A stretch of 64,000 nucleotides of DNA, from contig JAHBTJ010000020.1 of the NCBI GenBank assembly GCA_019638595.1, positions 62,001 through 126,000 of the forward strand. Reading direction: 5' to 3'. Under the pieces are notes generated by a model that worked only from the letters and a program-made list of their open reading frames with translations, searched no databases and was not told where the DNA came from. The stretch is from Chitinophagaceae bacterium. GTDB lineage: Bacteria > Bacteroidota > Bacteroidia > Chitinophagales > Chitinophagaceae. The position numbers were made by a program, and so were the translations under genes. Of the stretch, positions 1-64,000 are shown piece after piece (positions within the stretch are counted from its first letter, which is position 1; the number at the start of each line of letters is the position of its first letter).

Positions 1-255
1 AGGGTATTCCTTTAATTGCAGCACAGGTACCGTTTGTGCTTTGATCGTATTTTCAAAAAGAAGGGATGCAGGTGGGATCCTGAATTCATCTTCAGCAATT
101 GCGGTATCGGAGTAATTGATCTTTGGTCCGCTGTAGTTAAAAAAGTCATCTTTACTATGCGTGTAATCCGGTTCTATGCCGCAGGTATCGTGCAACAGCA
201 CGTTACATATATAGCGTAAACGGGGAGCCGGTAAGGTAGAATAGATCAACAGCAT
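1..255 (-). CDS. Polysaccharide deacetylase-like protein, N-terminal part (runs off the window)
   Basis: The minus strand is open from an ATG at 255 to the window edge, giving 85 codons. The protein starts MLLIYSTLPAPRLRYICN and includes a GPKINYSD stretch. From memory this matches the N-terminal domain (DUF7033-like) that precedes a polysaccharide deacetylase catalytic domain in many Bacteroidota proteins. The catalytic domain is outside the window, so activity cannot be checked. The overlapping plus-strand frame at 16-219 looks like a shadow. The assignment rests on recall of family sequences, not on a search. Confidence 0.6.
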   Translation of the reverse strand, partial: MLLIYSTLPAPRLRYICNVLLHDTCGIEPDYTHSKDDFFNYSGPKINYSDTAIAEDEFRIPPASLLFENTIKAQTVPVLQLKEYP

Positions 256-468
256 AGAAGCTAACCTGGTTGAATGCACAAAATATAAAAGGCGGGTTAT
301 GTAAGAAAATAAATGTTCAAAAGTTAGCAATTGACAACCGGCAGGCAACAGGAGCCACCGGTTTAATTGATTTTTACACTGCTTTTGTGTAATTTACTCA
401 ATGCCTGTTCGTTGTAAATACATTCCCGGTATATCTTTACGTTACTAAAACTTTGAAATCCCTTCATC

Positions 469-2862
469 ATGGAACTATTGATCGCCATACTGTTCATAGT
501 TATTCTGGTACTGATCATTAAACAAAAGAACAGCTATGCTGCCGAATTGCAATTGCTGCGAAAAGAAATCGCGGCTTTGAGGGAGCAGCTAACCAAACAA
601 ATGCCGCCGGAAAGGCCGGGTAGCCAGGCCCCGGTTCCAGAAAAAAAGGAAAAGCCGGTTTCCCCCGTATACGAAAAGCCGTTGGAAGAGACCTTGTTTG
701 TGGTGCAGGAAAAGCCGGCGCCGGTAGTAGAGGTGTCTAAAGAAATTATTGAGACTCCCGGCGTAAAGAAGGAAACGCCGGTAATAAGGCCTGCTGCTGT
801 TGTGCCGCCTGCTCCGCCCAACCCTCCCAAACCCGGCTTTTTTGAAAGGAACCCCGACCTGGAAAAGTTCATTGGTGAAAACCTGGTGAGCAAAATCGGT
901 ATTGCCATACTGGTGCTGGCAATAGGGTTCTTTGTAAAATATGCCATTGATAACGACTGGATAGGGTCGGCCGGAAGAGTAGCGGTTGGTATAGCCTGTG
1001 GCGGTATTCTTATTGCCATAGCGCATAAGCTGCGCAAAAACTATCATGCGTTCAGCTCTGTACTGGTAGGTGGCGGATTGGCCGTATTCTATTTTACTAT
1101 TACGCTGGCATACCACGAGTACCATCTTTTCAGCCAGGTTACGGCTTTCGTTATTATGCTGGTGATCACGGCATTTGCGGTATTGCTTTCATTGCTGTAT
1201 AACCGGCAGGAGTTGGCTGTTATAGCCCTGGTGGGAGGGTTTGCCACACCATTCATGGCAAGCAGCGGCAGCGGAAATTATCAGTCATTATTCATCTATC
1301 TGATTATACTTAACAGCGGGCTGCTTATTATAGCGTACAGGAAAGCGTGGCGGCTGCTGAATTTGCTGGCTTTTATTTTTACGGTCATTCTTTTTGCAAC
1401 ATGGCTGGCTACACTTTCTGCGGAGAGTGCAAAAGCGGTATACGTAAACGGATTTATTTTCGCTTCCGTATTTTATATGCTGTTCCTGGCAATTAATATC
1501 GCGCACAACATTCGTGAAAATAAAAAATTCATCGCCTCGGATTTCGGTATCCTCCTGGCAAATACCTGCCTTTATTTTTCAGCAGGATTGTACCTGATCA
1601 CCCAGGCAGGCGCCTCAGACTATAAAGGTGTATTCAGCGCCGGCATGGGGGTATTCAACCTGGTATTATCTTACATTCTTTTCCGCAGCAAAAAGGTGGA
1701 TACCAATGTTCTGTACCTGCTCATAGGCATCACACTTACATTTATTTCGCTTACGGCGCCCCTGCAGCTAAAGGGAAATTATATCACTTTGTTTTGGGCA
1801 TCGGAGGCTGTGCTGTTGTACTGGCTGTTTCAAAAATCACGCATCGGGCTTATGCTGTTGTCGTCTGGTATTGTATGGGTAGCCATGCTGGTAAGCCTGG
1901 TGATGGACTGGATGAATATATACGGCAATTCAACTATAGTGCAGGCTATAGTTGTTAATAAAGGATTTATTACCACCTTGTTCACCGCGTTCAGCAGCTT
2001 TGCTTTGTGGAGATTGATGAAAAGCGAAAAGGATAAAGCGGAAGGGATCTATTCAGCCGCCCCGGGTAAAACTATGGTAGGTATTACAGCCTGCATACTG
2101 TTATTTGCAAGCGGCGCCTGGGAGATCAATCACCAGTTTCTCAGTCGTTATCCGGTTGACGGCTTTAGCCGGTTATACCTGTTGTTATATACGTATGCAT
2201 TTACGCTTGTTTTCACCATGCTAACGTTTAAGCTCCATTTGTTCAGCAACTGTATTTACCAGGGGGCATTGTATGCGGCCGGGATGCTATTGTATTTCAT
2301 AGCCATAGGAGATGTTTTTACTGTTCAATCCGGCATGCTCCTGTCCGGGTCGCCCGCTTTACATTTTACAGCGCATTGGATCAGCGCGGTATTGTTTGTA
2401 ATGATCGCCTGGAACTTTATCCGCCTGCTGCGGTCCGGTGGTTTCACCCAAAAGATAGATCATACCGTATTGACCTGGCTTACCTGTATTGCGCTGGTGC
2501 TGTTTGTGAGCCTGGAAGGCAGCCTCATTTGCAACGCGTTATTTTATGCCGCCGATAATCCCCTTCCAGGTATTCAAAGGGTATATATTAAAACAGGGTT
2601 ACCCATATTGTGGGGCCTGTCGTCGTTTGTATTGATGTGGTTAGGTATGCGGCATAAGTACAGGCCGTTGCGGATCATATCGTTGGTATTGTTTGCCATT
2701 ACACTGGTAAAGCTATTCCTGTTTGATATACGCAACATTCCTGTAGCCGGAAAAATAGCGGCATTCTTTAGCCTGGGCGTTCTGCTGCTTATCGTATCAT
2801 TTATGTATCAGCGTTTAAAAAAGATAATTATAGAAGATGAAAAGAAATCGGGTATTGTATAA
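469..2862 (+). CDS. DUF2339 polytopic membrane protein
   Basis: A 797-aa protein with one N-terminal hydrophobic segment (about residues 2-18), a short coiled stretch, a Pro/Lys/Glu-rich linker (about 45-125), and then a long series of roughly twenty hydrophobic segments to the C-terminus. The stretch NPDLEKFIGENLVSKIGI followed by a membrane helix is characteristic of DUF2339. The function of the family is not established. The stop codon lies inside the next gene, with an overlap of 26 bases, so the two are probably translationally coupled. DUF2339 and DUF3999 proteins are often adjacent, which supports a joint membrane role (inference). Confidence 0.85.
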   Translation: MELLIAILFIVILVLIIKQKNSYAAELQLLRKEIAALREQLTKQMPPERPGSQAPVPEKKEKPVSPVYEKPLEETLFVVQEKPAPVVEVSKEIIETPGVKKETPVIRPAAVVPPAPPNPPKPGFFERNPDLEKFIGENLVSKIGIAILVLAIGFFVKYAIDNDWIGSAGRVAVGIACGGILIAIAHKLRKNYHAFSSVLVGGGLAVFYFTITLAYHEYHLFSQVTAFVIMLVITAFAVLLSLLYNRQELAVIALVGGFATPFMASSGSGNYQSLFIYLIILNSGLLIIAYRKAWRLLNLLAFIFTVILFATWLATLSAESAKAVYVNGFIFASVFYMLFLAINIAHNIRENKKFIASDFGILLANTCLYFSAGLYLITQAGASDYKGVFSAGMGVFNLVLSYILFRSKKVDTNVLYLLIGITLTFISLTAPLQLKGNYITLFWASEAVLLYWLFQKSRIGLMLLSSGIVWVAMLVSLVMDWMNIYGNSTIVQAIVVNKGFITTLFTAFSSFALWRLMKSEKDKAEGIYSAAPGKTMVGITACILLFASGAWEINHQFLSRYPVDGFSRLYLLLYTYAFTLVFTMLTFKLHLFSNCIYQGALYAAGMLLYFIAIGDVFTVQSGMLLSGSPALHFTAHWISAVLFVMIAWNFIRLLRSGGFTQKIDHTVLTWLTCIALVLFVSLEGSLICNALFYAADNPLPGIQRVYIKTGLPILWGLSSFVLMWLGMRHKYRPLRIISLVLFAITLVKLFLFDIRNIPVAGKIAAFFSLGVLLLIVSFMYQRLKKIIIEDEKKSGIV

Positions 2863-4075
2863 GCTTTTGCTGATTGGTTTTACCTGCATAAGCAAGCAGG
2901 CTGTTTGCCAGTTTACTTACAAAGCAGATATTGAAGAAGTAAAACAATCCGGCTTTCATAAAATATTTCTTACCCCGGAATTGTCTGCCAAAAGCAATGC
3001 CGACTTTTCCGATATAAGAATAACAGACGAAGCAGGAAAGCCGGTGCCTTATATACTGAACAGGGAACAGCCGGTTTTTAATGAAAGAGAATTGCGGGCA
3101 TTTCCCCTGGTTTCACGAAAAGTTACGCCAGACAGTAATGTGCAGATGATCTTTCAGCCCGCTTTTGGAAATAATTTGATGCAGCCTCAGTCGGATTCGA
3201 GTTTTGTAATAATCATGCAAAGGGCTGCCGCTTATCGCGACGCGTCCATATCGGGCAGCGACGACCTGCAGAACTGGTATACCATCATTGACAGGTTTAT
3301 CCTGGATGCGGGGAACTATGGCAATGCGGAACAATCTGTGCAGGTAGTATCATTGCCTTCTAACAGGTATAAATACGTAAGCATTACTGTAAAGAATAAA
3401 GGATTACAGCCTGTTGATATTATTAAAGCCGGCTCTTTGTTCAGTAAAAGTATTTTTGGAAGGTATGTGGAGCTCCCCGCTCCTGTAATACGGCAGGTAG
3501 ACAGCAGCAACCGTAAGTCATATATTGCCCTACGCTTTAACGGATCGTATCCTTTAAATAAATTACGGGTTGCCATTTCAAACCCTCCGTTATATAAACG
3601 AAAGATCATAGTGTACGATACTTCCGGCGCGCGCAGCATTAAAGTGGCGGAAACGATTATTGATCCGGCTACGGATAGTTTGGTGTTGGATGGCGGGAAA
3701 AGAAAAGAACTGTTGCTGGTAGTAGAAAACAACGACGATCAGCCATTGCAGCTTACCAACGTTACCGCTTACCAGCTCCTGCATTTTATGATTGCCGACC
3801 TGCAACCGGGAAAAAAATACAGTATGCTGATGGGATATCCTGAAGCGGCGGCGCCTGTGTATGACCTGAGATTTTTTTCGGACAGCATTAAAGTAGTGGA
3901 GGAGGAGATTGCTGTACATGCTCCTGTACCGTATGCAGGCGATACGGTGAAAGACGTAAAGAAAGGCAGGCTGCCTTTTATTTGGGTATGGGTTGCCATA
4001 GGAGTAGTTTTGTTATGCCTGTTATGGTTAACATATCGCCTCATTAAAGATATTTCAAATAAGCGGCAGCAATGA
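2837..4075 (+). CDS. DUF3999 family envelope protein
   Basis: A 412-aa protein with an N-terminal signal peptide (MKRNRVLYKLLLIGFTC, cleavage near AVCQ), a long beta-rich extracytoplasmic region, and one C-terminal membrane helix at about residues 378-400 (LPFIWVWVAIGVVLLCLLWL) followed by a short basic tail. This layout and the opening FTYKADIEEVKQSGFHKI fit DUF3999. It overlaps the DUF2339 gene upstream by 26 bases and the DUF4286 gene downstream by 4 bases (ATGA), so the three genes form one transcription unit. The biochemical role is unknown. Confidence 0.8.
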   Translation: MKRNRVLYKLLLIGFTCISKQAVCQFTYKADIEEVKQSGFHKIFLTPELSAKSNADFSDIRITDEAGKPVPYILNREQPVFNERELRAFPLVSRKVTPDSNVQMIFQPAFGNNLMQPQSDSSFVIIMQRAAAYRDASISGSDDLQNWYTIIDRFILDAGNYGNAEQSVQVVSLPSNRYKYVSITVKNKGLQPVDIIKAGSLFSKSIFGRYVELPAPVIRQVDSSNRKSYIALRFNGSYPLNKLRVAISNPPLYKRKIIVYDTSGARSIKVAETIIDPATDSLVLDGGKRKELLLVVENNDDQPLQLTNVTAYQLLHFMIADLQPGKKYSMLMGYPEAAAPVYDLRFFSDSIKVVEEEIAVHAPVPYAGDTVKDVKKGRLPFIWVWVAIGVVLLCLLWLTYRLIKDISNKRQQ

Positions 4076-4377
4076 TCGTATATAATATTACGGCCAAGGT
4101 TACATGGTCAATCGCCGAAGACTGGCTGCAATGGGAAAAGCGGGAGCATATCCCTGAAATGCTGGGTACAGGCTTAATTGCCGACTATAAAATTTTCAGG
4201 CTGCTGGAGCAGGATGAAGAAGAGGGCCCCACTTTTACAATGCAGTTTTTTTTTACTTCATGGGAAAACTACGAAAGATATACAAGTATTTTTTCGCCTT
4301 CTTTGCGAGAAAAAGCATTACTGTTATGGGGCAACCGGTTCATTGCTTTCCGTACGGTTATGCAGCTTGTGAACTAA
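4072..4377 (+). CDS. DUF4286 family protein
   Basis: A 101-aa cytoplasmic protein starting MIVYNITAKVTWSIAEDWLQW. The MIVYNxT opening and the later FFFTSWENYERY are typical of DUF4286, a small ferredoxin-like alpha/beta domain found in Bacteroidota. The function is unknown. Its ATG overlaps the stop of the DUF3999 gene (ATGA), so it is the last gene of that operon. No other start fits better. Confidence 0.8.
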   Translation: MIVYNITAKVTWSIAEDWLQWEKREHIPEMLGTGLIADYKIFRLLEQDEEEGPTFTMQFFFTSWENYERYTSIFSPSLREKALLLWGNRFIAFRTVMQLVN

Positions 4378-4607
4378 TTGTGGAAAACAATTAAATTGTA
4401 TTTACTGAATTGATTTTTGTTGTAAATTCCCTGAAACCCTTAACTGGTAAGCGTTTCAGCCGCCTTCCGCTGAAATCCTTTGCGGACGTGCGTTTGCGGC
4501 ATTTGTATTATTTTCATTGCAAATAACTGAGGTGCCGAAAGGCTTTGCAATCCTTATCCCGTGCGGGTTTTGGGGCAATTAAACAACTCGTTAAAAACAA
4601 TTAAAAA

Positions 4608-4638
4608 TTTTGTTGGTTGTAAAAACCATCTATATTTG
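4608..4638 (+). promoter_or_regulatory. Bacteroidota-type promoter for the HU gene
   Basis: A TTTTG -33 element (4608-4612) is separated by 18 bases from TATATTTG (4631-4638), a perfect TAnnTTTG -7 box. The HU start codon is 34 bases downstream at 4672. This is the best promoter match in the window and serves as a local standard for the weaker ones reported near the CRISPR locus. Confidence 0.75.
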
Positions 4639-4671
4639 TTCACCAAATTAAATTCTTAAAAACGCTCTATT

Positions 4672-4941
4672 ATGAACAAAGCTGAATTAATCGCTAAGAT
4701 TGCAGATGATGCCGGTATTACTAAAACACAGGCTAACGATTCTCTCGATTCTTTTATTGAAGCCGTTACTAAAACCCTGAAAGGTGGCGGAAAAGTAACA
4801 CTGGTTGGGTTTGGTACTTTTTCAGTTTCTAAACGCGCTGCACGTAATGGCCGTAATCCTCAAACCGGTGCGGTTATCAAAATCAAAGCTAAAAAAGTTG
4901 CACGCTTTAAAGCTGGTAAGGAATTATCTGCTAAGCTGTAA
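4672..4941 (+). CDS. HU-family DNA-binding protein
   Basis: An 89-aa basic protein, full length for HU. It starts [20 protein letters not shown] (helical dimerisation part) and contains the conserved [21 protein letters not shown] arm region at about residues 46-66, where the RxxRNPQTG element inserts into the DNA minor groove. It ends [18 protein letters not shown] bends and packages DNA in the nucleoid. It is a single gene behind its own strong -33/-7 promoter. Confidence 0.97.
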
Positions 4942-5044
4942 TTGTATATTCAACAACACTCAAGCAGGACGCATGTATGTGTCTTGCTTTTTTTATTTTT
5001 GTCCTGATTTTATTTATTCATTTTATAACCGTTAAATTACTACT

Positions 5045-5152
5045 ATGGGTAGAGGAGATAAAAAAACAAAGAAAGGAAAGATCGCACAGGGTTCTTTTGG
5101 CAAAAGCCGCCCTGCTAAACCCAAAAAAGCCGCAGCAAAAAAGAAAGCCTGA
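5045..5152 (+). CDS. Small ribosomal subunit protein bTHX
   Basis: A 35-aa very basic protein, too short for usual ORF cut-offs. It reads MGRGDKKTKKGKIAQGSFGK and then SRPAKPKK with an Ala/Lys tail. The MGRGDKKTKKGKI opening and the GSxGKxRP element match the bTHX (THX) family, which sits in the 30S head in Thermus and is common in Bacteroidota. It lies about 100 bases after HU and could be co-transcribed. The larger frames over this region (4977-5195 plus, 5032-5358 minus) are shadows. Confidence 0.85.
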   Translation: MGRGDKKTKKGKIAQGSFGKSRPAKPKKAAAKKKA

Positions 5153-5260
5153 TCATTTTGAGTTGGGTAAGTTAAATGTAAAAGGAAATGAATGAGAATG
5201 CTATTTCCTGTTGCCGTTGACTTACTCAACCAATCATCACCAGCTAATACCCCTTCCTCC

Positions 5261-5908
5261 CTATGGGGCCAGTCTTTCAATCTTCCATTCGTTATTATCC
5301 TGCAGCGTATATTGTATCCTGTCGTGCAAACGACCGGGTCGTCCCTGCCAGAACTCAATAACTACGGGTCTCACAATATAGCCACCCCAGTAGCTTGGCC
5401 TGTCTATTTTTTTACCGGAAAACAAAGCCGAGTTTTTTGTATAAAGTTCGTCAAGCCATTGCCTGCTTTCAATAACATGGCTTTGCGGAGAAGTAATTGT
5501 TCCAATTCTTGAGGCTTCAGGCCTGGATTGAAAGTATGCGTCACTGTCAGAGGCGGGCGCCTGCTGCACAAGTCCTGTTATACGCACCTGCCGTTCGAGC
5601 TCTTTCCAGAAAAAAACCAGGCAGGCCCTGGGGTTTTTTGCCAACTGCTGCCCTTTAAAGCTTTCATAATTGGTAAAGAAAACGAATCCTTTCTCAGAAA
5701 AATCTTTCAATAGCACAATGCGGGCAGACGGTACACCATCGGGCGAAGCGGTAGCCAGCGTCATGGCATTCACTTCAAGAATATCCGATGCTACAGCCTC
5801 TTTCCACCAGGTGTCGAATTGCTGAACCGGGTTTGCGTGTACGTCTTGTTGCGAAAGGCTTTTTTGGGAATAATTGATCCTGATATCAGCTATTTCTTTC
5901 TTATTCAT
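5261..5908 (-). CDS. pdxH: Pyridoxamine 5'-phosphate oxidase
   Basis: The protein is 215 aa from the MNKKEIADIRINY start at 5908; an in-frame ATG six codons earlier is less likely. PdxH oxidises pyridoxamine or pyridoxine 5'-phosphate to pyridoxal 5'-phosphate using FMN and oxygen. Family landmarks are SARIVLLKDFSEKGFVFFTN (FMN binding), the FFWKELERQVRITG segment, SPQSHVIESR, and the C-terminal WQGRPGRLHDRIQY with the catalytic Arg/His region. Length is normal for the family. The gene is convergent with bTHX and divergent from the SNF2 helicase. Confidence 0.95.
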   Translation of the reverse strand: MNKKEIADIRINYSQKSLSQQDVHANPVQQFDTWWKEAVASDILEVNAMTLATASPDGVPSARIVLLKDFSEKGFVFFTNYESFKGQQLAKNPRACLVFFWKELERQVRITGLVQQAPASDSDAYFQSRPEASRIGTITSPQSHVIESRQWLDELYTKNSALFSGKKIDRPSYWGGYIVRPVVIEFWQGRPGRLHDRIQYTLQDNNEWKIERLAP

Positions 5909-6008
5909 AATGGATATTATATACAATGCAAAGGTAGATGCAAAATTGATCTCTTTATTTTTCCAGGCGCTTCGTATTTGTTAGCTATTCCTTTATTTTG
6001 CAACCTGC

Positions 6009-8873
6009 ATGATGGAAAAAAAGACATTGCCGGTTTTGCTATTATCGCCCTGGCTGATCGGAGAGGGATCGCCCGCCATAAGCCTGCTCAGGATTGTTAA
6101 AAAAGACAAGCTGGTAAGCTATTCAACCAATGATCTTGCATGGCCGCTGGTGCGCAAAGAGTTCAGGGATTTTCCCAGGCCGGCTAAAGACATATTAATG
6201 GATTGCTGTGCAGAAGCATTGGAAGAAACAAGGCAACACATCAGGCAGCGGCATGCCCTGCAGCGGGGTGTGATTGATTTCGATCTTTTTCTTACTAAGA
6301 ATATTATACAGCATTGGTATAAAATGCTGGAGGGGTTTAAGCCCTATCTATCGCTCGTAAAGTGGTATTACCGTAAGCCCAAACAGGGCACAAAGCATTA
6401 TATTACGGCGCCCTGCAGTTTCAGTAAATTAAGACCTTCGTTGTCGTTTGATGTGGTAAAAGAAGGAGCTGTATTCGGGTTAAAGATCAATGTTGGGATC
6501 GGGAGTGAGGTATATCCCCTGGAACTATTTCACCGGACCTGTTTTTTACTGGAAAGTAAAGGCGAATTTTTTGTGCTTTCTCATACCGATTACCTGGCAA
6601 TTGAACATGTGCAGCAAATGGATATGTCCCCCTTTGTCCATGATGCGGAACTTTTTTCAAGGAATGTGCTGGCAGCGCTTGAAACAAATTACCCGGTAAA
6701 CAGGCATCATTTCTTTGCTAAAACACAAATTGAAGTGCAGCCGGTTAACCGTTTGTTCCTTACAGAGCTGAACAATGCCTTCCTGATGCTTACGCCTCAA
6801 TGGTTATACGAAGGCAATGTAACGGAAGGCCCGTGGAAAGAAAGCTTCGAGGTTTTAAAGGAGGGCGCTACCCATGTTATTAAAAGAAACCAGGAAGCGG
6901 AATCTTCATTTTTACAAACGCTGGTATCGTTACATCCTAATTTCTGTAACCAGCGTAACGGGTATTACTACCTGTCGTTTGCCGATGCCCAGAAGAAACA
7001 GTGGTTTTTAAAAGTATACCACCAGTTGCTGCAAATGGATATTGAAATAGTGGGTATGGATATGCTGCAGCATTTCCGGTATTCGCCGCATAAGCCCGAA
7101 ATAAATATAAAGCTGCTGAAGGAAGACGATAACCGGCTGGAGTATGAAGTGGAAGTAGCGTTTGGTAAAGAAAAGATCGCGCTGAATGAATTGCAGAAAA
7201 TGCTGCTGTCGGGGCAAAGAGCGTTATTGCTGAAAGACGGATCGTTAGGGGTGTTGGGAGAGGAGTGGTTACAGCAAAATGCATCCTTTATTAAACATGG
7301 TAAGGTAAAGAATAATGTGCTGGAAGTTTTACGCTGGATGGCAGTAGCGGCCGATGCAGCTACTGAATACGGGGCAGTAATGAAAAAAGCCATCAGGGAC
7401 AACTGGTGGAAAAAATGGAAGAAGTGGCAAACAGGAGCGCCGGAGGTTTACCCGCTCGCAGCCGGGCTAAAGGCCGATTTACGTCCGTACCAGCGCAAGG
7501 GTTATGAATGGATGTTGCTGATGCAGGAAATTAATGCGGGCGTATGCCTGGCGGATGATATGGGATTGGGGAAAACCCTGCAGGCAATAGCGGCGATGCT
7601 GTATTATACAGAAAAGCACCCTTCCGTAAAAAATATTGTTGTCGCTCCTGCTTCCCTTATCTATAACTGGCAACAGGAGCTGGAAAAATTTGCGCCCGCT
7701 TTGCAGGTAATGGTATACCACGGAGCCGGCAGGCAAAAAGAGCAAATAAAAGAAAAAAATATACAGGTAATTATTACCACTTACAGTACTATGCGCAGCG
7801 ATGCGGATAAACTGTGCGAAGAGCAATTTGGCGTAGCGGTGATAGACGAAAGCCATAATATAAAAAATCCGGCCACTCAAATAGCGCAGGCAGTAATGAA
7901 GATGAACGCGTTGTTCCGGATAGCGCTGAGCGGTACCCCGGTTGTAAATAATACGTTCGACCTGTATACACAGCTCAATTTTGCGGTACCCGGTTTGTTT
8001 GGGAGCAGGGAGTTTTTTAAAAGAGAATATGCGGATCCGATAGACTACCGGCAGGATGAAGAGAAAATAACGTCGCTGAAAAAGCTTACAGCCCCTTTTG
8101 TTTTACGCAGAACCAAGGAGCAGGTGGCGAAGGATTTGCCCGAAAAAACAGAAAGTATTTTGTGGTGTGAGATGAGCGGCCTGCAGCGCAACGTGTATGA
8201 AAATATTCTTGAAAAAACACGAAGCAGTATTTTCCTGGATATTAAAAGCAACGGGCTTGCCAAAAGTAAGCTTTCTATTTTGCAGGGAATGACCCGTTTA
8301 AGGCAGGCTTGCAGCTCTCCTGTTTTGCTGCCCGAAGAGGAACAACAGAACTGCAGGGAGTCTGTAAAAACGCAGGTATTGTTTGAAGAGCTGATGAATA
8401 TAACGGTGGATCATAAAGCTTTGGTCTTTTCCCAGTTCAGCTCCATGCTGCACCTGCTGGCCGGCGAGTGCAGGAAGAATGGTTTGGCATTCTATCATTT
8501 CGACGGGCAAACGCCACCCGCGAAACGGGTAGAGATGGTGAACGCTTTTCAGCAGGAAAACAACGAGGTAAACGTATTTCTTATCAGCTTAAAAGCGGGT
8601 AATACCGGACTTACACTAACTGCGGCAGATTATGTATTCCTGTTCGACCCCTGGTGGAATACGGCGGTAGAAGACCAGGCGATAGACAGGACCCACAGGA
8701 TAGGACAAACGAAGAACGTGTTCGCTTACAAAATGATCTGTAAAGACACTATAGAGGAAAAGATCATTAACCTGCAACAGAAGAAGAAAAAACTCTCGGA
8801 AGACCTGGTATCGGCCGATGAAGGTTTTGTAAAGTCGTTAACAGAAGAGGATGTGGAGTATTTGTTTAGTTAA
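6009..8873 (+). CDS. SNF2-family DEAD/DEAH helicase
   Basis: A 954-aa cytoplasmic protein. The N-terminal ~450 residues are a family-specific domain. The ATPase core follows: Walker A in LADDMGLGKT (about residues 512-521), Walker B as DESH (about 614-617), SGTPVVNN (motif III region), and the C-terminal helicase lobe with FSQFSSML, LISLKAGNTGLTLT and DPWWNTAVEDQAIDRTHRIGQ. These are standard Swi2/Snf2 motifs. Such bacterial proteins act on DNA- or RNA polymerase-bound complexes (RapA-like), but the exact role here is not known. Two Met codons open the frame and either could be used. Confidence 0.92.
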   Translation: MMEKKTLPVLLLSPWLIGEGSPAISLLRIVKKDKLVSYSTNDLAWPLVRKEFRDFPRPAKDILMDCCAEALEETRQHIRQRHALQRGVIDFDLFLTKNIIQHWYKMLEGFKPYLSLVKWYYRKPKQGTKHYITAPCSFSKLRPSLSFDVVKEGAVFGLKINVGIGSEVYPLELFHRTCFLLESKGEFFVLSHTDYLAIEHVQQMDMSPFVHDAELFSRNVLAALETNYPVNRHHFFAKTQIEVQPVNRLFLTELNNAFLMLTPQWLYEGNVTEGPWKESFEVLKEGATHVIKRNQEAESSFLQTLVSLHPNFCNQRNGYYYLSFADAQKKQWFLKVYHQLLQMDIEIVGMDMLQHFRYSPHKPEINIKLLKEDDNRLEYEVEVAFGKEKIALNELQKMLLSGQRALLLKDGSLGVLGEEWLQQNASFIKHGKVKNNVLEVLRWMAVAADAATEYGAVMKKAIRDNWWKKWKKWQTGAPEVYPLAAGLKADLRPYQRKGYEWMLLMQEINAGVCLADDMGLGKTLQAIAAMLYYTEKHPSVKNIVVAPASLIYNWQQELEKFAPALQVMVYHGAGRQKEQIKEKNIQVIITTYSTMRSDADKLCEEQFGVAVIDESHNIKNPATQIAQAVMKMNALFRIALSGTPVVNNTFDLYTQLNFAVPGLFGSREFFKREYADPIDYRQDEEKITSLKKLTAPFVLRRTKEQVAKDLPEKTESILWCEMSGLQRNVYENILEKTRSSIFLDIKSNGLAKSKLSILQGMTRLRQACSSPVLLPEEEQQNCRESVKTQVLFEELMNITVDHKALVFSQFSSMLHLLAGECRKNGLAFYHFDGQTPPAKRVEMVNAFQQENNEVNVFLISLKAGNTGLTLTAADYVFLFDPWWNTAVEDQAIDRTHRIGQTKNVFAYKMICKDTIEEKIINLQQKKKKLSEDLVSADEGFVKSLTEEDVEYLFS

Positions 8874-9244
8874 ATTTGAAAATTGGGCAATTTGATCCCG
8901 CAACTGCGGGATGAAAATGAACCACTAAGGCATAAAGTTGCACAAAGGTTATAATTTGTAATCGAGCTTTGACAAGCAAGGAGACGGTGCTGCATATCAG
9001 CCTATCCCTCCATCTCCCTCAGCCTCTCCTCCCTTCCTCCTCTCCGAAAGAGAGGCGGCGGCGCCGTATCGCTTTAATAAGCTATATACCTTCCAATTCA
9101 ACTACAGTAACGCTACTCTACAATACTTAACAGCGCACTAAATTATCAGCATCTTCGCTGAGCTGGCCTCTGTGCTTAGGTCTCCTTCCCTTTGGGAAGG
9201 TCGGGATGGGCTTCTCCTCTCCAAAGGAGAGGCTGGGAGAGGCA
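8874..9244. repeat. Gene-free stretch with GC hairpins and purine/pyrimidine-rich repeats
   Basis: No gene is visible between the SNF2 gene and pyrH, which face each other. It holds a hairpin ATCCCGCAACTGCGGGAT near 8896 and two related palindromic blocks rich in CTCTCC and GGAGAG (about 9018-9055 and 9183-9240). A similar CCTCTCC/GGGAG block recurs before cas2 (about 48045-48070). These look like dispersed intergenic repeats and may end both convergent transcripts. Confidence 0.5.
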
Positions 9245-9955
9245 TTATTTCACGAGCGTTCCCACCTTTTCTCCATTTACTACCCTGAGCAGGTTCCCCG
9301 GCTTGTTCATGTCAAAAACAATGATAGGCAATTTGTTTTCCATGCAGAGTGTGAAGGCGGTCATATCCATCACTTTCAAATTTTTATCAATGCACTCTTT
9401 AAAAGTAATGGTTTCGTATTTGGTAGCGTCCGGGTTTTTTTCAGGATCGGCAGTATATATGCCATCCACCCTTGTACCTTTTAGTATTACATCCGCTTTT
9501 ATTTCTATTGCTCTCAGCGAGCCTGCTGTATCTGTGGTGAAATATGGATTACCAGTACCCGCTCCAAAGATCACTATTCTCTTTTTTTCCAGGTGGCGCA
9601 TTGCCCGCCTGCGTATATACGGTTCCGCTATCTGTTCCATTTTAATGGCGCTCAAAAGCCTGGTAAATAAGCCTTCCTTTTCCATGGATGCCTGTAGCGC
9701 CATACCATTAATTACAGTTGCCAGCATACCCATATAGTCGCCGTGCGCCCGTTCAATGCCTGTTTCCGACTCATTCATCCCCCTGTAAATATTTCCTCCT
9801 CCAATTACTATTGCCACTTCTACACCTGCATCATGGATGGCTTTAATTTCCAGCGCATATTGCTTTAATACGTTGGGGTCTAAGCCAAAGCCGCTGTTGC
9901 CAATAAGTGATTCACCGGAGAGCTTTAAAAGGATGCGCTTGTATTTTTGTGCCAT
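9245..9955 (-). CDS. pyrH: UMP kinase
   Basis: A 236-aa protein of the bacterial UMP kinase (amino acid kinase) fold, which phosphorylates UMP to UDP with ATP in pyrimidine synthesis. The N-terminal [13 protein letters not shown] and [13 protein letters not shown] are the nucleotide-binding glycine loops. [23 protein letters not shown] and [19 protein letters not shown] are diagnostic of PyrH. Length is normal. It stands between two unrelated genes, without the usual frr neighbour in this window. Confidence 0.97.
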
Positions 9956-10065
9956 AAAGTGGGGAAATTTGCGCTGCGAAGATAGGGGAAGAAATTTTTA
10001 CCGGCAATTCTTAAACTTATTAAGGAAAAGCTATTTATCACAAAATAATAAAATTCGCCTTCTGA

Positions 10066-10851
10066 TTATTTCATTTTATCCCAATAATATTTAATAAACC
10101 ACTGGCTGAAATGCTTTGAGCTTTTTGTGTCCCATATTTTTTGATTACCTTCTTTCTTAAAATGATTAATTAAAATATACGGCTTTAAGTCAATGGAATT
10201 ATCAAAAAAGAAACACTGGTAAGCAAGCTCCGCAGCATCATATAATAGCTCAAGAGATCGGTAATACCTACTTTCGATTTTGTTCTCAGGCACATCATGC
10301 CCCTTTTGAGTTACCCGGAATTTTACTCTGAACTTATTGATTTCCGGAGATTCTGTTGAAACAAAATAAAGATATACTTTATAACCAGCTTCAGCAGCCT
10401 GCTTCATAATATCCAGGTTGGAGTGATGAGAAAATACAGTTTCAAAAGTGAATCTTTGCTGGTTTCTTAACATCATTTCCCGCAAATAACGGGCAAGTAG
10501 TTGTGCAATTGATTGATGCTTAGCTTTAGTACGAAGCCTGATTTTGTTATCGGTAAGGGTGAAATTTCTTGAAAGGTATTCTTTGCTAAAAACATCGCTT
10601 AATAATCCGGAATCTGCAGCGAACGAAATAATATCTTTTCGTGTAGGCCTGATTTTGTACGGGTTGAAGGAAAAAGTATTTTTTAAAAGAGCAGAAGCTA
10701 TATCATCAGCATTAATATAGATTCCGAAGTCTATTTTTTTTCCATTGATAACTGTATTCCTGACTGATTGAATAATTGTTGTTTTTCCTGAACCATTTGG
10801 CCCTGCAAAAACCCGTAAACGAAGCTGCTTAGATTGAGAAGTAATAGCCAA
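10066..10851 (-). CDS. Zeta-toxin-like P-loop kinase
   Basis: A 261-aa protein. The Walker A motif is GPNGSGKTT at residues 17-25, followed by YINADDIASALL, the pattern seen in zeta-toxin family kinases where an Asp positions the sugar-nucleotide substrate. Zeta toxins phosphorylate UDP-N-acetylglucosamine or related nucleotides and block cell-wall synthesis. A middle helical part and YKVYLYFVSTESPEINKFRV fit family members annotated as 'zeta toxin family protein'. The start is 9 bases after the stop of a small basic gene upstream, the normal order for antitoxin then toxin. Function as a toxin is inferred; housekeeping homologues also exist. Confidence 0.75.
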   Translation of the reverse strand: MAITSQSKQLRLRVFAGPNGSGKTTIIQSVRNTVINGKKIDFGIYINADDIASALLKNTFSFNPYKIRPTRKDIISFAADSGLLSDVFSKEYLSRNFTLTDNKIRLRTKAKHQSIAQLLARYLREMMLRNQQRFTFETVFSHHSNLDIMKQAAEAGYKVYLYFVSTESPEINKFRVKFRVTQKGHDVPENKIESRYYRSLELLYDAAELAYQCFFFDNSIDLKPYILINHFKKEGNQKIWDTKSSKHFSQWFIKYYWDKMK

Positions 10852-10860
10852 TGCTGTAGT

Positions 10861-11079
10861 TTAATGAGCAATTTTTGATATCTTTTCTATTTGGCCGTCT
10901 TTAAATCTCTTAATAACCCACCCATCCTCAATTGTAATTACAAATCCCATCACACGCATAGCTCTCAATGCGGCACGCTTACCTGCAACTCTTGCCTGAC
11001 TTACTATTGTGCGTTTGGGGAGGTCTGCAAGTCTGTTTGCCCTGGTTCGGGCATTTCTTTTCCTTTGAATGATTCCCAT
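10861..11079 (-). CDS. Small basic protein, possible antitoxin of the zeta-like kinase
   Basis: A 72-aa protein, very rich in Arg/Lys in its first half (MGIIQRKRNARTRANRLADL) with a C-terminal half that looks like a small beta sheet (GFVITIEDGWVIKRFKDGQI). It lies directly upstream of the zeta-like kinase on the same strand with a 9-base gap. I do not recognise the family. The position and co-orientation suggest an antitoxin or partner, but nothing in its sequence proves this. Confidence 0.55.
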   Translation of the reverse strand: MGIIQRKRNARTRANRLADLPKRTIVSQARVAGKRAALRAMRVMGFVITIEDGWVIKRFKDGQIEKISKIAH

Positions 11080-11113
11080 ATACTAAAGTTACAAAAAGTA
11101 AACAAATCAATCA

Positions 11114-11794
11114 TCATACCCAATTATTCTTATGCGCCAGGCTAATAACCTGCGCTTTGGAATTAACGTGCAGCTTCTCATATATATTGGCAATATGCTT
11201 TCGAACAGTAAGCACACTCAGGTTTAAGGCGGAAGCAATGCGTTTGGCATCCCAGCCATTTACCATTTGCTGTAATATTTCTTTTTCTCTTTCGGTGACA
11301 GCAGGCGGTAAATTAGTTTCCGTTTTTATTTCTGCACTGCTGTGTGAGCGGCTTAACAACTGGAGCGCTTTCCGGGCAATGGCAGGGCTCATGGGAGCGC
11401 CCTGGTATTTCAGGATATTATCCATCGCGTCCTGCAACGCGGCTGCATTCTCGTGCTTAAGCAAATAACCCGATGCGCCCGCTTTGATGGCATCGAATAT
11501 CTTTTCGTCGTCGTCAAATACTGTCAATACGATAAAATGGATCTGGGGGTATAATCCCTTTGCGAGGGATATGGTTTGTATGCCATCTAATTCCGGCATT
11601 TCAATATCCATAAAAATAATATGCGGTAACAGGTGAAGGGGTAGTCCTTTCAATTCCTCCAGGCATTCGTTGCCGTTTTTTGCCACAAAAGCAAGCTTAT
11701 ATCCCTGCAACTGGTTTGTTTTTTGCAGAAAGGTATTCCTGTTAATGGCATTGTCTTCTGCCAGGGCTATTATTACCGGTGAGATGTTATCCAT
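11114..11794 (-). CDS. NarL/FixJ-type response regulator
   Basis: A 226-aa protein. An N-terminal receiver domain has the acidic pair in ALAEDNAINR, the phospho-acceptor Asp63 in IIFMDIEMPELDG, the Thr in IVLTVFDDD and the Lys in GYLLKHENA. A C-terminal LuxR-type helix-turn-helix (about residues 160-226) contains VTEREKEILQQMVNGWDAKR and LTVRKHIANIYEKL. It binds DNA after phosphorylation. The gene follows the histidine kinase by 41 bases on the same strand, so the two form a two-component pair. Confidence 0.93.
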   Translation of the reverse strand: MDNISPVIIALAEDNAINRNTFLQKTNQLQGYKLAFVAKNGNECLEELKGLPLHLLPHIIFMDIEMPELDGIQTISLAKGLYPQIHFIVLTVFDDDEKIFDAIKAGASGYLLKHENAAALQDAMDNILKYQGAPMSPAIARKALQLLSRSHSSAEIKTETNLPPAVTEREKEILQQMVNGWDAKRIASALNLSVLTVRKHIANIYEKLHVNSKAQVISLAHKNNWV

Positions 11795-11835
11795 AATTGA
11801 CGCAATTTCGTTCGGTATAAAATGGTGATCAATAC

Positions 11836-13815
11836 TTAATTTGTGGTAGCCGGTGATATCGCTACTGTTGTTCCTCCTGCTTTATTGCTTAACCATTCAA
11901 TGCTCCACCCGGCTTCCGCTGCTCTTTCTCTCATATTACCCAGCCCGTTTCCTCCCGCCTGGCTGAAGCTTTCCTGTTTTATTCCTGTGCCATCATCTGT
12001 TATCAGCACTTTCCATGTGTTCGCGGTGCTTTCTATGGTAACTGTTATCTCTTTAGCCTTGCTATGCCGCAGGGCGTTGTTGACAGACTCCTGCGCAATA
12101 CGGAAAAGATGAAATGCATGGGAAGGAGAAAGTAAAAAGTCATTGTCAATTTTTTCGATGGTATTAATAACAATATGCGGGTAGCTGCGATGAATGCGCT
12201 GGATAAATATTTTTATTCTGTCGCTGATGGCTGTGAGCGACAGCGCGTCTTTTTTCAAAGCCCATATAGTATCATTCAACTGGGCCACAATTGCCTGTGA
12301 ATTATTGCGCAATTCCTGAACAGCAATGCTCCCGGGTGAATGATTTATTACAGGCTCAATAACATCAAGGTTGGAAACGATAGAAGCAGCATACGCGCCG
12401 AGGTTATCATGCAGATCCGCGGCTATGCGTTTCCGTTCATTTTCTTCCGCTTTGGCTATGGATTGCAGGGTTATGCTTTTTTCTTTTTCCAGCATCGCGT
12501 TCATCTTTATTTTTTCCCGCTTGCGGTACCCTGTAAACATGATCCACGCGATCACCAGGGCAAAAAAGGCAATGCCGAGCAAAGCATAAAACCGGTTGTT
12601 TTTATTAGTGATGTCCAGCTTTTGCTGTATAATGGTGTTCTCCTTCTTTTGTACTTCATACTTTGTTTGCAGCTCTGCTATAGCCTGGGCAGAATTGTAC
12701 TGGTAAAGCGAATCCTTGGCCTCAAGAATCTGTTCCAGGGTATGCTGGTATGCTGCAGCGTCGCCGTTCTGTTTATAGCAACGGGCAAGCATCTGGTAGT
12801 AATCGAGCCTTACGGTGATCGCATTGGTATAGATCATAGAAAAATCCGCCCCCGGCGAACGTACATCGCCCATCACTAAGGCCTCTTTACAGAGCTGGAT
12901 TGCCTTTTTTACCTGGTTGGTCTGAAGATAAAATTCCGCGAGGCTGATATTATCTCCGGCATACATGGCGCCATCACCCGATGCTTTTCTCAAAGCGATC
13001 ATATTTTTGAGAGACTGTTCAGCAGCCGGGAAATCTCCTGCCGTAGTATATATGGAAGATTGCTTTTGCAATGCAATCGCAAGATTTGTCAGGTTTTCCA
13101 CCTGCTCAAAAAGCTCAACTCCTTTTTTTATATATACAATCGCTGAATCCGTTTTTCCTAATTGGTGGTAAGCATCGGCCACATTTACAAAAACTGCAGC
13201 TCTTACCGGCTTAAACCGGGCATCGCCCCCTGCAGCCAGCAATGCTCTTGACAACCATTGAAGCGCATCCTGCGGTTGGTTGCGTGCCAGTGCAATGGAT
13301 CCTATTGAATTGAGGTTTTCGCCCAACGTAAGAGAGTCTTTATATGCTTCAGCCTCGCTTACGACTCTATACAGTATAGTGAGCGCATCCCGGAAGCGGG
13401 AGCGGCTGGCATAAGTCATTGCTTTAAGCCGGGACGCTTTAAAATAAATATCTCTTTGTTTCGGGTCAGTAACTTTATTGGCGGCAATGAGAGGATCAAC
13501 GGTAAAGATGGCGCTGTCTGCCCATCCCCAGCGGGCATAATCGCAGGCTACCGCCAGCTCAGCCATTTGCTTTAACCTTTCATTATCCGTGTTGGCTGCC
13601 AGCTCTCTTGCTAAAAAAGTATAATGATCAAGCGTATCCCTGGTGATGTTTTTATATTCGTTGCAAAGCGTAAAAATGGCTTCGATTTTCTGCTCATTAT
13701 TTTTTGCCTGGTATATGTGTTGCTTAAGACTATCAATGAGCCGGGTTTGCGTTTTCCCGGTAAAAGAAAAAAACAGCAGCAGGAGGATCAGTATATGGCG
13801 GTAAACGATAGTCAT
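11836..13815 (-). CDS. TPR-containing sensor histidine kinase (NarX-like class)
   Basis: A 659-aa protein. A signal sequence (MTIVYRHILILLLLFFSFTG) is followed by a periplasmic tetratricopeptide-type helical region (about residues 40-380), one membrane helix (about 407-427, FYALLGIAFFALVIAWIMF), and a cytoplasmic HisKA_3 domain with the phospho-acceptor His in ERKRIAADLHDNLGA. The ATPase domain has the N box in RIAQESVNNALRHSKA and GNGLGNMRERAAEAGW. It should autophosphorylate and pass phosphate to the adjacent NarL-type regulator. The signal sensed is not evident. Confidence 0.9.
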   Translation of the reverse strand: MTIVYRHILILLLLFFSFTGKTQTRLIDSLKQHIYQAKNNEQKIEAIFTLCNEYKNITRDTLDHYTFLARELAANTDNERLKQMAELAVACDYARWGWADSAIFTVDPLIAANKVTDPKQRDIYFKASRLKAMTYASRSRFRDALTILYRVVSEAEAYKDSLTLGENLNSIGSIALARNQPQDALQWLSRALLAAGGDARFKPVRAAVFVNVADAYHQLGKTDSAIVYIKKGVELFEQVENLTNLAIALQKQSSIYTTAGDFPAAEQSLKNMIALRKASGDGAMYAGDNISLAEFYLQTNQVKKAIQLCKEALVMGDVRSPGADFSMIYTNAITVRLDYYQMLARCYKQNGDAAAYQHTLEQILEAKDSLYQYNSAQAIAELQTKYEVQKKENTIIQQKLDITNKNNRFYALLGIAFFALVIAWIMFTGYRKREKIKMNAMLEKEKSITLQSIAKAEENERKRIAADLHDNLGAYAASIVSNLDVIEPVINHSPGSIAVQELRNNSQAIVAQLNDTIWALKKDALSLTAISDRIKIFIQRIHRSYPHIVINTIEKIDNDFLLSPSHAFHLFRIAQESVNNALRHSKAKEITVTIESTANTWKVLITDDGTGIKQESFSQAGGNGLGNMRERAAEAGWSIEWLSNKAGGTTVAISPATTN

Positions 13816-14037
13816 GTATGCCGGGATAAAAGTAAATAAAGCTTTTAATTGTTAAAAGGGAGTACTGCAAATTGAGTATATAAAATCCCGGCAGCTTTCC
13901 ATTTGTTCGCTATAACGCTTCAGCAAGCTGTTTTTGAAGCTTTTGCCAGACTACTATAAATTAAGTATTTCCCCCTATGTTGGTTAGAGCCATTTTTGTT
14001 CTGCTAAAAAATGTATTCAACTCAAAGCTAAGGCAGA

Positions 14038-17000
14038 ATGAAAAAAATAATCTTTTACTCCATGATGCTTCTGGTGATAATGGTAAACAGTTGCCAGAAA
14101 AATGATCTCCCTGACCCTCCCGGCGGCGGTGGAGACACGACCCGTCTACCCGAACTCCCCAAAGAGGGCATTCCTGTTAAAACCAGTGTATTCGGAAGAA
14201 TAGTGGATGAACAGGATAAACCCCTCCAGGGCGTAACCGTGTCTGGCAGCGGAACCTCTGCCATTACCGATATAAATGGCATATTTATCCTGAAAGATAT
14301 CATGCTCGACCAGGCACGGGCTTATATTACCGCCACCAAAACCGGTTATTTCAGCGGTTCCCGCATATTTCAACCGGTTAAGGATGGCATGTCGAAACCG
14401 CCATTGATAAAAATGCTGGCACAGAAAAGCATCGGCTCTGTTAACGCGGCATCGGGCGGCGCGGCAGAATCCAAAGGTGGCATTAAAGTAGAGCTGCCTG
14501 CCAACGCTATTGAAGGGTACAGCGGGCAGGTAAACGTAGTATCATCTTATATCAACCCTACCAGCCCTGATTTTTTTGCACGGATGCCCGGCGACCTTGC
14601 GGCGGATAATGCAGAGAACAAACGCGGTGCGCTGATATCCTACGGAATGGCTGCTATTGACCTGCTGGATGGCGCCGGTAAGAAATTAAAATTAAAGTCA
14701 GGTATGCAGGCAACCATCACCTTACCTGTTCCGCAATCCCTGCAAAAATCGGCGGCGACTACCATAGCCATGTGGCATTTTGATGAAACAAAGGGTATAT
14801 GGAAAGAAGAAGGCAGCGGCTCTTATGCTGATGGAAAATATACCGGAAAGGTTTCCCACTTCAGTATGTGGAATTATGACCACTGGAATCCTACGATGAT
14901 CCTGCCGATGATATTCAGGTGGATATTGCCGAAGCTGTCCAGCGTTTCTACGGACGATGATGTCAACAGGCTGGTGAATAATCCGCCGACCTTTTTACTG
15001 TCGGTGAAGGACAAAACAACCAAAACCACTCTTTACAGCAATACCATTCCGCCTCCTGTGCGAGATAATAACAGCGAACCTAAGTCCGCATCTACCGATG
15101 TTACCTTTCCCCTGCCGCAGGTATCGGATGTAATGGAAGTAACGGTGACGCCTGTACAACCCGGCGGCCCGGATTATCCTACCAACACAAGCCATTCACC
15201 TACGGCTGATGAAGTAACGCCGACACCGCCTACCATTGCAACAGAAGGAGAAAGCGTAACGGTGGAAGTAAAACCAACCAACCCACCTTCCAAAATCACT
15301 ATTACGCTTCCTCCCCAAAGCGGCGGGGGCGGCGGCAATGGCGAAACAGTGGTAAATGTAAACGGTATAGCAGTGAATTGCGACAACAAACCGGTAACCA
15401 CGGGCTATGCCTTTATGAGCATGAGAAGCGGCAATACCATTGTTAAAAGCACCACCGCGCCTGTTTATGGGAATGAAGGCCGCTTTACCGCGCAATATGT
15501 TTTTTATACGGCATTGCAGAATAAGATAGACAATGTGGTGCTGACGATATATGATGTAACTACCGGCAAAAGAAGCCCGGATATGAAAATAAATGTCAAT
15601 CCCTCTGTTGCCTATATGTTGCAGGAACCGGTAAAGGTGTGCGATAACAACAATGGTGGTGGCAATAATGATAACGCAAAAGTGTTTAAAGGAAATTACG
15701 TCATTGAAAATGCCGCAACGTTGAAGGCGTTCATTGACTCTGCTTATACAGAGGTAACCGGTATACTCTATGTTTCCAGCATGAGCGATCTTGGCGGTAT
15801 CATCAAACTTAAAAAAGTAGGGGGCATTGAGCTGAGAAGAAATACAATAACCTCTCTTGGCGGCCTGGCGGAACTGGAAGATATGTCTTCTTTAACATTG
15901 GTAGAAAACGGGCAACTGGTAAATGCCGCCTTTCCCAAACTGGCCAATAAAAACATGCAGAGCATAAATATATCCTATAGCCTGAGTCTTGTCGGACTTA
16001 CCTTACCATCTGTCGAGAATATAGGCGCGTCGGGAGGTAGCATTAACATTACAGGAAATCCCGTTCTTAAAACATTATCTATCCCTAGCCTCAAGTCGGT
16101 AGATAAGTGTGGCTATATTGTGATCTCTAATTCATTGCTTGAAAACCTGAATACCTTTGCCAATGCCAGCGGTACATTAGGCACCTGGGGACTAACATTA
16201 ACGGATAATTCCGCACTTACTTCTGTGAGCGCCCTGAGTAAAATTGTATCTACGGCAAGGCTCACCATTGACCAGTGTGTCAAGCTCCCCACATTACAGG
16301 GTATTAATATTCCGGCCGATATGGCGGATTGGGTAAGCATTACCAGAAATGATGTGCTGACAGATATTACGGCAGTATCCGATAAGCTGAAATCAGCAGG
16401 AACACAGGGGGGACTCACCATTACGTCCAATGCGGCATTGAAAACAGCCGGCTTCCCCTTGTATGAAAAAGGAAATGTGGTTTGTAAAGAAAACGGGTCG
16501 CTTGCCACGCTAAGCATGCCTAAATTTAAAGAAGCGGAATCTGTTGAAATAACACACAATGTAAAGCTGGCAACTATTGATATGAAAGTGTTGGAGTCGC
16601 TGACTAATGCATTTTACATGAGTGGTGGTTATGAAACTACGCAGGCCTTAACTACATTTGATTTACCGGCTTTAAAAAAATGCGGACGGTTTACTATTAT
16701 CAATTGCCCAGGCATTACCAACTTAGACGGGTTTGCCAACCTTGAAACCGTAACCGGCGACCTGACCATTACCAATGCCCAGATTCCGGGGGCCAGCATC
16801 AAGCTGAAAACGATCAACGGGTTCAATAAGCTTACCAGCCTTCCTTTTTCCCTGAACCTTGAACAGGCAGCAAGCGCTGGTGATGGGCTTGTAGGGTACG
16901 ATGGCCCGCTTGCAAGCATCAAAGGATTTAAGAGCCTGAAAACGATCGGTGCAATGTTCAATATTGGCGGCAAGAACCTTACAGATATTTCCGGATTCGC

Positions 17001-17469
17001 CAACCTCGAATCAATCGGGCAGGATACCCGGATAATCACTACCGGCTTAGCTGGGCTGGAAGGGCTGGCAAAATTAAAGTCAGCGGGTTTAAAAGAAAAC
17101 AGGCTCATTTATATTCAAAGCAACACTAAACTCACCTCTGTAAAAGGGCTGGCTTCGCTTACAGATATTTCAGGTATCTATTTTACACGTAACCCCGAGT
17201 TAAAAGACCTGCAGGGACTGGAAAAAGTAAAATCCATGAAGTATGGTATCACGATCAGCGTTAATGATAAGCTCGCCAATATTGACGGACTGGCAAATGT
17301 GGAAGGGGCTATTAACGGGATCACTATATCGGAAAATAAAGTATTGAGCAGTTTGTGTGGTATTACCAAACTTATAAAAGGCGGCGGTAATACCGGTGTT
17401 TACCGGGTTTCTTCCAATGCTTATAATCCTACAGTGGATGATATAAAGGGTGGTAAGTGCAGTAAATAA
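14038..17469 (+). CDS. Large surface lipoprotein with carboxypeptidase-regulatory-like and leucine-rich-repeat-like regions
   Basis: A 1143-aa protein with a lipoprotein signal (lipobox VNSC, acylated Cys19) and a Pro/Gly-rich linker. A carboxypeptidase-regulatory-like domain (about residues 50-125, FGRIVDEQDKPLQGVTVSG) follows, then a ZU5-like segment (about 140-290), a long Pro/Thr/Ser-rich stretch (about 325-440), and about 600 residues of short repeats of the form 'SLxGLAxLxxIxGxLxIxxN'. These resemble the receptor L-domain/LRR type seen in Bacteroidota surface proteins. Such proteins usually bind ligands or cells. The true role is unknown. It is monocistronic. Confidence 0.75.
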   Translation: MKKIIFYSMMLLVIMVNSCQKNDLPDPPGGGGDTTRLPELPKEGIPVKTSVFGRIVDEQDKPLQGVTVSGSGTSAITDINGIFILKDIMLDQARAYITATKTGYFSGSRIFQPVKDGMSKPPLIKMLAQKSIGSVNAASGGAAESKGGIKVELPANAIEGYSGQVNVVSSYINPTSPDFFARMPGDLAADNAENKRGALISYGMAAIDLLDGAGKKLKLKSGMQATITLPVPQSLQKSAATTIAMWHFDETKGIWKEEGSGSYADGKYTGKVSHFSMWNYDHWNPTMILPMIFRWILPKLSSVSTDDDVNRLVNNPPTFLLSVKDKTTKTTLYSNTIPPPVRDNNSEPKSASTDVTFPLPQVSDVMEVTVTPVQPGGPDYPTNTSHSPTADEVTPTPPTIATEGESVTVEVKPTNPPSKITITLPPQSGGGGGNGETVVNVNGIAVNCDNKPVTTGYAFMSMRSGNTIVKSTTAPVYGNEGRFTAQYVFYTALQNKIDNVVLTIYDVTTGKRSPDMKINVNPSVAYMLQEPVKVCDNNNGGGNNDNAKVFKGNYVIENAATLKAFIDSAYTEVTGILYVSSMSDLGGIIKLKKVGGIELRRNTITSLGGLAELEDMSSLTLVENGQLVNAAFPKLANKNMQSINISYSLSLVGLTLPSVENIGASGGSINITGNPVLKTLSIPSLKSVDKCGYIVISNSLLENLNTFANASGTLGTWGLTLTDNSALTSVSALSKIVSTARLTIDQCVKLPTLQGINIPADMADWVSITRNDVLTDITAVSDKLKSAGTQGGLTITSNAALKTAGFPLYEKGNVVCKENGSLATLSMPKFKEAESVEITHNVKLATIDMKVLESLTNAFYMSGGYETTQALTTFDLPALKKCGRFTIINCPGITNLDGFANLETVTGDLTITNAQIPGASIKLKTINGFNKLTSLPFSLNLEQAASAGDGLVGYDGPLASIKGFKSLKTIGAMFNIGGKNLTDISGFANLESIGQDTRIITTGLAGLEGLAKLKSAGLKENRLIYIQSNTKLTSVKGLASLTDISGIYFTRNPELKDLQGLEKVKSMKYGITISVNDKLANIDGLANVEGAINGITISENKVLSSLCGITKLIKGGGNTGVYRVSSNAYNPTVDDIKGGKCSK

Positions 17470-17553
17470 CTGAAAAGCCAATGAGAGGTGAGAGGAGATC
17501 TGGTCAATCAATGATCATTCTCTTTTCACCTTTCAATATTTCGTATTATCATT

Positions 17554-18210
17554 TTACCAGCTTGCCAGTACTGTAATGCCTCCTTTCACAACCTGGTTCA
17601 GTTCAACATGTACTTTTGTGCCTACGGGTAACAATACATCCACGCGGCTGCCGAATTTAATGAAGCCCAATTCTCCTCCCTGTTCTACCTGCTGCCCGGC
17701 TTTAAGATAGTTAACAATTCTGCGTGCCACCGCACCCGCTATCTGTTTAACCAGTATTTCCGACCGGGAATGCCTGATCACCACGGAATGGCGTTCATTT
17801 TCGGTAGAGGATTTGGGATCCCATGCCACGAGGTATTTGCCTTTATGATATTGGCTGTACACCACGTCGCCACTTACCGGGTTAAGGTTCTGGTGCACAT
17901 TGGCCGGGCTCATGAATATGGAAAGCTGCAGGCGTTTGTCTTTAAAATATTCCTGGTCTGTCGTTTCTTCAATCACTACCACCTTTCCATCGGCAGGTGC
18001 AACAATTGTATTATCATCCAACGTGAGTACCCGCCGGGGAACCCTGAAAAAAGAAATGATGAATAAAAAAAACAGGAAGGAAACGATAAAAAAGACCCAC
18101 GACAACCATATCATGCTATAGGGCATAAAATAGAACAGGGCGACATTCAACACTACGAAAAATAAGCCACAAAGTGCAATGGTTTGGTATCCCTCTTTAT
18201 GTACCGTCAT
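17554..18210 (-). CDS. psd: Phosphatidylserine decarboxylase family protein
   Basis: A 218-aa membrane-anchored proenzyme with two N-terminal helices (about residues 12-55). The IVAPADGKVVVIEET element, MSPANVHQNLNPVSG and the C-terminal FIKFGSRVDVLLP are family landmarks. The Gly-Ser in the last motif is the self-cleavage site that makes the pyruvoyl cofactor. It converts phosphatidylserine to phosphatidylethanolamine. It is the short form common in Bacteroidota. Its neighbour cdsA makes CDP-diacylglycerol, the precursor two steps earlier, so the pair forms a phospholipid cluster. Confidence 0.93.
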   Translation of the reverse strand: MTVHKEGYQTIALCGLFFVVLNVALFYFMPYSMIWLSWVFFIVSFLFFLFIISFFRVPRRVLTLDDNTIVAPADGKVVVIEETTDQEYFKDKRLQLSIFMSPANVHQNLNPVSGDVVYSQYHKGKYLVAWDPKSSTENERHSVVIRHSRSEILVKQIAGAVARRIVNYLKAGQQVEQGGELGFIKFGSRVDVLLPVGTKVHVELNQVVKGGITVLASW

Positions 18211-18262
18211 GTATGCAAGGTTAAGAGGGCAAAAATAGGTATTGCGTGCAGAGCTTCAAAAT

Positions 18263-19138
18263 TTAAAGCACCAGTGTTACGTACATCCATACAACAGGAG
18301 TAGCAAGCAATAATGAGTCGAACCTGTCGAGAAAGCCACCATGCCCGGGCATAAAATGACCGCTGTCTTTTACATTGGCCATTCTCTTCAATTTACTTTC
18401 CAGCAAATCTCCCGCGGTGCCTGTTGTTGCCGCTATTGCGGCGATAATGCAAACATGCAATACCTGCAGTTGCATCCACCAGGCAATTAAACCCATCGTA
18501 AGCACGCAAAGTATGGCGCCTCCAACGGTACCTTCAATTGTTTTTTTAGGGGATATTTTGGAGAAGGGCGTTTTACCGATCAGTGAGCCGGTAATATAGG
18601 CCATCGTATCATTTATCCAGATAGAAAAAATAATGACCAAGGGAATGATCAGACCTGCCTCATACCGGGCGCCGGCTCCTGTTGTCCACAGTTCATTGAT
18701 AGAGCGGATATGGATCATGAGCGACCAGCTTACGGAAATGTAAAGCAGCCCCAGTGCGGAATAACCGATATGCTTAAGATTGAATTGTTTGGAGAACAGG
18801 ATCTCGATCATGGGAAGCGCGAAAGCAAATACCAGTCCTGATGCAAGTCCTACAGACGATGGACTTATTTCCCAGTTGTCGGAATGACCGCCGAAGCAAT
18901 ACAACATCAGCGACCACCCGGCTATCATTACGCCATACCGGTGAAAAAAAGAGATATTTTTATAAGATGGATCTATTTTGCTGATCAGTTGCTGGTATTC
19001 TGTCCAGCATCCAAAATGAATAATTGAAAACAACAGGAAAAAGCTCCACTCATTCCATAGTAATCCGGATAACATTACCGCTACAAAGATCAAGGCGGTA
19101 AGTGCCCGGGTTCTGAAAACCTGCCAGTTCATTGCCAT
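18263..19138 (-). CDS. cdsA: Phosphatidate cytidylyltransferase
   Basis: A 291-aa integral membrane protein with about eight hydrophobic segments. The C-terminal signature has ESKLKRMANVKDSGHFMPGH followed by GGFLDRFDSL, which matches the CdsA pattern (S-x-x-KR-x4-KD-x6-HGG-x-x-DR). It makes CDP-diacylglycerol from phosphatidic acid and CTP. It lies 52 bases upstream of psd on the same strand, and a CPBP protease gene precedes it by 17 bases, so the three are likely co-transcribed. Confidence 0.95.
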   Translation of the reverse strand: MAMNWQVFRTRALTALIFVAVMLSGLLWNEWSFFLLFSIIHFGCWTEYQQLISKIDPSYKNISFFHRYGVMIAGWSLMLYCFGGHSDNWEISPSSVGLASGLVFAFALPMIEILFSKQFNLKHIGYSALGLLYISVSWSLMIHIRSINELWTTGAGARYEAGLIIPLVIIFSIWINDTMAYITGSLIGKTPFSKISPKKTIEGTVGGAILCVLTMGLIAWWMQLQVLHVCIIAAIAATTGTAGDLLESKLKRMANVKDSGHFMPGHGGFLDRFDSLLLATPVVWMYVTLVL

Positions 19139-19155
19139 AACCGGAAATTATAATC

Positions 19156-20064
19156 TCAAATTTCAAATGTCAAATCTCTGCGCGCTGTAATTTTTTTGAA
19201 TAATATAAACAACGCATACAATGCCACAACCGCGATCAATCCCCACCATAAGGGTAATTTGTCGTTCATAGCTTCTTTAACAGATTTACCCTGCTGCAAC
19301 AGCACATACATTTGTGTAACCGCTATGGCATTATTAAAGCAATGGGCAAGTATGCTTAACCAAATGCTTTGCGAATAATAAAATATCAGTCCCAATACAA
19401 TGCCAAGGCAAACCCTGGCTAAAAAACCATAGTATGAAAAATGAATAAGGCTGAAGATAATGCTGGTAATGATGATCGCGGTCCAGTGTGAACGAAAGTG
19501 GCGATGCAGCAATGTTTGCATACCTCCCCGAAAGAAAGTTTCTTCAAATATGGCCGGCAGTACGGCAATCATAATAAGCGATACCAGGTAATCGCCGAAT
19601 GTTTGCATATTGGTGATGGCCTGAACCTGCGCCACGTACTGTTCTTCCAGGTTTTTGAAAATTACAGTCAGTTGATCGGGTATGGGTATCATTTCATTCA
19701 GTTGCCCGAGGGCCCCGGCCGTAAGTGCGCCAAAAAACATGATCGCCAGCGCAATGAATGCCTCCCTGGCGTCGAATTTTTTATTGAATCCCAGTAGCTG
19801 TAAGGGTTTCCGGCTAAGAATAAGAGCGGTAAAATAAGCGGGTAAAAAAAACGTGATAAAGGTGGTAATGACCTGTATCAAACGAACGGCATTTACATTT
19901 TCCGGCTTTAGCATATCGGTTGCCATGTTCAGTAAACTCCCGTTTGTCATTGCCGTCCATACCGGTATGGCAAGTGCACCGCCTATTAAAAATCCTCCCA
20001 TCCACAAGCCCATTAAAATTAAAAATCCGGCGCCGTAAGAAACCCCTTTTGAATCGTTGCTCAT
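19156..20064 (-). CDS. CPBP-family intramembrane metalloprotease
   Basis: A 302-aa polytopic protein with about eight membrane segments. The catalytic motifs of the CPBP (Abi/Rce1-like) family are present: EETFFRGGMQTLL (motif 1 with the Glu pair and Arg), SIIFSLIHFSYYG (motif 2 His), and LSILAHCFNNAIAV (motif 3 His and Asn). These enzymes process membrane peptides; the substrate here is not known. It begins a probable operon with cdsA and psd downstream. Confidence 0.9.
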   Translation of the reverse strand: MSNDSKGVSYGAGFLILMGLWMGGFLIGGALAIPVWTAMTNGSLLNMATDMLKPENVNAVRLIQVITTFITFFLPAYFTALILSRKPLQLLGFNKKFDAREAFIALAIMFFGALTAGALGQLNEMIPIPDQLTVIFKNLEEQYVAQVQAITNMQTFGDYLVSLIMIAVLPAIFEETFFRGGMQTLLHRHFRSHWTAIIITSIIFSLIHFSYYGFLARVCLGIVLGLIFYYSQSIWLSILAHCFNNAIAVTQMYVLLQQGKSVKEAMNDKLPLWWGLIAVVALYALFILFKKITARRDLTFEI

Positions 20065-20154
20065 AGAATGCTGTTAACAGATTGCAATGCTTCTTTAAAA
20101 AAGTACCCGGTGCAAGATAACGGTTTAAACAGGGATGAACACACAGTATGAGCA

Positions 20155-20200
20155 AAAAAAAGACTGCCTCCAATGGGGGAGGCAGTCTTTTTTAAAGGAG
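20155..20200 (-). terminator. Rho-independent terminator after the SurA-like gene
   Basis: On the minus strand, immediately after the chaperone gene, AAAAAAGACTGCCTCC pairs with GGAGGCAGTCTTTTTT across a short loop. The U-run on the minus strand makes it an efficient terminator for the gene ending at 20212. On the plus strand the stem also ends in a T-run, so it can work in both directions. Confidence 0.85.
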
Positions 20201-20211
20201 AATAAGAATAT

Positions 20212-21585
20212 TTATTTTTGAACCGAAGCCGTATTTTCTCCCAGCCATTTACCGATTTCTTCGCAGCTACGGTATTCATCGTCAACCGAAATATAAAAAG
20301 TAGGCATTTTGGTACGGAACCACTTATCAAGCAATTCCGCTTTCTTTTGTTCCATTACCCTTTGAGCTATCCTGTTATAGTCGTCTTTAATGTTCTCGCG
20401 GTGAGGCTCGGTTTTAGATTGCAGAAACAAAATACGGGCGCCTTTTTTGCCCCTTTCGTCTGTAAAAGGCATTGGCTTTGAGTATTCGCCTACTTTTAAC
20501 TGATCTAAAATACCTATCAGGCTCTTATCCAACTGATCAATTGTAAGATAGGGAGATCCTTGCTGGTTGGTAACAGAGCCCGCTGTGAACTTGCTGTTTT
20601 CATCTTCGCTGTATTTATCTACCGCTTCGCCAAAAGTAAGTGTATTGGCTACCAGTTTCGATCTTACTGTATCAAGCCTGGCTATAGCCTCATTTATTTC
20701 CGTTTCTGTTACCTGCGGTATTTTCAGGATATGCCTTACCACCACGTCGTCGCCGGAGCGGCTTACCAGTTGAATAATGTGATAGCCGAATTTAGATTTT
20801 ACCACACGGGATATCTGCCCTTCTTTTAATGCGAAAGCGGTAGAAGAAAAGGTGCCGTCCACATCTTTATTGCTCCTGTTAAATTCAAACCGTCCACCCA
20901 TATCTTTGGTGCCGGGATCATCGCTGTACAGCTTGGCCAGCTTATCGAACGTTGACAGTCCGCTTTCAACCTGCCTTTTAAATTCAGCCAGTTCATCCTG
21001 CGCATATTTTTCCAGGTCGCGGCTTGCTTTAGCATATGCCACTACCTGCTTAAGCTCCAGTTCGGTTTCATAGAAAAAAAGGCTGTCCTTAGGTATCTTG
21101 TCGTAGTAGGCTTTTACTTCTGTAGGAGTAACCCTTACGTTCTCTATGATGGACTTTTGCATCGCGTCTGCCAGCTTTTGTTCCTTGATAGCAATGCGGT
21201 TGTCTTCCTTGATCTGGTAAATGGTTTTGCCTGCTATCTGCTCCAGTGATTCTTTGCCGCCATAGGCGCTTATAAAATAACGGATGCGCTGCTCCAGCTC
21301 CGCGTCAATTTCATCGTCGCCCACAGGCAGGGAGTCTTTCTGTGCCTGCAGCATCAGCGCTTTGCGTATCATCATTTGCTGCAACAGCATGCAGTTGGCA
21401 TCGGGAGGCATTTCATGCCCCTGCCGTTTTTCATCTTCTATATAGTTGAGAATATCTGAACGGAGAACGATCTTGTCGCCGATAACAGCTACGATTTTGT
21501 CTGCGAGCACCTTGTGCGATTGCCCCTGGGCTAACGCACCGGCTGCCATTACCATCATACATCCGGAAATCAGTAATTGTTTCAT
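20212..21585 (-). CDS. SurA-like periplasmic peptidyl-prolyl isomerase
   Basis: About 457 aa from MKQLLISGCMMVMAAGALAQ, a good signal peptide; ATG codons at 21600 and 21645 are in frame but would bury it. An N-terminal SurA-like helical domain begins DKIVAVIGDKIVLRSDI. Two parvulin-type domains follow (about residues 185-275 with YSDDPGTKDMGGRFEF, and 285-390 with VVVRHILKIPQVTE). The role is outer-membrane protein folding. It sits just downstream of infB. Confidence 0.88.
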   Translation of the reverse strand: MKQLLISGCMMVMAAGALAQGQSHKVLADKIVAVIGDKIVLRSDILNYIEDEKRQGHEMPPDANCMLLQQMMIRKALMLQAQKDSLPVGDDEIDAELEQRIRYFISAYGGKESLEQIAGKTIYQIKEDNRIAIKEQKLADAMQKSIIENVRVTPTEVKAYYDKIPKDSLFFYETELELKQVVAYAKASRDLEKYAQDELAEFKRQVESGLSTFDKLAKLYSDDPGTKDMGGRFEFNRSNKDVDGTFSSTAFALKEGQISRVVKSKFGYHIIQLVSRSGDDVVVRHILKIPQVTETEINEAIARLDTVRSKLVANTLTFGEAVDKYSEDENSKFTAGSVTNQQGSPYLTIDQLDKSLIGILDQLKVGEYSKPMPFTDERGKKGARILFLQSKTEPHRENIKDDYNRIAQRVMEQKKAELLDKWFRTKMPTFYISVDDEYRSCEEIGKWLGENTASVQK

Positions 21586-21663
21586 AAATACATGATTCAT
21601 ACTGCTCAAAAATAGCCGTCCTTTTGTATCGGGACGGGCGTTCACCTGTTATTTAACAAAGGT

Positions 21664-24567
21664 TTACAAGCTTCTTTTTACCTCTTCAATTTCAAAGGCT
21701 TCTACTATATCGCCTGGCTTAAGGTCGTTGTAATTTTTAATCGTAAGCCCGCACTCCATTCCGCTTGTTATTTCTTTTACATCATCTTTGTAACGTTTCA
21801 GCGAGCCCAGCTCGGCGCTTTGCCCTTCACCGGAGGGATATACCACAATGCCTTCCCTGATAAGCCTTACTTTGGAATTACGTTGTATTTTACCATCCAG
21901 CACCTGGCAGCCGGCTACGGTAACCTTATCAAACTTATACACTTCCCTGATCTCTACATTCGCTACTATTTTTTCAGTAATAGTTGGCTCCATCATACCT
22001 TCCATCGCGCTCTTCACTTCTTCAATCGCGTTGTAAATGATAGAGTATGCTTTTATCTGCACGCCTTCCGACTCTGCCAGCTTCGAAGCCTGGGGCGAAG
22101 GGCGAACATTGAAGCCAACGATAATAGCGTCCGACGCTGTTGCCAGCAATACATCGCTTTCGGTAATGGCTCCTACCGCCTTGTGCACAACTGCCACCGC
22201 AATTTCTTCGGTAGAAAGCTTTTGCAGCGAGTCGCTCAATGCTTCTACAGAACCATCCACATCGCCTTTAATAATGAGGTTGAGCTGTTTGAAATTGCCC
22301 AATGCAAGGCGTCGGCCAATTTCGTCGAGCGTAATATGCTTTTTAGCTCGTATGCCCTGTTCCCTTAATATTTGCGCGCGGCGGTTGGCAGTTTCCTTCG
22401 CTTCACTTTCATCGTTGTATACTTTGAATTTCTCGCCCGCCTGCGGAGCGCCGTTCAACCCCAGGATCTGCACGGGAGTTGAAGGTCCGGCTTCGTCCAT
22501 TCGCTGATTGCGTTCATTGAACATGGCTTTTGCGCGCCCGAAAAACTGCCCGCTCACTACAATATCTCCCTGTTTCAGGGTGCCATTCTGCACCAGCATG
22601 GTAGCTACATAGCCGCGTCCCTTATCAAGCGAAGCCTCGATGATAGTACCTACCGCTTCGCGCTGGGAGTTGGCTTTTAGATCGAGCAATTCAGCTTCCA
22701 GCAATATTTTTTCGAGCAGCAGGTCTACGTTCAACCCGCTTTTGGCCGAAATTTCCTGGCTTTGATATTTGCCACCCCAATCTTCTACCAACAGGTTCAT
22801 ACCTGCCAGTTGTTCCTTTATTTTTTCAGGATTGGCTCCTTCCTTATCAATTTTATTAATGGCGAATACCATTGGCAGGTTGGCTGCCTGCGCGTGGCTG
22901 ATAGCCTCGCGGGTTTGAGGCATCACGGCATCGTCTGCCGATATTACAATGATCGCCACATCGGCGGCTTTGGCGCCACGGGCACGCATAGCCGTAAACG
23001 CTTCGTGACCAGGTGTATCGAGGAATGTAAGCTTTTTGCCAGAAGCGGTGGTTACCTGGTAAGCGCCTATGTGCTGGGTAATGCCGCCGGCCTCTCCGGC
23101 TACCACGTTAGCGCTTCTTATATAGTCAAGCAACGATGTTTTACCGTGGTCTACATGCCCCATGATAGTGATCACCGGGGCCCTCGGTTCCTGCTCTTCA
23201 GGTAAATCTTCCAGTTCTTCCTCTTCTTCCTCATCCACATCGTCTACTCCTATAAATTCTACTTCAAATCCAAATTCCGCGGCTACCAGCTCTATTACTT
23301 CCGCGTCAAGGCGCTGGTTGATGGATACCATGATGCCCAAGCTCATACACTTGCCTATCACTTCTGCAAAGTTTACATCCATCAGGTTGGCAAGCTCACT
23401 TACTGTAACAAACTCGGTTACCTGCAGCTTGTTATCCTGTGCAGCGTCTCCCGCCATATTTTCGGCTAATTCTTCCCTCCGTGCACGGCGCAGCTTAGAC
23501 TTGGCGCTCTTGCCGGCGCCTCTCGATCCCCCTGCCAGTTTTGCCTGGGTTTCCCTGATCTTATCCTGTATTTCTTTGGCATCAATTTCCTTAGCCTCGC
23601 GGTGGATATTACTATCTCTGCGTCCTCCCTGTTGCCGGTTGCCCTGCCCGAAGCGGTTGCCGCCGGCATTATTTCCACCCTGCTGCCTGTTACGGTCGCC
23701 CTGCTTTTGAATAGTGGTACGTGGGCCGCCTTCCTTGCGCTGATGATCTTCTGACCCATGCCGCGGCCCCTGCTGATCCCTTTTTTCAATAGGGATGCGT
23801 TTTCTCTTTCTTTTTTCTTCCTGCGGTTTGGCAGAAGGACGGGTTTCACCGTCAACAGGAAGTGTTATTTTGCCCACGATCCTGGGGCCTTCCAGCTTTT
23901 CGGCCCGTATATTTTCTACAACCTTGTTGTCTTCTTCAACTGGTGGAGCATCTTCCACGGCTTCCACATCTTCTACCGGTGCCTTTTCTTCTTCCCCCGT
24001 TATTGACGGGACGATAACTTCCGGCTGCTTTATTTCCTCTTTTACAGGCGCTTTTTCTTCCGGTTCTTCCTTCTTTTTGCTTCCTTTTTTGGGTCTTGTA
24101 GAAGAGTCAATAGCGCTGAGATCTATCTTGTCCAGCACTTTGGGACCTTCTATTTCCGGCGCTTCAATTTTAGTTATTTCCGGCTGGGGCTCCTTGTTTG
24201 TTTTGGGTGTTGGCGGAACTTCGGGCTCAACGGCTGGCGGAGCTACCGGCGGTTCCACGGTTACCTGGGGCGGTTCCGCCTTTTTCTTCGTTTCTTTTTT
24301 AAAGAGAATTTCTTCCTCATCCTTTTTCTTCCGGGCTTCCAGTACATTCCCCTTGGGGATTTCTATCTGGTCACTTTTTGCCTTGGCAGCTTTGTCAGAC
24401 GAGAATTCCTGTTGCAGGGAATAATACATGTCTTCTGTAAGCTTGCTGGTAGGCTTTAGTTCGTCCTTGGAAAAACCTTTCCCGATCAGGAAGTCAATTA
24501 ATGTTTCCTGCCCAATGTTGAACTCTTTTGCCGCTGCGAGTAAGCGTGGTAATTTAATTTCCGCCAT
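21664..24567 (-). CDS. infB: Translation initiation factor IF-2
   Basis: A 967-aa protein. A long charged Pro/Glu/Lys-rich N-terminal region (about residues 70-370) follows an IF2_N domain. The GTPase starts near residue 468 with [14 protein letters not shown] (G1), followed by DTPGHEAFT (G3) and NKIDKEG (G4). The C-terminal fMet-tRNA-binding domains follow. IF-2 brings initiator tRNA to the 30S subunit. The gene is third in rimP-nusA-infB, a classic conserved order. Length is at the large end for the family because of the N-terminal extension. Confidence 0.98.
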
Positions 24568-24661
24568 ATTTTTTTGCTCCCTGCCTGTCGCTTGATAAGC
24601 GGGGAATAGTTTATTTTCTGTTCTTATGTATTACCTGCTTCCACGGGGAAGGGGGGTAATG

Positions 24662-25909
24662 TTATCCTTTTTCAAATTCTTCTTCCAGCACTTTCCTTAC
24701 CTCGTCAATGGTTTCTTTTTCAAGGTCGGTTCTTCTTTCCAGTTCTTCGGTGGTAAGGTCAAGCACACTGCGTGCTGTATCGCAACCAATGCGTTTCAGC
24801 TCATCTATCACCCATGTATCAATTTCATCTGCAAATTCATCCAGGTCAATGTCAAATTCTTCGGTTTGTCCTTCATCATCACGGAATACATCTATTTCAT
24901 ACCCTGCCAGCTCGCAGGCCAATTTAATGTTTACGCCCCTGCGCCCGATAGCAAGCGATACATGGTCGGGCTTCAGATATACATTAGCATGTTTTCTTTC
25001 GGCGTCAATTTCCGTAAAGCTCACTTTTGCCGGGGTTAACGCACGCTGTATCAACAGTTGAATGTTGTTGGTCCAGTTAATTACGTCTATATTTTCATTT
25101 TTCAGTTCGCGCACTATACCGTGTATGCGGCTGCCTTTCATACCTACGCAGGCGCCAACAGGGTCAATCCTGTCATCGTACGATTCTACGGCTACCTTCG
25201 CTCTTTCGCCCGGCTCGCGAACGATTTTGCGTATTACGATCAGCCCGTCAAAAATTTCGGGCACTTCAATTTCCAGCAGCTTGGCCAAAAATGACGGATG
25301 CGTGCGCGACAGGATGATAACAGGAGAATTATTTTTCAGCTCTACCTTTTTAACTACCGCTTTAACATTTTCGCCTTTTTTAAAATAGTCGGACGGTATT
25401 TGTTCCGACTTGGGGATGATCAGCTCGTTTCCGTCTTCATCCAGCAGCAGCACTTCTTTTTTCCAAACCTGGTATACTTCGGCGCTGATGATCTCACCTA
25501 CGCGGTCGGCATATTTTTTCACCAGGCTGTTCTTTTTAAGATCGCTGATGCGGCTTGCCAGGGTTTGCTTGGCGGCAAGGATCGCCCGGCGTCCAAAGTC
25601 AAGAATATCTACTTCCTGGAACAGTTCTTCACCCACTTCAAAATCCGGTTCAATTTTTACGGCATCGCTGTAAGCTATTTCCGCTACCGGGTTTTCTACC
25701 TGTCCGTCTTCTACAATTGTGCGGCGGTGAATAATCTCAAGGTCTCCTTTTTCCGTATTCACGATCACATCAAAATTCTCATCAGAGCCATATTTCTTAC
25801 GGAGTAATGTTTTAAAAACATCTTCCAGCACTTTCATTAATGTAGGACGATCAATATTTTCAGCGTCCTTGAAATCCTGAAAGGATTCAATAAGATTAAT
25901 ACTTGCCAT
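24662..25909 (-). CDS. nusA: Transcription termination/antitermination factor NusA
   Basis: A 415-aa protein with the NusA N-terminal RNA polymerase-binding domain, an S1 domain (about residues 135-200), and paired KH domains with VGACVGMKGSRIHGIVREL and VSLAIGRRGVNIKLACEL. It ends with a Glu-rich tail and lacks long C-terminal acidic repeats, as is usual in this phylum. It controls pausing and termination. It lies between rimP and infB on the same strand. Confidence 0.97.
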   Translation of the reverse strand: MASINLIESFQDFKDAENIDRPTLMKVLEDVFKTLLRKKYGSDENFDVIVNTEKGDLEIIHRRTIVEDGQVENPVAEIAYSDAVKIEPDFEVGEELFQEVDILDFGRRAILAAKQTLASRISDLKKNSLVKKYADRVGEIISAEVYQVWKKEVLLLDEDGNELIIPKSEQIPSDYFKKGENVKAVVKKVELKNNSPVIILSRTHPSFLAKLLEIEVPEIFDGLIVIRKIVREPGERAKVAVESYDDRIDPVGACVGMKGSRIHGIVRELKNENIDVINWTNNIQLLIQRALTPAKVSFTEIDAERKHANVYLKPDHVSLAIGRRGVNIKLACELAGYEIDVFRDDEGQTEEFDIDLDEFADEIDTWVIDELKRIGCDTARSVLDLTTEELERRTDLEKETIDEVRKVLEEEFEKG

Positions 25910-25964
25910 AGTACAGCATTTTTATCCTTTGGAGAATGCGGCAAAACCGCATCCGGAGGGATCG

Positions 25965-26435
25965 TTAAAATTGAATTTGAATTTTTGTTGTTTTAATGTT
26001 ATCAAAAAAGATATTATGTTGAATGATTTCCTTTTTCTTGTTCCTGCCTTTTGTTTCTTCCACCACTATTTCGTTTTCGCCAACAGCAACCAGCTTTCCT
26101 TCCGTTTTGGTTCCGTCCATTAACAGCACTTCTACGTTCCTGCCTGTATTTTTTTTATACTGGCGCTTAAGCTTAAGGGGCTCATCCAGCCCGGGCGACG
26201 ATACTTCCAGGGAAAAATCGCCGTTCGGAAAAATCGCTTCGGCTTCTATTTGCTTATACAGGGCCCGGTTGTAGGTAACACATTTGGCAATGGATATTCC
26301 ACTATCGGCATCCAGGAAAACCTTCACATTATTGGTAGGTTTTATTTTAACTTCTACCAGAAAAATATCCGGGCTATCTTCCAGTAATACCCCTATCATT
26401 TGTTCAATTACCTGCGTTGTTGCATCGCTGCTCAT
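25965..26435 (-). CDS. rimP: Ribosome maturation factor RimP
   Basis: A 156-aa protein with LEVSSPGLDEPLKLKRQYKK, the best conserved RimP segment, followed by an SH3-like C-terminal domain. It helps assemble the 30S subunit. It is the first gene of the rimP-nusA-infB cluster, 55 bases before nusA. Confidence 0.95.
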   Translation of the reverse strand: MSSDATTQVIEQMIGVLLEDSPDIFLVEVKIKPTNNVKVFLDADSGISIAKCVTYNRALYKQIEAEAIFPNGDFSLEVSSPGLDEPLKLKRQYKKNTGRNVEVLLMDGTKTEGKLVAVGENEIVVEETKGRNKKKEIIQHNIFFDNIKTTKIQIQF

Positions 26436-26606
26436 AATCTGGATAAATGAAGAAGGGAACGGATCCGTTCCCTTCTTTTGTTCTTTTCCTGCGGCAAAGT
26501 TAGGATATTCAAACGAAGCGCAAAATTTTTTTGTTGTTTAATATGGTTAATACCTGTTGTGTTGCATACCTGTTGCCGGCGCCTTACCTGCCGGGCAAGA
26601 GCAGGG

Positions 26607-27659
26607 TCATTTTTTATAGTAATCGCGGTACCATTCAATAAAGTTTTTAATGCCGGCCGGCACCTTTGTTTGAGGCTGATAGTGAAGATCGGTCACGAGA
26701 TCCTGCACGTCGGCACAGGTAGCGGCTACATCACCCGGCTGCATAGGCAACAGCTCTTTTTCCGCTTTTTTGCCAAGATGTTCTTCAATAGCTTCTATAA
26801 ACTCCATCAGGCGCACGGGGTTATTGTTGCCGATATTGTATATTTTGTATGGAGCCGTTGAGGTAGAAGGATCGGGATGGGCGGCATCCCATTGCGTTTT
26901 GCCTGCCGGTGGATTGTCAATCACTCTTACTACTCCCTCTACTATATCATCCACGTAGGTAAAATCTCTAACCATATCGCCGTTGTTGAAAACCTGGATA
27001 GGCTTATTTTCCAGGATGGCTTTAGTGAAGAGAAAGAGCGCCATATCCGGCCGGCCCCACGGGCCGTATACGGTAAAAAACCTTAATCCCGTAGTGGGTA
27101 TTTTAAACAGGTGGCTGTATGTATGCGCCATCAATTCGTTGCTTTTTTTACTGGCAGCGTACAGCGATATGGGATGATCTACATTGTCTGAAGTAGAAAA
27201 TGGCGATTTGCCGTTTAAGCCGTATACGCTTGAGCTGCTGGCATAAGCCAGGTGTTTGATATTATGGTGCCTGCAACACTCCAACAGGTTTAAAAATCCT
27301 ACTATGTTGCTGTTAACATACGCATCAGGGTTTGTGAGGCTGTATCTTACCCCTGCCTGTGCGGCCAGGTTACATACCTTGTCAAATTGTTGTTCGGAAA
27401 ACAATTTTTCAAGATTTGCCTTATCCTCCAATTGCAATTGAATGAAGTGATAATTGCTATATTTACTACTGGTTACCAGCTTGTTGTAAGAGATCAGCTC
27501 CTTTTTTATGCCGGCAGTTTCCAGGCGACTGTACTTTAAGCTAACATCGTAATATTCGTTCATGCTATCCAGTCCTACTACGGTATCTCCTCTTTTTATC
27601 AGGTAATTTGCCAGGTGGAAACCAATAAATCCTGCTGTGCCGGTTATTAAGATTTTCAT
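26607..27659 (-). CDS. NAD-dependent epimerase, UDP-glucuronate 4-epimerase-like
   Basis: A 350-aa short-chain dehydrogenase/epimerase. The Rossmann loop is [11 protein letters not shown] at residues 7-17. The catalytic Ser/Tyr/Lys set is in YASSSSVYG and [49 protein letters not shown] and [12 protein letters not shown] are typical of UDP-glucuronate 4-epimerase, which makes UDP-galacturonate for surface polysaccharides. The exact sugar is inferred from recall. It is monocistronic. Confidence 0.88.
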
Positions 27660-27938
27660 ATATCCTTTTTATTCGGGTGCAAAGTAAATAAGAATAAGTC
27701 TATAAACCGAGCGGGATACAAAAAAGTATCATATGTAGGAGAATTTCTGATATGGCTGTCAGCTATGGGCAGTGGGCTATGAGCGATCGGCTGAGAGCTT
27801 TCAGCCACAGCTATAAGCTGTCAAAAACACACACCATAAACTACAGACCCCCAACCTGAAACTTGTAACCGGATAAACTCCACGATAATAAAAAAATAGG
27901 TATATTGCTACCAAACTCCTGTAATAAAACAATACCAT
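27660..27938. repeat. Intergenic stretch with dispersed imperfect repeats
   Basis: No gene is seen. The bases about 27745-27880 contain GGGCTATGAGC, GCTGAGAGCTTTCAGC (palindromic) and CCTGAAACTTGTAACC. Related text recurs at about 31645-31800 and about 36900-36990 (CAACCTGTAACCTGC, ACTTGCAACC). These look like a family of degenerate intergenic repeats, possibly transcribed through. Confidence 0.4.
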
Positions 27939-28508
27939 TTGCGCCGGGTTTCATGCATATTGCTCATTCTTGTTTTTCTTTTTAACCTTTTTGGGTACAA
28001 AATTTTATTGCATTACTGGCAGCAGCAGGGAACGGTTGCATTGCAGGCAAAGCTCGACCGGCAGCAGTATAACCCTGAAAACCTGCTGGAAATTAAAATC
28101 CCGTTGAACCTTCCTTATCATAGCAACTGGACGGCATTTGAACGTTTTGACGGAGAAGTTACTGTGAACGGCACGCACTACAGGTATGTAATGCGTAAAA
28201 TCTACAACGATTCCCTGGTATTGCTTTGCATTCCTAACGAAATAAAAAATAAAGTACAGGCAGTACAGGATCAATTCGCAGGTTTAGTAACCGACTTACA
28301 AAAAAGTCCGGAACAACAGAAATCAAAAGAAACCGCCTCTTTTTCTCCTTTCAAGTTTTCGGGAGATTATATATTTCAGCAAACCAGCTACTGGAGCTCA
28401 GCCGTTACGGCGCTTCAACCCATATACGGAGGAGACCTGGTAACTCCTGTTATCAGCTTCGCTCTTAGCTGTCCCTGGCATCCGCCGGATCGCGCGGCTA
28501 ACTGTTAA
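27939..28508 (+). CDS. Conserved hypothetical membrane-anchored protein
   Basis: A 189-aa protein with an N-terminal hydrophobic segment (SCILLILVFLFNLFGYKIL, about residues 5-23) followed by an extracytoplasmic domain. The start is TTG; no in-frame ATG lies before the hydrophobic segment. LLEIKIPLNLPYHSNWTAFERFDGEVTVNG and YVMRKIYNDSLVLLCIPNE resemble a small Bacteroidota family often found before TonB-dependent receptor genes. The function is unknown, and no receptor gene follows here. Confidence 0.65.
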   Translation: MRRVSCILLILVFLFNLFGYKILLHYWQQQGTVALQAKLDRQQYNPENLLEIKIPLNLPYHSNWTAFERFDGEVTVNGTHYRYVMRKIYNDSLVLLCIPNEIKNKVQAVQDQFAGLVTDLQKSPEQQKSKETASFSPFKFSGDYIFQQTSYWSSAVTALQPIYGGDLVTPVISFALSCPWHPPDRAANC

Positions 28509-28869
28509 ATGCGTTAGATGATTGCAATTATCTTATTACGTTATTATGCGCCTGCATGTATCGCGCACATTCTCCAACAGGAGTGTGTACAAGAGTGTGC
28601 ATAGGCGCATAGCGTATAACAACCGCGTAATTGCCGTCAATACGCTTCTATAGCAAATATTTTCCCGGTATTCAAACAAAAACAATGCATACAGCAGTTG
28701 CCTGCAGGCACTACTGTAAACAATATAGTACAACAACGTTTTAGTTTTTGGAGTTTAAGTATAAATCAGACACCGTGATTCCTCACGGTGTATTTTTTAC
28801 TTTAAATTTTGTTTAAACAGCTTTACCCATTCTTCCTGGTTTGGGGATGATGCTGATTGAGTCATTGCT
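28509..28869. other. Gene-free stretch with inverted repeat and terminator
   Basis: No convincing gene is present. ATGCGCCT (28546-28553) and AGGCGCAT (28603-28610) form an inverted repeat. At 28770-28789 ACACCGTGA and TCACGGTGT form a tight stem followed by ATTTTTT, a good plus-strand terminator, likely for the hypothetical gene ending at 28508 or for a short transcript. Confidence 0.55.
28770..28797 (+). terminator. Rho-independent terminator
   Basis: ACACCGTGA TTCC TCACGGTGT is a perfect nine-base-pair stem with a four-base loop, then ATTTTTT on the plus strand. Confidence 0.85.
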
Positions 28870-28990
28870 TAAAAGAGCCGTATTCTTTTTGCAGTTGCAG
28901 GATGGTTTTCGCGTTTTCGATAGCCGCGTTTATTTTAAGCCTGTTGCGGCAGGAATACCATTTACACAGGAGCAGTAACTCAGGATTGTT
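28865..28990 (-). pseudogene. Remnant of a DNA-3-methyladenine glycosylase I gene
   Basis: On the minus strand the frame reading down from 28990 encodes NRLKINAAIENAKTILQLQKEYGSFKQ and then a stop at 28865-28867. This matches, from memory, the 'RNRLKINAAIxNAxxFLxxQxEFGSF' segment of TagA-type glycosylases. The catalytic N-terminal part is missing and the downstream C-terminal part is cut by the stop. It follows directly after the Dabb gene. I read it as a decayed fragment. Confidence 0.5.
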
Positions 28991-29306
28991 ATACGTTCAC
29001 AGAGTCGTATACCACCACTTTTTTCCAGAGTTGCTTACATTCCTCCACGAATGTAAGATGGATGGGATCGGTTTGATAGCTGTCCTGGTCGGCTTTGTTA
29101 TTGAACAGCGCCAGCCAGGAAATGCTGTAGGAGCGGTCAATTACATCGCGGTTGGTATCTGCGGGTTTACCAATATAAAATGTTTGAATTGTTTTAACCG
29201 CCGATAGCTTTTTAAGTCCTGCTACCAGCCTGTCAAAATCTTCTTTGCTATCGGGATTATTCAGCCAAAAGTAAACGTGATGAATGAACGGGTTATTTTC
29301 TGCCAT
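28989..29306 (-). CDS. Dabb-family (stress-response A/B barrel) protein
   Basis: A 105-aa protein, the normal size for a Dabb dimeric ferredoxin-like barrel. It begins MAENNPFIHHVYFWLNNPDS, has DVIDRSYSISWLALFNNKAD in the middle and ends HLTFVEECKQLWKKVVVYDS. The HHVxFWL opening and the H..F...C..LW end are typical. The function in bacteria is mostly unknown. It is followed by the glycosylase remnant. Confidence 0.85.
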   Translation of the reverse strand: MAENNPFIHHVYFWLNNPDSKEDFDRLVAGLKKLSAVKTIQTFYIGKPADTNRDVIDRSYSISWLALFNNKADQDSYQTDPIHLTFVEECKQLWKKVVVYDSVNV

Positions 29307-29412
29307 AGCCTGTGTATTTATAATTACCGGTAAATGAGGAGATGGTTGTTAAGTGATTTGGTTTGCAAACTTACGAAGTGAAAGTATATGCATGAAAGCT
29401 GACTTATGAATA

Positions 29413-30582
29413 TTATTGTATTTTTTTTAACCAGTCCATAATGCCCAGGTATATTTTTTGTGCAACAGCCGTATGGAACTTAGGATCCAGTATCCGCTTT
29501 TCGTCCTGCAGGTTGCTTAAGAACGCTACTTCAACAAGGCAGTTAGGGTAATCGGTAGGGCCGTTCAGCGCAAAATTAAAATTACCCACATTCCCTATTT
29601 CAACAAGCTGCAGCTCCAGCATACGGTTAAGTATAGATTGCGATAGCGGTCTGAAGCCGATATACCGGTAATAAGTGCTCGTACCTTTGATAAGCATATT
29701 GCCCGAAGAGTTCAGGTGAATGCTCACCAGCAGATCGGGGTTGGCGGCTCTCAGCATTTCCACTCTTTCTACCATGCTCAGGCTGGTATCCTTTTCCCTG
29801 GTCATATATGTTTTGATCTTATTTTTTTTCAAAAGCCTGTTCAGCTCTTTTGCAATGCGGAGCGTATAATCTTTTTCCAGGATTTTACTGCTCACTCCGG
29901 AGGCTCCAAGGTTATCGCCGCCATGCCCCGCGTCTATTGCTACGGTCAATCGTTTTATGTTCAGTACGGGTGGCTGCCGTTTAACGCGTATTACCAGCTT
30001 TTGCCCGGCACTATCATACTGAATAAAGTGCCCCCAGTGCTGCCTGTGCTTCAGCTCTATATATATCCGCATTACATCATCCTCCGTTTGTTCGTACCAG
30101 GTATTCCTGATTTCTTTTGCCGTGGCAAATTGTGATATCCAGTTGGTATTGGAAGTGGCGCCATATAAATCAATCACAATCCTGGAAGGGTTTATTTCAT
30201 GCAGGCTCCGGTAGGGGAGGCGTTCCTCCATATTAATGGTTACATAGTCGAAGGTTTCATCGCCGTATACGCGAAAGCTGGAAGTGAGATAATACGGGCG
30301 GGGAATCTTTTCGGGACTTAACCTGGTATTTTCCTTTGCTATAAATGCTTTGTGACTTTTTGATAGCTGAACAATATAATCCCCGTCTGCCGAATCTACT
30401 ACCCGCATGATCACTCCCGAGTCGAGGTAGGTCATTTTAGCGCCGCCCAGCCTGTCATCGCCGGGGCCATATTCAAGAAACGGCAGCTTACCTGTGGTTT
30501 GTATCATCATGGTACTTTTTGCCGTATCCTGCGCCTGTATAATAAAGGGGATAAAGCAGCCTAGTAAAAGCAGTTTTTTCAT
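29413..30582 (-). CDS. N-acetylmuramoyl-L-alanine amidase
   Basis: About 389 aa from MKKLLLLGCFIPFIIQAQ, a clear signal peptide. An N-terminal AMIN-like/SH3-like region is followed by the Amidase_3 zinc domain: VAIDAGHGGDNLGASG (first His), ILEKDYTLRIAKELN (Glu), LVSIHLNSSGN (second His) and LVEVAFLSNLQDE (catalytic Glu). It cleaves the lactyl-amide bond of peptidoglycan stems during growth or division. It lies near the L,D-transpeptidase gene, but with a terminator between them, so it is likely transcribed alone. Confidence 0.93.
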   Translation of the reverse strand: MKKLLLLGCFIPFIIQAQDTAKSTMMIQTTGKLPFLEYGPGDDRLGGAKMTYLDSGVIMRVVDSADGDYIVQLSKSHKAFIAKENTRLSPEKIPRPYYLTSSFRVYGDETFDYVTINMEERLPYRSLHEINPSRIVIDLYGATSNTNWISQFATAKEIRNTWYEQTEDDVMRIYIELKHRQHWGHFIQYDSAGQKLVIRVKRQPPVLNIKRLTVAIDAGHGGDNLGASGVSSKILEKDYTLRIAKELNRLLKKNKIKTYMTREKDTSLSMVERVEMLRAANPDLLVSIHLNSSGNMLIKGTSTYYRYIGFRPLSQSILNRMLELQLVEIGNVGNFNFALNGPTDYPNCLVEVAFLSNLQDEKRILDPKFHTAVAQKIYLGIMDWLKKIQ

Positions 30583-30600
30583 CCGCTGAAGATAAACCAA

Positions 30601-30920
30601 ATGCGCTTTTGTTGTAACGTGTATGTTAACCGTAAAAAGAAAACCCCCGCAGGCACATGGGGGGATTTCAGATCCGTTCTGTAGTTACATATACGGAGTG
30701 CATTATAATAGATTGAAAAATGACGAATACCGCTGCAACCGTTGTGTTAACATACGTGTAATAATAAGCGCGGGTTGGTAAAGAAGTGAAATGCTTGGCA
30801 GATATATGATAATTAAAGCCATCCCTACACCGGCAATTATCTTAACTCAATAAAAAAAGGAGAACCCCAACCGGTTCTCCCTGTATAAAGTGACTATGCT
30901 GTAAAGTGCAATACCGACTA
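30601..30920. other. Gene-free stretch with hairpins
   Basis: No gene is seen. CCCCC GCAGGCACATG GGGGG near 30645 is followed on the minus strand by a T-rich run. A second, stronger terminator is listed separately. The remainder has the A/T character of a promoter region for the amidase gene. Confidence 0.45.
30850..30887 (-). terminator. Terminator of the L,D-transpeptidase gene
   Basis: On the minus strand GGGAGAACC pairs with GGTTCTCC around a short loop and is followed by TTTTTTT. It lies about 35 bases after the stop codon of the L,D-transpeptidase gene. Confidence 0.85.
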
Positions 30921-31517
30921 TTATTTTTCAATGACCACTTCCGTGCCTATGGGAAGCATGTCATATAATTCGTCCATATCACTATACCTCACAGAAATAC
31001 ATCCACTCGTCCAGTTTATGAATTTGTCTATTACCCATTCTTCATTAGGGCGCGTGCCGTGTATGCCAATGCCTCCGCCAATGGTAGCCTTTTTAGGAAT
31101 TTCACCTGTTGCTTTCCTGGTATTAAAGCGTTCATAGCTTTCTTTGGTAGGATAGTCAAGCATCAAAAACTTCCCCCATTGCTTATGAATTTTTTTACCA
31201 ATGATTTTAAAATGACCTTCCGGCGTAAGCCTGTCGCCTTCCATTTTTTTATCATCCTGTTTTTTATTGCCAAACACAACGGGGTAAGTGCCATACCAGC
31301 CTTCCGAATCGTACAGGGTCATTTCGTACGAGCTCTTTTTTATTACAAGTGTGTAACCCGCGGCGTTGGTCGCTTTTGTTTCGGGTGTTTTGGAATGGGT
31401 GGATGAAGTATCGGAAATAACATCGTTGAGAATGGTTTTACTGCTGGTAAAGCTTTGAAATCCAAAGCACAGTGCAGCCGCACAGGCTGCCAGGGAAATA
31501 CGGATCGGATTTGTCAT
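30921..31517 (-). CDS. L,D-transpeptidase (YkuD domain)
   Basis: About 198 aa from MTNPIRISLAACAAALCFGF, a signal peptide; an earlier ATG at 31604 would bury it. The YkuD catalytic core is clear: YTLVIKKSSYEMTLYD, GGIGIHGTRPNEEW (His) and WTSGCISVRYSDMDELYD (Ser-x-Gly-Cys). These enzymes make 3-3 cross-links or attach proteins to peptidoglycan. The gene ends before a strong terminator. Confidence 0.93.
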   Translation of the reverse strand: MTNPIRISLAACAAALCFGFQSFTSSKTILNDVISDTSSTHSKTPETKATNAAGYTLVIKKSSYEMTLYDSEGWYGTYPVVFGNKKQDDKKMEGDRLTPEGHFKIIGKKIHKQWGKFLMLDYPTKESYERFNTRKATGEIPKKATIGGGIGIHGTRPNEEWVIDKFINWTSGCISVRYSDMDELYDMLPIGTEVVIEK

Positions 31518-31808
31518 ATATTGAACAATTAAAGCCTTGTAAAAAACGGGATGAAAAACCAAATATTTTCCCTTGATCTTTTCTTTAACTTTTGTTATTA
31601 CCACAAAAGAAAAGCCATGGATTGTTAAAAAATGTTTATTTCAGTTGTGAGCGGGGGCAATGGGCGGTGGGCAATGAGCTGTCAGCCGTAAGCTATCGGC
31701 GATCAGCAATTTATAGTTTATTGGAAAACCACACTATAAATCCGAAACTTCAAACCTGTAACTTGCAGCCTGAAACAGCCATCAAATCTCAAATTTCAAA
31801 TCGCTCTC

Positions 31809-32429
31809 TTACAATCCCGCTTTCAATTCCAATAAAAACGATCTTATTTTTTCCAGCCGCTCTATCATTTCAAAATTTTCCCGGGCTTTTGATTTGTTCT
31901 TTTTCAGGTATTCCTTGGCCCCTTCAATGGTATATTTACGCTGGCGGAGCAAATGATGGATGAGCGTGAGGTTCTTGATATCTTCCGGACGGAAATGCCG
32001 GTCGCCCTTACGGTTTTTTCGGGGTTTTAGAATGTCGAATTCTGTTTCCCAGTAACGCAGCAGTGATGTATTTAATCCAAACATTTCAGATACCTCTCCA
32101 ATACTGTAGTATTGTTTTTTAAAAAGGATCTCATCCGGCGGAATGGCTATATAAGACGCTTCCTCTTCCATTTCTTTCAACGACTTACGGCCTCTTTTAC
32201 CTTTTTTTGCTGCACGTGCAGCAGGAACCTTAACAGCGGCAGGTATGTTTTCAGTAACCGGGGAGGTTACAATAAATGCTTCTTCTTCAGGCAGTATACC
32301 GGCACTACCGATCTCTTCTTCGGCTTCTGCTACAACTGTTTCTTCTGTAACAAGAGGCTGAAGGCCTTGCTGCCCCGGAAATTCCGGCTCTGTTGCCGTT
32401 GATGCAAACAGGTCGAGTTGTTTATACAT
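31809..32429 (-). CDS. MerR-family transcriptional regulator
   Basis: A 206-aa protein. An acidic, low-complexity N-terminal half is followed by a MerR helix-turn-helix (about residues 108-180): YSIGEVSEMFGLNTSLLRYWETEF with the wing GDRHFRPEDI and RQRKYTIEGAKEYLKK. This short form without an effector domain is widespread in Bacteroidota. Targets are not evident. It is close to an M23 peptidase gene on the same strand (51 bases). Confidence 0.88.
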   Translation of the reverse strand: MYKQLDLFASTATEPEFPGQQGLQPLVTEETVVAEAEEEIGSAGILPEEEAFIVTSPVTENIPAAVKVPAARAAKKGKRGRKSLKEMEEEASYIAIPPDEILFKKQYYSIGEVSEMFGLNTSLLRYWETEFDILKPRKNRKGDRHFRPEDIKNLTLIHHLLRQRKYTIEGAKEYLKKNKSKARENFEMIERLEKIRSFLLELKAGL

Positions 32430-32480
32430 AATGCTAAATTAACGGTATGCCGAAAAAATAATGCCGGGAATTATTAACAT

Positions 32481-33452
32481 TTAATCAAAACTCTGGTTGC
32501 CCGATGCGGCAATTTTAAGAATGCGGTCAAACTGCTCGGGGGTGAGGTCGTTGTAGAAAAAGTAAATCGGGTCAATATGCCGCCCGTTTTTGTGCACCTC
32601 GTAGTGCAGGTGAGGACCGGTTGATTTACCTGTGCTGCCTACCCAGCCAATCAGTTCTCCCCTTTTTACTCTTTGTCCTGCCCTGGCTTTTGTTTTATAT
32701 TGATGCCCATACAGGGTTTCGTAGCCATACCCGTGGTTGATGATGATATGATTGCCGTATCCATTGCCGGTATTGCCCGAAAGCCTTACCACGCCATCGG
32801 CAGTAGCGTAAATAGGGGTGCCTTGCGGAGCGGCAAAATCAAGCCCGGCATGCATTTTAACCGTTTTGTATACTGGGTCTATACGATAGCCGAAGCCGGA
32901 AGCAATGCGATTCAGGTCCTTATTGCTGACAGGTTGTATAGCAGGGGTTGCGGCCAGCAGCTTTTCCTTTCCTTTGATCATTTGCTCAATATCGGTATAC
33001 GATTTAGTCTGAAAGGCCATCCGGTTGGTGAGGTTGTCGAGCGTGGAAGCGATAGAATAAGCCAGTTCATTATCCTCCATACCTTCCGCCAGCTTTATTT
33101 CCTGTTGTTTTTCCATGCTTTTGGCACGCGCGCTGTCCGGTATGGGATTGGCTTCAAAAATTTCGCGGTAAACGTGGTTGTCCCTTTTTTCCAGCTCAAC
33201 CATTTGCTGCTGCAACACTTTTACTTTGTTATTCAGCAATACGTAATCTTCACGAATGCGCTGGTTTTCCTGGCGCATCAGCAGTTCTTTAGGTGAATCA
33301 ATTACCTGGAAGGCTATTACCACAATAATAAGGGCTGTAACCAAAGCCGTGGCCAAAAAGCCGAGTATACGCAGTAGCTTCACCCTGAAGGGAACCACCA
33401 GCTTTTCATAACGGAGTGTATTGGTATTGTAGTAATACTTTATTTTTTTCAT
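32481..33452 (-). CDS. M23-family murein endopeptidase
   Basis: About 323 aa from MKKIKYYYNTNTLRYEKLVV; the longer open frame from 33530 adds a non-conserved stretch. One membrane helix (about residues 25-50), a coiled-coil (about 65-135) and a LytM domain follow: MHAGLDFAAPQGTPIYATAD (first His and Asp) and STGPHLHYEVHKNG (HxH). It cuts peptidoglycan cross-bridges. It is divergent from alaS and could be in one unit with the MerR gene. Confidence 0.92.
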   Translation of the reverse strand: MKKIKYYYNTNTLRYEKLVVPFRVKLLRILGFLATALVTALIIVVIAFQVIDSPKELLMRQENQRIREDYVLLNNKVKVLQQQMVELEKRDNHVYREIFEANPIPDSARAKSMEKQQEIKLAEGMEDNELAYSIASTLDNLTNRMAFQTKSYTDIEQMIKGKEKLLAATPAIQPVSNKDLNRIASGFGYRIDPVYKTVKMHAGLDFAAPQGTPIYATADGVVRLSGNTGNGYGNHIIINHGYGYETLYGHQYKTKARAGQRVKRGELIGWVGSTGKSTGPHLHYEVHKNGRHIDPIYFFYNDLTPEQFDRILKIAASGNQSFD

Positions 33453-33576
33453 GCAGCAGGGTCTGTACGCCTGGCAAAAATCCAGCCATAATTTAACTAC
33501 CTTCGCACCCTCCCTAAGGGGTGCAGGCAAATATAAAATTTAAACATTCAAACGCCACAAAAAATATAACGGAGTT

Positions 33577-36222
33577 ATGATGACTTCAGTACAGATACGG
33601 CAGGCTTTCCTTGATTTTTTTCAGTCAAAAGGGCATCATATAGTGCCTTCGGCGCCAATTGTTATTAAAAATGATCCTACATTATTGTTTACCAACGCGG
33701 GAATGAACCAGTTCAAGGATTATTTCCTGGGCAATAAAAAAGCCCCTTATGCCCGCGTGGCAGATACGCAAAAATGTTTACGGGTAAGCGGTAAGCACAA
33801 CGACCTGGAGGAAGTAGGGGTAGATACCTATCATCATACCATGTTTGAAATGCTGGGCAACTGGAGCTTCGGCGATCCTCAAAACCCCGCCAACGGGTAT
33901 TTTAAAAAAGAAGCCATAGCCTGGAGCTGGGAGCTGCTTACAGGAGTATATGGCATTCCTGAAGATCGTTTATACGTTACCATTTTTGAAGGGGATGCGA
34001 CTGAAAATCTTCCCCGCGATGAAGAAGCATACAATGAATGGAAGAAAGTAATTGCGGAAGACAGGATATTGCCGGGTAGCAAGAAAGACAATTTCTGGGA
34101 GATGGGTGATACCGGTCCCTGCGGGCCCTGCACCGAAATACATGTAGACTGTCGCCCTGATGATGAAAGAAAAGCGATAGACGGCAAAACGCTGGTAAAT
34201 AACGATCATCCGCAGGTGATAGAGATCTGGAACAATGTATTCATACAATTCAATCGCTCAAAAAATGGAAGCCTTGATGCCCTGCCTGCCAAACATGTAG
34301 ATACCGGTATGGGCTTTGAGCGCCTGGTGCGGGTGCTGCAGGGTAAAACCTCCAATTACGATACGGATGTGTTTACCGGCACCATTGAAGCCACGGAAAA
34401 AATAACCGGGAAAAAATACGATTTCAGCAACAGCCGGCAGGCGATAGCTTTTCGCGTAATTGCCGACCATATACGCGCCATCAGCTTTACCATTGCCGAT
34501 GGGCAGTTGCCTTCCAATACCGGTGCAGGATATGTAATACGGAGGATATTAAGAAGGGCAGTGAGATATTATTATTCCTATCTCGATTATAAGCAACCTT
34601 TATTGCATCAGTTGGTAGTAACGCTGTCGTTGCAGTTCAAGTATGTTTTTCCCGAGCTATACCAGCAGGCGGAGTTTGTAACAAGAGTAGTACGCGAAGA
34701 AGAAGATGCGTTTTTACGGACGCTGGAAAAAGGGTTAAAAAGGATCGAGGACATTATCAGCGCCAAAAAGAATGATTCGGACACTATTATTTCCGGCAAA
34801 GACGCTTTTGAATTGTATGATACTTATGGTTTTCCTGCGGATCTTACACGACTTATTGCATCGGAAAATGGTTTGAAAATAGATGAAGCCGGCTTCAGTA
34901 CCGAAATGCAGTTGCAGAAGGACCGCTCCCGCGTTGCTACTGCCATTGATACGGAAGATTGGGTAGAGATCCATAAGGCGGACAAAACCTCTTTTGTGGG
35001 ATACAATGACCTGCTGATAGATACACAGGTAGTAAAATACCGGAAAGTAAAAGCCAAAGGAAAAGAGCAATACCAACTGGTGCTGGAAGCTACCCCGTTT
35101 TATGCGGAGAGTGGCGGACAGGTGGGCGATACCGGCTACCTGCAGTTTGGCGACGAAAAAATAACGGTAAACGATACCCGGAAAGAGAACGATCTTTTTA
35201 TTCATTTTACCGATCGTTTGCCGGCCGATATTACATTGCCTGTAACGGCCGCTGTTAACTGGGAGAAAAGATTGTATACCATGTACAATCATACCGCTAC
35301 GCATTTATTGCATGCGGCCTTGCGGCAGGTGCTGGGTAAACATGTAGCACAAAAAGGCTCTATGGTATCTGCCGGTGAGCTCCGTTTCGATTTTTCGCAT
35401 TTCGCTAAGGTAACAGACGAAGAATTACGCCGGGTGGAACTATTGGTGAATGAAAAAATAAGAGCCAATATACCTGTTGTTATTAAAGAAATGCCCAAAG
35501 AGGAAGCTTTAAAGCTGGGCGCCATGGCATTGTTCGGCGAAAAATACGGAGATGCGGTAAGAGTGGTCATTATAGATCCTGAATATTCCATTGAGCTGTG
35601 TGGCGGCACCCATGTGGGGCATACAGGCATGATCGGGTTGTTTACCGTAACGTCTGAATCTGCTGTGGCGGCTGGTGTTCGCCGTATAGAAGCCTTAACC
35701 GGCACCGCAGCTATACAATACAGTTTTGAAAAAATAAGCCAGTACAAACACATTGGTGAACTGCTGAAAGCGAAAGATCCGTTGAAAGCTATTGAAAAGC
35801 TGATGGAAGAAAAGAACGCGCTGCAGAAAAAAGTGGAAGGACTGGAGGCGAGACAACTCGTACAGTTGAGAAATGAACTTTTACAGAAAGATGAGATAGT
35901 GAACGGTGTAACTTTCATAGGGCAGATAGTACAGGTAAGCAATGCCGATGCATTAAAGAAACTTTGTTTTGATGTAAAAAACAATCTCCGCGATTATGTA
36001 ATGGTTGTATGCGCCAATATTGATGGCAAGCCATTTGTAGCTATCGGTATGTCGGATGTGGTGGCGGCAGCCAGGAACCTGGATGCGGGAAAGATCATCA
36101 AAGAGCAGGTGGCGCCCCTGATAAAAGGCGGCGGCGGCGGGCAAAAAACACTGGCTACCGCAGGCGGACAGGATGCATCGCAATTGCAACCGGTGATCAA
36201 TAAGGTAAGATCATTACTGTAG
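33577..36222 (+). CDS. alaS: Alanine-tRNA ligase
   Basis: An 881-aa protein, full length. The class II catalytic domain starts with FLDFFQSKGHHIVPSAPIV and includes FTNAGMNQFKDYFLG. The editing domain carries the zinc set NHTATH (His572, His576) and LCGGTH (Cys675, His679). A C-terminal helical and DHHA1 domain ends with GGGGGQKTLATAGGQD. It charges tRNA-Ala and edits mis-charged Ser or Gly. It has a stand-alone promoter region shared with the divergent M23 gene. Confidence 0.98.
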   Translation: MMTSVQIRQAFLDFFQSKGHHIVPSAPIVIKNDPTLLFTNAGMNQFKDYFLGNKKAPYARVADTQKCLRVSGKHNDLEEVGVDTYHHTMFEMLGNWSFGDPQNPANGYFKKEAIAWSWELLTGVYGIPEDRLYVTIFEGDATENLPRDEEAYNEWKKVIAEDRILPGSKKDNFWEMGDTGPCGPCTEIHVDCRPDDERKAIDGKTLVNNDHPQVIEIWNNVFIQFNRSKNGSLDALPAKHVDTGMGFERLVRVLQGKTSNYDTDVFTGTIEATEKITGKKYDFSNSRQAIAFRVIADHIRAISFTIADGQLPSNTGAGYVIRRILRRAVRYYYSYLDYKQPLLHQLVVTLSLQFKYVFPELYQQAEFVTRVVREEEDAFLRTLEKGLKRIEDIISAKKNDSDTIISGKDAFELYDTYGFPADLTRLIASENGLKIDEAGFSTEMQLQKDRSRVATAIDTEDWVEIHKADKTSFVGYNDLLIDTQVVKYRKVKAKGKEQYQLVLEATPFYAESGGQVGDTGYLQFGDEKITVNDTRKENDLFIHFTDRLPADITLPVTAAVNWEKRLYTMYNHTATHLLHAALRQVLGKHVAQKGSMVSAGELRFDFSHFAKVTDEELRRVELLVNEKIRANIPVVIKEMPKEEALKLGAMALFGEKYGDAVRVVIIDPEYSIELCGGTHVGHTGMIGLFTVTSESAVAAGVRRIEALTGTAAIQYSFEKISQYKHIGELLKAKDPLKAIEKLMEEKNALQKKVEGLEARQLVQLRNELLQKDEIVNGVTFIGQIVQVSNADALKKLCFDVKNNLRDYVMVVCANIDGKPFVAIGMSDVVAAARNLDAGKIIKEQVAPLIKGGGGGQKTLATAGGQDASQLQPVINKVRSLL

Positions 36223-36342
36223 CTGCATGAAAAAATGATTTGTAGAAATAAATCCCCTTATGATACATATATGCTCCCTAAAAGGTTTGTGCAAAATCCG
36301 TGAAATTTTCCCGGTCAAATACACTCCCCCGAGCCGGTCATG

Positions 36343-36378
36343 TAAACCTGTAAGCCATGCCGGTATTGCAGGTTTTTA
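36343..36378 (+). terminator. Probable terminator after alaS
   Basis: AACCTG and CAGGTT form a six-base-pair stem with a long loop, followed by TTTT on the plus strand, in the gap between alaS and the Dps gene. The loop is long, so this is moderate evidence. Confidence 0.5.
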
Positions 36379-36421
36379 TGTTATGGTGTAATTCTTGTAC
36401 TTTAGGTAAAAAACATATATT

Positions 36422-36895
36422 ATGGCTAAAGTAAATATTGGCATCACAGAGAAAAACCGCCAGTCCGTTGCAAAAATCCTGAACCAGATCCTGGCCGATG
36501 AACACGTATTATATAACAAAACACGCAGCTACCACTGGAACGTGGAAGGGCCCAGCTTTATGGAATTGCATAAGCTGTATGAGGCACAATACACCGAGCT
36601 TGCCGAAGTAATTGACGAAATAGCCGAGCGGATCCGCACCATTGGTTACTACGCGGAAGGCAGGCTGAGCGAACTGCTGAAACTGGCATCCTTAAAGGAA
36701 CCTGCCGTACCGACAGGGTTTAAAGAACAAATTCCGAACCTTGATGCCGATCATGAAAAGATAATTATCAACCTGCGCAAACAGATAGATGAGTTTGATG
36801 AAAAATATAAAGATGTAGGCAGCAGCGATTTTTTAACCGGCTTACTAAAGCAGCATGAAAAAATGGCCTGGATGCTGAGGTCTTACCTGGGATAA
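36422..36895 (+). CDS. dps: Dps/ferritin-like DNA-protection protein
   Basis: A 157-aa four-helix protein of normal Dps length. ADEHVLYNKTRSYHWNVEGP carries the ferroxidase His, and FMELHKLYEAQYTELAEVIDEIAERIRTIG carries the second-subunit acidic ligands. It oxidises and stores iron and shields DNA under stress. It stands alone downstream of alaS, separated by a probable terminator. Confidence 0.93.
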   Translation: MAKVNIGITEKNRQSVAKILNQILADEHVLYNKTRSYHWNVEGPSFMELHKLYEAQYTELAEVIDEIAERIRTIGYYAEGRLSELLKLASLKEPAVPTGFKEQIPNLDADHEKIIINLRKQIDEFDEKYKDVGSSDFLTGLLKQHEKMAWMLRSYLG

Positions 36896-36995
36896 AACTT
36901 TGTTACAGGTTGCAGGATACAGGTTCAGGAGATTTATTGTTTATGGTTTGAGGTTTGTAGTTGTGCAACCTGTAACCTGCGACTTGCAACCACTG

Positions 36996-38006
36996 CTACT
37001 TTGTGGAATCTCTTATTACCAGTTTCGTGCGTAATGAAATAGTTTGTTCCGGGCTTTCAGGTTTTAATATAGCGTCAATCAAAATGCCAATTGCCAGCTT
37101 TCCTACTTCATAACTGGGTTGCATAACCGTAGTAAGGGATGGTTGTATGACTGCACTTACGGGATCGTCATTAAAACCCGCCACTTTGATATCGCCGGGT
37201 ACATTGATTCCTTTTTTTTGCATGTATTGAATAGCGGATATAGCCGAAAGATCATTAATAAAAAAGATACCGTCGGGCATAGGCCGGCTCGCAATAATTT
37301 TTTTGATGGCGGGCAGCGCGTCTTCTTCAAACGCATTGCAGCGTAATATCAATTTGTCATTTACAGGCAACCCGTATTTTGCCAGGGCGTCTATATAACC
37401 TTTCATCCTGTTGGCAGATACAGATGCGTTTACCGGGCCTGCTAGGTGGGCTATCCTTTTGCATCCTTTTCTGATAAGGTGTTCCACTGCTTTAAAAGCA
37501 CCTTCGTATTCATCTACAATAACTTTACTACAGGTAAAATCCGGAAGCGTTCTGTCGAACATTACAACAGGAACGCCCAACTGTTTTACTTTTTCAAATT
37601 CCGCGGTGTTTTTAGTGTCTTTCGACACAGAGATCAGCAGCCCGTCTACATGACAGGCTAATAGTTTTTTAATACTTCGTATTTCCTGTCCCGCGTCTTC
37701 ATTACTCTGGCAGAACATCAGGTGATAATCATAGGCATTGGCAACTTCCGTCATACCACTTAATGCATCCGAAAAATAATTAGAATGAATGGCGGGTACT
37801 ACAACTCCGATGATTTTTGTTTTTTTCTTTACCAACCCCTGTGCCATTACATTAGGCTCATAGCTAAGCTCGGCAGCAAGTTTTAATACCGCGTTTTTTG
37901 TTCCGGGATTGATATCCGGAGCATTGCGCAACGCGCGTGATACGGTAGACACAGAAATATTCAATTGACGGGCAAGGTCTTTAATTGTTACTTGTGCAGT
38001 GCTCAT
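36996..38006 (-). CDS. LacI-family transcriptional regulator of the glycan locus
   Basis: A 336-aa protein. An N-terminal helix-turn-helix (TIKDLARQLNISVSTVSRAL, residues 7-26) and hinge helix are followed by a periplasmic-binding-protein-like sugar domain. It is divergent from the GH127 gene, and a perfect 18-base palindrome lies between them at 38094-38111. A near copy precedes susC 16 kb away. LacI regulators usually repress or activate adjacent sugar-use genes and release or bind on a sugar signal. The ligand is not known, though the GH127 enzymes point to an L-arabinofuranose-containing glycan. Confidence 0.93.
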   Translation of the reverse strand: MSTAQVTIKDLARQLNISVSTVSRALRNAPDINPGTKNAVLKLAAELSYEPNVMAQGLVKKKTKIIGVVVPAIHSNYFSDALSGMTEVANAYDYHLMFCQSNEDAGQEIRSIKKLLACHVDGLLISVSKDTKNTAEFEKVKQLGVPVVMFDRTLPDFTCSKVIVDEYEGAFKAVEHLIRKGCKRIAHLAGPVNASVSANRMKGYIDALAKYGLPVNDKLILRCNAFEEDALPAIKKIIASRPMPDGIFFINDLSAISAIQYMQKKGINVPGDIKVAGFNDDPVSAVIQPSLTTVMQPSYEVGKLAIGILIDAILKPESPEQTISLRTKLVIRDSTK

Positions 38007-38093
38007 TTCTCAATATATCAAACATTGAACAATATAGAGTATTCATTTACGTAACCGGTAAGCCAACCTCTTCAAATTTAACCAATTACCGGA

Positions 38094-38111
38094 AACGTTA
38101 CCGGTAACGTT
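38094..38111. promoter_or_regulatory. LacI-type operator, copy 1
   Basis: AACGTTACCGGTAACGTT is a perfect 18-base palindrome centred on CCGG, in the gap between the divergent LacI-type regulator and the GH127 gene. Half-site fragments (ATTACCGG, GTAACCGG) lie within 60 bases upstream. A 16-of-18 match is found upstream of susC (54499-54516). Confidence 0.8.
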
Positions 38112-38170
38112 ATATCAGAAAACAGGGCAATTATTTGAACGGCTTACTTTGTTTGCTCTAATTTAGAAAC

Positions 38171-40180
38171 ATGAAGAAACTGATTTACCTACTGCTGTTG
38201 AAATGTTTTACTATGAATATAGCTGCTGCTCCATTACCGGATACTACCAGGCAATTCTACCTTCAAAACCGCTATCCGCTTCACACCAAACCTTATATGG
38301 CATTACCGCTCGGAAGTATTCAACCCAAAGGCTGGTTGTATCATCAACTTGCAGATATGAAAAACGGAATGTGCGGCAAGCTGGATGAATTGTATCCGCA
38401 GGTATTGGGCAAACGCAATGGCTGGCTGGGTGGCGACGGTGATGTGTGGGAGCGGGGACCTTACTGGTTAGATGGGCTGGTACCTCTTGCTTATATTCTG
38501 AATGATGAAGCATTAAAAGCAAAAGCGCAGGAGTGGGTTGAATGGAGTTTGCAACACCAGATGAATGATGGTTATTTTGGACCGGTTCCGCCGGAGAAAG
38601 AGCCTGAACCAGAGGCCGGTCTGCAGCGGGATAGAGCGCGTGACTGGTGGCCTAAAATGGTAATGCTGAAAGTATTGCAGCAGTATTATGATGCAACGAA
38701 AGATAAAAGAGTCATTGATCTGATGTTAAAATACGCGCGTTATCAATTAAAAACATTACCTCTTACACCCCTTGGTCACTATTCGTGGTGGGGCTCGCAG
38801 CGTGGCGGCGATAACCTGCTGGTGGTATATTGGTTGTACAACATAACAGGTGAAAAATTCCTGCTCGATCTTGCCGAAATAGTGCACAGGCAATCTTTTG
38901 ACTGGTATGGTACTTTTATGCATACCGACGATGTAGCCACCCCTTATAAATTCCATACAGTGAACCTGGCGCAGGGTATTAAAGAACCGCTTATTTATTA
39001 TCAGCAACATCCCGAACAGAAATACGTGGATGCAGTGAATAAGGCTTTCAGGGATATCCGCCACTACCTGGGGCAGGCGCAGGGTATGTATGGCGCCGAT
39101 GAGCTAACGAGGGGAAACGATCCTGTACACGGTTCGGAATTGTGTTCGTCGGTGGAAATGATGTATTCGCTTGAAAATATGATTTCTATAATCGGCGACG
39201 TAAAAATGATGGACCATCTTGAGAAGATCGCATACAACGCTTTGCCTGCACAGGTTGAAAACAATTATGTGGGCAGGCAGTATTACCAGCAGGCCAACCA
39301 GGTAATGGTAACCAGGCACCACCGGAATTTTGTTACAGCTTACGATGGTACCGATCAGTGTTTTGGAGTACTCACAGGGTTTCCCTGCTGCACCACCAAT
39401 ATGCACCAGGGTTGGCCTAAATTTGTGCAGAGTCTTTGGTTTGCTACCGAAGACCTGGGACTGGCAGCCCTCCTGTATGGAGCCTCAGAAATTACGGCTA
39501 AAGTGGCGGATGGATCGGAAGTGAAATTTACAGAAGAAACCAATTATCCTTTTTCAGATAAAATAAAGTTCAGGTATCATTCGAAAAAGCAATTGTTGTT
39601 CCCGTTGCATCTGCGCATACCCTCGTGGTGTAAACAGGCGTCCATCACAATTAATGGAGAAGTTTGGATGACTCCTGAAGGAGGCCAGATCGTAAAAGTG
39701 AATCGTAAATGGAAAGATGGAGATGAAGTGGAATTGCAATTGCCTATGGAAGTAAAGACCAGCAGGTGGTTCAACAATTCGGTTGCGGTGGAGAGGGGGC
39801 CGCTGGTGTATGCCCTGCGTATTGAAGAAAGCTGGAAAAATGTAAAAGGCACGGACAAATACGGCGACTATCGGGAAGTGCGCCCGTTATCGCCCTGGAA
39901 TTACGGCTTATGGGATGATGCATTAAAGCAACCTGCTTCAATGTTTAAAGTACAGATAAAAGAAAAGGTTCCGGATCGTCCATGGAATAATAAAGATGCC
40001 CCTGTAGAGATAACTTTGAAGGCTAAACGAATTCCGGAATGGCAATTGTACAATGAAACGTCTGGGCCATTGCCGTATAGTCCTATCCGTTATCTGAAAG
40101 ATCAGCCCGCAGAAAATATTACGCTGGTACCTTACGGTTGTACTAAATTAAGGATCAGCCAGTTCCCGGTGGCGCTGTAG
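38171..40180 (+). CDS. GH127-type beta-L-arabinofuranosidase-like glycoside hydrolase
   Basis: A 669-aa protein with a signal peptide (first ~20 residues). It has the (alpha/alpha)6 barrel of the former DUF1680 family: LGGDGDVWERGPYWLDGLVPLAY, then GSELCSSVEMM with Glu323 and Cys325, and GFPCCTTNMHQGW with Cys406 and Cys407. In the GH127 family a Glu and three Cys of this kind bind zinc and supply the nucleophilic Cys. All four are present, so the protein should be active. Specificity may be GH127 or a sister family such as GH146. It is divergent from the LacI gene. Confidence 0.88.
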   Translation: MKKLIYLLLLKCFTMNIAAAPLPDTTRQFYLQNRYPLHTKPYMALPLGSIQPKGWLYHQLADMKNGMCGKLDELYPQVLGKRNGWLGGDGDVWERGPYWLDGLVPLAYILNDEALKAKAQEWVEWSLQHQMNDGYFGPVPPEKEPEPEAGLQRDRARDWWPKMVMLKVLQQYYDATKDKRVIDLMLKYARYQLKTLPLTPLGHYSWWGSQRGGDNLLVVYWLYNITGEKFLLDLAEIVHRQSFDWYGTFMHTDDVATPYKFHTVNLAQGIKEPLIYYQQHPEQKYVDAVNKAFRDIRHYLGQAQGMYGADELTRGNDPVHGSELCSSVEMMYSLENMISIIGDVKMMDHLEKIAYNALPAQVENNYVGRQYYQQANQVMVTRHHRNFVTAYDGTDQCFGVLTGFPCCTTNMHQGWPKFVQSLWFATEDLGLAALLYGASEITAKVADGSEVKFTEETNYPFSDKIKFRYHSKKQLLFPLHLRIPSWCKQASITINGEVWMTPEGGQIVKVNRKWKDGDEVELQLPMEVKTSRWFNNSVAVERGPLVYALRIEESWKNVKGTDKYGDYREVRPLSPWNYGLWDDALKQPASMFKVQIKEKVPDRPWNNKDAPVEITLKAKRIPEWQLYNETSGPLPYSPIRYLKDQPAENITLVPYGCTKLRISQFPVAL

Positions 40181-41105
40181 TTTCCCGTCATTTCGAGCTA
40201 CCAATTAGGCGGCGCCTCCATCATTGTGGCGTGACAAGTTGCATTTGTTTGTTACAGCTTTCCGATTTGTAAGTATCCTAAGTCGGCTAAGTTATCAGCA
40301 AACGTATCAGGGCTCTGTTGCTGAATTCACAGTACTAAAGCTTCATCAATCCCGCAAGGCGGGACGAAATCGGCCGTAGTCCCTGCCCCGTCCGTACCGG
40401 CACGGGCGGACGTCCGTCAGGCGGGGATTTCGGGCGCCTGCCCGATCTGAAGACCGTTCAGGCGGGGCTTTTTGGTTACTTTTTTCCGCAAAAAAGTAAC
40501 AGAAAAAAGCGGAGGGATTGTAGTTGAAAGGAAAACTGAGTTTGTGTAACAACAAATTTAAGTTCATAACCAGTTGATAAATAGCAAGCTGGATGAAATG
40601 TCATTGGCACCGAGCCTTCAATTAAATCACTTTGCTTCGAGGGAGAAATCTGCCTGACTTTTGCGCTATTACTTAGCATTGGTACTACTGCCCAATGGAT
40701 CTACCTTCAGTGAGAACCATTTTCATTGCGACAAAATCAGAAATAAGTAAATACCGCAATAAAGTTCTCCCTCGCGAAAGTTACATTAAACTATAACGTT
40801 CGTATCGGCTCAGTCGAGATAACAGGAACCGCAGCCGTTCATTTCGAACCGAATTAATGGATGCATAAATGATAAAGCACTTTTTCATTTGTGAGAACTT
40901 TTCTCACTGAAGGTAAAATCTGCCGGCTCTTGTATCTACACACAACGTTTATAGCCTCTAAGAGTTACTCCTTAAAACACAAAAACCTGCTGTTATTTTC
41001 ATATAAAATTTGTAAATTAACGCTTCAACCCGGTTGCTTGTAATACCTGCAATATCATCTTCATAAACCCTTGTCCGTAATTTCAAGTAGGAGAGCTAAG
41101 GGAAT
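40181..41105. other. 925-base gene-free stretch with hairpins and inverted repeats
   Basis: No gene is supported. About 40350-40470 is GC-rich with several CGGGC/GCCCG hairpins. At 40475-40500 GTTACTTTTTT and AAAAAAGTAAC form a perfect 11-base-pair stem. From about 40600 to 40930 there are nested inverted repeats: GAGGGAGAA near 40639 with TTCTCCCTC near 40765, and ACCTTCAGTGAGAA at 40703-40716 with TTCTCACTGAAGGT at 40901-40914. The stretch marks the left edge of the CRISPR block. Confidence 0.6.
40475..40500. repeat. Perfect 11-bp inverted repeat (hairpin)
   Basis: GTTACTTTTTT, loop CCGC, AAAAAAGTAAC. Directly preceded by GGCGGGGCTTTTTGG. It could act as a terminator after the GH127 gene or be a dispersed intergenic element. 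Confidence 0.75.
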
Positions 41106-41131
41106 AAAAAAGCCCCGTAGATAGACGAGGC
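41106..41131 (-). terminator. Terminator of the tracrRNA
   Basis: On the minus strand GCCTCGT and ACGGGGC form a seven-base-pair stem (one G-U pair) closing a six-base loop, followed by TTTTTT. Confidence 0.85.
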
Positions 41132-41203
41132 ACTAAATGTTTTCACAACGGAATAATCCTTATTGTGAATTGCTTTCAGTTGTAAATATAAGTACTCTGC
41201 GTG
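41106..41203 (-). ncRNA. tracrRNA of the type II-C system
   Basis: On the minus strand a 16-base anti-repeat (41163-41178, TGAAAGCAATTCACAA) is complementary to the start of the CRISPR repeat in crRNA sense (TTGTGAATTGCTTTCA). It is followed by AATAAGGATTATTCCG, a nexus-like hairpin of type II-C tracrRNAs, then GTTGTGAAAACATTTAG, and a terminator stem GCCTCGT/ACGGGGC with six U. The predicted start is near 41203 from a -33/-7 promoter, giving a length of about 98 nt. It is transcribed opposite to cas9. The RNA pairs with crRNA to load Cas9 and, in some systems, allows RNase III processing. The family identity is inferred from structure and context. Confidence 0.9.
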
Positions 41204-41209
41204 ATATTT

Positions 41210-41239
41210 AAAATTTAAAAAGGATGTAGTTGCAATCAA
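41210..41239 (-). promoter_or_regulatory. Promoter of the tracrRNA
   Basis: On the minus strand TTG (41239-41237) is separated by exactly 19 bases from TAAATTTT (41217-41210), one mismatch from the TAnnTTTG -7 consensus of Bacteroidota. The predicted start site near 41203 is about 25 bases before the anti-repeat. Confidence 0.65.
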
Positions 41240-41320
41240 GGACAATATCATGTATAACAGATTGTAATATAATTATTTGAGAATAGGAGTATGTAAGGGA
41301 GGGTAAGAATCCCCTTTGGT

Positions 41321-41346
41321 TGTGAATTGCTTTCAATTCACAACAT
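41321..41346. repeat. Perfect palindrome built from the CRISPR repeat end
   Basis: GTTGTGAATTG, loop CTTT, CAATTCACAAC: an 11-bp perfect stem. The first 20 bases equal the first 20 bases of the CRISPR repeat in crRNA sense, and on the minus strand the last 20 equal the end of the repeat as it lies in the array. It sits between the tracrRNA promoter and the -7 box of the possible small RNA. It may be a relic repeat or a regulatory hairpin. Confidence 0.8.
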
Positions 41347-41355
41347 TCTTTTGTA

Positions 41356-41427
41356 CCTTTGATGTGAACTATTTGGATCGGGGTGTCCCCAATCGGAATG
41401 AAGCCGGAGCAATCCGGCTTTGTTTTT
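41356..41427 (+). ncRNA. Possible small RNA between tracrRNA and the DUF3800 gene
   Basis: A perfect -7 box TACCTTTG lies at 41356-41363, with TTTC 19 bases upstream as a weak -33. About seven bases later a short sequence begins with a hairpin (GATCGGGG TGT CCCCAATC, 41378-41396, one mismatch) and ends in a textbook terminator AAGCCGGA GCAA TCCGGCTT TGTTTTT (41401-41427). No open frame is present. The predicted RNA is about 57-60 nt. Function unknown; expression is not shown. The terminator also lies at the 3' end of the DUF3800 gene on the other strand. Confidence 0.5.
41401..41427 (+). terminator. Rho-independent terminator
   Basis: AAGCCGGA and TCCGGCTT form a perfect eight-base-pair stem with loop GCAA, followed by TGTTTTT on the plus strand. 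The T-run is on the plus strand only, so it serves a plus-strand transcript and not the DUF3800 gene. Confidence 0.85.
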
Positions 41428-42160
41428 AGGGAAAATTTTTTAATCCATAACGTTTTCCATTCTTGTTATAGAATTTATGCTTGAATACTTCAAAGGATGG
41501 ATTGACCCTGTGAGGTTCTAAAACATAACGGGCTATCGGGTATGCAATCAAATCAGCCAATTGAAGTCCATTAATATTTTCTTTCTTCGATTTAAATTGA
41601 ATGGATAAATTATACGCTTGTATTCTTTCTGGGGTTACATAGCCGGTTCCTCTTGATAAAATTCTTTGAAAATGTTCTTCCAGCTTTTTATCTTCTTTTT
41701 TGCCTCTCTTTTCAATAATGATATTTAGCCCGCTAATTTTGATTTTGAGATCGTCAAGGAAAAAAATCGCCCGTTCAATTATGAATGATAGACCAATCTC
41801 ATAAACATCGTCTGAAATCCTGCCATATTTCCTTATGTAATTATCCTTCTTTATTGCTGAAGCTATAATCCTGTAATTTCTGGATGCAATAACATTATCC
41901 AATTGCTGATAAAAGCTTGCCTTTAATACTAAGTCGAATAAATACTTAAATTCTTTCTCGCATTTCCGTATGTCACGGGAGTGAAAAATGACATTTTCGC
42001 TTTGCCATATAGATCGCTTTATCGTATTAAAATCTTGTCGTAATAATTCATATTCTCCACTTGAAATAACAACTCCACATAGCAGGAACAAAGGAAAATT
42101 CGGGTTGAGGTTATTCAATCCGTGATCCCCGCTTTCATCTATGAATAAATTAAAAAACAT
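41426..42160 (-). CDS. DUF3800 domain protein
   Basis: About 244 aa from MFFNLFIDESGDHG; the open frame continues upstream to a GTG inside the CRISPR-repeat remnant, which is an unlikely start. FIDESGDHG at the N-terminus and the C-terminal NGLQLADLIAYPIARYVLEP define DUF3800, whose conserved Asp residues suggest an RNase H-like nuclease fold. The family is frequent in mobile and defence regions and has no firm biochemical role. Here it separates the tracrRNA from cas9 and is divergent from cas9, sharing a 170-base control region. It may be a cargo gene or an accessory CRISPR gene. Confidence 0.8.
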   Translation of the reverse strand: MFFNLFIDESGDHGLNNLNPNFPLFLLCGVVISSGEYELLRQDFNTIKRSIWQSENVIFHSRDIRKCEKEFKYLFDLVLKASFYQQLDNVIASRNYRIIASAIKKDNYIRKYGRISDDVYEIGLSFIIERAIFFLDDLKIKISGLNIIIEKRGKKEDKKLEEHFQRILSRGTGYVTPERIQAYNLSIQFKSKKENINGLQLADLIAYPIARYVLEPHRVNPSFEVFKHKFYNKNGKRYGLKNFP

Positions 42161-42176
42161 ATATTTATCAAATGTC

Positions 42177-42254
42177 AAAAAATGTGGGGAGTAAAAGCAA
42201 TTCACAACATACTAATCTCAAGTTAATTAGATATAGTATATTTCCCCACACATA
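42177..42254 (-). ncRNA. Candidate short-guide RNA with degenerate CRISPR repeat (cas9 autoregulator?)
   Basis: On the minus strand a perfect -7 box TATATTTG (42262-42255) is followed by TGTGGGGA (42250-42243), then an A/T-rich stretch ending AGATTAGTAT, then GTTGTGAATTGCTTT (42208-42194), which is identical to the first 15 bases of the CRISPR repeat in crRNA sense. TCCCCACA (42190-42183) then pairs with TGTGGGGA, and TTTTTT follows. The ten bases abutting the repeat remnant recur at 42271-42280 upstream of cas9. There is no good -33 element. The RNA would be about 70-75 nt. The alternative is that this is simply the leader of the DUF3800 mRNA with chance symmetry. Confidence 0.45.
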
Positions 42255-42281
42255 CAAATATATAGAAGATAGATTAGTATG
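42208..42281. promoter_or_regulatory. Inverted repeat in the DUF3800-cas9 control region
   Basis: CATACTAATCT (42208-42218) and AGATTAGTATG (42271-42281) are perfect 11-base inverted copies separated by 52 bases. The right copy lies directly before the probable -33 region of cas9 (-7 candidate TATATTTA at 42306-42313). It may be a protein operator, or the target and guide parts of the short-guide RNA described above. Confidence 0.65.
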
Positions 42282-42330
42282 AGTTTTTTTATTTTTTAAA
42301 AATACTATATTTACCTACCAAATCATTGCT

Positions 42331-45300
42331 ATGCCACATCCCAAAACTATTCTTGGCCTTGACCTCGGCACCACTTCCATCGGATTTGCCCAAATTACCG
42401 AAGGCGAAAACCCTGAGCAATCATCAATAGAAAGAATTGGCGTTCGTGTGAACCCATTGACTACGGATGAACAAACCAATTTTGAAAAAGGCAAGCCTGT
42501 TTCGGTCAATGCGGACAGAACCTTAAAACGCGGGGCAAGACGAAATCTCGACCGCTATCAGGACAGGCGAAAAAACCTGATAGATGCTTTATTGAAAGCA
42601 AACATTATTACAAAGGATACCATTCTGGCTGAGGAGGGAAAAAACACAACGCACCAAACCTGGTATTTGCGTGCAAAAGCGACAAAAGAAAAGTTAGAAA
42701 AAGAAGAACTGGCTCGTGTGTTTTTGGCGATTAACAAAAAACGCGGTTACAAAAGCAGCCGGAAAGCCAAAAACGAGGACGAAGGACAAGCCATTGACGG
42801 AATGGCTGTTGCCAAACGTTTGTATGAAGAAAACCTTACGCCGGGGCAACTGGCTTACCAATTACTGAAAGAGGGTAAAAAACATATCCCCGATTTTTAC
42901 CGTTCCGATTTACAGGCGGAGTTTGATAAGGTGTGGAACAGGCAAAAAGAGTTTTATCCCGAAATTTTCACAGATGAATTTTATTTGGAATTAAAAGGAA
43001 AGGGACAACGGGCTACTTCGGCTTCGTTTTGGGGTAAATATCAATTCAATACGGCCGAAAACAAAGGCAACCGGGAGGAAAAGAAACTACAGGCCTACAG
43101 ATGGCGGAGCGAAGCTATTTCTAAGCAGTTGGAAAAAGAAGAGGCGGCTTATGTGATAACAGAAATCAACAGTAATCTCAATAATTCGAGCGGTTATCTG
43201 GGCGCTATTTCGGACAGAAGCAAGGAGCTTTATTTCAATAAAGAAACCGTAGGGCAATATCTCTACAAACAATTGCAGCAAAATCCGCATACACGGCTGA
43301 AAAACCAGGTGTTTTACCGGCAGGATTATCTGGATGAATTTGAAGCGATATGGAATGAACAGCAAAAATATCACCCCGAACTGACAGAAGAATTAAAAAC
43401 CGAAATCCGCGATATTGTTATTTTTTATCAGCGAAAACTAAAATCGCAAAAAGGATTGATTAGTTTTTGTGAGTTTGAAAGCAAAGAAGTAGAGGTTAAC
43501 GGCAAGAAGAAAACCATCGGTTTAAAAGTTGCACCCAAATCTTCGCCTTTGTTTCAGGAGTTTAAGATTTGGCAGGTACTGAACAATGTTTTGGTTCGTA
43601 AAAAAGGAAGCCGGAAACGGGTTGTAAAGGAAAACAACCAGGTTTCCTTATTCGATGAAGAAAAAGAAATTTTTGTATTCGATTTAGAAACCAAGCGAAT
43701 TTTGTTCGATGAGCTGAACATCAAAGGCAACCTGACTTCGGCTAAAATCATTGAGATACTGGGCTATAAACCTGCTGATTGGGAATTGAATTATTCGACA
43801 TTGGAAGGCAACCGCACCAGCAAATCGTTGTATGAAGCATATCTGAAAATTTTGGAACTGGAGGGGTACGATGTAAAGGATCTGCTAAAGGTAAAATCCA
43901 ACAAAGACGAAGTTGAGTTAGATGATTTGAACGTTTCTGCTGCCGAAATCAAAAAGATGGTCAAATCCATTTTTGAAACCCTAAACATCAATACCGAAAT
44001 TTTAGAATTTAATGCAGAACTGGACGGAAAGGATTTTGAAAAACAAAAATCGTATCAGTTGTGGCATTTGCTTCATTCTTACGAGGGCGATGATTCGCCA
44101 AGTGGCAATGAAAAGCTGTACGAATTATTGGAAAAAAAATTTGGGTTTAAAAGAGAGCATAGCCAGCTTTTAGCCAATATCACTTTATCTGACGACTACG
44201 GAAATCTTTCGACCAAGGCGATGCGGAAAATCTGTCCATATATCAAAGAAAACCAGTACAGCACGGCTTGCGAACTGGCTGACTATCGTCATTCCGCTTC
44301 CTCATTGACGAAAGAAGAAATTGCCAGCCGCCCGTTAAAAGATAAACTGGATTTGCTCAAAAAGAACAGCCTGCGTAATCCTGTGGTAGAGAAAATCCTC
44401 AACCAGATGGTGAATGTGGTAAACACGCTGATTGAAACCAACAGAGCAAAAGACCCGTACTTCCGTTTCGATGAAATACGTATCGAGCTGGCTCGTGAGC
44501 TAAAGAAAAATGCCAAAGAACGGGCGGAAATGACAACGAATATCAGTGCGGCAAAGCTGGCTCGCGAGAAGATTTTTAAACTGTTGCAAACGGAATTTGG
44601 CGTTAAAACCCCAACCCGAAACGACATTATTCGCTATCGTTTATACGAGGAATTAAAGAATAACGGTTACAAGGATTTATATACTAATCAATACATTCCG
44701 AGGGAAATCCTGTTCAGCAAGCAAATAGATATTGACCATATTATTCCGCAATCAAAACTTTTTGACGACAGTTTCTCTAACAAAACGGTTATCTATCGCC
44801 AAACCAATTTGGACAAGGGAAACAAAACGGCTTATGATTATATCGAAAGTAAATTTGGAAACGAAAAAGCAGAAGAATACAAATCAGGGATAGAGGCTTT
44901 GTACAAAGCTAAAGAAGATGGCATTTCCAAAGCCAAATACCAAAAACTGCTCAAAAAAGAAAGCGAGATTGGCGATGGTTTTATCGAAAGAGATTTGAGA
45001 GACAGCCAATATATTGCCAAAAAAGCGAAAAATATGCTGTATGAGATTACCCGTTCGGTAGTTTCCACATCGGGCAGCATTACCGACAGGCTTCGTGAGG
45101 ACTGGGGTTTGGTGAATATTATGCAGGAGCTGAATTTTGAGAAATTCAAATCATTGGGCCTAACCGAAATGGTGGAGAAAAAAGATGGTACGTTCAAAGA
45201 GCGGATAACCGATTGGAGCAAACGCAACGACCACCGCCACCACGCTATGGATGCGTTGACGGTGGCTTTTACCAAACATCAGCATATCAACTATTTGAAC

Positions 45301-46629
45301 CATCTCAATGCCCGCTATAATGAAACACATAAAGAATACAAAAACATTAGGGGCATTGAAGAAAAGCTGACACATTGGGAGTACGATGACGAAGGCAATA
45401 AAAAGCGCATATTCAATTTGCCAATCCTGAATTTTAGAGAACAAGCCAAAAAACATTTGGAAAATGTATTGATTTCGCACAAAGCCAAGAACAAAGTGGT
45501 CACCAAAAACAAGAACAAAACCAAATCTAAAAACGGTGAAAAAGTAAAGACAGAACTCACGCCAAGGGGACAATTGCACAAAGAAACCGTTTACGGCAGG
45601 TATCAATATTATGTAAACAAAGAGGAAAAAGTAGGAACAAAATTTGATGAAGAAACAATCAATAAAGTAAGCAACCCCCTATATAAAGCTGTATTGCTTC
45701 AGCGGCTTAAAGAAAACGGCAACGACCCGAAAAAAGCATTTGCGGGTAAAAATGCTTTGAGTAAAAACCCGATTTATCTGAACGAAGCAAAAACGGAAAC
45801 ATTGCCTGAAATCGTTAAACTAACCTGGTTGGAGGAAGATTACTCAATACGTAAAGATGTAACGCCTGAAAATTTTAAAGACGAAAAATCAATACAAAAA
45901 GTTTTAGACCAAAAAGTAAAGACTATTTTGTTAAACCGCTTGCAGGAATACGGTAACGACCCGAAAAAAGCTTTCTCCGATTTGGATAAAAACCCGATTT
46001 GGCTCAATGAAGCAAAAGGCATATCCATTAAGCGGGTAACCATTTCAGGCGTGAAAAATGCCGAATTTCTTCATTACAAAAAAGACCATAAAGGAAATTA
46101 TGTGTTAGATGATGCCGGAAAGAAAATACCGGTTGATTTTGTAAGTACGGGCAATAATCACCACGTAGCCATTTATCGGGATGAAACAGGAAATTTGCAG
46201 GAAAGAGTCGTGTCTCTTTTTGAAGCAGTACAGCTTGTTAATGCAGATTTACCGGTTGTTGATAAGCAATACAATCAGGGGTTAGGCTGGCAATTTCTCT
46301 TTACCATGAAGCAAAACGAATACTTTGTATTCCCGAACGACAAAACAGACTTCAATCCCAAAGAAATTGATTTGCTCGACCCAAAAAACAAGAAGCAGAT
46401 AAGCCCAAATTTGTTTAGGGTGCAAACTCTTTCTGTTGTAAAATATGGAAATAATACTGTAAGAGATTTCCAATTCAGACATCATTTAGATGCAACAAAA
46501 GCGAGTGACGTTAAAAAGGAACTACAAGGAATAACTTATCAGCAAATTAAGAGTTTGCCGCCTTTAGGAAATATTGTAAAAGTCCGCATTAATCATATTG
46601 GAGAGATTGTAAAAGTTGGGGAATATTAA
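42331..46629 (+). CDS. cas9: Type II-C CRISPR-associated endonuclease Cas9
   Basis: A 1432-aa protein. RuvC-I has Asp11 in ILGLDLGTTSIGFA, the Arg-rich bridge helix is LKRGARRNLDRYQDRRKNL (about residues 66-84), RuvC-II has Glu719 in IRIELARELKKNA, HNH has DIDHIIPQSKLF with Asp802 and His803, and RuvC-III has HHAMDALT with His970 and Asp974. All catalytic residues are present, so it should cut both strands of target DNA. There is no csn2 or cas4, so the system is II-C. The length is large for II-C but common in Bacteroidota. Residues about 1119-1150 and 1197-1230 contain a repeated motif (NGNDPKKAF, NPIYLNEAK). Confidence 0.98.
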   Translation: MPHPKTILGLDLGTTSIGFAQITEGENPEQSSIERIGVRVNPLTTDEQTNFEKGKPVSVNADRTLKRGARRNLDRYQDRRKNLIDALLKANIITKDTILAEEGKNTTHQTWYLRAKATKEKLEKEELARVFLAINKKRGYKSSRKAKNEDEGQAIDGMAVAKRLYEENLTPGQLAYQLLKEGKKHIPDFYRSDLQAEFDKVWNRQKEFYPEIFTDEFYLELKGKGQRATSASFWGKYQFNTAENKGNREEKKLQAYRWRSEAISKQLEKEEAAYVITEINSNLNNSSGYLGAISDRSKELYFNKETVGQYLYKQLQQNPHTRLKNQVFYRQDYLDEFEAIWNEQQKYHPELTEELKTEIRDIVIFYQRKLKSQKGLISFCEFESKEVEVNGKKKTIGLKVAPKSSPLFQEFKIWQVLNNVLVRKKGSRKRVVKENNQVSLFDEEKEIFVFDLETKRILFDELNIKGNLTSAKIIEILGYKPADWELNYSTLEGNRTSKSLYEAYLKILELEGYDVKDLLKVKSNKDEVELDDLNVSAAEIKKMVKSIFETLNINTEILEFNAELDGKDFEKQKSYQLWHLLHSYEGDDSPSGNEKLYELLEKKFGFKREHSQLLANITLSDDYGNLSTKAMRKICPYIKENQYSTACELADYRHSASSLTKEEIASRPLKDKLDLLKKNSLRNPVVEKILNQMVNVVNTLIETNRAKDPYFRFDEIRIELARELKKNAKERAEMTTNISAAKLAREKIFKLLQTEFGVKTPTRNDIIRYRLYEELKNNGYKDLYTNQYIPREILFSKQIDIDHIIPQSKLFDDSFSNKTVIYRQTNLDKGNKTAYDYIESKFGNEKAEEYKSGIEALYKAKEDGISKAKYQKLLKKESEIGDGFIERDLRDSQYIAKKAKNMLYEITRSVVSTSGSITDRLREDWGLVNIMQELNFEKFKSLGLTEMVEKKDGTFKERITDWSKRNDHRHHAMDALTVAFTKHQHINYLNHLNARYNETHKEYKNIRGIEEKLTHWEYDDEGNKKRIFNLPILNFREQAKKHLENVLISHKAKNKVVTKNKNKTKSKNGEKVKTELTPRGQLHKETVYGRYQYYVNKEEKVGTKFDEETINKVSNPLYKAVLLQRLKENGNDPKKAFAGKNALSKNPIYLNEAKTETLPEIVKLTWLEEDYSIRKDVTPENFKDEKSIQKVLDQKVKTILLNRLQEYGNDPKKAFSDLDKNPIWLNEAKGISIKRVTISGVKNAEFLHYKKDHKGNYVLDDAGKKIPVDFVSTGNNHHVAIYRDETGNLQERVVSLFEAVQLVNADLPVVDKQYNQGLGWQFLFTMKQNEYFVFPNDKTDFNPKEIDLLDPKNKKQISPNLFRVQTLSVVKYGNNTVRDFQFRHHLDATKASDVKKELQGITYQQIKSLPPLGNIVKVRINHIGEIVKVGEY

Positions 46630-46630
46630 A

Positions 46631-46800
46631 ATGAACGAAATCATTATCTACCAAACTTCCTGTAATCAAACTCAGATTGATGTGAAATTTGAGGGAAAAA
46701 CCGTATGGCTTACGAAAAAGCAACTATAAGGAAATCCCTTATAGTTTTACGAAAGGAAAGAGGGAAGTAAGCAGGGAAATTTTGTTATATAACCTAAGAC
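46631..46800 (+). pseudogene. Remnant of a RhuM-family gene
   Basis: One base after the cas9 stop, a frame reads MNEIIIYQTSCNQTQIDVKF and GKTVWLTKKQL, then stops (46727-46729). This is the typical N-terminus of RhuM/virulence-type proteins of mobile islands. A shifted frame after it reads YSFTKGKREVSREILLYNLR, matching the later 'EGKRxVxRxxxFYNLDAI' segment of the same family. So the middle is deleted and the frame is broken. It is a decayed gene. Confidence 0.6.
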
Positions 46801-46801
46801 A

Positions 46802-46894
46802 ATGCCGCCTGAAAAAACTAACCCTATTCAAAATAAAAAATCCACCGGTCGCACCAGGGATATTGCAGACGTTGAGTATTTGGAAAAAAAGTAA
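46802..46894 (+). pseudogene. C-terminal fragment of a nucleotidyltransferase-like gene
   Basis: A 30-residue frame ends KSTGRTRDIADVEYLEKK followed by TAA. The 'TGRxxDxADxExLE' ending is typical of C-termini of nucleotidyltransferase proteins of the AbiEii/MNT kind. Nothing of the catalytic part remains. With the RhuM remnant it shows that another cargo was once inserted between cas9 and cas1. Confidence 0.45.
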
Positions 46895-47018
46895 TAAATT
46901 AGGGTTCTGTAAGTAATTAACAGGTCACCTACTCTCCGTTATACCCTCTTAGAAGACTCACAGCTAACCCGCAACAGTATAAAGCGCTACAACCCATTTA
47001 CTATAAACCCTGCTTCCC

Positions 47019-47912
47019 ATGATCAAACGAACCCTTTATTTCGGCAATCCTGCCTATCTCAAAACCAAAAATGATCAACTGGTGATTGAGATGCACGACA
47101 GCGGCGAAACCAAATCGGCGCCCATTGAAGATATCGGGTTACTGATACTGGATCACCAGCAGATCACTATTACACAGGCATTGATGGCAAAGCTGCTTGC
47201 CAATAATACAGCAGTGATTACCTGCGATGATAAGCACCATCCTACGGGCATGATGTTCAACTTAGACGGGAACACTTTGCAAAGCCAGAAATTCCAGGCA
47301 CAAATAGCAGCATCCATGCCGTTAAAAAAGCAATTATGGCAGCAAACCATTACCTGTAAAATAGAAAACCAGGCAGCATTGCTTCAACAGGAAAGGGAAG
47401 AATATAAGCTCCTGCTTACTTATGCTAAGGAAGTTAAAAGCGGTGACAGCGAAAATCATGAAGCTAAAGCCGCAGCTTATTACTGGAAAAGGGTGTTTCC
47501 CGATTTTCTTGAATTCAGCAGATACCCACAAGGCCCACCGCCCAATAACCTGCTGAATTATGGATATGCCATATTAAGAGCGTTGGTTGCCCGCAGTCTT
47601 ACAGCTTCCGGACTGCTGCCTACATTAGGTATTCATCACCGCAATCAATACAATGCCTATTGCCTGGCTGATGATATTATGGAACCCTACCGGCCGTTTG
47701 TTGACAAAGTGGTTTGTCATATTATAAGAGGCAACGGTAAATTTCTTGATATGACACCCTCTATGAAGAAAGCTTTGCTTGAAATTCCGGCAATGGATGT
47801 GCAGATTGACGGTCAGAAGAGTCCGTTAATGAACGCGGTGCAGCGAACCACTGCCAGCCTGGCAAAATGTTATGAAGGAAAAGCAAGAAAAATATTATAT
47901 CCGAACCTATAA
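47019..47912 (+). CDS. cas1: Type II CRISPR adaptation endonuclease Cas1
   Basis: A 297-aa protein, normal for type II. Metal-binding residues are Glu148 (ENHEAKAAAYYW), His206 (LGIHHRNQYNAYCLADDI) and Glu222 (IMEPYRPFVD). It begins MIKRTLYFGNPAYLKTKNDQ. With Cas2 it integrates new spacers. The stop codon lies inside a REP-like palindrome (47904-47954), so the last two residues (Asn-Leu) are encoded by it. It is separated from cas9 by 389 bases of gene debris and from cas2 by 175 bases. Confidence 0.97.
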   Translation: MIKRTLYFGNPAYLKTKNDQLVIEMHDSGETKSAPIEDIGLLILDHQQITITQALMAKLLANNTAVITCDDKHHPTGMMFNLDGNTLQSQKFQAQIAASMPLKKQLWQQTITCKIENQAALLQQEREEYKLLLTYAKEVKSGDSENHEAKAAAYYWKRVFPDFLEFSRYPQGPPPNNLLNYGYAILRALVARSLTASGLLPTLGIHHRNQYNAYCLADDIMEPYRPFVDKVVCHIIRGNGKFLDMTPSMKKALLEIPAMDVQIDGQKSPLMNAVQRTTASLAKCYEGKARKILYPNL

Positions 47913-47954
47913 GGTTTGCAGCGCTGCATAGCCGGGCGGCAAACCTTATAGGTT
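47904..47954. repeat. REP-like palindrome, copy 1 (overlaps the cas1 stop)
   Basis: AACCTATAAGGTTTGC (47904-47919) and GCAAACCTTATAGGTT (47939-47954) form a 16-bp stem around a GC-rich loop. The same element recurs after cas2 (48432-48484) and near the transposase start (49185-49237). These are likely substrates of the REP-associated transposase. Confidence 0.85.
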
Positions 47955-48021
47955 TTCACCGGATAGGTTTTCTGAATCCATCCGAACCCGGCATAAAACA
48001 TTTTTATATTCATTTACGTAG

Positions 48022-48423
<402 letters not shown>

Positions 48424-48431
48424 CAGGCATT

Positions 48432-48484
48432 AAACCTATAAGGTTTGCAGCGCTGCATAGCCGGGCGGCAAACCTTATAGGTTT
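48432..48484. repeat. REP-like palindrome, copy 2
   Basis: AAACCTATAAGGTTTGC (48432-48448) and GCAAACCTTATAGGTTT (48468-48484) form a 17-bp stem. The loop is identical to that of copy 1. A right-arm-only degenerate copy (GGCAAACCCTATAGATTT) lies about 20 bases further on, just before the transposase stop. Confidence 0.85.
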
Positions 48485-48522
48485 TTATTCAACTGCTTTC
48501 CTGCTCGGCAAACCCTATAGAT

Positions 48523-49128
48523 TTATTCGAGGCCAACAGCCCTTTTCAAGTAAACCGGCTGGCTATGATAATCGGTAAAGCCTTTTAAACCGCCAAACCA
48601 ATCAAGCACCTCATCGCGTAAAAGCATTGTCGGCTTTTGAGAAAACATCGTATTATAAGATGACCATTTCCAATCTTCCATTGCCTTACAACACCCGTGA
48701 TGAACAGGATTTTTATGAATATAGAATACAGTTGCGCCGAACTGCTCCTCCTTTTCTATTGCTACTCTTCTTAAAAAATCTATAAACAATGATCCTTTCC
48801 TCGAATTAGCTTTGTTATAGGCTTTGGCATAGCTGTTAAGCAATTTTGAAAATTGCAGCATAATCATTGCAGGAAGTTGCTCCGGGGGAATTTGTTTATC
48901 CGGGAGACGGAAAATTGCAGGCTCTTCTTTTATTTTCACCAGGAAATGAAAATGATTGGGCAGAAGAGAATAACAGTAGGTATCGGCTATCGGGGATACA
49001 TATTTTTTATACCGCTCAAGAAAAAAACAGTAGTTTTCCCCAGTTAAGAACAACTGTTCATTGCCAACAGCTCTACTGAGAATATGGTATTTTTCGCCGG
49101 GTAGCAGCGGAATATGATAATTGGTCAT
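48523..49128 (-). CDS. REP-associated tyrosine transposase (RAYT, Y1 family)
   Basis: About 201 aa from MTNYHIPLLPGEKYHILSRA; the upstream in-frame ATG at 49185 lies in the palindrome. The HUH motif is in YSLLPNHFHFLVKIKEE, and the candidate catalytic Tyr is in LNSYAKAYNKANSRKGSLF. The C-terminal YIHKNPVHHGCCKAMEDWKWSSY is diagnostic of the Y1 REP-associated class. It cuts single-stranded DNA at REP palindromes. Four palindrome copies or half-copies surround it. It sits between cas2 and the array and faces cas2. Confidence 0.92.
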   Translation of the reverse strand: MTNYHIPLLPGEKYHILSRAVGNEQLFLTGENYCFFLERYKKYVSPIADTYCYSLLPNHFHFLVKIKEEPAIFRLPDKQIPPEQLPAMIMLQFSKLLNSYAKAYNKANSRKGSLFIDFLRRVAIEKEEQFGATVFYIHKNPVHHGCCKAMEDWKWSSYNTMFSQKPTMLLRDEVLDWFGGLKGFTDYHSQPVYLKRAVGLE

Positions 49129-49184
49129 TATACAAATTACAAAATCGCCGAACAAAAAAGCTGTATTTTCTGAGCCTTTTGACA

Positions 49185-49237
49185 AAACCTATAAGGTTTG
49201 CCGCGCGGCTCTGCAGCCCTGCAAACCTTATAGGTTT
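49185..49237. repeat. REP-like palindrome, copy 3
   Basis: AAACCTATAAGGTTTGC (49185-49201) and GCAAACCTTATAGGTTT (49221-49237), with a different GC-rich loop from copies 1 and 2. It lies just upstream of the transposase start. Confidence 0.85.
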
Positions 49238-49346
49238 ATTAAGCAGCTTTTAGGAAATCAGGAATAAAAAAATCGCTTTTTCGACCGCTTTTTTCATCCT
49301 GCAAACCCACTCAAACAATTCAAAAACAAGCATTTACCCGATTTCT
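49238..49346. other. Cas-proximal flank of the CRISPR array (possible leader)
   Basis: About 109 A/T-rich bases without a gene between the last REP palindrome and the first repeat, with a short hairpin AAATCGCTTTTTCGACC. The adjacent repeats are intact, and the far end of the array is degenerate, which would make this the leader (integration) end. The direction of crRNA transcription is towards it, so a leader promoter is not expected here. Confidence 0.45.
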
Positions 49347-52300
49347 GTTGTAAAAGAACTAAGCTACATAATAATTGAAAGCAATTCACAACGCCCTGTC
49401 TTGTGTGTGCCTGCCGTGGGCGTTGTAAAAGAACTAAGCTACATAATAATTGAAAGCAATTCACAACGGAATGACTAAAACAGAAGCCTACATATCAGTT
49501 GTAAAAGAACTAAGCTACATAATAATTGAAAGCAATTCACAACTGGATTTGATCAGGTTAACGGGTGTTATTTGTTGTAAAAGAACTAAGCTACATAATA
49601 ATTGAAAGCAATTCACAACTATTTGTCAAAATTTAGAGCGGTAATGAAAGTTGTAAAAGAACTAAGCTACATAATAATTGAAAGCAATTCACAACGCCCC
49701 AGTAGTGGATACCGGCAAAGTTTATGTTGTAAAAGAACTAAGCTACATAATAATTGAAAGCAATTCACAACCGTATGGAAATAGTAAAAACAACCATACA
49801 GGTTGTAAAAGAACTAAGCTACATAATAATTGAAAGCAATTCACAACTAATTAGGTATATAATGAAAATGCCGAATGTTGTAAAAGAACTAAGCTACATA
49901 ATAATTGAAAGCAATTCACAACTCACGATCTGCGTTGTTTGTAACACTTACCGTTGTAAAAGAACTAAGCTACATAATAATTGAAAGCAATTCACAACTT
50001 AAATTCTGCCGGTGTTCAGAAGAATGAGTTGTAAAAGAACTAAGCTACATAATAATTGAAAGCAATTCACAACTTGAATTCTGCCGGTGTTCAGAAGAAT
50101 GATGTTGTAAAAGAACTAAGCTACATAATAATTGAAAGCAATTCACAACATGTACAAAAATGCACAAAAAAACAGAAACGTTGTAAAAGAACTAAGCTAC
50201 ATAATAATTGAAAGCAATTCACAACTAGTGAATAAACACATTAAAGCGATGCATGGTTGTAAAAGAACTAAGCTACATAATAATTGAAAGCAATTCACAA
50301 CCACTTTGGTGTTCAGAGTTCAGATGCTCGTGTTGTAAAAGAACTAAGCTACATAATAATTGAAAGCAATTCACAACTATAAATCTTTCACTTAAATATT
50401 ACAAAAAGTTGTAAAAGAACTAAGCTACATAATAATTGAAAGCAATTCACAACGCCGCTTCAAAAATTTTTCAAGCGCTTACGGTTGTAAAAGAACTAAG
50501 CTACATAATAATTGAAAGCAATTCACAACGCGGACAGAACATAATAGCTCCGTGTGGCAGTTGTAAAAGAACTAAGCTACATAATAATTGAAAGCAATTC
50601 ACAACTACATCGATGCAACAAGAAAAAGAAATAAGTTGTAAAAGAACTAAGCTACATAATAATTGAAAGCAATTCACAACTACATCGATGCAACAAGAAA
50701 AAGAAATAACGTTGTAAAAGAACTAAGCTACATAATAATTGAAAGCAATTCACAACTCCTCAGGACGAGGCTTCAGCCTAGAGAGAGTTGTAAAAGAACT
50801 AAGCTACATAATAATTGAAAGCAATTCACAACTACGAGAATGCAACAAGAAAAAGAAATAAGTTGTAAAAGAACTAAGCTACATAATAATTGAAAGCAAT
50901 TCACAACTACAAGAATGCAACAAGAAAAAGAAATAACGTTGTAAAAGAACTAAGCTACATAATAATTGAAAGCAATTCACAACTACAACGATGCAACAAG
51001 AAAAAGAAATAACGTTGTAAAAGAACTAAGCTACATAATAATTGAAAGCAATTCACAACTAACAATCATGAAAAGAAAGACTTCCCCACGTTGTAAAAGA
51101 ACTAAGCTACATAATAATTGAAAGCAATTCACAACCAGCAAGAAAAAGAAATAACATCCCAGATGGTTGTAAAAGAACTAAGCTACATAATAATTGAAAG
51201 CAATTCACAACTTGCGCAATCTTCTTATACGCATTGCAAACGTTGTAAAAGAACTAAGCTACATAATAATTGAAAGCAATTCACAACGCGTACCGAACTT
51301 AGGCATCAAACGAACCGGTTGTAAAAGAACTAAGCTACATAATAATTGAAAGCAATTCACAACATTGCCATGCCGCGTTACTATAAGGATCGTGTTGTAA
51401 AAGAACTAAGCTACATAATAATTGAAAGCAATTCACAACAACATCCCAGATGTTACTTGATGATCTTCGTTGTAAAAGAACTAAGCTACATAATAATTGA
51501 AAGCAATTCACAACGAATCGAAATTTTTTCGATTTAACGTTTGAGTTGTAAAAGAACTAAGCTACATAATAATTGAAAGCAATTCACAACGACTCGGCAG
51601 TTCATGTCGCTGATATTCCAGTTGTAAAAGAACTAAGCTACATAATAATTGAAAGCAATTCACAACTCAACCACAAAAAGAACAAGCAGAGCAAAAGTTG
51701 TAAAAGAACTAAGCTACATAATAATTGAAAGCAATTCACAACAATGCTCAACTTGAGGAAGAAGCGGAAGATGTTGTAAAAGAACTAAGCTACATAATAA
51801 TTGAAAGCAATTCACAACACCCAAATGTGTGATTGCATATCTCCTTACGTTGTAAAAGAACTAAGCTACATAATAATTGAAAGCAATTCACAACGTTATC
51901 GTTTTTGTGTTATCAAATTCGCTTGTTGTAAAAGAACTAAGCTACATAATAATTGAAAGCAATTCACAACATACGTTTTACTGGCGCATAATGGCTGAGA
52001 GTTGTAAAAGAACTAAGCTACATAATAATTGAAAGCAATTCACAACTGCTGAACGCACACATGTTCGCGAAGGAATGTTGTAAAAGAACTAAGCTACATA
52101 ATAATTGAAAGCAATTCACAACTATTCGTGTGATTTAGTACAACGATCATTGTTGTAAAAGAACTAAGCTACATAATAATTGAAAGCAATTCACAACCGC
52201 TTGCCCGGCGTACACTCTATAAAGTCCGTTGTAAAAGAACTAAGCTACATAATAATTGAAAGCAATTCACAACAATAGTCAAATGGAGAATAAAAAATAT

Positions 52301-54092
52301 TTGGTTGTAAAAGAACTAAGCTACATAATAATTGAAAGCAATTCACAACAAATCAGTATACAGGCATGATTAGAATGGGTTGTAAAAGAACTAAGCTACA
52401 TAATAATTGAAAGCAATTCACAACACGCGCATAACGATCTAATATCTCGCGGATGTTGTAAAAGAACTAAGCTACATAATAATTGAAAGCAATTCACAAC
52501 GTAGCAAAGCTGCGCCAGTACCCTGCTAACGTTGTAAAAGAACTAAGCTACATAATAATTGAAAGCAATTCACAACATCATTCTTCTGAACGCCAGCACG
52601 GTTCAAGTTGTAAAAGAACTAAGCTACATAATAATTGAAAGCAATTCACAACAATATAACTCCCCCACCTCTCAAATGGCGAGTTGTAAAAGAACTAAGC
52701 TACATAATAATTGAAAGCAATTCACAACCAGGCAACCGGTCATCGTTGCGATGAGCTGGTTGTAAAAGAACTAAGCTACATAATAATTGAAAGCAATTCA
52801 CAACTACGGTAATGCAACAAAAAACAGAAACAACGTTGTAAAAGAACTAAGCTACATAATAATTGAAAGCAATTCACAACAAAGCCCTAATGTACTTGAT
52901 ATATTAGGGGTTGTAAAAGAACTAAGCTACATAATAATTGAAAGCAATTCACAACATAGCATGGAGTGCTATACGTGAGAATATTGTTGTAAAAGAACTA
53001 AGCTACATAATAATTGAAAGCAATTCACAACTACCGAAATGCAACAAAAAACAGAAACAACGTTGTAAAAGAACTAAGCTACATAATAATTGAAAGCAAT
53101 TCACAACCAGAATCTGAAGTTAAAGAACAAATTGCACGTTGTAAAAGAACTAAGCTACATAATAATTGAAAGCAATTCACAACATATAGCCAACTCTAAC
53201 AGTTACGATGGCGTTGTAAAAGAACTAAGCTACATAATAATTGAAAGCAATTCACAACCCTGAAGCTCTACGGCAGAATAGAATGTAAGTTGTAAAAGAA
53301 CTAAGCTACATAATAATTGAAAGCAATTCACAACAATTAAATAATGAACGAAAATAACAACATGTTGTAAAAGAACTAAGCTACATAATAATTGAAAGCA
53401 ATTCACAACAGACTTAAAATGTTTTGCAAATTCAAAATAGTTGTAAAAGAACTAAGCTACATAATAATTGAAAGCAATTCACAACAAATAGAACTTATTC
53501 GTGATAATGTTCAGAGTTGTAAAAGAACTAAGCTACATAATAATTGAAAGCAATTCACAACTATCAAAATGCAGCAAAAAACAGAAACAACGTTGTAAAA
53601 GAACTAAGCTACATAATAATTGAAAGCAATTCACAACGTAGACGATCACTTACAAAAGATAATATAGTTGTAAAAGAACTAAGCTACATAATAATTGAAA
53701 GCAATTCACAACATAACTTTTTTTTGCGCATTCTTGGTCAAGGTTGTAAAAGAACTAAGCTACATAATAATTGAAAGCAATTCACAACAGGATACAGCCT
53801 AGCCATAAAAAAAATCAGGTTGTAAAAGAACTAAGCTACATAATAATTGAAAGCAATTCACAACATGGATTTTGGGGCTTTGGTTGAAGTTTTAGTTGTA
53901 AAAGAACTAAGCTACATAATAATTGAAAGCAATTCACAACTTATTATGCTTGTGGCGAGTATGGAGGGCGGTTGTAAAAGAACTAAGCTACATAATAATT
54001 GAAAGCAATTCACAACAGGGTGCTTATACCGGTGAAGTTTCAGCTGGTTGTAAAAGAACTAAGCTACATAATAATTGAAAGCAATTCACAAC
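49347..54092 (-). CRISPR. Type II-C CRISPR array: 63 full repeats, 62 spacers
   Basis: I located 63 repeat starts from 49347 to 54047. Each repeat is 46 bases, begins GTTGTAAAAGAACTAAGC and ends AAAGCAATTCACAAC as written on the plus strand, and I saw no variant. Spacers are 29 or 30 nt, so the period is 75 or 76. In crRNA sense (minus strand) the repeat starts GTTGTGAATTGCTTTCA, the part paired by the tracrRNA anti-repeat, so crRNAs are read from the minus strand. Plus-strand frames that read VVKELSYIIIESNSQ through the repeats are artefacts. Several spacers are near-identical (see findings). Confidence 0.98.
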
Positions 54093-54275
54093 TTGCTGTT
54101 GCGGTAGTGAGGCAGAATAAAGAAGGAGACAACAGATTATATCTGCACGAAGTAACGTTAAAAGAAAAACTCCTTGATAGTAGTTCTAATCCTGTCTTGT
54201 CTGAAACGACACAGGCCACCACGCAAGGAGAGGTGGCAAAGGTATTGAAAAATATTGTAGATGCACACAATAATC
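54093..54275. other. 183-nt protein-coding-like segment in the place of a spacer
   Basis: Between repeat 63 and a truncated repeat is a unique 183-nt segment, six times the normal spacer length. On the plus strand it is open throughout and reads LAVAVVRQNKEGDNRLYLHE and VTLKEKLL, later GEVAKVLKNIVDAHNN. The text is protein-like and resembles, from memory, C-terminal parts of phage or mobile-element polyvalent proteins. It has no start or stop of its own within the segment. Confidence 0.6.
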
Positions 54276-54366
54276 GTTGTAAAAGAACTAAGCTACATAA
54301 TAATTTACTTCGGTATTTTTTGTTTGTCATTATTGTCTCAGTGATATTGTTGAATGTAATTCACAA
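54276..54366. repeat. Interrupted terminal CRISPR repeat
   Basis: 54276-54305 equals the first 30 bases of the repeat (plus-strand reading). It then breaks off into 44 unrelated bases. At 54350-54366 TTGAATGTAATTCACAA matches the last part of the repeat in 15 of 17 positions. The two pieces may be one repeat split by a small insertion. Degeneration at this end suggests the distal (trailer) end of the array. Confidence 0.6.
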
Positions 54367-54574
54367 ACCTGTTTCGGTCAATTACCCACCTTACCACAGT
54401 TCCCTCCTCCCGGAAAGGGAGCAGTGCCCACTATAGCAAAGGGGTGAGTAATTATTAATCAGATAATAATGGTTTTAAATTTTATTACCTGATCTGGTAA
54501 CGTTTCCGGCAACGTTACCGATTGATTTTCTTGCATTTAGTTCAATATACTCCGGGGCTATTCTAATTTTATTT
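54367..54574. promoter_or_regulatory. Upstream region of the susC operon
   Basis: About 208 bases without a gene between the array and the SusC gene. It contains a short hairpin (CCTCCTCCCGGAAAGGGAG) and the LacI-type operator at 54496-54519. The operator lies about 55-80 bases before the SusC start, close to the expected promoter position. Confidence 0.6.
54496..54519. promoter_or_regulatory. LacI-type operator, copy 2
   Basis: GGTAACGTT, TCCGGC, AACGTTACC is a 24-base inverted repeat. Its central 18 bases match the operator at 38094-38111 in 16 positions. It precedes the susC-susD genes, so the LacI-type regulator at 36996-38006 probably controls both. Confidence 0.8.
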
Positions 54575-57500
54575 ATGAAAACGATATTTCGTAACTGTTC
54601 ACTAAAACATGCTGATATGAGGAAAAAAATGCGGTTACAGGCACAGTATTTACTGTTGCTGCTGCTGCTTGCTGCCGGTAATGTGTTTGCCCAGCAAAAA
54701 ACAATAAAGGGAAAAATAATAAACCAGGCCGATGCTGCTCCTGTACAGGGTGCTACTGTAAGGCTGTCCGGTTCAAATGCAACAACTATCTCTGATGCCG
54801 ACGGACTGTTTGCGCTGAACTATAATTCGGCCGCATCCAATGAAACAATCGTTATTTCTTCGGTAGGTTTTAAAACGGTAACCATAAAAGTTGCTGCAGG
54901 TGCTTTTGTAAATGTAGAAATGGAAACAGAAGCGGAAACGCTGGCGGATGTAGTGGTTACCGGTGTTGGTGGCGCTACTTCTCAAAAAAAGGTTCCCTTC
55001 TCTGTTGAAAAAATTGATGAAAAAGCTTTTAAAAATGTACCCGCTACCGATGCTGCGGGTGTGCTTCAGGGTAAGGTTGCCGGTATCAAGCTGAATAAGA
55101 CCGGCGACCCGGGCAGCGGTACTAATATCCAGCTAAGGGCGGCAAAGCAAATTTACGGATCTAACAATCCATTGATCATTATTGATGGTGTACTTACGGA
55201 AGGCAACCTGCAGGACCTGAACGCTGAAGATATTGCCTCTATCGAAGTGGTAAAAGGAGCGGCGGGATCTTCATTGTACGGATCAAGGGCAGCCAACGGC
55301 GTGATCAACATTATTACCAAACGCGGCCAGCAACTGGATGCCGGTAAAACAGTAGTGAATTTCCGTACCGAATATGGACGAAGCACGATAGGCTTTATTC
55401 CTAAACGGTCTACCGCCACTAATTTTGAAGTAGTCAATGGACAGGTAGACTATACCAAACCTTCTCCTGATGGATTAATGGATAATCCTTATCCACGATT
55501 GATCAACCAGGGAAAGGAATTTTTTAATCCTGGTGAATATTTCACTAACTATCTTTCATTTGCCGGTAAAAGTACCGATGGAAAAGCTTCTATATATACT
55601 TCGGTACAAAATACACAGGAGGCAGGTGTGGTAAGGTTAACAAAGGGCCAAAGCCGAACCAATGTTAAGGTAAATATTGACTATAAGTTATCCGATAAAT
55701 TAAAATTCTCTACTTCCAATTTATATGCTGCTTCAGACATTGATGGACGGGGAGCAGGCGTATGGAGTAATTTTATGCAGAGCGACCCGGATGCTGATCT
55801 GCTGCAACCCAACCTCAACGGAACTCCTTACCTGGTAAATCCTAATAAGATCAATGCACTGATCGGTAATCCCCTGTACGATATCAACAATTCAAGAAAT
55901 GAAACCGACCGGCAACGGTTTTTAGGAAATTATGCATTGAAATATCAACCTTTTACACATACTTCTGTAGATTTCTCTTACGGGTTGGATAACGGTAATA
56001 CTCAATCGCTTTTTATATCTCCCAAAGGAAAATTAAGAGTGAGCGATCCCACACTTACGGACAATGGCTCTATCAACAAAACCTCCGGCAATGATATTGC
56101 TCAAACCGTACAGGTAGATGTGGCACATACGCGCAGATTTGGCGATCTCAATATGCGTTTTAAAGTGCAATACCTGTATGAAAATGCAAAGTATGAATAT
56201 GTAAGTGCCAGCGGCATTAACCTCGCCGTACTGGGCATGGATATTACCAATGTTAGCCAGGCTGCTACACAAAACGGAAGCTCTTATAAAGCACAAACTA
56301 TTGCCAATAACTACTCCGGGGTATTAAGCACGGATTACAAAGGGAAATACATCCTGGATGCGCTGGTGCGCAGAGATGGTGTATCGCTGTTCGGTGCTGA
56401 TGTGCGCTGGAAAACATTTTATCGTGTAGCAGGCGCATGGCGTATTTCAGAAGATATTAAGATACCCGGTATTGATGAGTTGAAGCTACGTGCCGCATAT
56501 GGAACTGCTGGTTTGCGTCCACCTTTTGAAGCGCAATATGAAACGTTTGCTTTTGTAAACGGCGCTATCGGCGCTCAATCAACATTGGGTAACAGGAACC
56601 TGAAACCTTCGGTTAACCAGGAAGCTGAACTTGGATTAGATGTCAATTTCCTCAAGCGCTTCAGCTTTACGTTTAATTACGCGCAGGGATTAAGTAAAGA
56701 TCTTATCCTGCCCGTTCCTGTTTCAGCCATTACGGGAGCTTCACTGCAATATCAAAATGCCGCTGAAATCAAAACTTCATCATTTGAATGGATATTGAGA
56801 GGAACACTGATAGAAAGCAAAAATGTTACCTGGGATATGAGCCTGATATTTGATCGTAACCGTCAGAAAGTAACGAAGCTGAACCGTTCAGGCTATGCTA
56901 TTGTGTCTGCCGGAATTTTCAGGATAGAAGAAGGCCTAACGTTTGGAACTCTTTATGGACGTAAGTGGGCGCATTCGCTGGAAGATGTAATGAACCAGGT
57001 GCCGGAAGGACGGAATGTTGCGGATGTATTTACGATCAACAACGAAGGATATGTAGTGCGCACCGCGCAAATAGGAACACCGGAGGAAGAGCCGGTATAT
57101 ATTACTGACAATAAAGGAGTTCCGGTAAATGCGTATATCGGGAATGTGAATCCCAATTTCAATATGAATATGTCGAACAACCTTACAGTGTACGGCTTTA
57201 ATGTTTTTGCCTTATTCTCCTGGCAGAACGGCGGACAAACATACAACCATACACGGCGCTATACTGTAGCAAGTGCCGAACTGGATCAATCGGGTAAACC
57301 TTACAGCGACCGCAAACCTGAGCGATATTATGTAAAGCTTAAGGAATGGAACAATGAATATTTTGTAGAGGATGCAGACTTTTTTGCGCTGCGCGAACTG
57401 GGTGTTAATTATGATTTTAAAAATATCCGGATTGGCAAACTAACGCTTTCGAATATCCGGGTGGGTATGGTAGCAAGAAATGTATTCATGCTTACAAAGT

Positions 57501-57625
57501 ATACAGGATATAGTCCCGAAACAGGCAGTAACCAGGAAGGACTGGATGGTAATATTCTGAAGTTTGACGTGCACAGTTACCCTGTTTACCGCACCTTCAG
57601 CGGCAACCTCGCCATTACATTCTAA
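54575..57625 (+). CDS. SusC-like TonB-dependent outer-membrane receptor
   Basis: A 1016-aa protein. The signal peptide is LLLLLLLAAGNVFAQ after a Met at 54617 or 54575. A carboxypeptidase-regulatory-like domain (about residues 44-125, KTIKGKIINQADAAPVQGAT) precedes the plug with VVKGAAGSSLYGSRAANGVI and IIDGVLTEGNLQDLNAEDI. A 22-strand barrel follows and ends with the hydrophobic C-terminus GNLAITF. It imports oligosaccharides with the SusD partner. It is under a LacI-type operator and heads the operon. Confidence 0.95.
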   Translation: MKTIFRNCSLKHADMRKKMRLQAQYLLLLLLLAAGNVFAQQKTIKGKIINQADAAPVQGATVRLSGSNATTISDADGLFALNYNSAASNETIVISSVGFKTVTIKVAAGAFVNVEMETEAETLADVVVTGVGGATSQKKVPFSVEKIDEKAFKNVPATDAAGVLQGKVAGIKLNKTGDPGSGTNIQLRAAKQIYGSNNPLIIIDGVLTEGNLQDLNAEDIASIEVVKGAAGSSLYGSRAANGVINIITKRGQQLDAGKTVVNFRTEYGRSTIGFIPKRSTATNFEVVNGQVDYTKPSPDGLMDNPYPRLINQGKEFFNPGEYFTNYLSFAGKSTDGKASIYTSVQNTQEAGVVRLTKGQSRTNVKVNIDYKLSDKLKFSTSNLYAASDIDGRGAGVWSNFMQSDPDADLLQPNLNGTPYLVNPNKINALIGNPLYDINNSRNETDRQRFLGNYALKYQPFTHTSVDFSYGLDNGNTQSLFISPKGKLRVSDPTLTDNGSINKTSGNDIAQTVQVDVAHTRRFGDLNMRFKVQYLYENAKYEYVSASGINLAVLGMDITNVSQAATQNGSSYKAQTIANNYSGVLSTDYKGKYILDALVRRDGVSLFGADVRWKTFYRVAGAWRISEDIKIPGIDELKLRAAYGTAGLRPPFEAQYETFAFVNGAIGAQSTLGNRNLKPSVNQEAELGLDVNFLKRFSFTFNYAQGLSKDLILPVPVSAITGASLQYQNAAEIKTSSFEWILRGTLIESKNVTWDMSLIFDRNRQKVTKLNRSGYAIVSAGIFRIEEGLTFGTLYGRKWAHSLEDVMNQVPEGRNVADVFTINNEGYVVRTAQIGTPEEEPVYITDNKGVPVNAYIGNVNPNFNMNMSNNLTVYGFNVFALFSWQNGGQTYNHTRRYTVASAELDQSGKPYSDRKPERYYVKLKEWNNEYFVEDADFFALRELGVNYDFKNIRIGKLTLSNIRVGMVARNVFMLTKYTGYSPETGSNQEGLDGNILKFDVHSYPVYRTFSGNLAITF

Positions 57626-57642
57626 AAAGAAAAAATTAAAAT

Positions 57643-59118
57643 ATGAAAAAGTGTTTTTATATACTATCCGCGCTGATGTTGCTGGTTACAACGGCATGTA
57701 AAAAATCGCTGGATGTTAAAAATGAGAATGCACCAGGCAGTGATATTGTGCTGGCAGCAACTGAAACCTATCCTTCCATTTTAAGCGGTGCATACAACAG
57801 CTTCTGGAATACGGCTGTTGCGGCAAGTCCTACTTTTTCGTTCACCAATGCCGAGGTAATAACATCGGGCTACGGAAGCTGGAGCTCATTTGATTATTAT
57901 AAAGTTCCGCGTACTGTTGTACCCAACGAATTGGTAGATGATGTTGTGTTGTCTCCTCCCGCCGCCGCCTGGTATGGTTTCTTCAGCGGTATACCTATGG
58001 TAAACCGCATCATCAAAGCCTTAACTACAGAAGGTAAAAAAGTGAAGGTTGGAAATACCGATCATACGCAGAATATGCTGGCACATGCATACCTGTTGCA
58101 GGGGATGTTATACGGGCATCTCGGTTTGTTGTATGACAAATCGTTTATCGTTGATGAGAATACCGACTTTGATATGTTTGATTACGAATTGAAACCCTAT
58201 TCAGAGGTAATTAATTTCGCTATTGCTTCTATTGATAAAAGTATTTCCATCTGCAACAGTAATACTTTTACTGACCCGATCGAAATGCTGCCCAACAAGA
58301 GTTTCGACAATGCCTCTCTGAAAGCCCTGGCGAGCTCTATGGCTGCAAGGATACTGGCATGCAGCCCGCGTACCCCTGCGCTCATTGCACAGGTAGACTG
58401 GAATAAAGTGTATACCTACGCTTCGGATGGTGTGATTGAAGATTGGGGAATTCAATGGAAAGACGGTTGGAATGGAAAGGTGATCTCCCGCGATCTGATG
58501 AGTCATTTTGACCTGATGACATGGGACTGGATACGCGTACATCAACGTGTTCTTAATATGATGGCGCCATCAGACCCTCACGCAGTATATCCCCGTCCGG
58601 ATGGTGTTACCGAATTAGGTCAAATTACTTCACCTGATAAAAGGCTTACTACTTATTTTAACTATATGGGACGTCATACTGGATGGAATCCCTCAACAAG
58701 AGGATACAACATGCTGAGCGAGTATAAGTATGTACGTTATGAGGAAATGTCTAATACTTCGTCCGGCTTTTTCCCCCATTTTTTAAAGGCGGAAAATGAT
58801 TTGCTGAAAGCCGAAGCTGCTATACGTTCGGGTAAGCCGGCTACTGAAGCTGCTACTCTCATTAATAATACACGTGTAACTAAAGGCAACCTGCCTGCAT
58901 TAACCGGAATCGAATCAGAAACAGACCTGCTGAATGCTGTGTTTTATGAGCGTTATGTAGAGTCTGATTTTGTATATCCGCACCTGGGCTTTTTCGACAG
59001 AAGGAGAAGAGGGGAGCTAAGACCCGGCACCTTGTTTCATTTCCCGGTTCCGGCTAATGAGCTGATACTACATCAAATGCCTTTTTACACATTTGGTGGA
59101 GAAGGAAATGAAATGTAA
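57643..59118 (+). CDS. SusD-like glycan-binding lipoprotein
   Basis: A 491-aa protein with lipobox TTAC (Cys19). The TPR-type helical RagB/SusD fold is indicated by LAHAYLLQGMLYGHLGLLYD, then NDLLKAEAAIRSGKPATEAATL and a C-terminal ERYVESDFVYPHLGFFDRRR. It sits over the SusC barrel and captures glycan. It starts 17 bases after the SusC stop. Confidence 0.93.
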   Translation: MKKCFYILSALMLLVTTACKKSLDVKNENAPGSDIVLAATETYPSILSGAYNSFWNTAVAASPTFSFTNAEVITSGYGSWSSFDYYKVPRTVVPNELVDDVVLSPPAAAWYGFFSGIPMVNRIIKALTTEGKKVKVGNTDHTQNMLAHAYLLQGMLYGHLGLLYDKSFIVDENTDFDMFDYELKPYSEVINFAIASIDKSISICNSNTFTDPIEMLPNKSFDNASLKALASSMAARILACSPRTPALIAQVDWNKVYTYASDGVIEDWGIQWKDGWNGKVISRDLMSHFDLMTWDWIRVHQRVLNMMAPSDPHAVYPRPDGVTELGQITSPDKRLTTYFNYMGRHTGWNPSTRGYNMLSEYKYVRYEEMSNTSSGFFPHFLKAENDLLKAEAAIRSGKPATEAATLINNTRVTKGNLPALTGIESETDLLNAVFYERYVESDFVYPHLGFFDRRRRGELRPGTLFHFPVPANELILHQMPFYTFGGEGNEM

Positions 59119-59145
59119 TTGATCACCAGCAAATACTATTGTAAA

Positions 59146-59529
59146 ATGAAAAAAATATTGAAATATCACCTTTGCCTGTTCCTGTTGATTACGGCAACAC
59201 TTACTTCATGCGAAAGAGACCTGGTAGCAGATATTGTGAATGCTACTCCACCTGCATTACAGATAACCGTTATAAATGCAACGGCGCAACCTGTTAATAA
59301 CGCCTCTGTACAGCTATATAACGATGAGGCGGCATGGAATACCGAAACAGGCGCGGTTGCCACAAAACAAACTGCTGCCGACGGGAAAGTTGTATTTGAA
59401 AAGCAGGAATTACAAGAGCCGGGTTTTTTCTATCTCATAGCCACAGATGGCGCAGGTAAGGCAAAGCTTAAAACAAAATACCTCTTGCTCACAGATGGTA
59501 AAACATTTGTTGAAATGATATTGCCTTAG
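59146..59529 (+). CDS. Small lipoprotein of the SusCD operon
   Basis: About 127 aa from MKKILKYHLCLFLLITATLT with lipobox LTSC (Cys22); the open frame also allows a TTG at 59119. The mature part (LQITVINATAQPVNNASVQLYNDEAAWNTE and DGKVVFEKQELQEPGFFYLI) resembles a carboxypeptidase-regulatory/transthyretin-like beta domain, with no catalytic motif. It probably sits on the cell surface and may aid glycan binding. Function inferred from context only. Confidence 0.75.
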   Translation: MKKILKYHLCLFLLITATLTSCERDLVADIVNATPPALQITVINATAQPVNNASVQLYNDEAAWNTETGAVATKQTAADGKVVFEKQELQEPGFFYLIATDGAGKAKLKTKYLLLTDGKTFVEMILP

Positions 59530-59564
59530 CAGCAGGAACTTATGAAAAGCATATTTTTAAGCTA

Positions 59565-59601
59565 CAGTAAAGTTTGTCGTTATACCTGGCAAACTTTACT
59601 G
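59565..59601 (+). promoter_or_regulatory. Perfect 12-bp hairpin between the lipoprotein and the FGE-fusion gene
   Basis: CAGTAAAGTTTG (59565-59576) and CAAACTTTACTG (59590-59601) with a 13-base loop, followed by ATTTTACC. The weak T-run makes it a possible attenuator or mRNA-processing hairpin within the operon, about 33 bases before the next start codon. Confidence 0.6.
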
Positions 59602-59633
59602 ATTTTACCACTTTCCTGTATCATAAAAAGAAT

Positions 59634-62429
59634 ATGAAGAGAAACTTGCTGTTGCTGTTGAGTGCTATATTGTGTAATGCCGTATCTGCACAACCTGTTT
59701 TAACATCGTGGGAACTTTCGGCTGATTCGCTTTCTGTTCAGAGTATTTATACCGGCAATCATAAAACACAGGTAAGCCTGCCATTGGTAAGCTTTGTCCT
59801 GAACAATAAATTGTACTACTCAAACCAGCAAAGCGGTTTTGCCGGCAAATTGCATATACAGGTAACGGAGGTAACAAAAACCGCATCAGGCATGCAGGCA
59901 TCTGTACTGTTCACAAACACCGGAAGCGATACAATACAGCTTGAAAACGTAGTTCCCTTTGGTGAAGAAAAACAGAAAGTATATATAACAGGGTCAGGAA
60001 AACACGGGTTGTCGCGTACACATTTATTTATTCCCGGTAAACAACCCGTAAACATAATTGTGCCCGACAATGCCTGGGATCTCGGCTTTTGTACAATACA
60101 AATGGGCGGTGATCATCAGCTTACAGGCTTGCTTAGGCGAAACCGGGCAGGTATTACAAAAGGTACGCGGACCCGCTTTGAAACGAAATTATTTCCCGGC
60201 GGTACAGTTGAGCATGAGTTATATGCCGAAATAGTGAGCGGCGACTGGCATGCGGCATTGCAGCGTGTATTCCAGGAAAGATGGTTATATGATCTTGAAA
60301 AATTTGATAATACATTGTATGAAAGGAAAGATCTTCAATGGGTAAGACATACTTATGTAAATCACCTGATGATGAACTGGGATAAGTTTTATTATGACTA
60401 TACCGGTGGCAAGTTTCATTTGAATGAGTTTGCCGCCAGGGGCAAAAAACTATATGGCGGAGATGATTTTATAAGCTTATGGCCAACCTGGCCTACACTG
60501 GGGCTTGACCAGCGGAACCAGTTCGATATGTTCAGCGATTTACCGGGTGGTACTATTGCTATGAAGAAGATGGCGGATCAGTTGCGCAGGCAGGGTACGA
60601 AACTTTTTATATGTTATAATCCCTGGGATGAAAGTACGCGTAGTGAAAATCATTTTGAAGGCATTTCAAAACTGATCGCTGCCACATCTGCCGATGGAAT
60701 GGTGCTGGATACAAAGGGAGAATCAAGTAAAGAGCTACAGGACGCGGCCGACAAAGTAAGGCCCGGTGTGATAATGTATAGTGAGGGAATGGCAGTACCC
60801 AAGGATATGCCGGGCATTGTGTCGGGCAGGGTGCATAATGCGTTGTATTATGCGCCTATGCTTAACCTTAATAAACTTATTAAGCCCGAATTTACCATTT
60901 ACCGGGTAACGGAATTGTACAAGGAAAGAGTACAACGGGAATTTGCTACCTCTTTTTTTAACGGCTATGGTACAGAGATGAATATTATGGCGCCGGGTCA
61001 ACCTGCCTGGGCGGAAGAACAATATAAATACCTGGGGCGTACAAGCAGGATACTCCGGGAGAATACATACAATTTTGTATCGCGTGGTTATAAGCCATTG
61101 ATTGAAACCACAGCAGACAGTATATGGGTGAATGAATGGAGCCTTCCGGGTAAAACAATATATACCATCTACAGTATCAGATCTGAAGGATATAAAGATT
61201 ATCTTTTTGAAGTGAAGCCCGACACTGACTATCATTTTGTGGACCTGTGGCATCATCGCTTACTCGCTCCCCGACAAAAGCAAAATAAATGGTGGATAGA
61301 AGCGGAAACCAGCGCTTTTCATAAAAAATATCTCGGCACTAATAATGAAGGGGAAGTGGATTGCATAGCAAAGTTGCCCGTTTTAATAACTGCAGAACGC
61401 GACGGAGATATTGTAAATATTGTTTCAGCGTTGAAGAGCGATGAAATAAGAATATGGGCAGGGCATCCGGCTTATGATAAAAATCCGTTGATATTAAAAC
61501 CCGGTAAGCACCAGCTATCATTGTTTCAGCATTTCGGCAGATATGAAGGAGATTTTGTAATACAATTGATGGACAAAGGCATATTACTGGATGAACAGGT
61601 TGTTACAGTGCCTGCCGGTGAAGCAAGAAGAATATCATCAGTTACTAAAACCAAAACAGTGCCGGTAGTGCCGGAAGACATGGTGCTGATCCCAAAAGGG
61701 AAATTTGTTTTTAAGCCTACACATGGCGATGAATTTATTTCATATCCAACACAGGATAAAGACAGTAGCTTTATTATGCCTTCTTTTTATATGGATCAAT
61801 TTCCGGTTACCAATGCAAAGTATTTTTCTTTTATTAAAGCTTCCGGGTATAAACCCTCAGATACTGCTAACTACCTGAAACATTGGGTAAAAGGAAAGAT
61901 ACCGGCGGGTATGGAAAATTTTCCGGTTGTATACATTAGTTATGAGGACGCGAAAGCGTATGCAAAATGGACGGGAAAAAGGTTGCCAACCGAAATAGAA
62001 TGGCAGTATGCCGCTCAAACAGAAGAAGGGAATGAATGGCCATGGAAACAAACAAGCCCGGTTACACGCACGCAACATGTAGTAAATGAAACGTTGACGG
62101 TATCGGCCCTGGAAGGTATTGATTCAACAATGTGTAACATGGGGGATGGGAAGTTATATCCTGTGGGCAGCTATCCCAATGGTGCGAACGCGTTTGGGCT
62201 GCAGGACCTGGTGGGTTGTGTATGGCAATTGACCAACGATTTGTATATGAGCGGGAGCTACAGGTATATTATGATGAAAGGAGGCTCTTATTTCAAACCT
62301 TCAAGTAGCTGGTGGTATGTGCAGGGCGGCCCGAGAGAATTACATTACCGGCAGTTCCTGCTGCGCGTGAGCCAGGGTTTTGAACGGAATGCAACAGTAG
62401 GGTTCAGGTGCGTGAAAGACAGGGAATGA
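59634..62429 (+). CDS. Glycosidase-like protein fused to an FGE-sulfatase (formylglycine-generating-enzyme-like) domain
   Basis: About 931 aa from MKRNLLLLLSAILCNAVSAQ (signal peptide). The first ~660 residues look like a TIM-barrel glycosidase with beta domains: LWPTWPTLGLDQRNQFDMFS, FICYNPWDESTRSENHF, GMVLDTKGESSKEL and VIMYSEGMAVPKDMP. I cannot name the family. The last ~250 residues are an FGE-sulfatase/C-type-lectin-like domain: MVLIPKGKF, YMDQFPVTNAKYFSF, GKRLPTEIEWQYAA, GCVWQLTNDLYMSG and VGFRCVKDRE. In this setting the FGE-like domain probably binds rather than modifies. It follows SusCD and a lipoprotein. Confidence 0.75.
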   Translation: MKRNLLLLLSAILCNAVSAQPVLTSWELSADSLSVQSIYTGNHKTQVSLPLVSFVLNNKLYYSNQQSGFAGKLHIQVTEVTKTASGMQASVLFTNTGSDTIQLENVVPFGEEKQKVYITGSGKHGLSRTHLFIPGKQPVNIIVPDNAWDLGFCTIQMGGDHQLTGLLRRNRAGITKGTRTRFETKLFPGGTVEHELYAEIVSGDWHAALQRVFQERWLYDLEKFDNTLYERKDLQWVRHTYVNHLMMNWDKFYYDYTGGKFHLNEFAARGKKLYGGDDFISLWPTWPTLGLDQRNQFDMFSDLPGGTIAMKKMADQLRRQGTKLFICYNPWDESTRSENHFEGISKLIAATSADGMVLDTKGESSKELQDAADKVRPGVIMYSEGMAVPKDMPGIVSGRVHNALYYAPMLNLNKLIKPEFTIYRVTELYKERVQREFATSFFNGYGTEMNIMAPGQPAWAEEQYKYLGRTSRILRENTYNFVSRGYKPLIETTADSIWVNEWSLPGKTIYTIYSIRSEGYKDYLFEVKPDTDYHFVDLWHHRLLAPRQKQNKWWIEAETSAFHKKYLGTNNEGEVDCIAKLPVLITAERDGDIVNIVSALKSDEIRIWAGHPAYDKNPLILKPGKHQLSLFQHFGRYEGDFVIQLMDKGILLDEQVVTVPAGEARRISSVTKTKTVPVVPEDMVLIPKGKFVFKPTHGDEFISYPTQDKDSSFIMPSFYMDQFPVTNAKYFSFIKASGYKPSDTANYLKHWVKGKIPAGMENFPVVYISYEDAKAYAKWTGKRLPTEIEWQYAAQTEEGNEWPWKQTSPVTRTQHVVNETLTVSALEGIDSTMCNMGDGKLYPVGSYPNGANAFGLQDLVGCVWQLTNDLYMSGSYRYIMMKGGSYFKPSSSWWYVQGGPRELHYRQFLLRVSQGFERNATVGFRCVKDRE

Positions 62430-62589
62430 GTTTGGAAATATGGAAATTTGAAAATGTGCAAGTGCGAAAGCGGGAGGCTAATTAATAATTTGAGGCGCTG
62501 TTAAAAAATCGTATTCCAAAAACCTTATTACCTTAGTAACAGAGACTCATCTGTACGCCTTACCTTATTACCTTATATAACCGCTGATC
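62430..62589. other. Short gene-free stretch
   Basis: No gene is visible. ACCTTATTACCTTA occurs twice (about 62521-62535 and 62562-62576), suggesting a small direct repeat. Confidence 0.4.
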
Positions 62590-62745
62590 ATGAAATTAGA
62601 ACATTATAATCTTTATACTCACTTTATCCTGATAACACTAAACCAGATGCCATTGATTCCCGAACATCACCGCCAAAGATTAGAAAAATATATTACCGGC
62701 ATAGTTAATAACAACAATTCAGGTGCCTGGAAGATATTTGTTTAA
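62590..62745 (+). pseudogene. N-terminal fragment of an IS200/RAYT-like transposase
   Basis: A 51-residue frame reads MKLEHYNLYTHFILITLNQM, PLIPEHHRQRLEKYITGIVN and NNNSGAWKIFV, then stops. From memory it matches the start of Y1-type transposases ('YHLYxHFVxTTxxRxPLIPExxRxRxEKYITGIV'). The HUH motif that should follow is absent. It is a remnant between two glycan genes. Confidence 0.5.
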
Positions 62746-62918
62746 TCGTGTAATTAATGATAGAAATTTATTTAAGTATGATCAGCCATATAGCACCTCA
62801 AATGATTAATTAGTCTGAACGTGAAGAGATAAATAATTAATGACCATACCATTACTTCAACAATATTCTGTTGTAAATTGACTATTTGTATCAAAAAATG
62901 TAAATACAGGAACAATCA
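62746..62918. other. Upstream region of the second GH127-type gene
   Basis: About 170 A/T-rich bases without a gene. A stretch near 62860-62890 (CTGTTGTAAATTGACTATTTGTATC) has the look of a promoter, with a TATTTG -7-like element, but no clean -33/-7 pair can be fixed. No copy of the LacI-type operator is seen here. Confidence 0.35.
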
Positions 62919-64000
62919 ATGAAAGGAAAATTATTAATAGCATCCATGTTTTTGGGTGGAGCGATTGCTGCTCATGCGCAAAACTCGTTACAGAAAGTGT
63001 ACCCGGTTAATTTCTCTGAAGTAACGATTACGGATCCATTCTGGAAACCGAAGATGGAAACAGTTGCCACTGCTACACTGAATGCCTGTGTGAGCTATAC
63101 CCAGGATAAAACCGGCCGTATCCGGAATTTTGAAAAAGCTGCTAAACGCTCAGGTAAACATGAGGGTATTTACTATGATGATTCGGATGTGTACAAGGCT
63201 ATAGAAGCGATCGCGTATTCATTAAAAAACCATCCTGATGCCGCATTGGAAAAAAATACGGATGAATGGATAGATAAAATTGCCGCGGCACAGTTACAGG
63301 ACGGTTACCTGAATACGTATTATGTGCTCACAGACATCAATAAGCGCTGGACCGACATGGAAAAGCATGAAGACTACTGCGCCGGTCATCTTATTGAAGC
63401 GGGCATTGCCTATTATAATACAACCGGAAAAGATAAGTTGCTGAATACTGCTATCCGTTTTGCCGATCATATTGATTCGGTTTTTCGCAAACAAAACCGT
63501 TCCTGGGTGAGCGGCCACCAGGAAATTGAGCTGGCATTGATGAAGCTGTATCATCACACAAAAAATAAGAAATACCTGGAACTATCCGACTGGTTTCTCC
63601 GGCAGCGGGGATATGGCAATGGCAAAGGCGTGATATGGGACCAATGGAAAGATCCTGATTATTGCCAGGATGGACTACCGGTAAAGGATCAACGGAAAAT
63701 AACCGGGCATGCGGTACGTGCCATGTATTTGTATACCGGGGCAGCCGATGTTGCTGCTGTTACGAACGATGCCGGGTATATTACGGCTATGGATTCAATA
63801 TGGCAGGATGTAGTGTTCCGGCATATGTATATAACCGGCGGTATTGGCGCACAGGGTAAGAATGAAGGTTTCGGGCAGCCGTATGATCTCCCTAACAAAA
63901 CTGCTTATTGCGAAACCTGTGCTTCCGTGGGTATGGTATTCTGGAATCAACGCATGAATATGCTTTCGGGTAATGCGCAGTATATTGATGTGCTGGAAAG
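62919..64000 (+). CDS. GH127-type beta-L-arabinofuranosidase-like glycoside hydrolase (cut by the window end)
   Basis: The plus strand is open from the ATG at 62919 to the window edge (360 codons). A signal peptide MKGKLLIASMFLGGAIAAHA is followed by VNFSEVTITDPFWKPKMETV, YDDSDVYKAIEAIAYSL, AAQLQDGYLNTYYVLTD, the ITGGIGAQGKNEGFGQPYDL segment and AYCETCASVGMVFWNQRM. The Glu and Cys in ETCAS correspond to the zinc-binding pair of the family; the later Cys-Cys motif lies beyond the window. This subgroup differs clearly from the other GH127-type gene at 38171. It belongs to the same glycan locus. Confidence 0.9.
   Translation, partial: MKGKLLIASMFLGGAIAAHAQNSLQKVYPVNFSEVTITDPFWKPKMETVATATLNACVSYTQDKTGRIRNFEKAAKRSGKHEGIYYDDSDVYKAIEAIAYSLKNHPDAALEKNTDEWIDKIAAAQLQDGYLNTYYVLTDINKRWTDMEKHEDYCAGHLIEAGIAYYNTTGKDKLLNTAIRFADHIDSVFRKQNRSWVSGHQEIELALMKLYHHTKNKKYLELSDWFLRQRGYGNGKGVIWDQWKDPDYCQDGLPVKDQRKITGHAVRAMYLYTGAADVAAVTNDAGYITAMDSIWQDVVFRHMYITGGIGAQGKNEGFGQPYDLPNKTAYCETCASVGMVFWNQRMNMLSGNAQYIDVLE

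What the first reader, a model, noticed from the sequence alone, without database searches (positions are those of the whole stretch)
42177..42289. Degenerate CRISPR repeat plus 10-nt seed match upstream of cas9: a possible Cas9 autoregulatory guide RNA in a type II-C system
Seen: on the minus strand, GTTGTGAATTGCTTT (42208-42194) is exactly the first 15 bases of the crRNA-sense repeat, about the length that pairs with the tracrRNA anti-repeat. The ten bases directly before it (AGATTAGTAT) occur again in protospacer orientation at 42271-42280, followed by GAGTTTTTT, upstream of cas9. Upstream on the minus strand is a perfect -7 box TATATTTG, and downstream TCCCCACA closes a stem with TGTGGGGA and is followed by six T. 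Known: in type II-A, the long tracrRNA form uses a target match of about 11 nt to bind Cas9 at its own promoter without cutting, and other types use degenerate-repeat guides on cas promoters. Inference: this would be an independent II-C version. The target overlaps both the putative cas9 -33 region and the guide's own -7 box, so it could limit both.
Basis: partly seen in the sequence, partly recalled or inferred. Interest (0 to 1): 0.88.

Follow-up and report, generated by a model that had tools for sequence, protein, structure and literature searches.

The report
Cas9-guided switch beside a DUF3800 gene
A bacterial CRISPR-Cas9 immune system carries, next to cas9, a tiny extra guide RNA that appears to aim Cas9 at the switch region controlling cas9 and a neighbouring possible suicide or defence gene, so that losing Cas9 activity would turn that gene on.

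Summary
A 15-nt repeat copy lies at 42208-42194 (-); the ten bases before it recur as a target at 42271-42280, upstream of cas9. Among 89 cas9 loci scanned (up to 2.5 kb upstream; 14 have less sequence), five have an intact DUF3800 gene beside cas9. All five, and none of the other 84, show a non-tracrRNA repeat whose preceding 8-10 bases recur nearby followed by NRRTTTT. Guide and target change together (AGATTAGTAT, ATATTAGTAT, AGATTAGTAG, CTTATTGA, CTTTATGG). In two of five loci the guide repeat fits the tracrRNA better than the array repeat does. In L156 the target lies at the DUF3800/guide promoters, about 300 nt from cas9. I read it as a crRNA-like RNA by which Cas9 plus tracrRNA represses, without cutting, a promoter region shared by guide, DUF3800 and, in four of five loci, cas9. 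It resembles CreR and CrePA, but uses Cas9, and DUF3800 has its own conserved RNA that Rfam 15 does not match. Transcription, Cas9 binding, the PAM and DUF3800 toxicity are untested; the L156 and L053 matches (8 nt) are the weakest.

The parts
42194..42208 (-). degenerate single CRISPR repeat of the guide RNA (GTTGTGAATTGCTTT)
   Evidence: exact match to the 5' end of the crRNA-sense repeat; predicted pairing with the tracrRNA anti-repeat, dG -21.3
42209..42238 (-). spacer-like part of the guide; seed is 42209-42218 (AGATTAGTAT)
   Evidence: changes together with the target in relatives
42271..42280 (+). 10-nt target of the guide seed
   Evidence: only other exact copy of the seed in 64 kb
42281..42287 (+). 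PAM-like GAGTTTT (NRRTTTT at six targets in five loci)
   Evidence: inferred post hoc, no array protospacer found
42255..42262 (-). -7-type promoter box TATATTTG for guide and, by read-through, DUF3800
   Evidence: exact TANNTTTG; same distance to the target in L032, 4 nt more in L049; box consensus recalled
42243..42250 (-). 5' arm of the stem that encloses the guide (TGTGGGGA)
   Evidence: stem kept with different letters in L049 and L053, not seen in L156
42177..42190 (-). 3' arm TCCCCACA followed by six T (terminator-like)
41426..42160 (-). DUF3800 protein gene, 244 aa (stop codon included)
   Evidence: Pfam PF12686, E 6.5e-21; cas9-linked copies form one clade, support 100/99
41366..41427 (+). 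convergent small RNA (sRNA2; ends estimated), core 41375-41396 GGATCGGGGTGTCCCCAATCGG plus terminator
   Evidence: strict pattern at 15 of 22 DUF3800 genes, a variant core by alignment at 6 more; compensatory pairs; no Rfam 15 family at gathering score and no convincing weaker one
41319..41344 (+). palindrome of two repeat pieces GTTGTGAATTGCTTTCAATTCACAAC just upstream of the sRNA2 promoter; role unknown
   Evidence: related form in L032
41106..41178 (-). tracrRNA (anti-repeat GAAAGCAATTCACAAT, core AAGGATTATTCCG, terminator; ends estimated)
   Evidence: an anti-repeat with this kind of core in 68 of 89 loci, 60 of them on this strand within 400 nt of cas9; fits the published Bacteroidetes II-C tracrRNA position (PMC9067536 passages)
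42331..46629 (+). cas9, 1432 aa
   Evidence: TIGR01865 E 2e-135; HNH and RuvC III domains
47019..47912 (+). cas1
   Evidence: TIGR03639
48037..48423 (+). cas2 (start codon uncertain)
   Evidence: TIGR01573
49347..54321 (-). CRISPR array, 46-nt repeats, crRNA sense on minus

Best explanation
The minus-strand element is a one-repeat crRNA-like guide RNA that belongs to a DUF3800 module lying between the tracrRNA gene and cas9. Shown by sequence: the repeat copy, the seed-target match, and their joint change across genomes. Inferred: it is transcribed from TATATTTG at 42262-42255, pairs with the tracrRNA, loads Cas9 and guides it to 42271-42280 with PAM-like GAGTTTT. There the match is only 10 nt, and position 11 is mismatched in all three loci that share the site (guide G, target T), so Cas9 should bind without cutting. 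Bound Cas9 would block the promoter of the guide and, by read-through of the terminator-like stem, of DUF3800, and would cover the putative cas9 -33 region. The result would be feedback: ample Cas9 keeps guide, DUF3800 and cas9 low; lost, inhibited or crRNA-saturated Cas9 releases them. DUF3800 (reported RNase H-like fold, own RNA partner) would be the output, plausibly an abortive or back-up defence nuclease.
For: Same parts with intact DUF3800 in five loci: window, L032, L049, L053, L156. Seed-target matches of 10, 10, 10, 8 (two targets) and 8 nt, with letters changing together. In the cross matrix the window, L032, L049 and L053 guides reach 10, 10, 10 and 8 in their own regions. Shuffle counts: 15, 93, 11 and 439 of 20000. 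Control: 0 of 68 tracrRNA-derived pseudo-seeds in the same regions have 8 nt or more followed by NRRTTTT, against 5 of 5 guides. Guide repeat to tracrRNA: L053 shows a compensatory C-G (dG -25.3 against -23.4 for the array repeat); L049 -21.1 against -19.3. The enclosing stem keeps pairing with different letters in L049 and L053. Association: 5 of 5 linked intact DUF3800 loci have a guide with target, 0 of 83 loci without linked DUF3800; the sixth linked copy (L148) has no guide and matches DUF3800 only from residue 36 on. The six linked DUF3800 genes form one clade of 21.
Against: No transcript or binding data. The PAM was read off the same sites and could not be checked; in L053 the PAM-like TAGTTTTG is itself an exact -7-type box. 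8-nt matches are not rare: the L053 guide also finds 8 nt in the L156 region, and bare 10-nt matches occur for 3 of 68 control seeds. L156 is weak: with its guide masked only 7 nt remained (2331 of 20000 shuffles); the 8-nt target with GGGTTTT holds only if the repeat is counted from ATTGCG, in the other register it is absent; a longer 9-10 nt match is a hairpin with the guide itself; its repeat has a C-A mismatch to the tracrRNA. In window, L032 and L156 the array repeat pairs with the tracrRNA better than the guide repeat does. In L053 the targets sit at the cas9 side, about 42 nt from the nearest exact DUF3800-ward box. 15 standalone DUF3800 copies have no guide beside them, so DUF3800 does not need Cas9 to be tolerated. 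Toxicity is assumed. The linked copies share one origin, so 5 of 5 is not five independent events; 14 of 89 loci have under 2.5 kb upstream, 7 under 1 kb.
Confidence: 0.68

Rival explanations
1. Pure cas9 autoregulation, as the first reader said (a II-C counterpart of CreR or tracr-L). DUF3800 is a passenger whose arrival separated tracrRNA from cas9, and the guide evolved to limit Cas9.
For: In four of five loci the target lies just upstream of cas9; in window and L049 its PAM side lies 15-25 nt upstream of a one-mismatch cas9 box, and in L053 both targets are on the cas9 side rather than at the guide.
Against: No guide with target in any of 83 scanned loci without linked DUF3800. In L156 the target is about 300 nt from cas9 at the DUF3800/guide promoters. 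Guide and DUF3800 lie in line on one strand in window, L032, L049 and L053.
Confidence: 0.24
2. A protein operator: a repressor binds the inverted repeat ATACTAATCT...AGATTAGTAT, and the repeat copy next to it is coincidental or decayed.
For: The two 10-mers are inverted repeats, the seed also pairs inside the guide RNA in window, L032 and L156, and joint letter changes would also fit a co-evolving operator.
Against: The match reaches the repeat boundary in all five loci and NRRTTTT follows at the target only. L053 uses an unrelated sequence with two direct targets. The repeat part changes together with the tracrRNA in L053.
Confidence: 0.06
3. A decaying CRISPR or tracrRNA remnant with a chance 10-nt match.
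For: Six of eleven non-tracrRNA repeat copies have no target with the motif (L007, L032 at -1019, L053 at -1229, L075, L109, window 41319).
Against: Shuffle counts, 0 of 68 controls with 8 nt plus motif, and matches kept through changes in several genomes.
Confidence: 0.03
4. A Racr-like repeat decoy that occupies Cas9 or tracrRNA for the benefit of the DUF3800 element, without any DNA target.
For: Solitary repeats that mimic arrays are described as RNA anti-CRISPRs (PMC10651486, start of abstract seen in a search listing); the module looks inserted.
Against: A decoy needs no seed, target and PAM-like motif that change together.
Confidence: 0.04

Closest known systems
CreR (cas-regulating RNA; type I-B, I-E, V-A)
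   Same: crRNA-like RNA with partial match to a promoter at the cas genes, so that the effector represses it (passages of PMC12737573 and PMC13131331)
   Different: here Cas9 with tracrRNA, a single repeat, and linkage to DUF3800; in L156 the target is not at cas9
CrePA / CreTA (CRISPR-repressed toxin-antitoxin)
   Same: an ectopic degenerate repeat RNA directs the effector to the promoter of a linked non-cas gene, so that loss of the effector releases it (passages of PMC12737573 and PMC9458426)
   Different: those described in the passages seen use Cascade or another type I effector; the toxin is an RNA (CreT) or a protein that hits cell division (CreP); here a DUF3800 protein with its own RNA, toxicity untested, guide and gene apparently on one transcript line
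tracr-L (S. pyogenes type II-A)
   Same: Cas9 held at its own promoter through a short match, 11 nt, with a PAM (passages of PMC11417352)
   Different: tracr-L is a long form of the tracrRNA acting as a single guide; here a separate RNA with a repeat that must pair with tracrRNA
scaRNA (Francisella; Neisseria II-C)
   Same: small RNA tied to a type II system; the Francisella one has a degenerated repeat and a 15-bp match used by Cas9 for repression (PMC9458426 passage)
   Different: Francisella scaRNA acts on lipoprotein genes elsewhere; the Neisseria II-C scaRNA acts mainly on an mRNA with at most an indirect Cas9 role (PMC13431127 passages)
DUF3800 proteins linked to class 2 CRISPR (Cas12a2, V-A2, VI-F) and DUF3800 RNA motifs of Rfam
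   Same: same protein family, reported RNase H fold, earlier link to ncRNAs (PMC10910872 and PMC12669027 passages; Rfam DUF3800-I and -IX named in PMC11701678)
   Different: those passages concern type V and VI; here type II-C with a Cas9 guide, and the RNA matches no Rfam 15 family

Membership tests
Type II-C CRISPR-Cas | cas9-cas1-cas2 without csn2 or cas4, with tracrRNA and array | tested here: met
   cas9, cas1 (type II model), cas2; tracrRNA. Absence of csn2/cas4 judged only from the ORF list of 36000-52000, at least 80 aa, not by profile search
CreR | degenerate repeat RNA with short seed match plus PAM upstream of the cas genes | tested here: inconclusive
   sequence level: 4 of 5 loci just upstream of cas9, 1 of 5 not; PAM inferred post hoc
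CreR | effector bound to the RNA represses cas transcription | not testable with these tools
   needs RNA and reporter work
CreR | generally not coupled to a toxin gene (as described in PMC12737573) | tested here: inconclusive
   guide with target only beside DUF3800: 5 of 5 against 0 of 83, but DUF3800 is not shown to be a toxin
CrePA | guide target lies in the promoter of the linked protein gene | tested here: inconclusive
   window, L032, L049, L156 yes by promoter boxes; L053 not clear
CrePA | linked protein is toxic when released | not testable with these tools
   DUF3800 only identified by Pfam; no PADLOC, PHROGs or NCBIfam match
CrePA / CreTA | type I effector | tested here: not met
   effector is Cas9
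tracr-L | guide is part of the tracrRNA transcript | tested here: not met
   the tracrRNA is 1 kb away, ends in its own terminator-like stem, and is separate
scaRNA | trans target in host gene 5' UTR | not tested
   only a 7-nt seed plus NRRTTTT scan of the own genome: 8 sites (2 for the reversed control), one of them the target at C13; the other seven were not examined
DUF3800 (PF12686) | Pfam model above cut-off | tested here: met
   76 bits against 21
Rfam DUF3800 RNA motifs | covariance model match | tested here: not met
   no DUF3800 family among the matches

The most novel reading that the evidence does not exclude
A type II counterpart of CrePA: Cas9, through a tracrRNA-paired single-repeat guide, keeps a DUF3800 effector (itself paired with its own structured RNA) silent, and anti-CRISPR action or loss of Cas9 fires it, giving Cas9 an addiction or herd-immunity module, with cas9 feedback as a side arm.
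Probability: 0.43. Interest if true: 0.92.

Novelty: new variant of a known kind. Interest (0 to 1): 0.82.

Why it matters
CRISPR-guarded toxins and crRNA-like autorepressors are described, in the passages seen, for type I and V-A effectors. A Cas9 version that needs tracrRNA, uses an 8-10 nt seed and guards a DUF3800 gene would extend the principle to type II. It would give DUF3800, an uncharacterised family reported near class 2 CRISPR and ncRNAs, a testable role, and it predicts that anti-Cas9 proteins switch it on. It also makes the question of II-C self-regulation directly testable with a two-plasmid reporter.

Tried and rejected
PAM from protospacers: three degenerate spacer patterns in IMG/VR gave no match. 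Whole arrays of window, L046 and L038 against phages gave weak matches or matches to repeats (15 rows listed each), and no protospacer was taken from them. The sRNA2 core pattern in 395 phylum genomes matched only the own genome. Considered that the repeat copy is the tracrRNA itself: rejected, the tracrRNA core is at 41161 on the minus strand. Considered that the palindrome at 41319 or the L053 repeat at -1229 is a second guide: no seed match of 7 nt or more in its region. Considered that the ORF could start at GTG 42205 through the repeat: in L049 a TAG follows the repeat, by reading its sequence, so an extended start is not conserved. A first version of the control scan under-searched the minus strand; one search is the corrected one and is cited for counts. 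Literature: ten searches of an open-access library, most with capped lists, showed no type II CreTA/CrePA/CreR with DUF3800 among the rows listed; Shmakov 2023 and Weinberg 2017 are not held, and subscription papers were not seen. The papers cited were seen as passages or search listings, none in full.

Full report
What is there. The window holds a type II-C locus: cas9 42331-46629, cas1, cas2, array 49347-54321. The crRNA-sense repeat reads on the minus strand and begins GTTGTGAATTGCTTTC. The tracrRNA is on the minus strand at about 41178-41106, with the core AAGGATTATTCCG. In the 89 cas9 loci compared, 68 show an anti-repeat with this kind of core at up to 2 mismatches, 60 of them on the same strand within 400 nt upstream of cas9, as published for Bacteroidetes II-C tracrRNAs (PMC9067536 passages). 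In the window about 1 kb lies between tracrRNA and cas9: a convergent small RNA (sRNA2), a DUF3800 gene on the minus strand (Pfam E 6.5e-21), and the element of the finding.

The observation. Repeat copy, 10-nt seed and target, -7-type box, stem and T-run are at the stated places. One correction: the target lies 9-18 nt upstream of the -7 box and does not overlap it. In the 170-nt gap a match this long reaching the repeat boundary arises in 15 of 20000 shuffles, and it is the longest such match in the 64 kb apart from the guide itself.

Relatives. One genome-contig scan kept the best 80 of 184 Cas9 loci. With the window, five loci (L004-L007, L012), and L139, L148 and L156, 89 loci were scanned for repeat copies within 2.5 kb upstream of cas9 (L002 and L003 were dropped as copies of L032 and L037; 14 loci hold less than 2.5 kb upstream and 7 less than 1 kb, so absence there is weaker). 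There were 79 hits at up to 2 mismatches: 68 classed as tracrRNA by the core next to them, 11 not. Five of the 11 have a seed match of 8 nt or more followed by NRRTTTT: window (10 nt, GAGTTTT), L032 (10, GAGTTTT), L049 (10, GAATTTT), L053 (8, two targets, TAGTTTT), L156 (8, GGGTTTT). The other six (L007, L032 at -1019, L053 at -1229, L075, L109, window at -1012) have none. Among the 68 tracrRNA pseudo-seeds none has 8 nt plus NRRTTTT; three have a bare 10-nt match in their region and one has 7 nt plus the motif. The motif was read off the same sites, so this control is partly circular, and the pseudo-seeds resemble each other.

Guide and target change together. Window AGATTAGTAT/AGATTAGTAT, L032 ATATTAGTAT/ATATTAGTAT, L049 AGATTAGTAG/AGATTAGTAG; L053 uses CTTATTGA and L156 CTTTATGG. 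In the three related sites position 11 is G in the guide and T in the target, so the match is kept at ten. That fits binding without cutting, as for the 11-nt tracr-L target (PMC11417352 passages). Shuffle counts were 93, 11 and 439 of 20000 for L032, L049 and L053. Weak points: the L053 guide also finds 8 nt in the L156 region, so an 8-nt match alone proves little. For L156 the masked test saw only 7 nt (2331 of 20000), because a longer match overlaps the guide as a hairpin. Its target with GGGTTTT holds only when the repeat is counted from ATTGCG.

Guide and tracrRNA. The guide repeat of L053 (GTTGCG) fits its tracrRNA (CGCAA) better than the array repeat (GTTGTG) does: -25.3 against -23.4 kcal/mol. 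L049 likewise: -21.1 against -19.3. In window, L032 and L156 the array repeat pairs better (-23.8 to -23.9 against -19.3 to -21.4). A stem enclosing the guide is kept with different letters in window/L032, L049 and L053; in L156 I saw none.

Why DUF3800 matters. Searching the fetched loci, DUF3800 was found next to cas9 in window, L032, L049, L053, L156 and L148 only. The five with an intact gene all have a guide with target. L148, whose cas9 is a distant one (25% identity), has no repeat copy at up to 2 mismatches besides its tracrRNA, and its DUF3800 matches only from residue 36 on, with a stop visible near the expected start. The six form one clade among 21 DUF3800 proteins (support 100/99). 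The other 15 are standalone, with no cas9 match in the stretch held and no repeat copy within 3 kb: L121 has two and L135 one 2-mismatch repeat-like sites farther off, the others none. So in this sample the guide goes with the cas9-linked DUF3800, not with cas9 as such. Surveys: DUF3800 at E <= 1e-20 in 5 of 396 order genomes, at E <= 1e-50 in 8 of 395 class genomes, at E <= 1e-60 in 7 of 301 genomes around L053 and in 3 of 394 family genomes; the sets overlap and each counts its centre genome.

What the target controls. By TANNTTTG-type boxes (consensus recalled, not measured), the window, L032 and L049 targets lie 9-22 nt upstream of the guide's own exact box. Their PAM side lies 15-25 nt upstream of a one-mismatch cas9 box in window and L049; L032 has no such box. 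In L156 the target lies 11-18 nt upstream of the guide's box (5851-5858), and its PAM side 22-28 nt upstream of a one-mismatch DUF3800 box, about 300 nt from cas9. In L053 both targets lie at the cas9 side, and the second PAM-like TAGTTTTG is itself an exact box. In window, L032 and L049 there is little room for another DUF3800 promoter between guide and start codon, so DUF3800 is probably read through from the guide promoter (inference).

sRNA2. A convergent RNA with core GGAYNGGGGUGUCCCCRRUCGG and a terminator shared with DUF3800 is at the 3' end of DUF3800: the strict pattern matched 15 of 22 genes, a variant core is visible by alignment in six more, and the distant L120 lacks it. In 20 aligned cores (12 distinct; the gapped L149 left out) six of eight stem pairs form in all rows, with changes on both sides at pairs 6-16 and 8-14; pair 4-18 forms in 15 of 20 and 5-17 in 12 of 20. 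No Rfam 15 family matches convincingly. DUF3800 was earlier linked to ncRNAs (PMC10910872 passages). It may be an RNA antitoxin or cofactor (inference).

Comparison. It works like CreR and CrePA (PMC12737573, PMC13131331, PMC9458426 passages): a degenerate repeat RNA turns the effector into a repressor by partial promoter match. It is not a member of those as described (type I or V-A effectors), nor of tracr-L (separate from tracrRNA) or scaRNA. Hence: new variant of a known kind, with a real chance that it is a Cas9-guarded protein effector. Ten library searches showed no such report among the rows listed; subscription papers were not seen.

Noticed in passing
window 41366-41427 and 3' ends of 20 other DUF3800 genes: Conserved structured RNA convergent to DUF3800, with or without CRISPR linkage (strict pattern in 15 of 22, variant in 6 more), without a convincing Rfam 15 match.
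   Followed up: yes
window 41319-41344: Perfect palindrome made of a repeat 5' end and its inverse just upstream of the sRNA2 promoter; altered but still mostly palindromic in L032, a half copy in L053; no seed target found.
   Followed up: partly
L148 3881-4692 (G1257): Incomplete DUF3800 copy with sRNA2 and this type of tracrRNA beside a very different Cas9 (25% identity), as if cas9 had been replaced.
   Followed up: partly
L156 4880-4915: What looks like a tracrRNA 3'-end relic on the far side of DUF3800, in addition to the tracrRNA by cas9: the module may have come with a duplicated tracrRNA (by eye).
   Followed up: no
L159 601-642 (Riemerella phage RAP44 31660-31701) and ten further listed phage records, one a duplicate of RAP44: Un-annotated stretch 95-96% identical to a Flavobacterium II-C repeat (L046): possibly a Racr-like RNA anti-CRISPR.
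   Followed up: partly
window 49347-54321: 9 of 62 spacers are variants of one sequence around TTGTTGCAT, as if one gene start were targeted again and again; no protospacer found.
   Followed up: partly
window 54093-54321: After the last full array unit, about 180 nt of unrelated DNA and then a partial repeat.
   Followed up: no
window 47904-47956, 48433-48485, 49186-49238: REP-type palindromes around a gene that resembles a REP-associated tyrosine transposase (48523-49185; 52 bits, below the model's cut-off of 80) between cas1 and the array.
   Followed up: no
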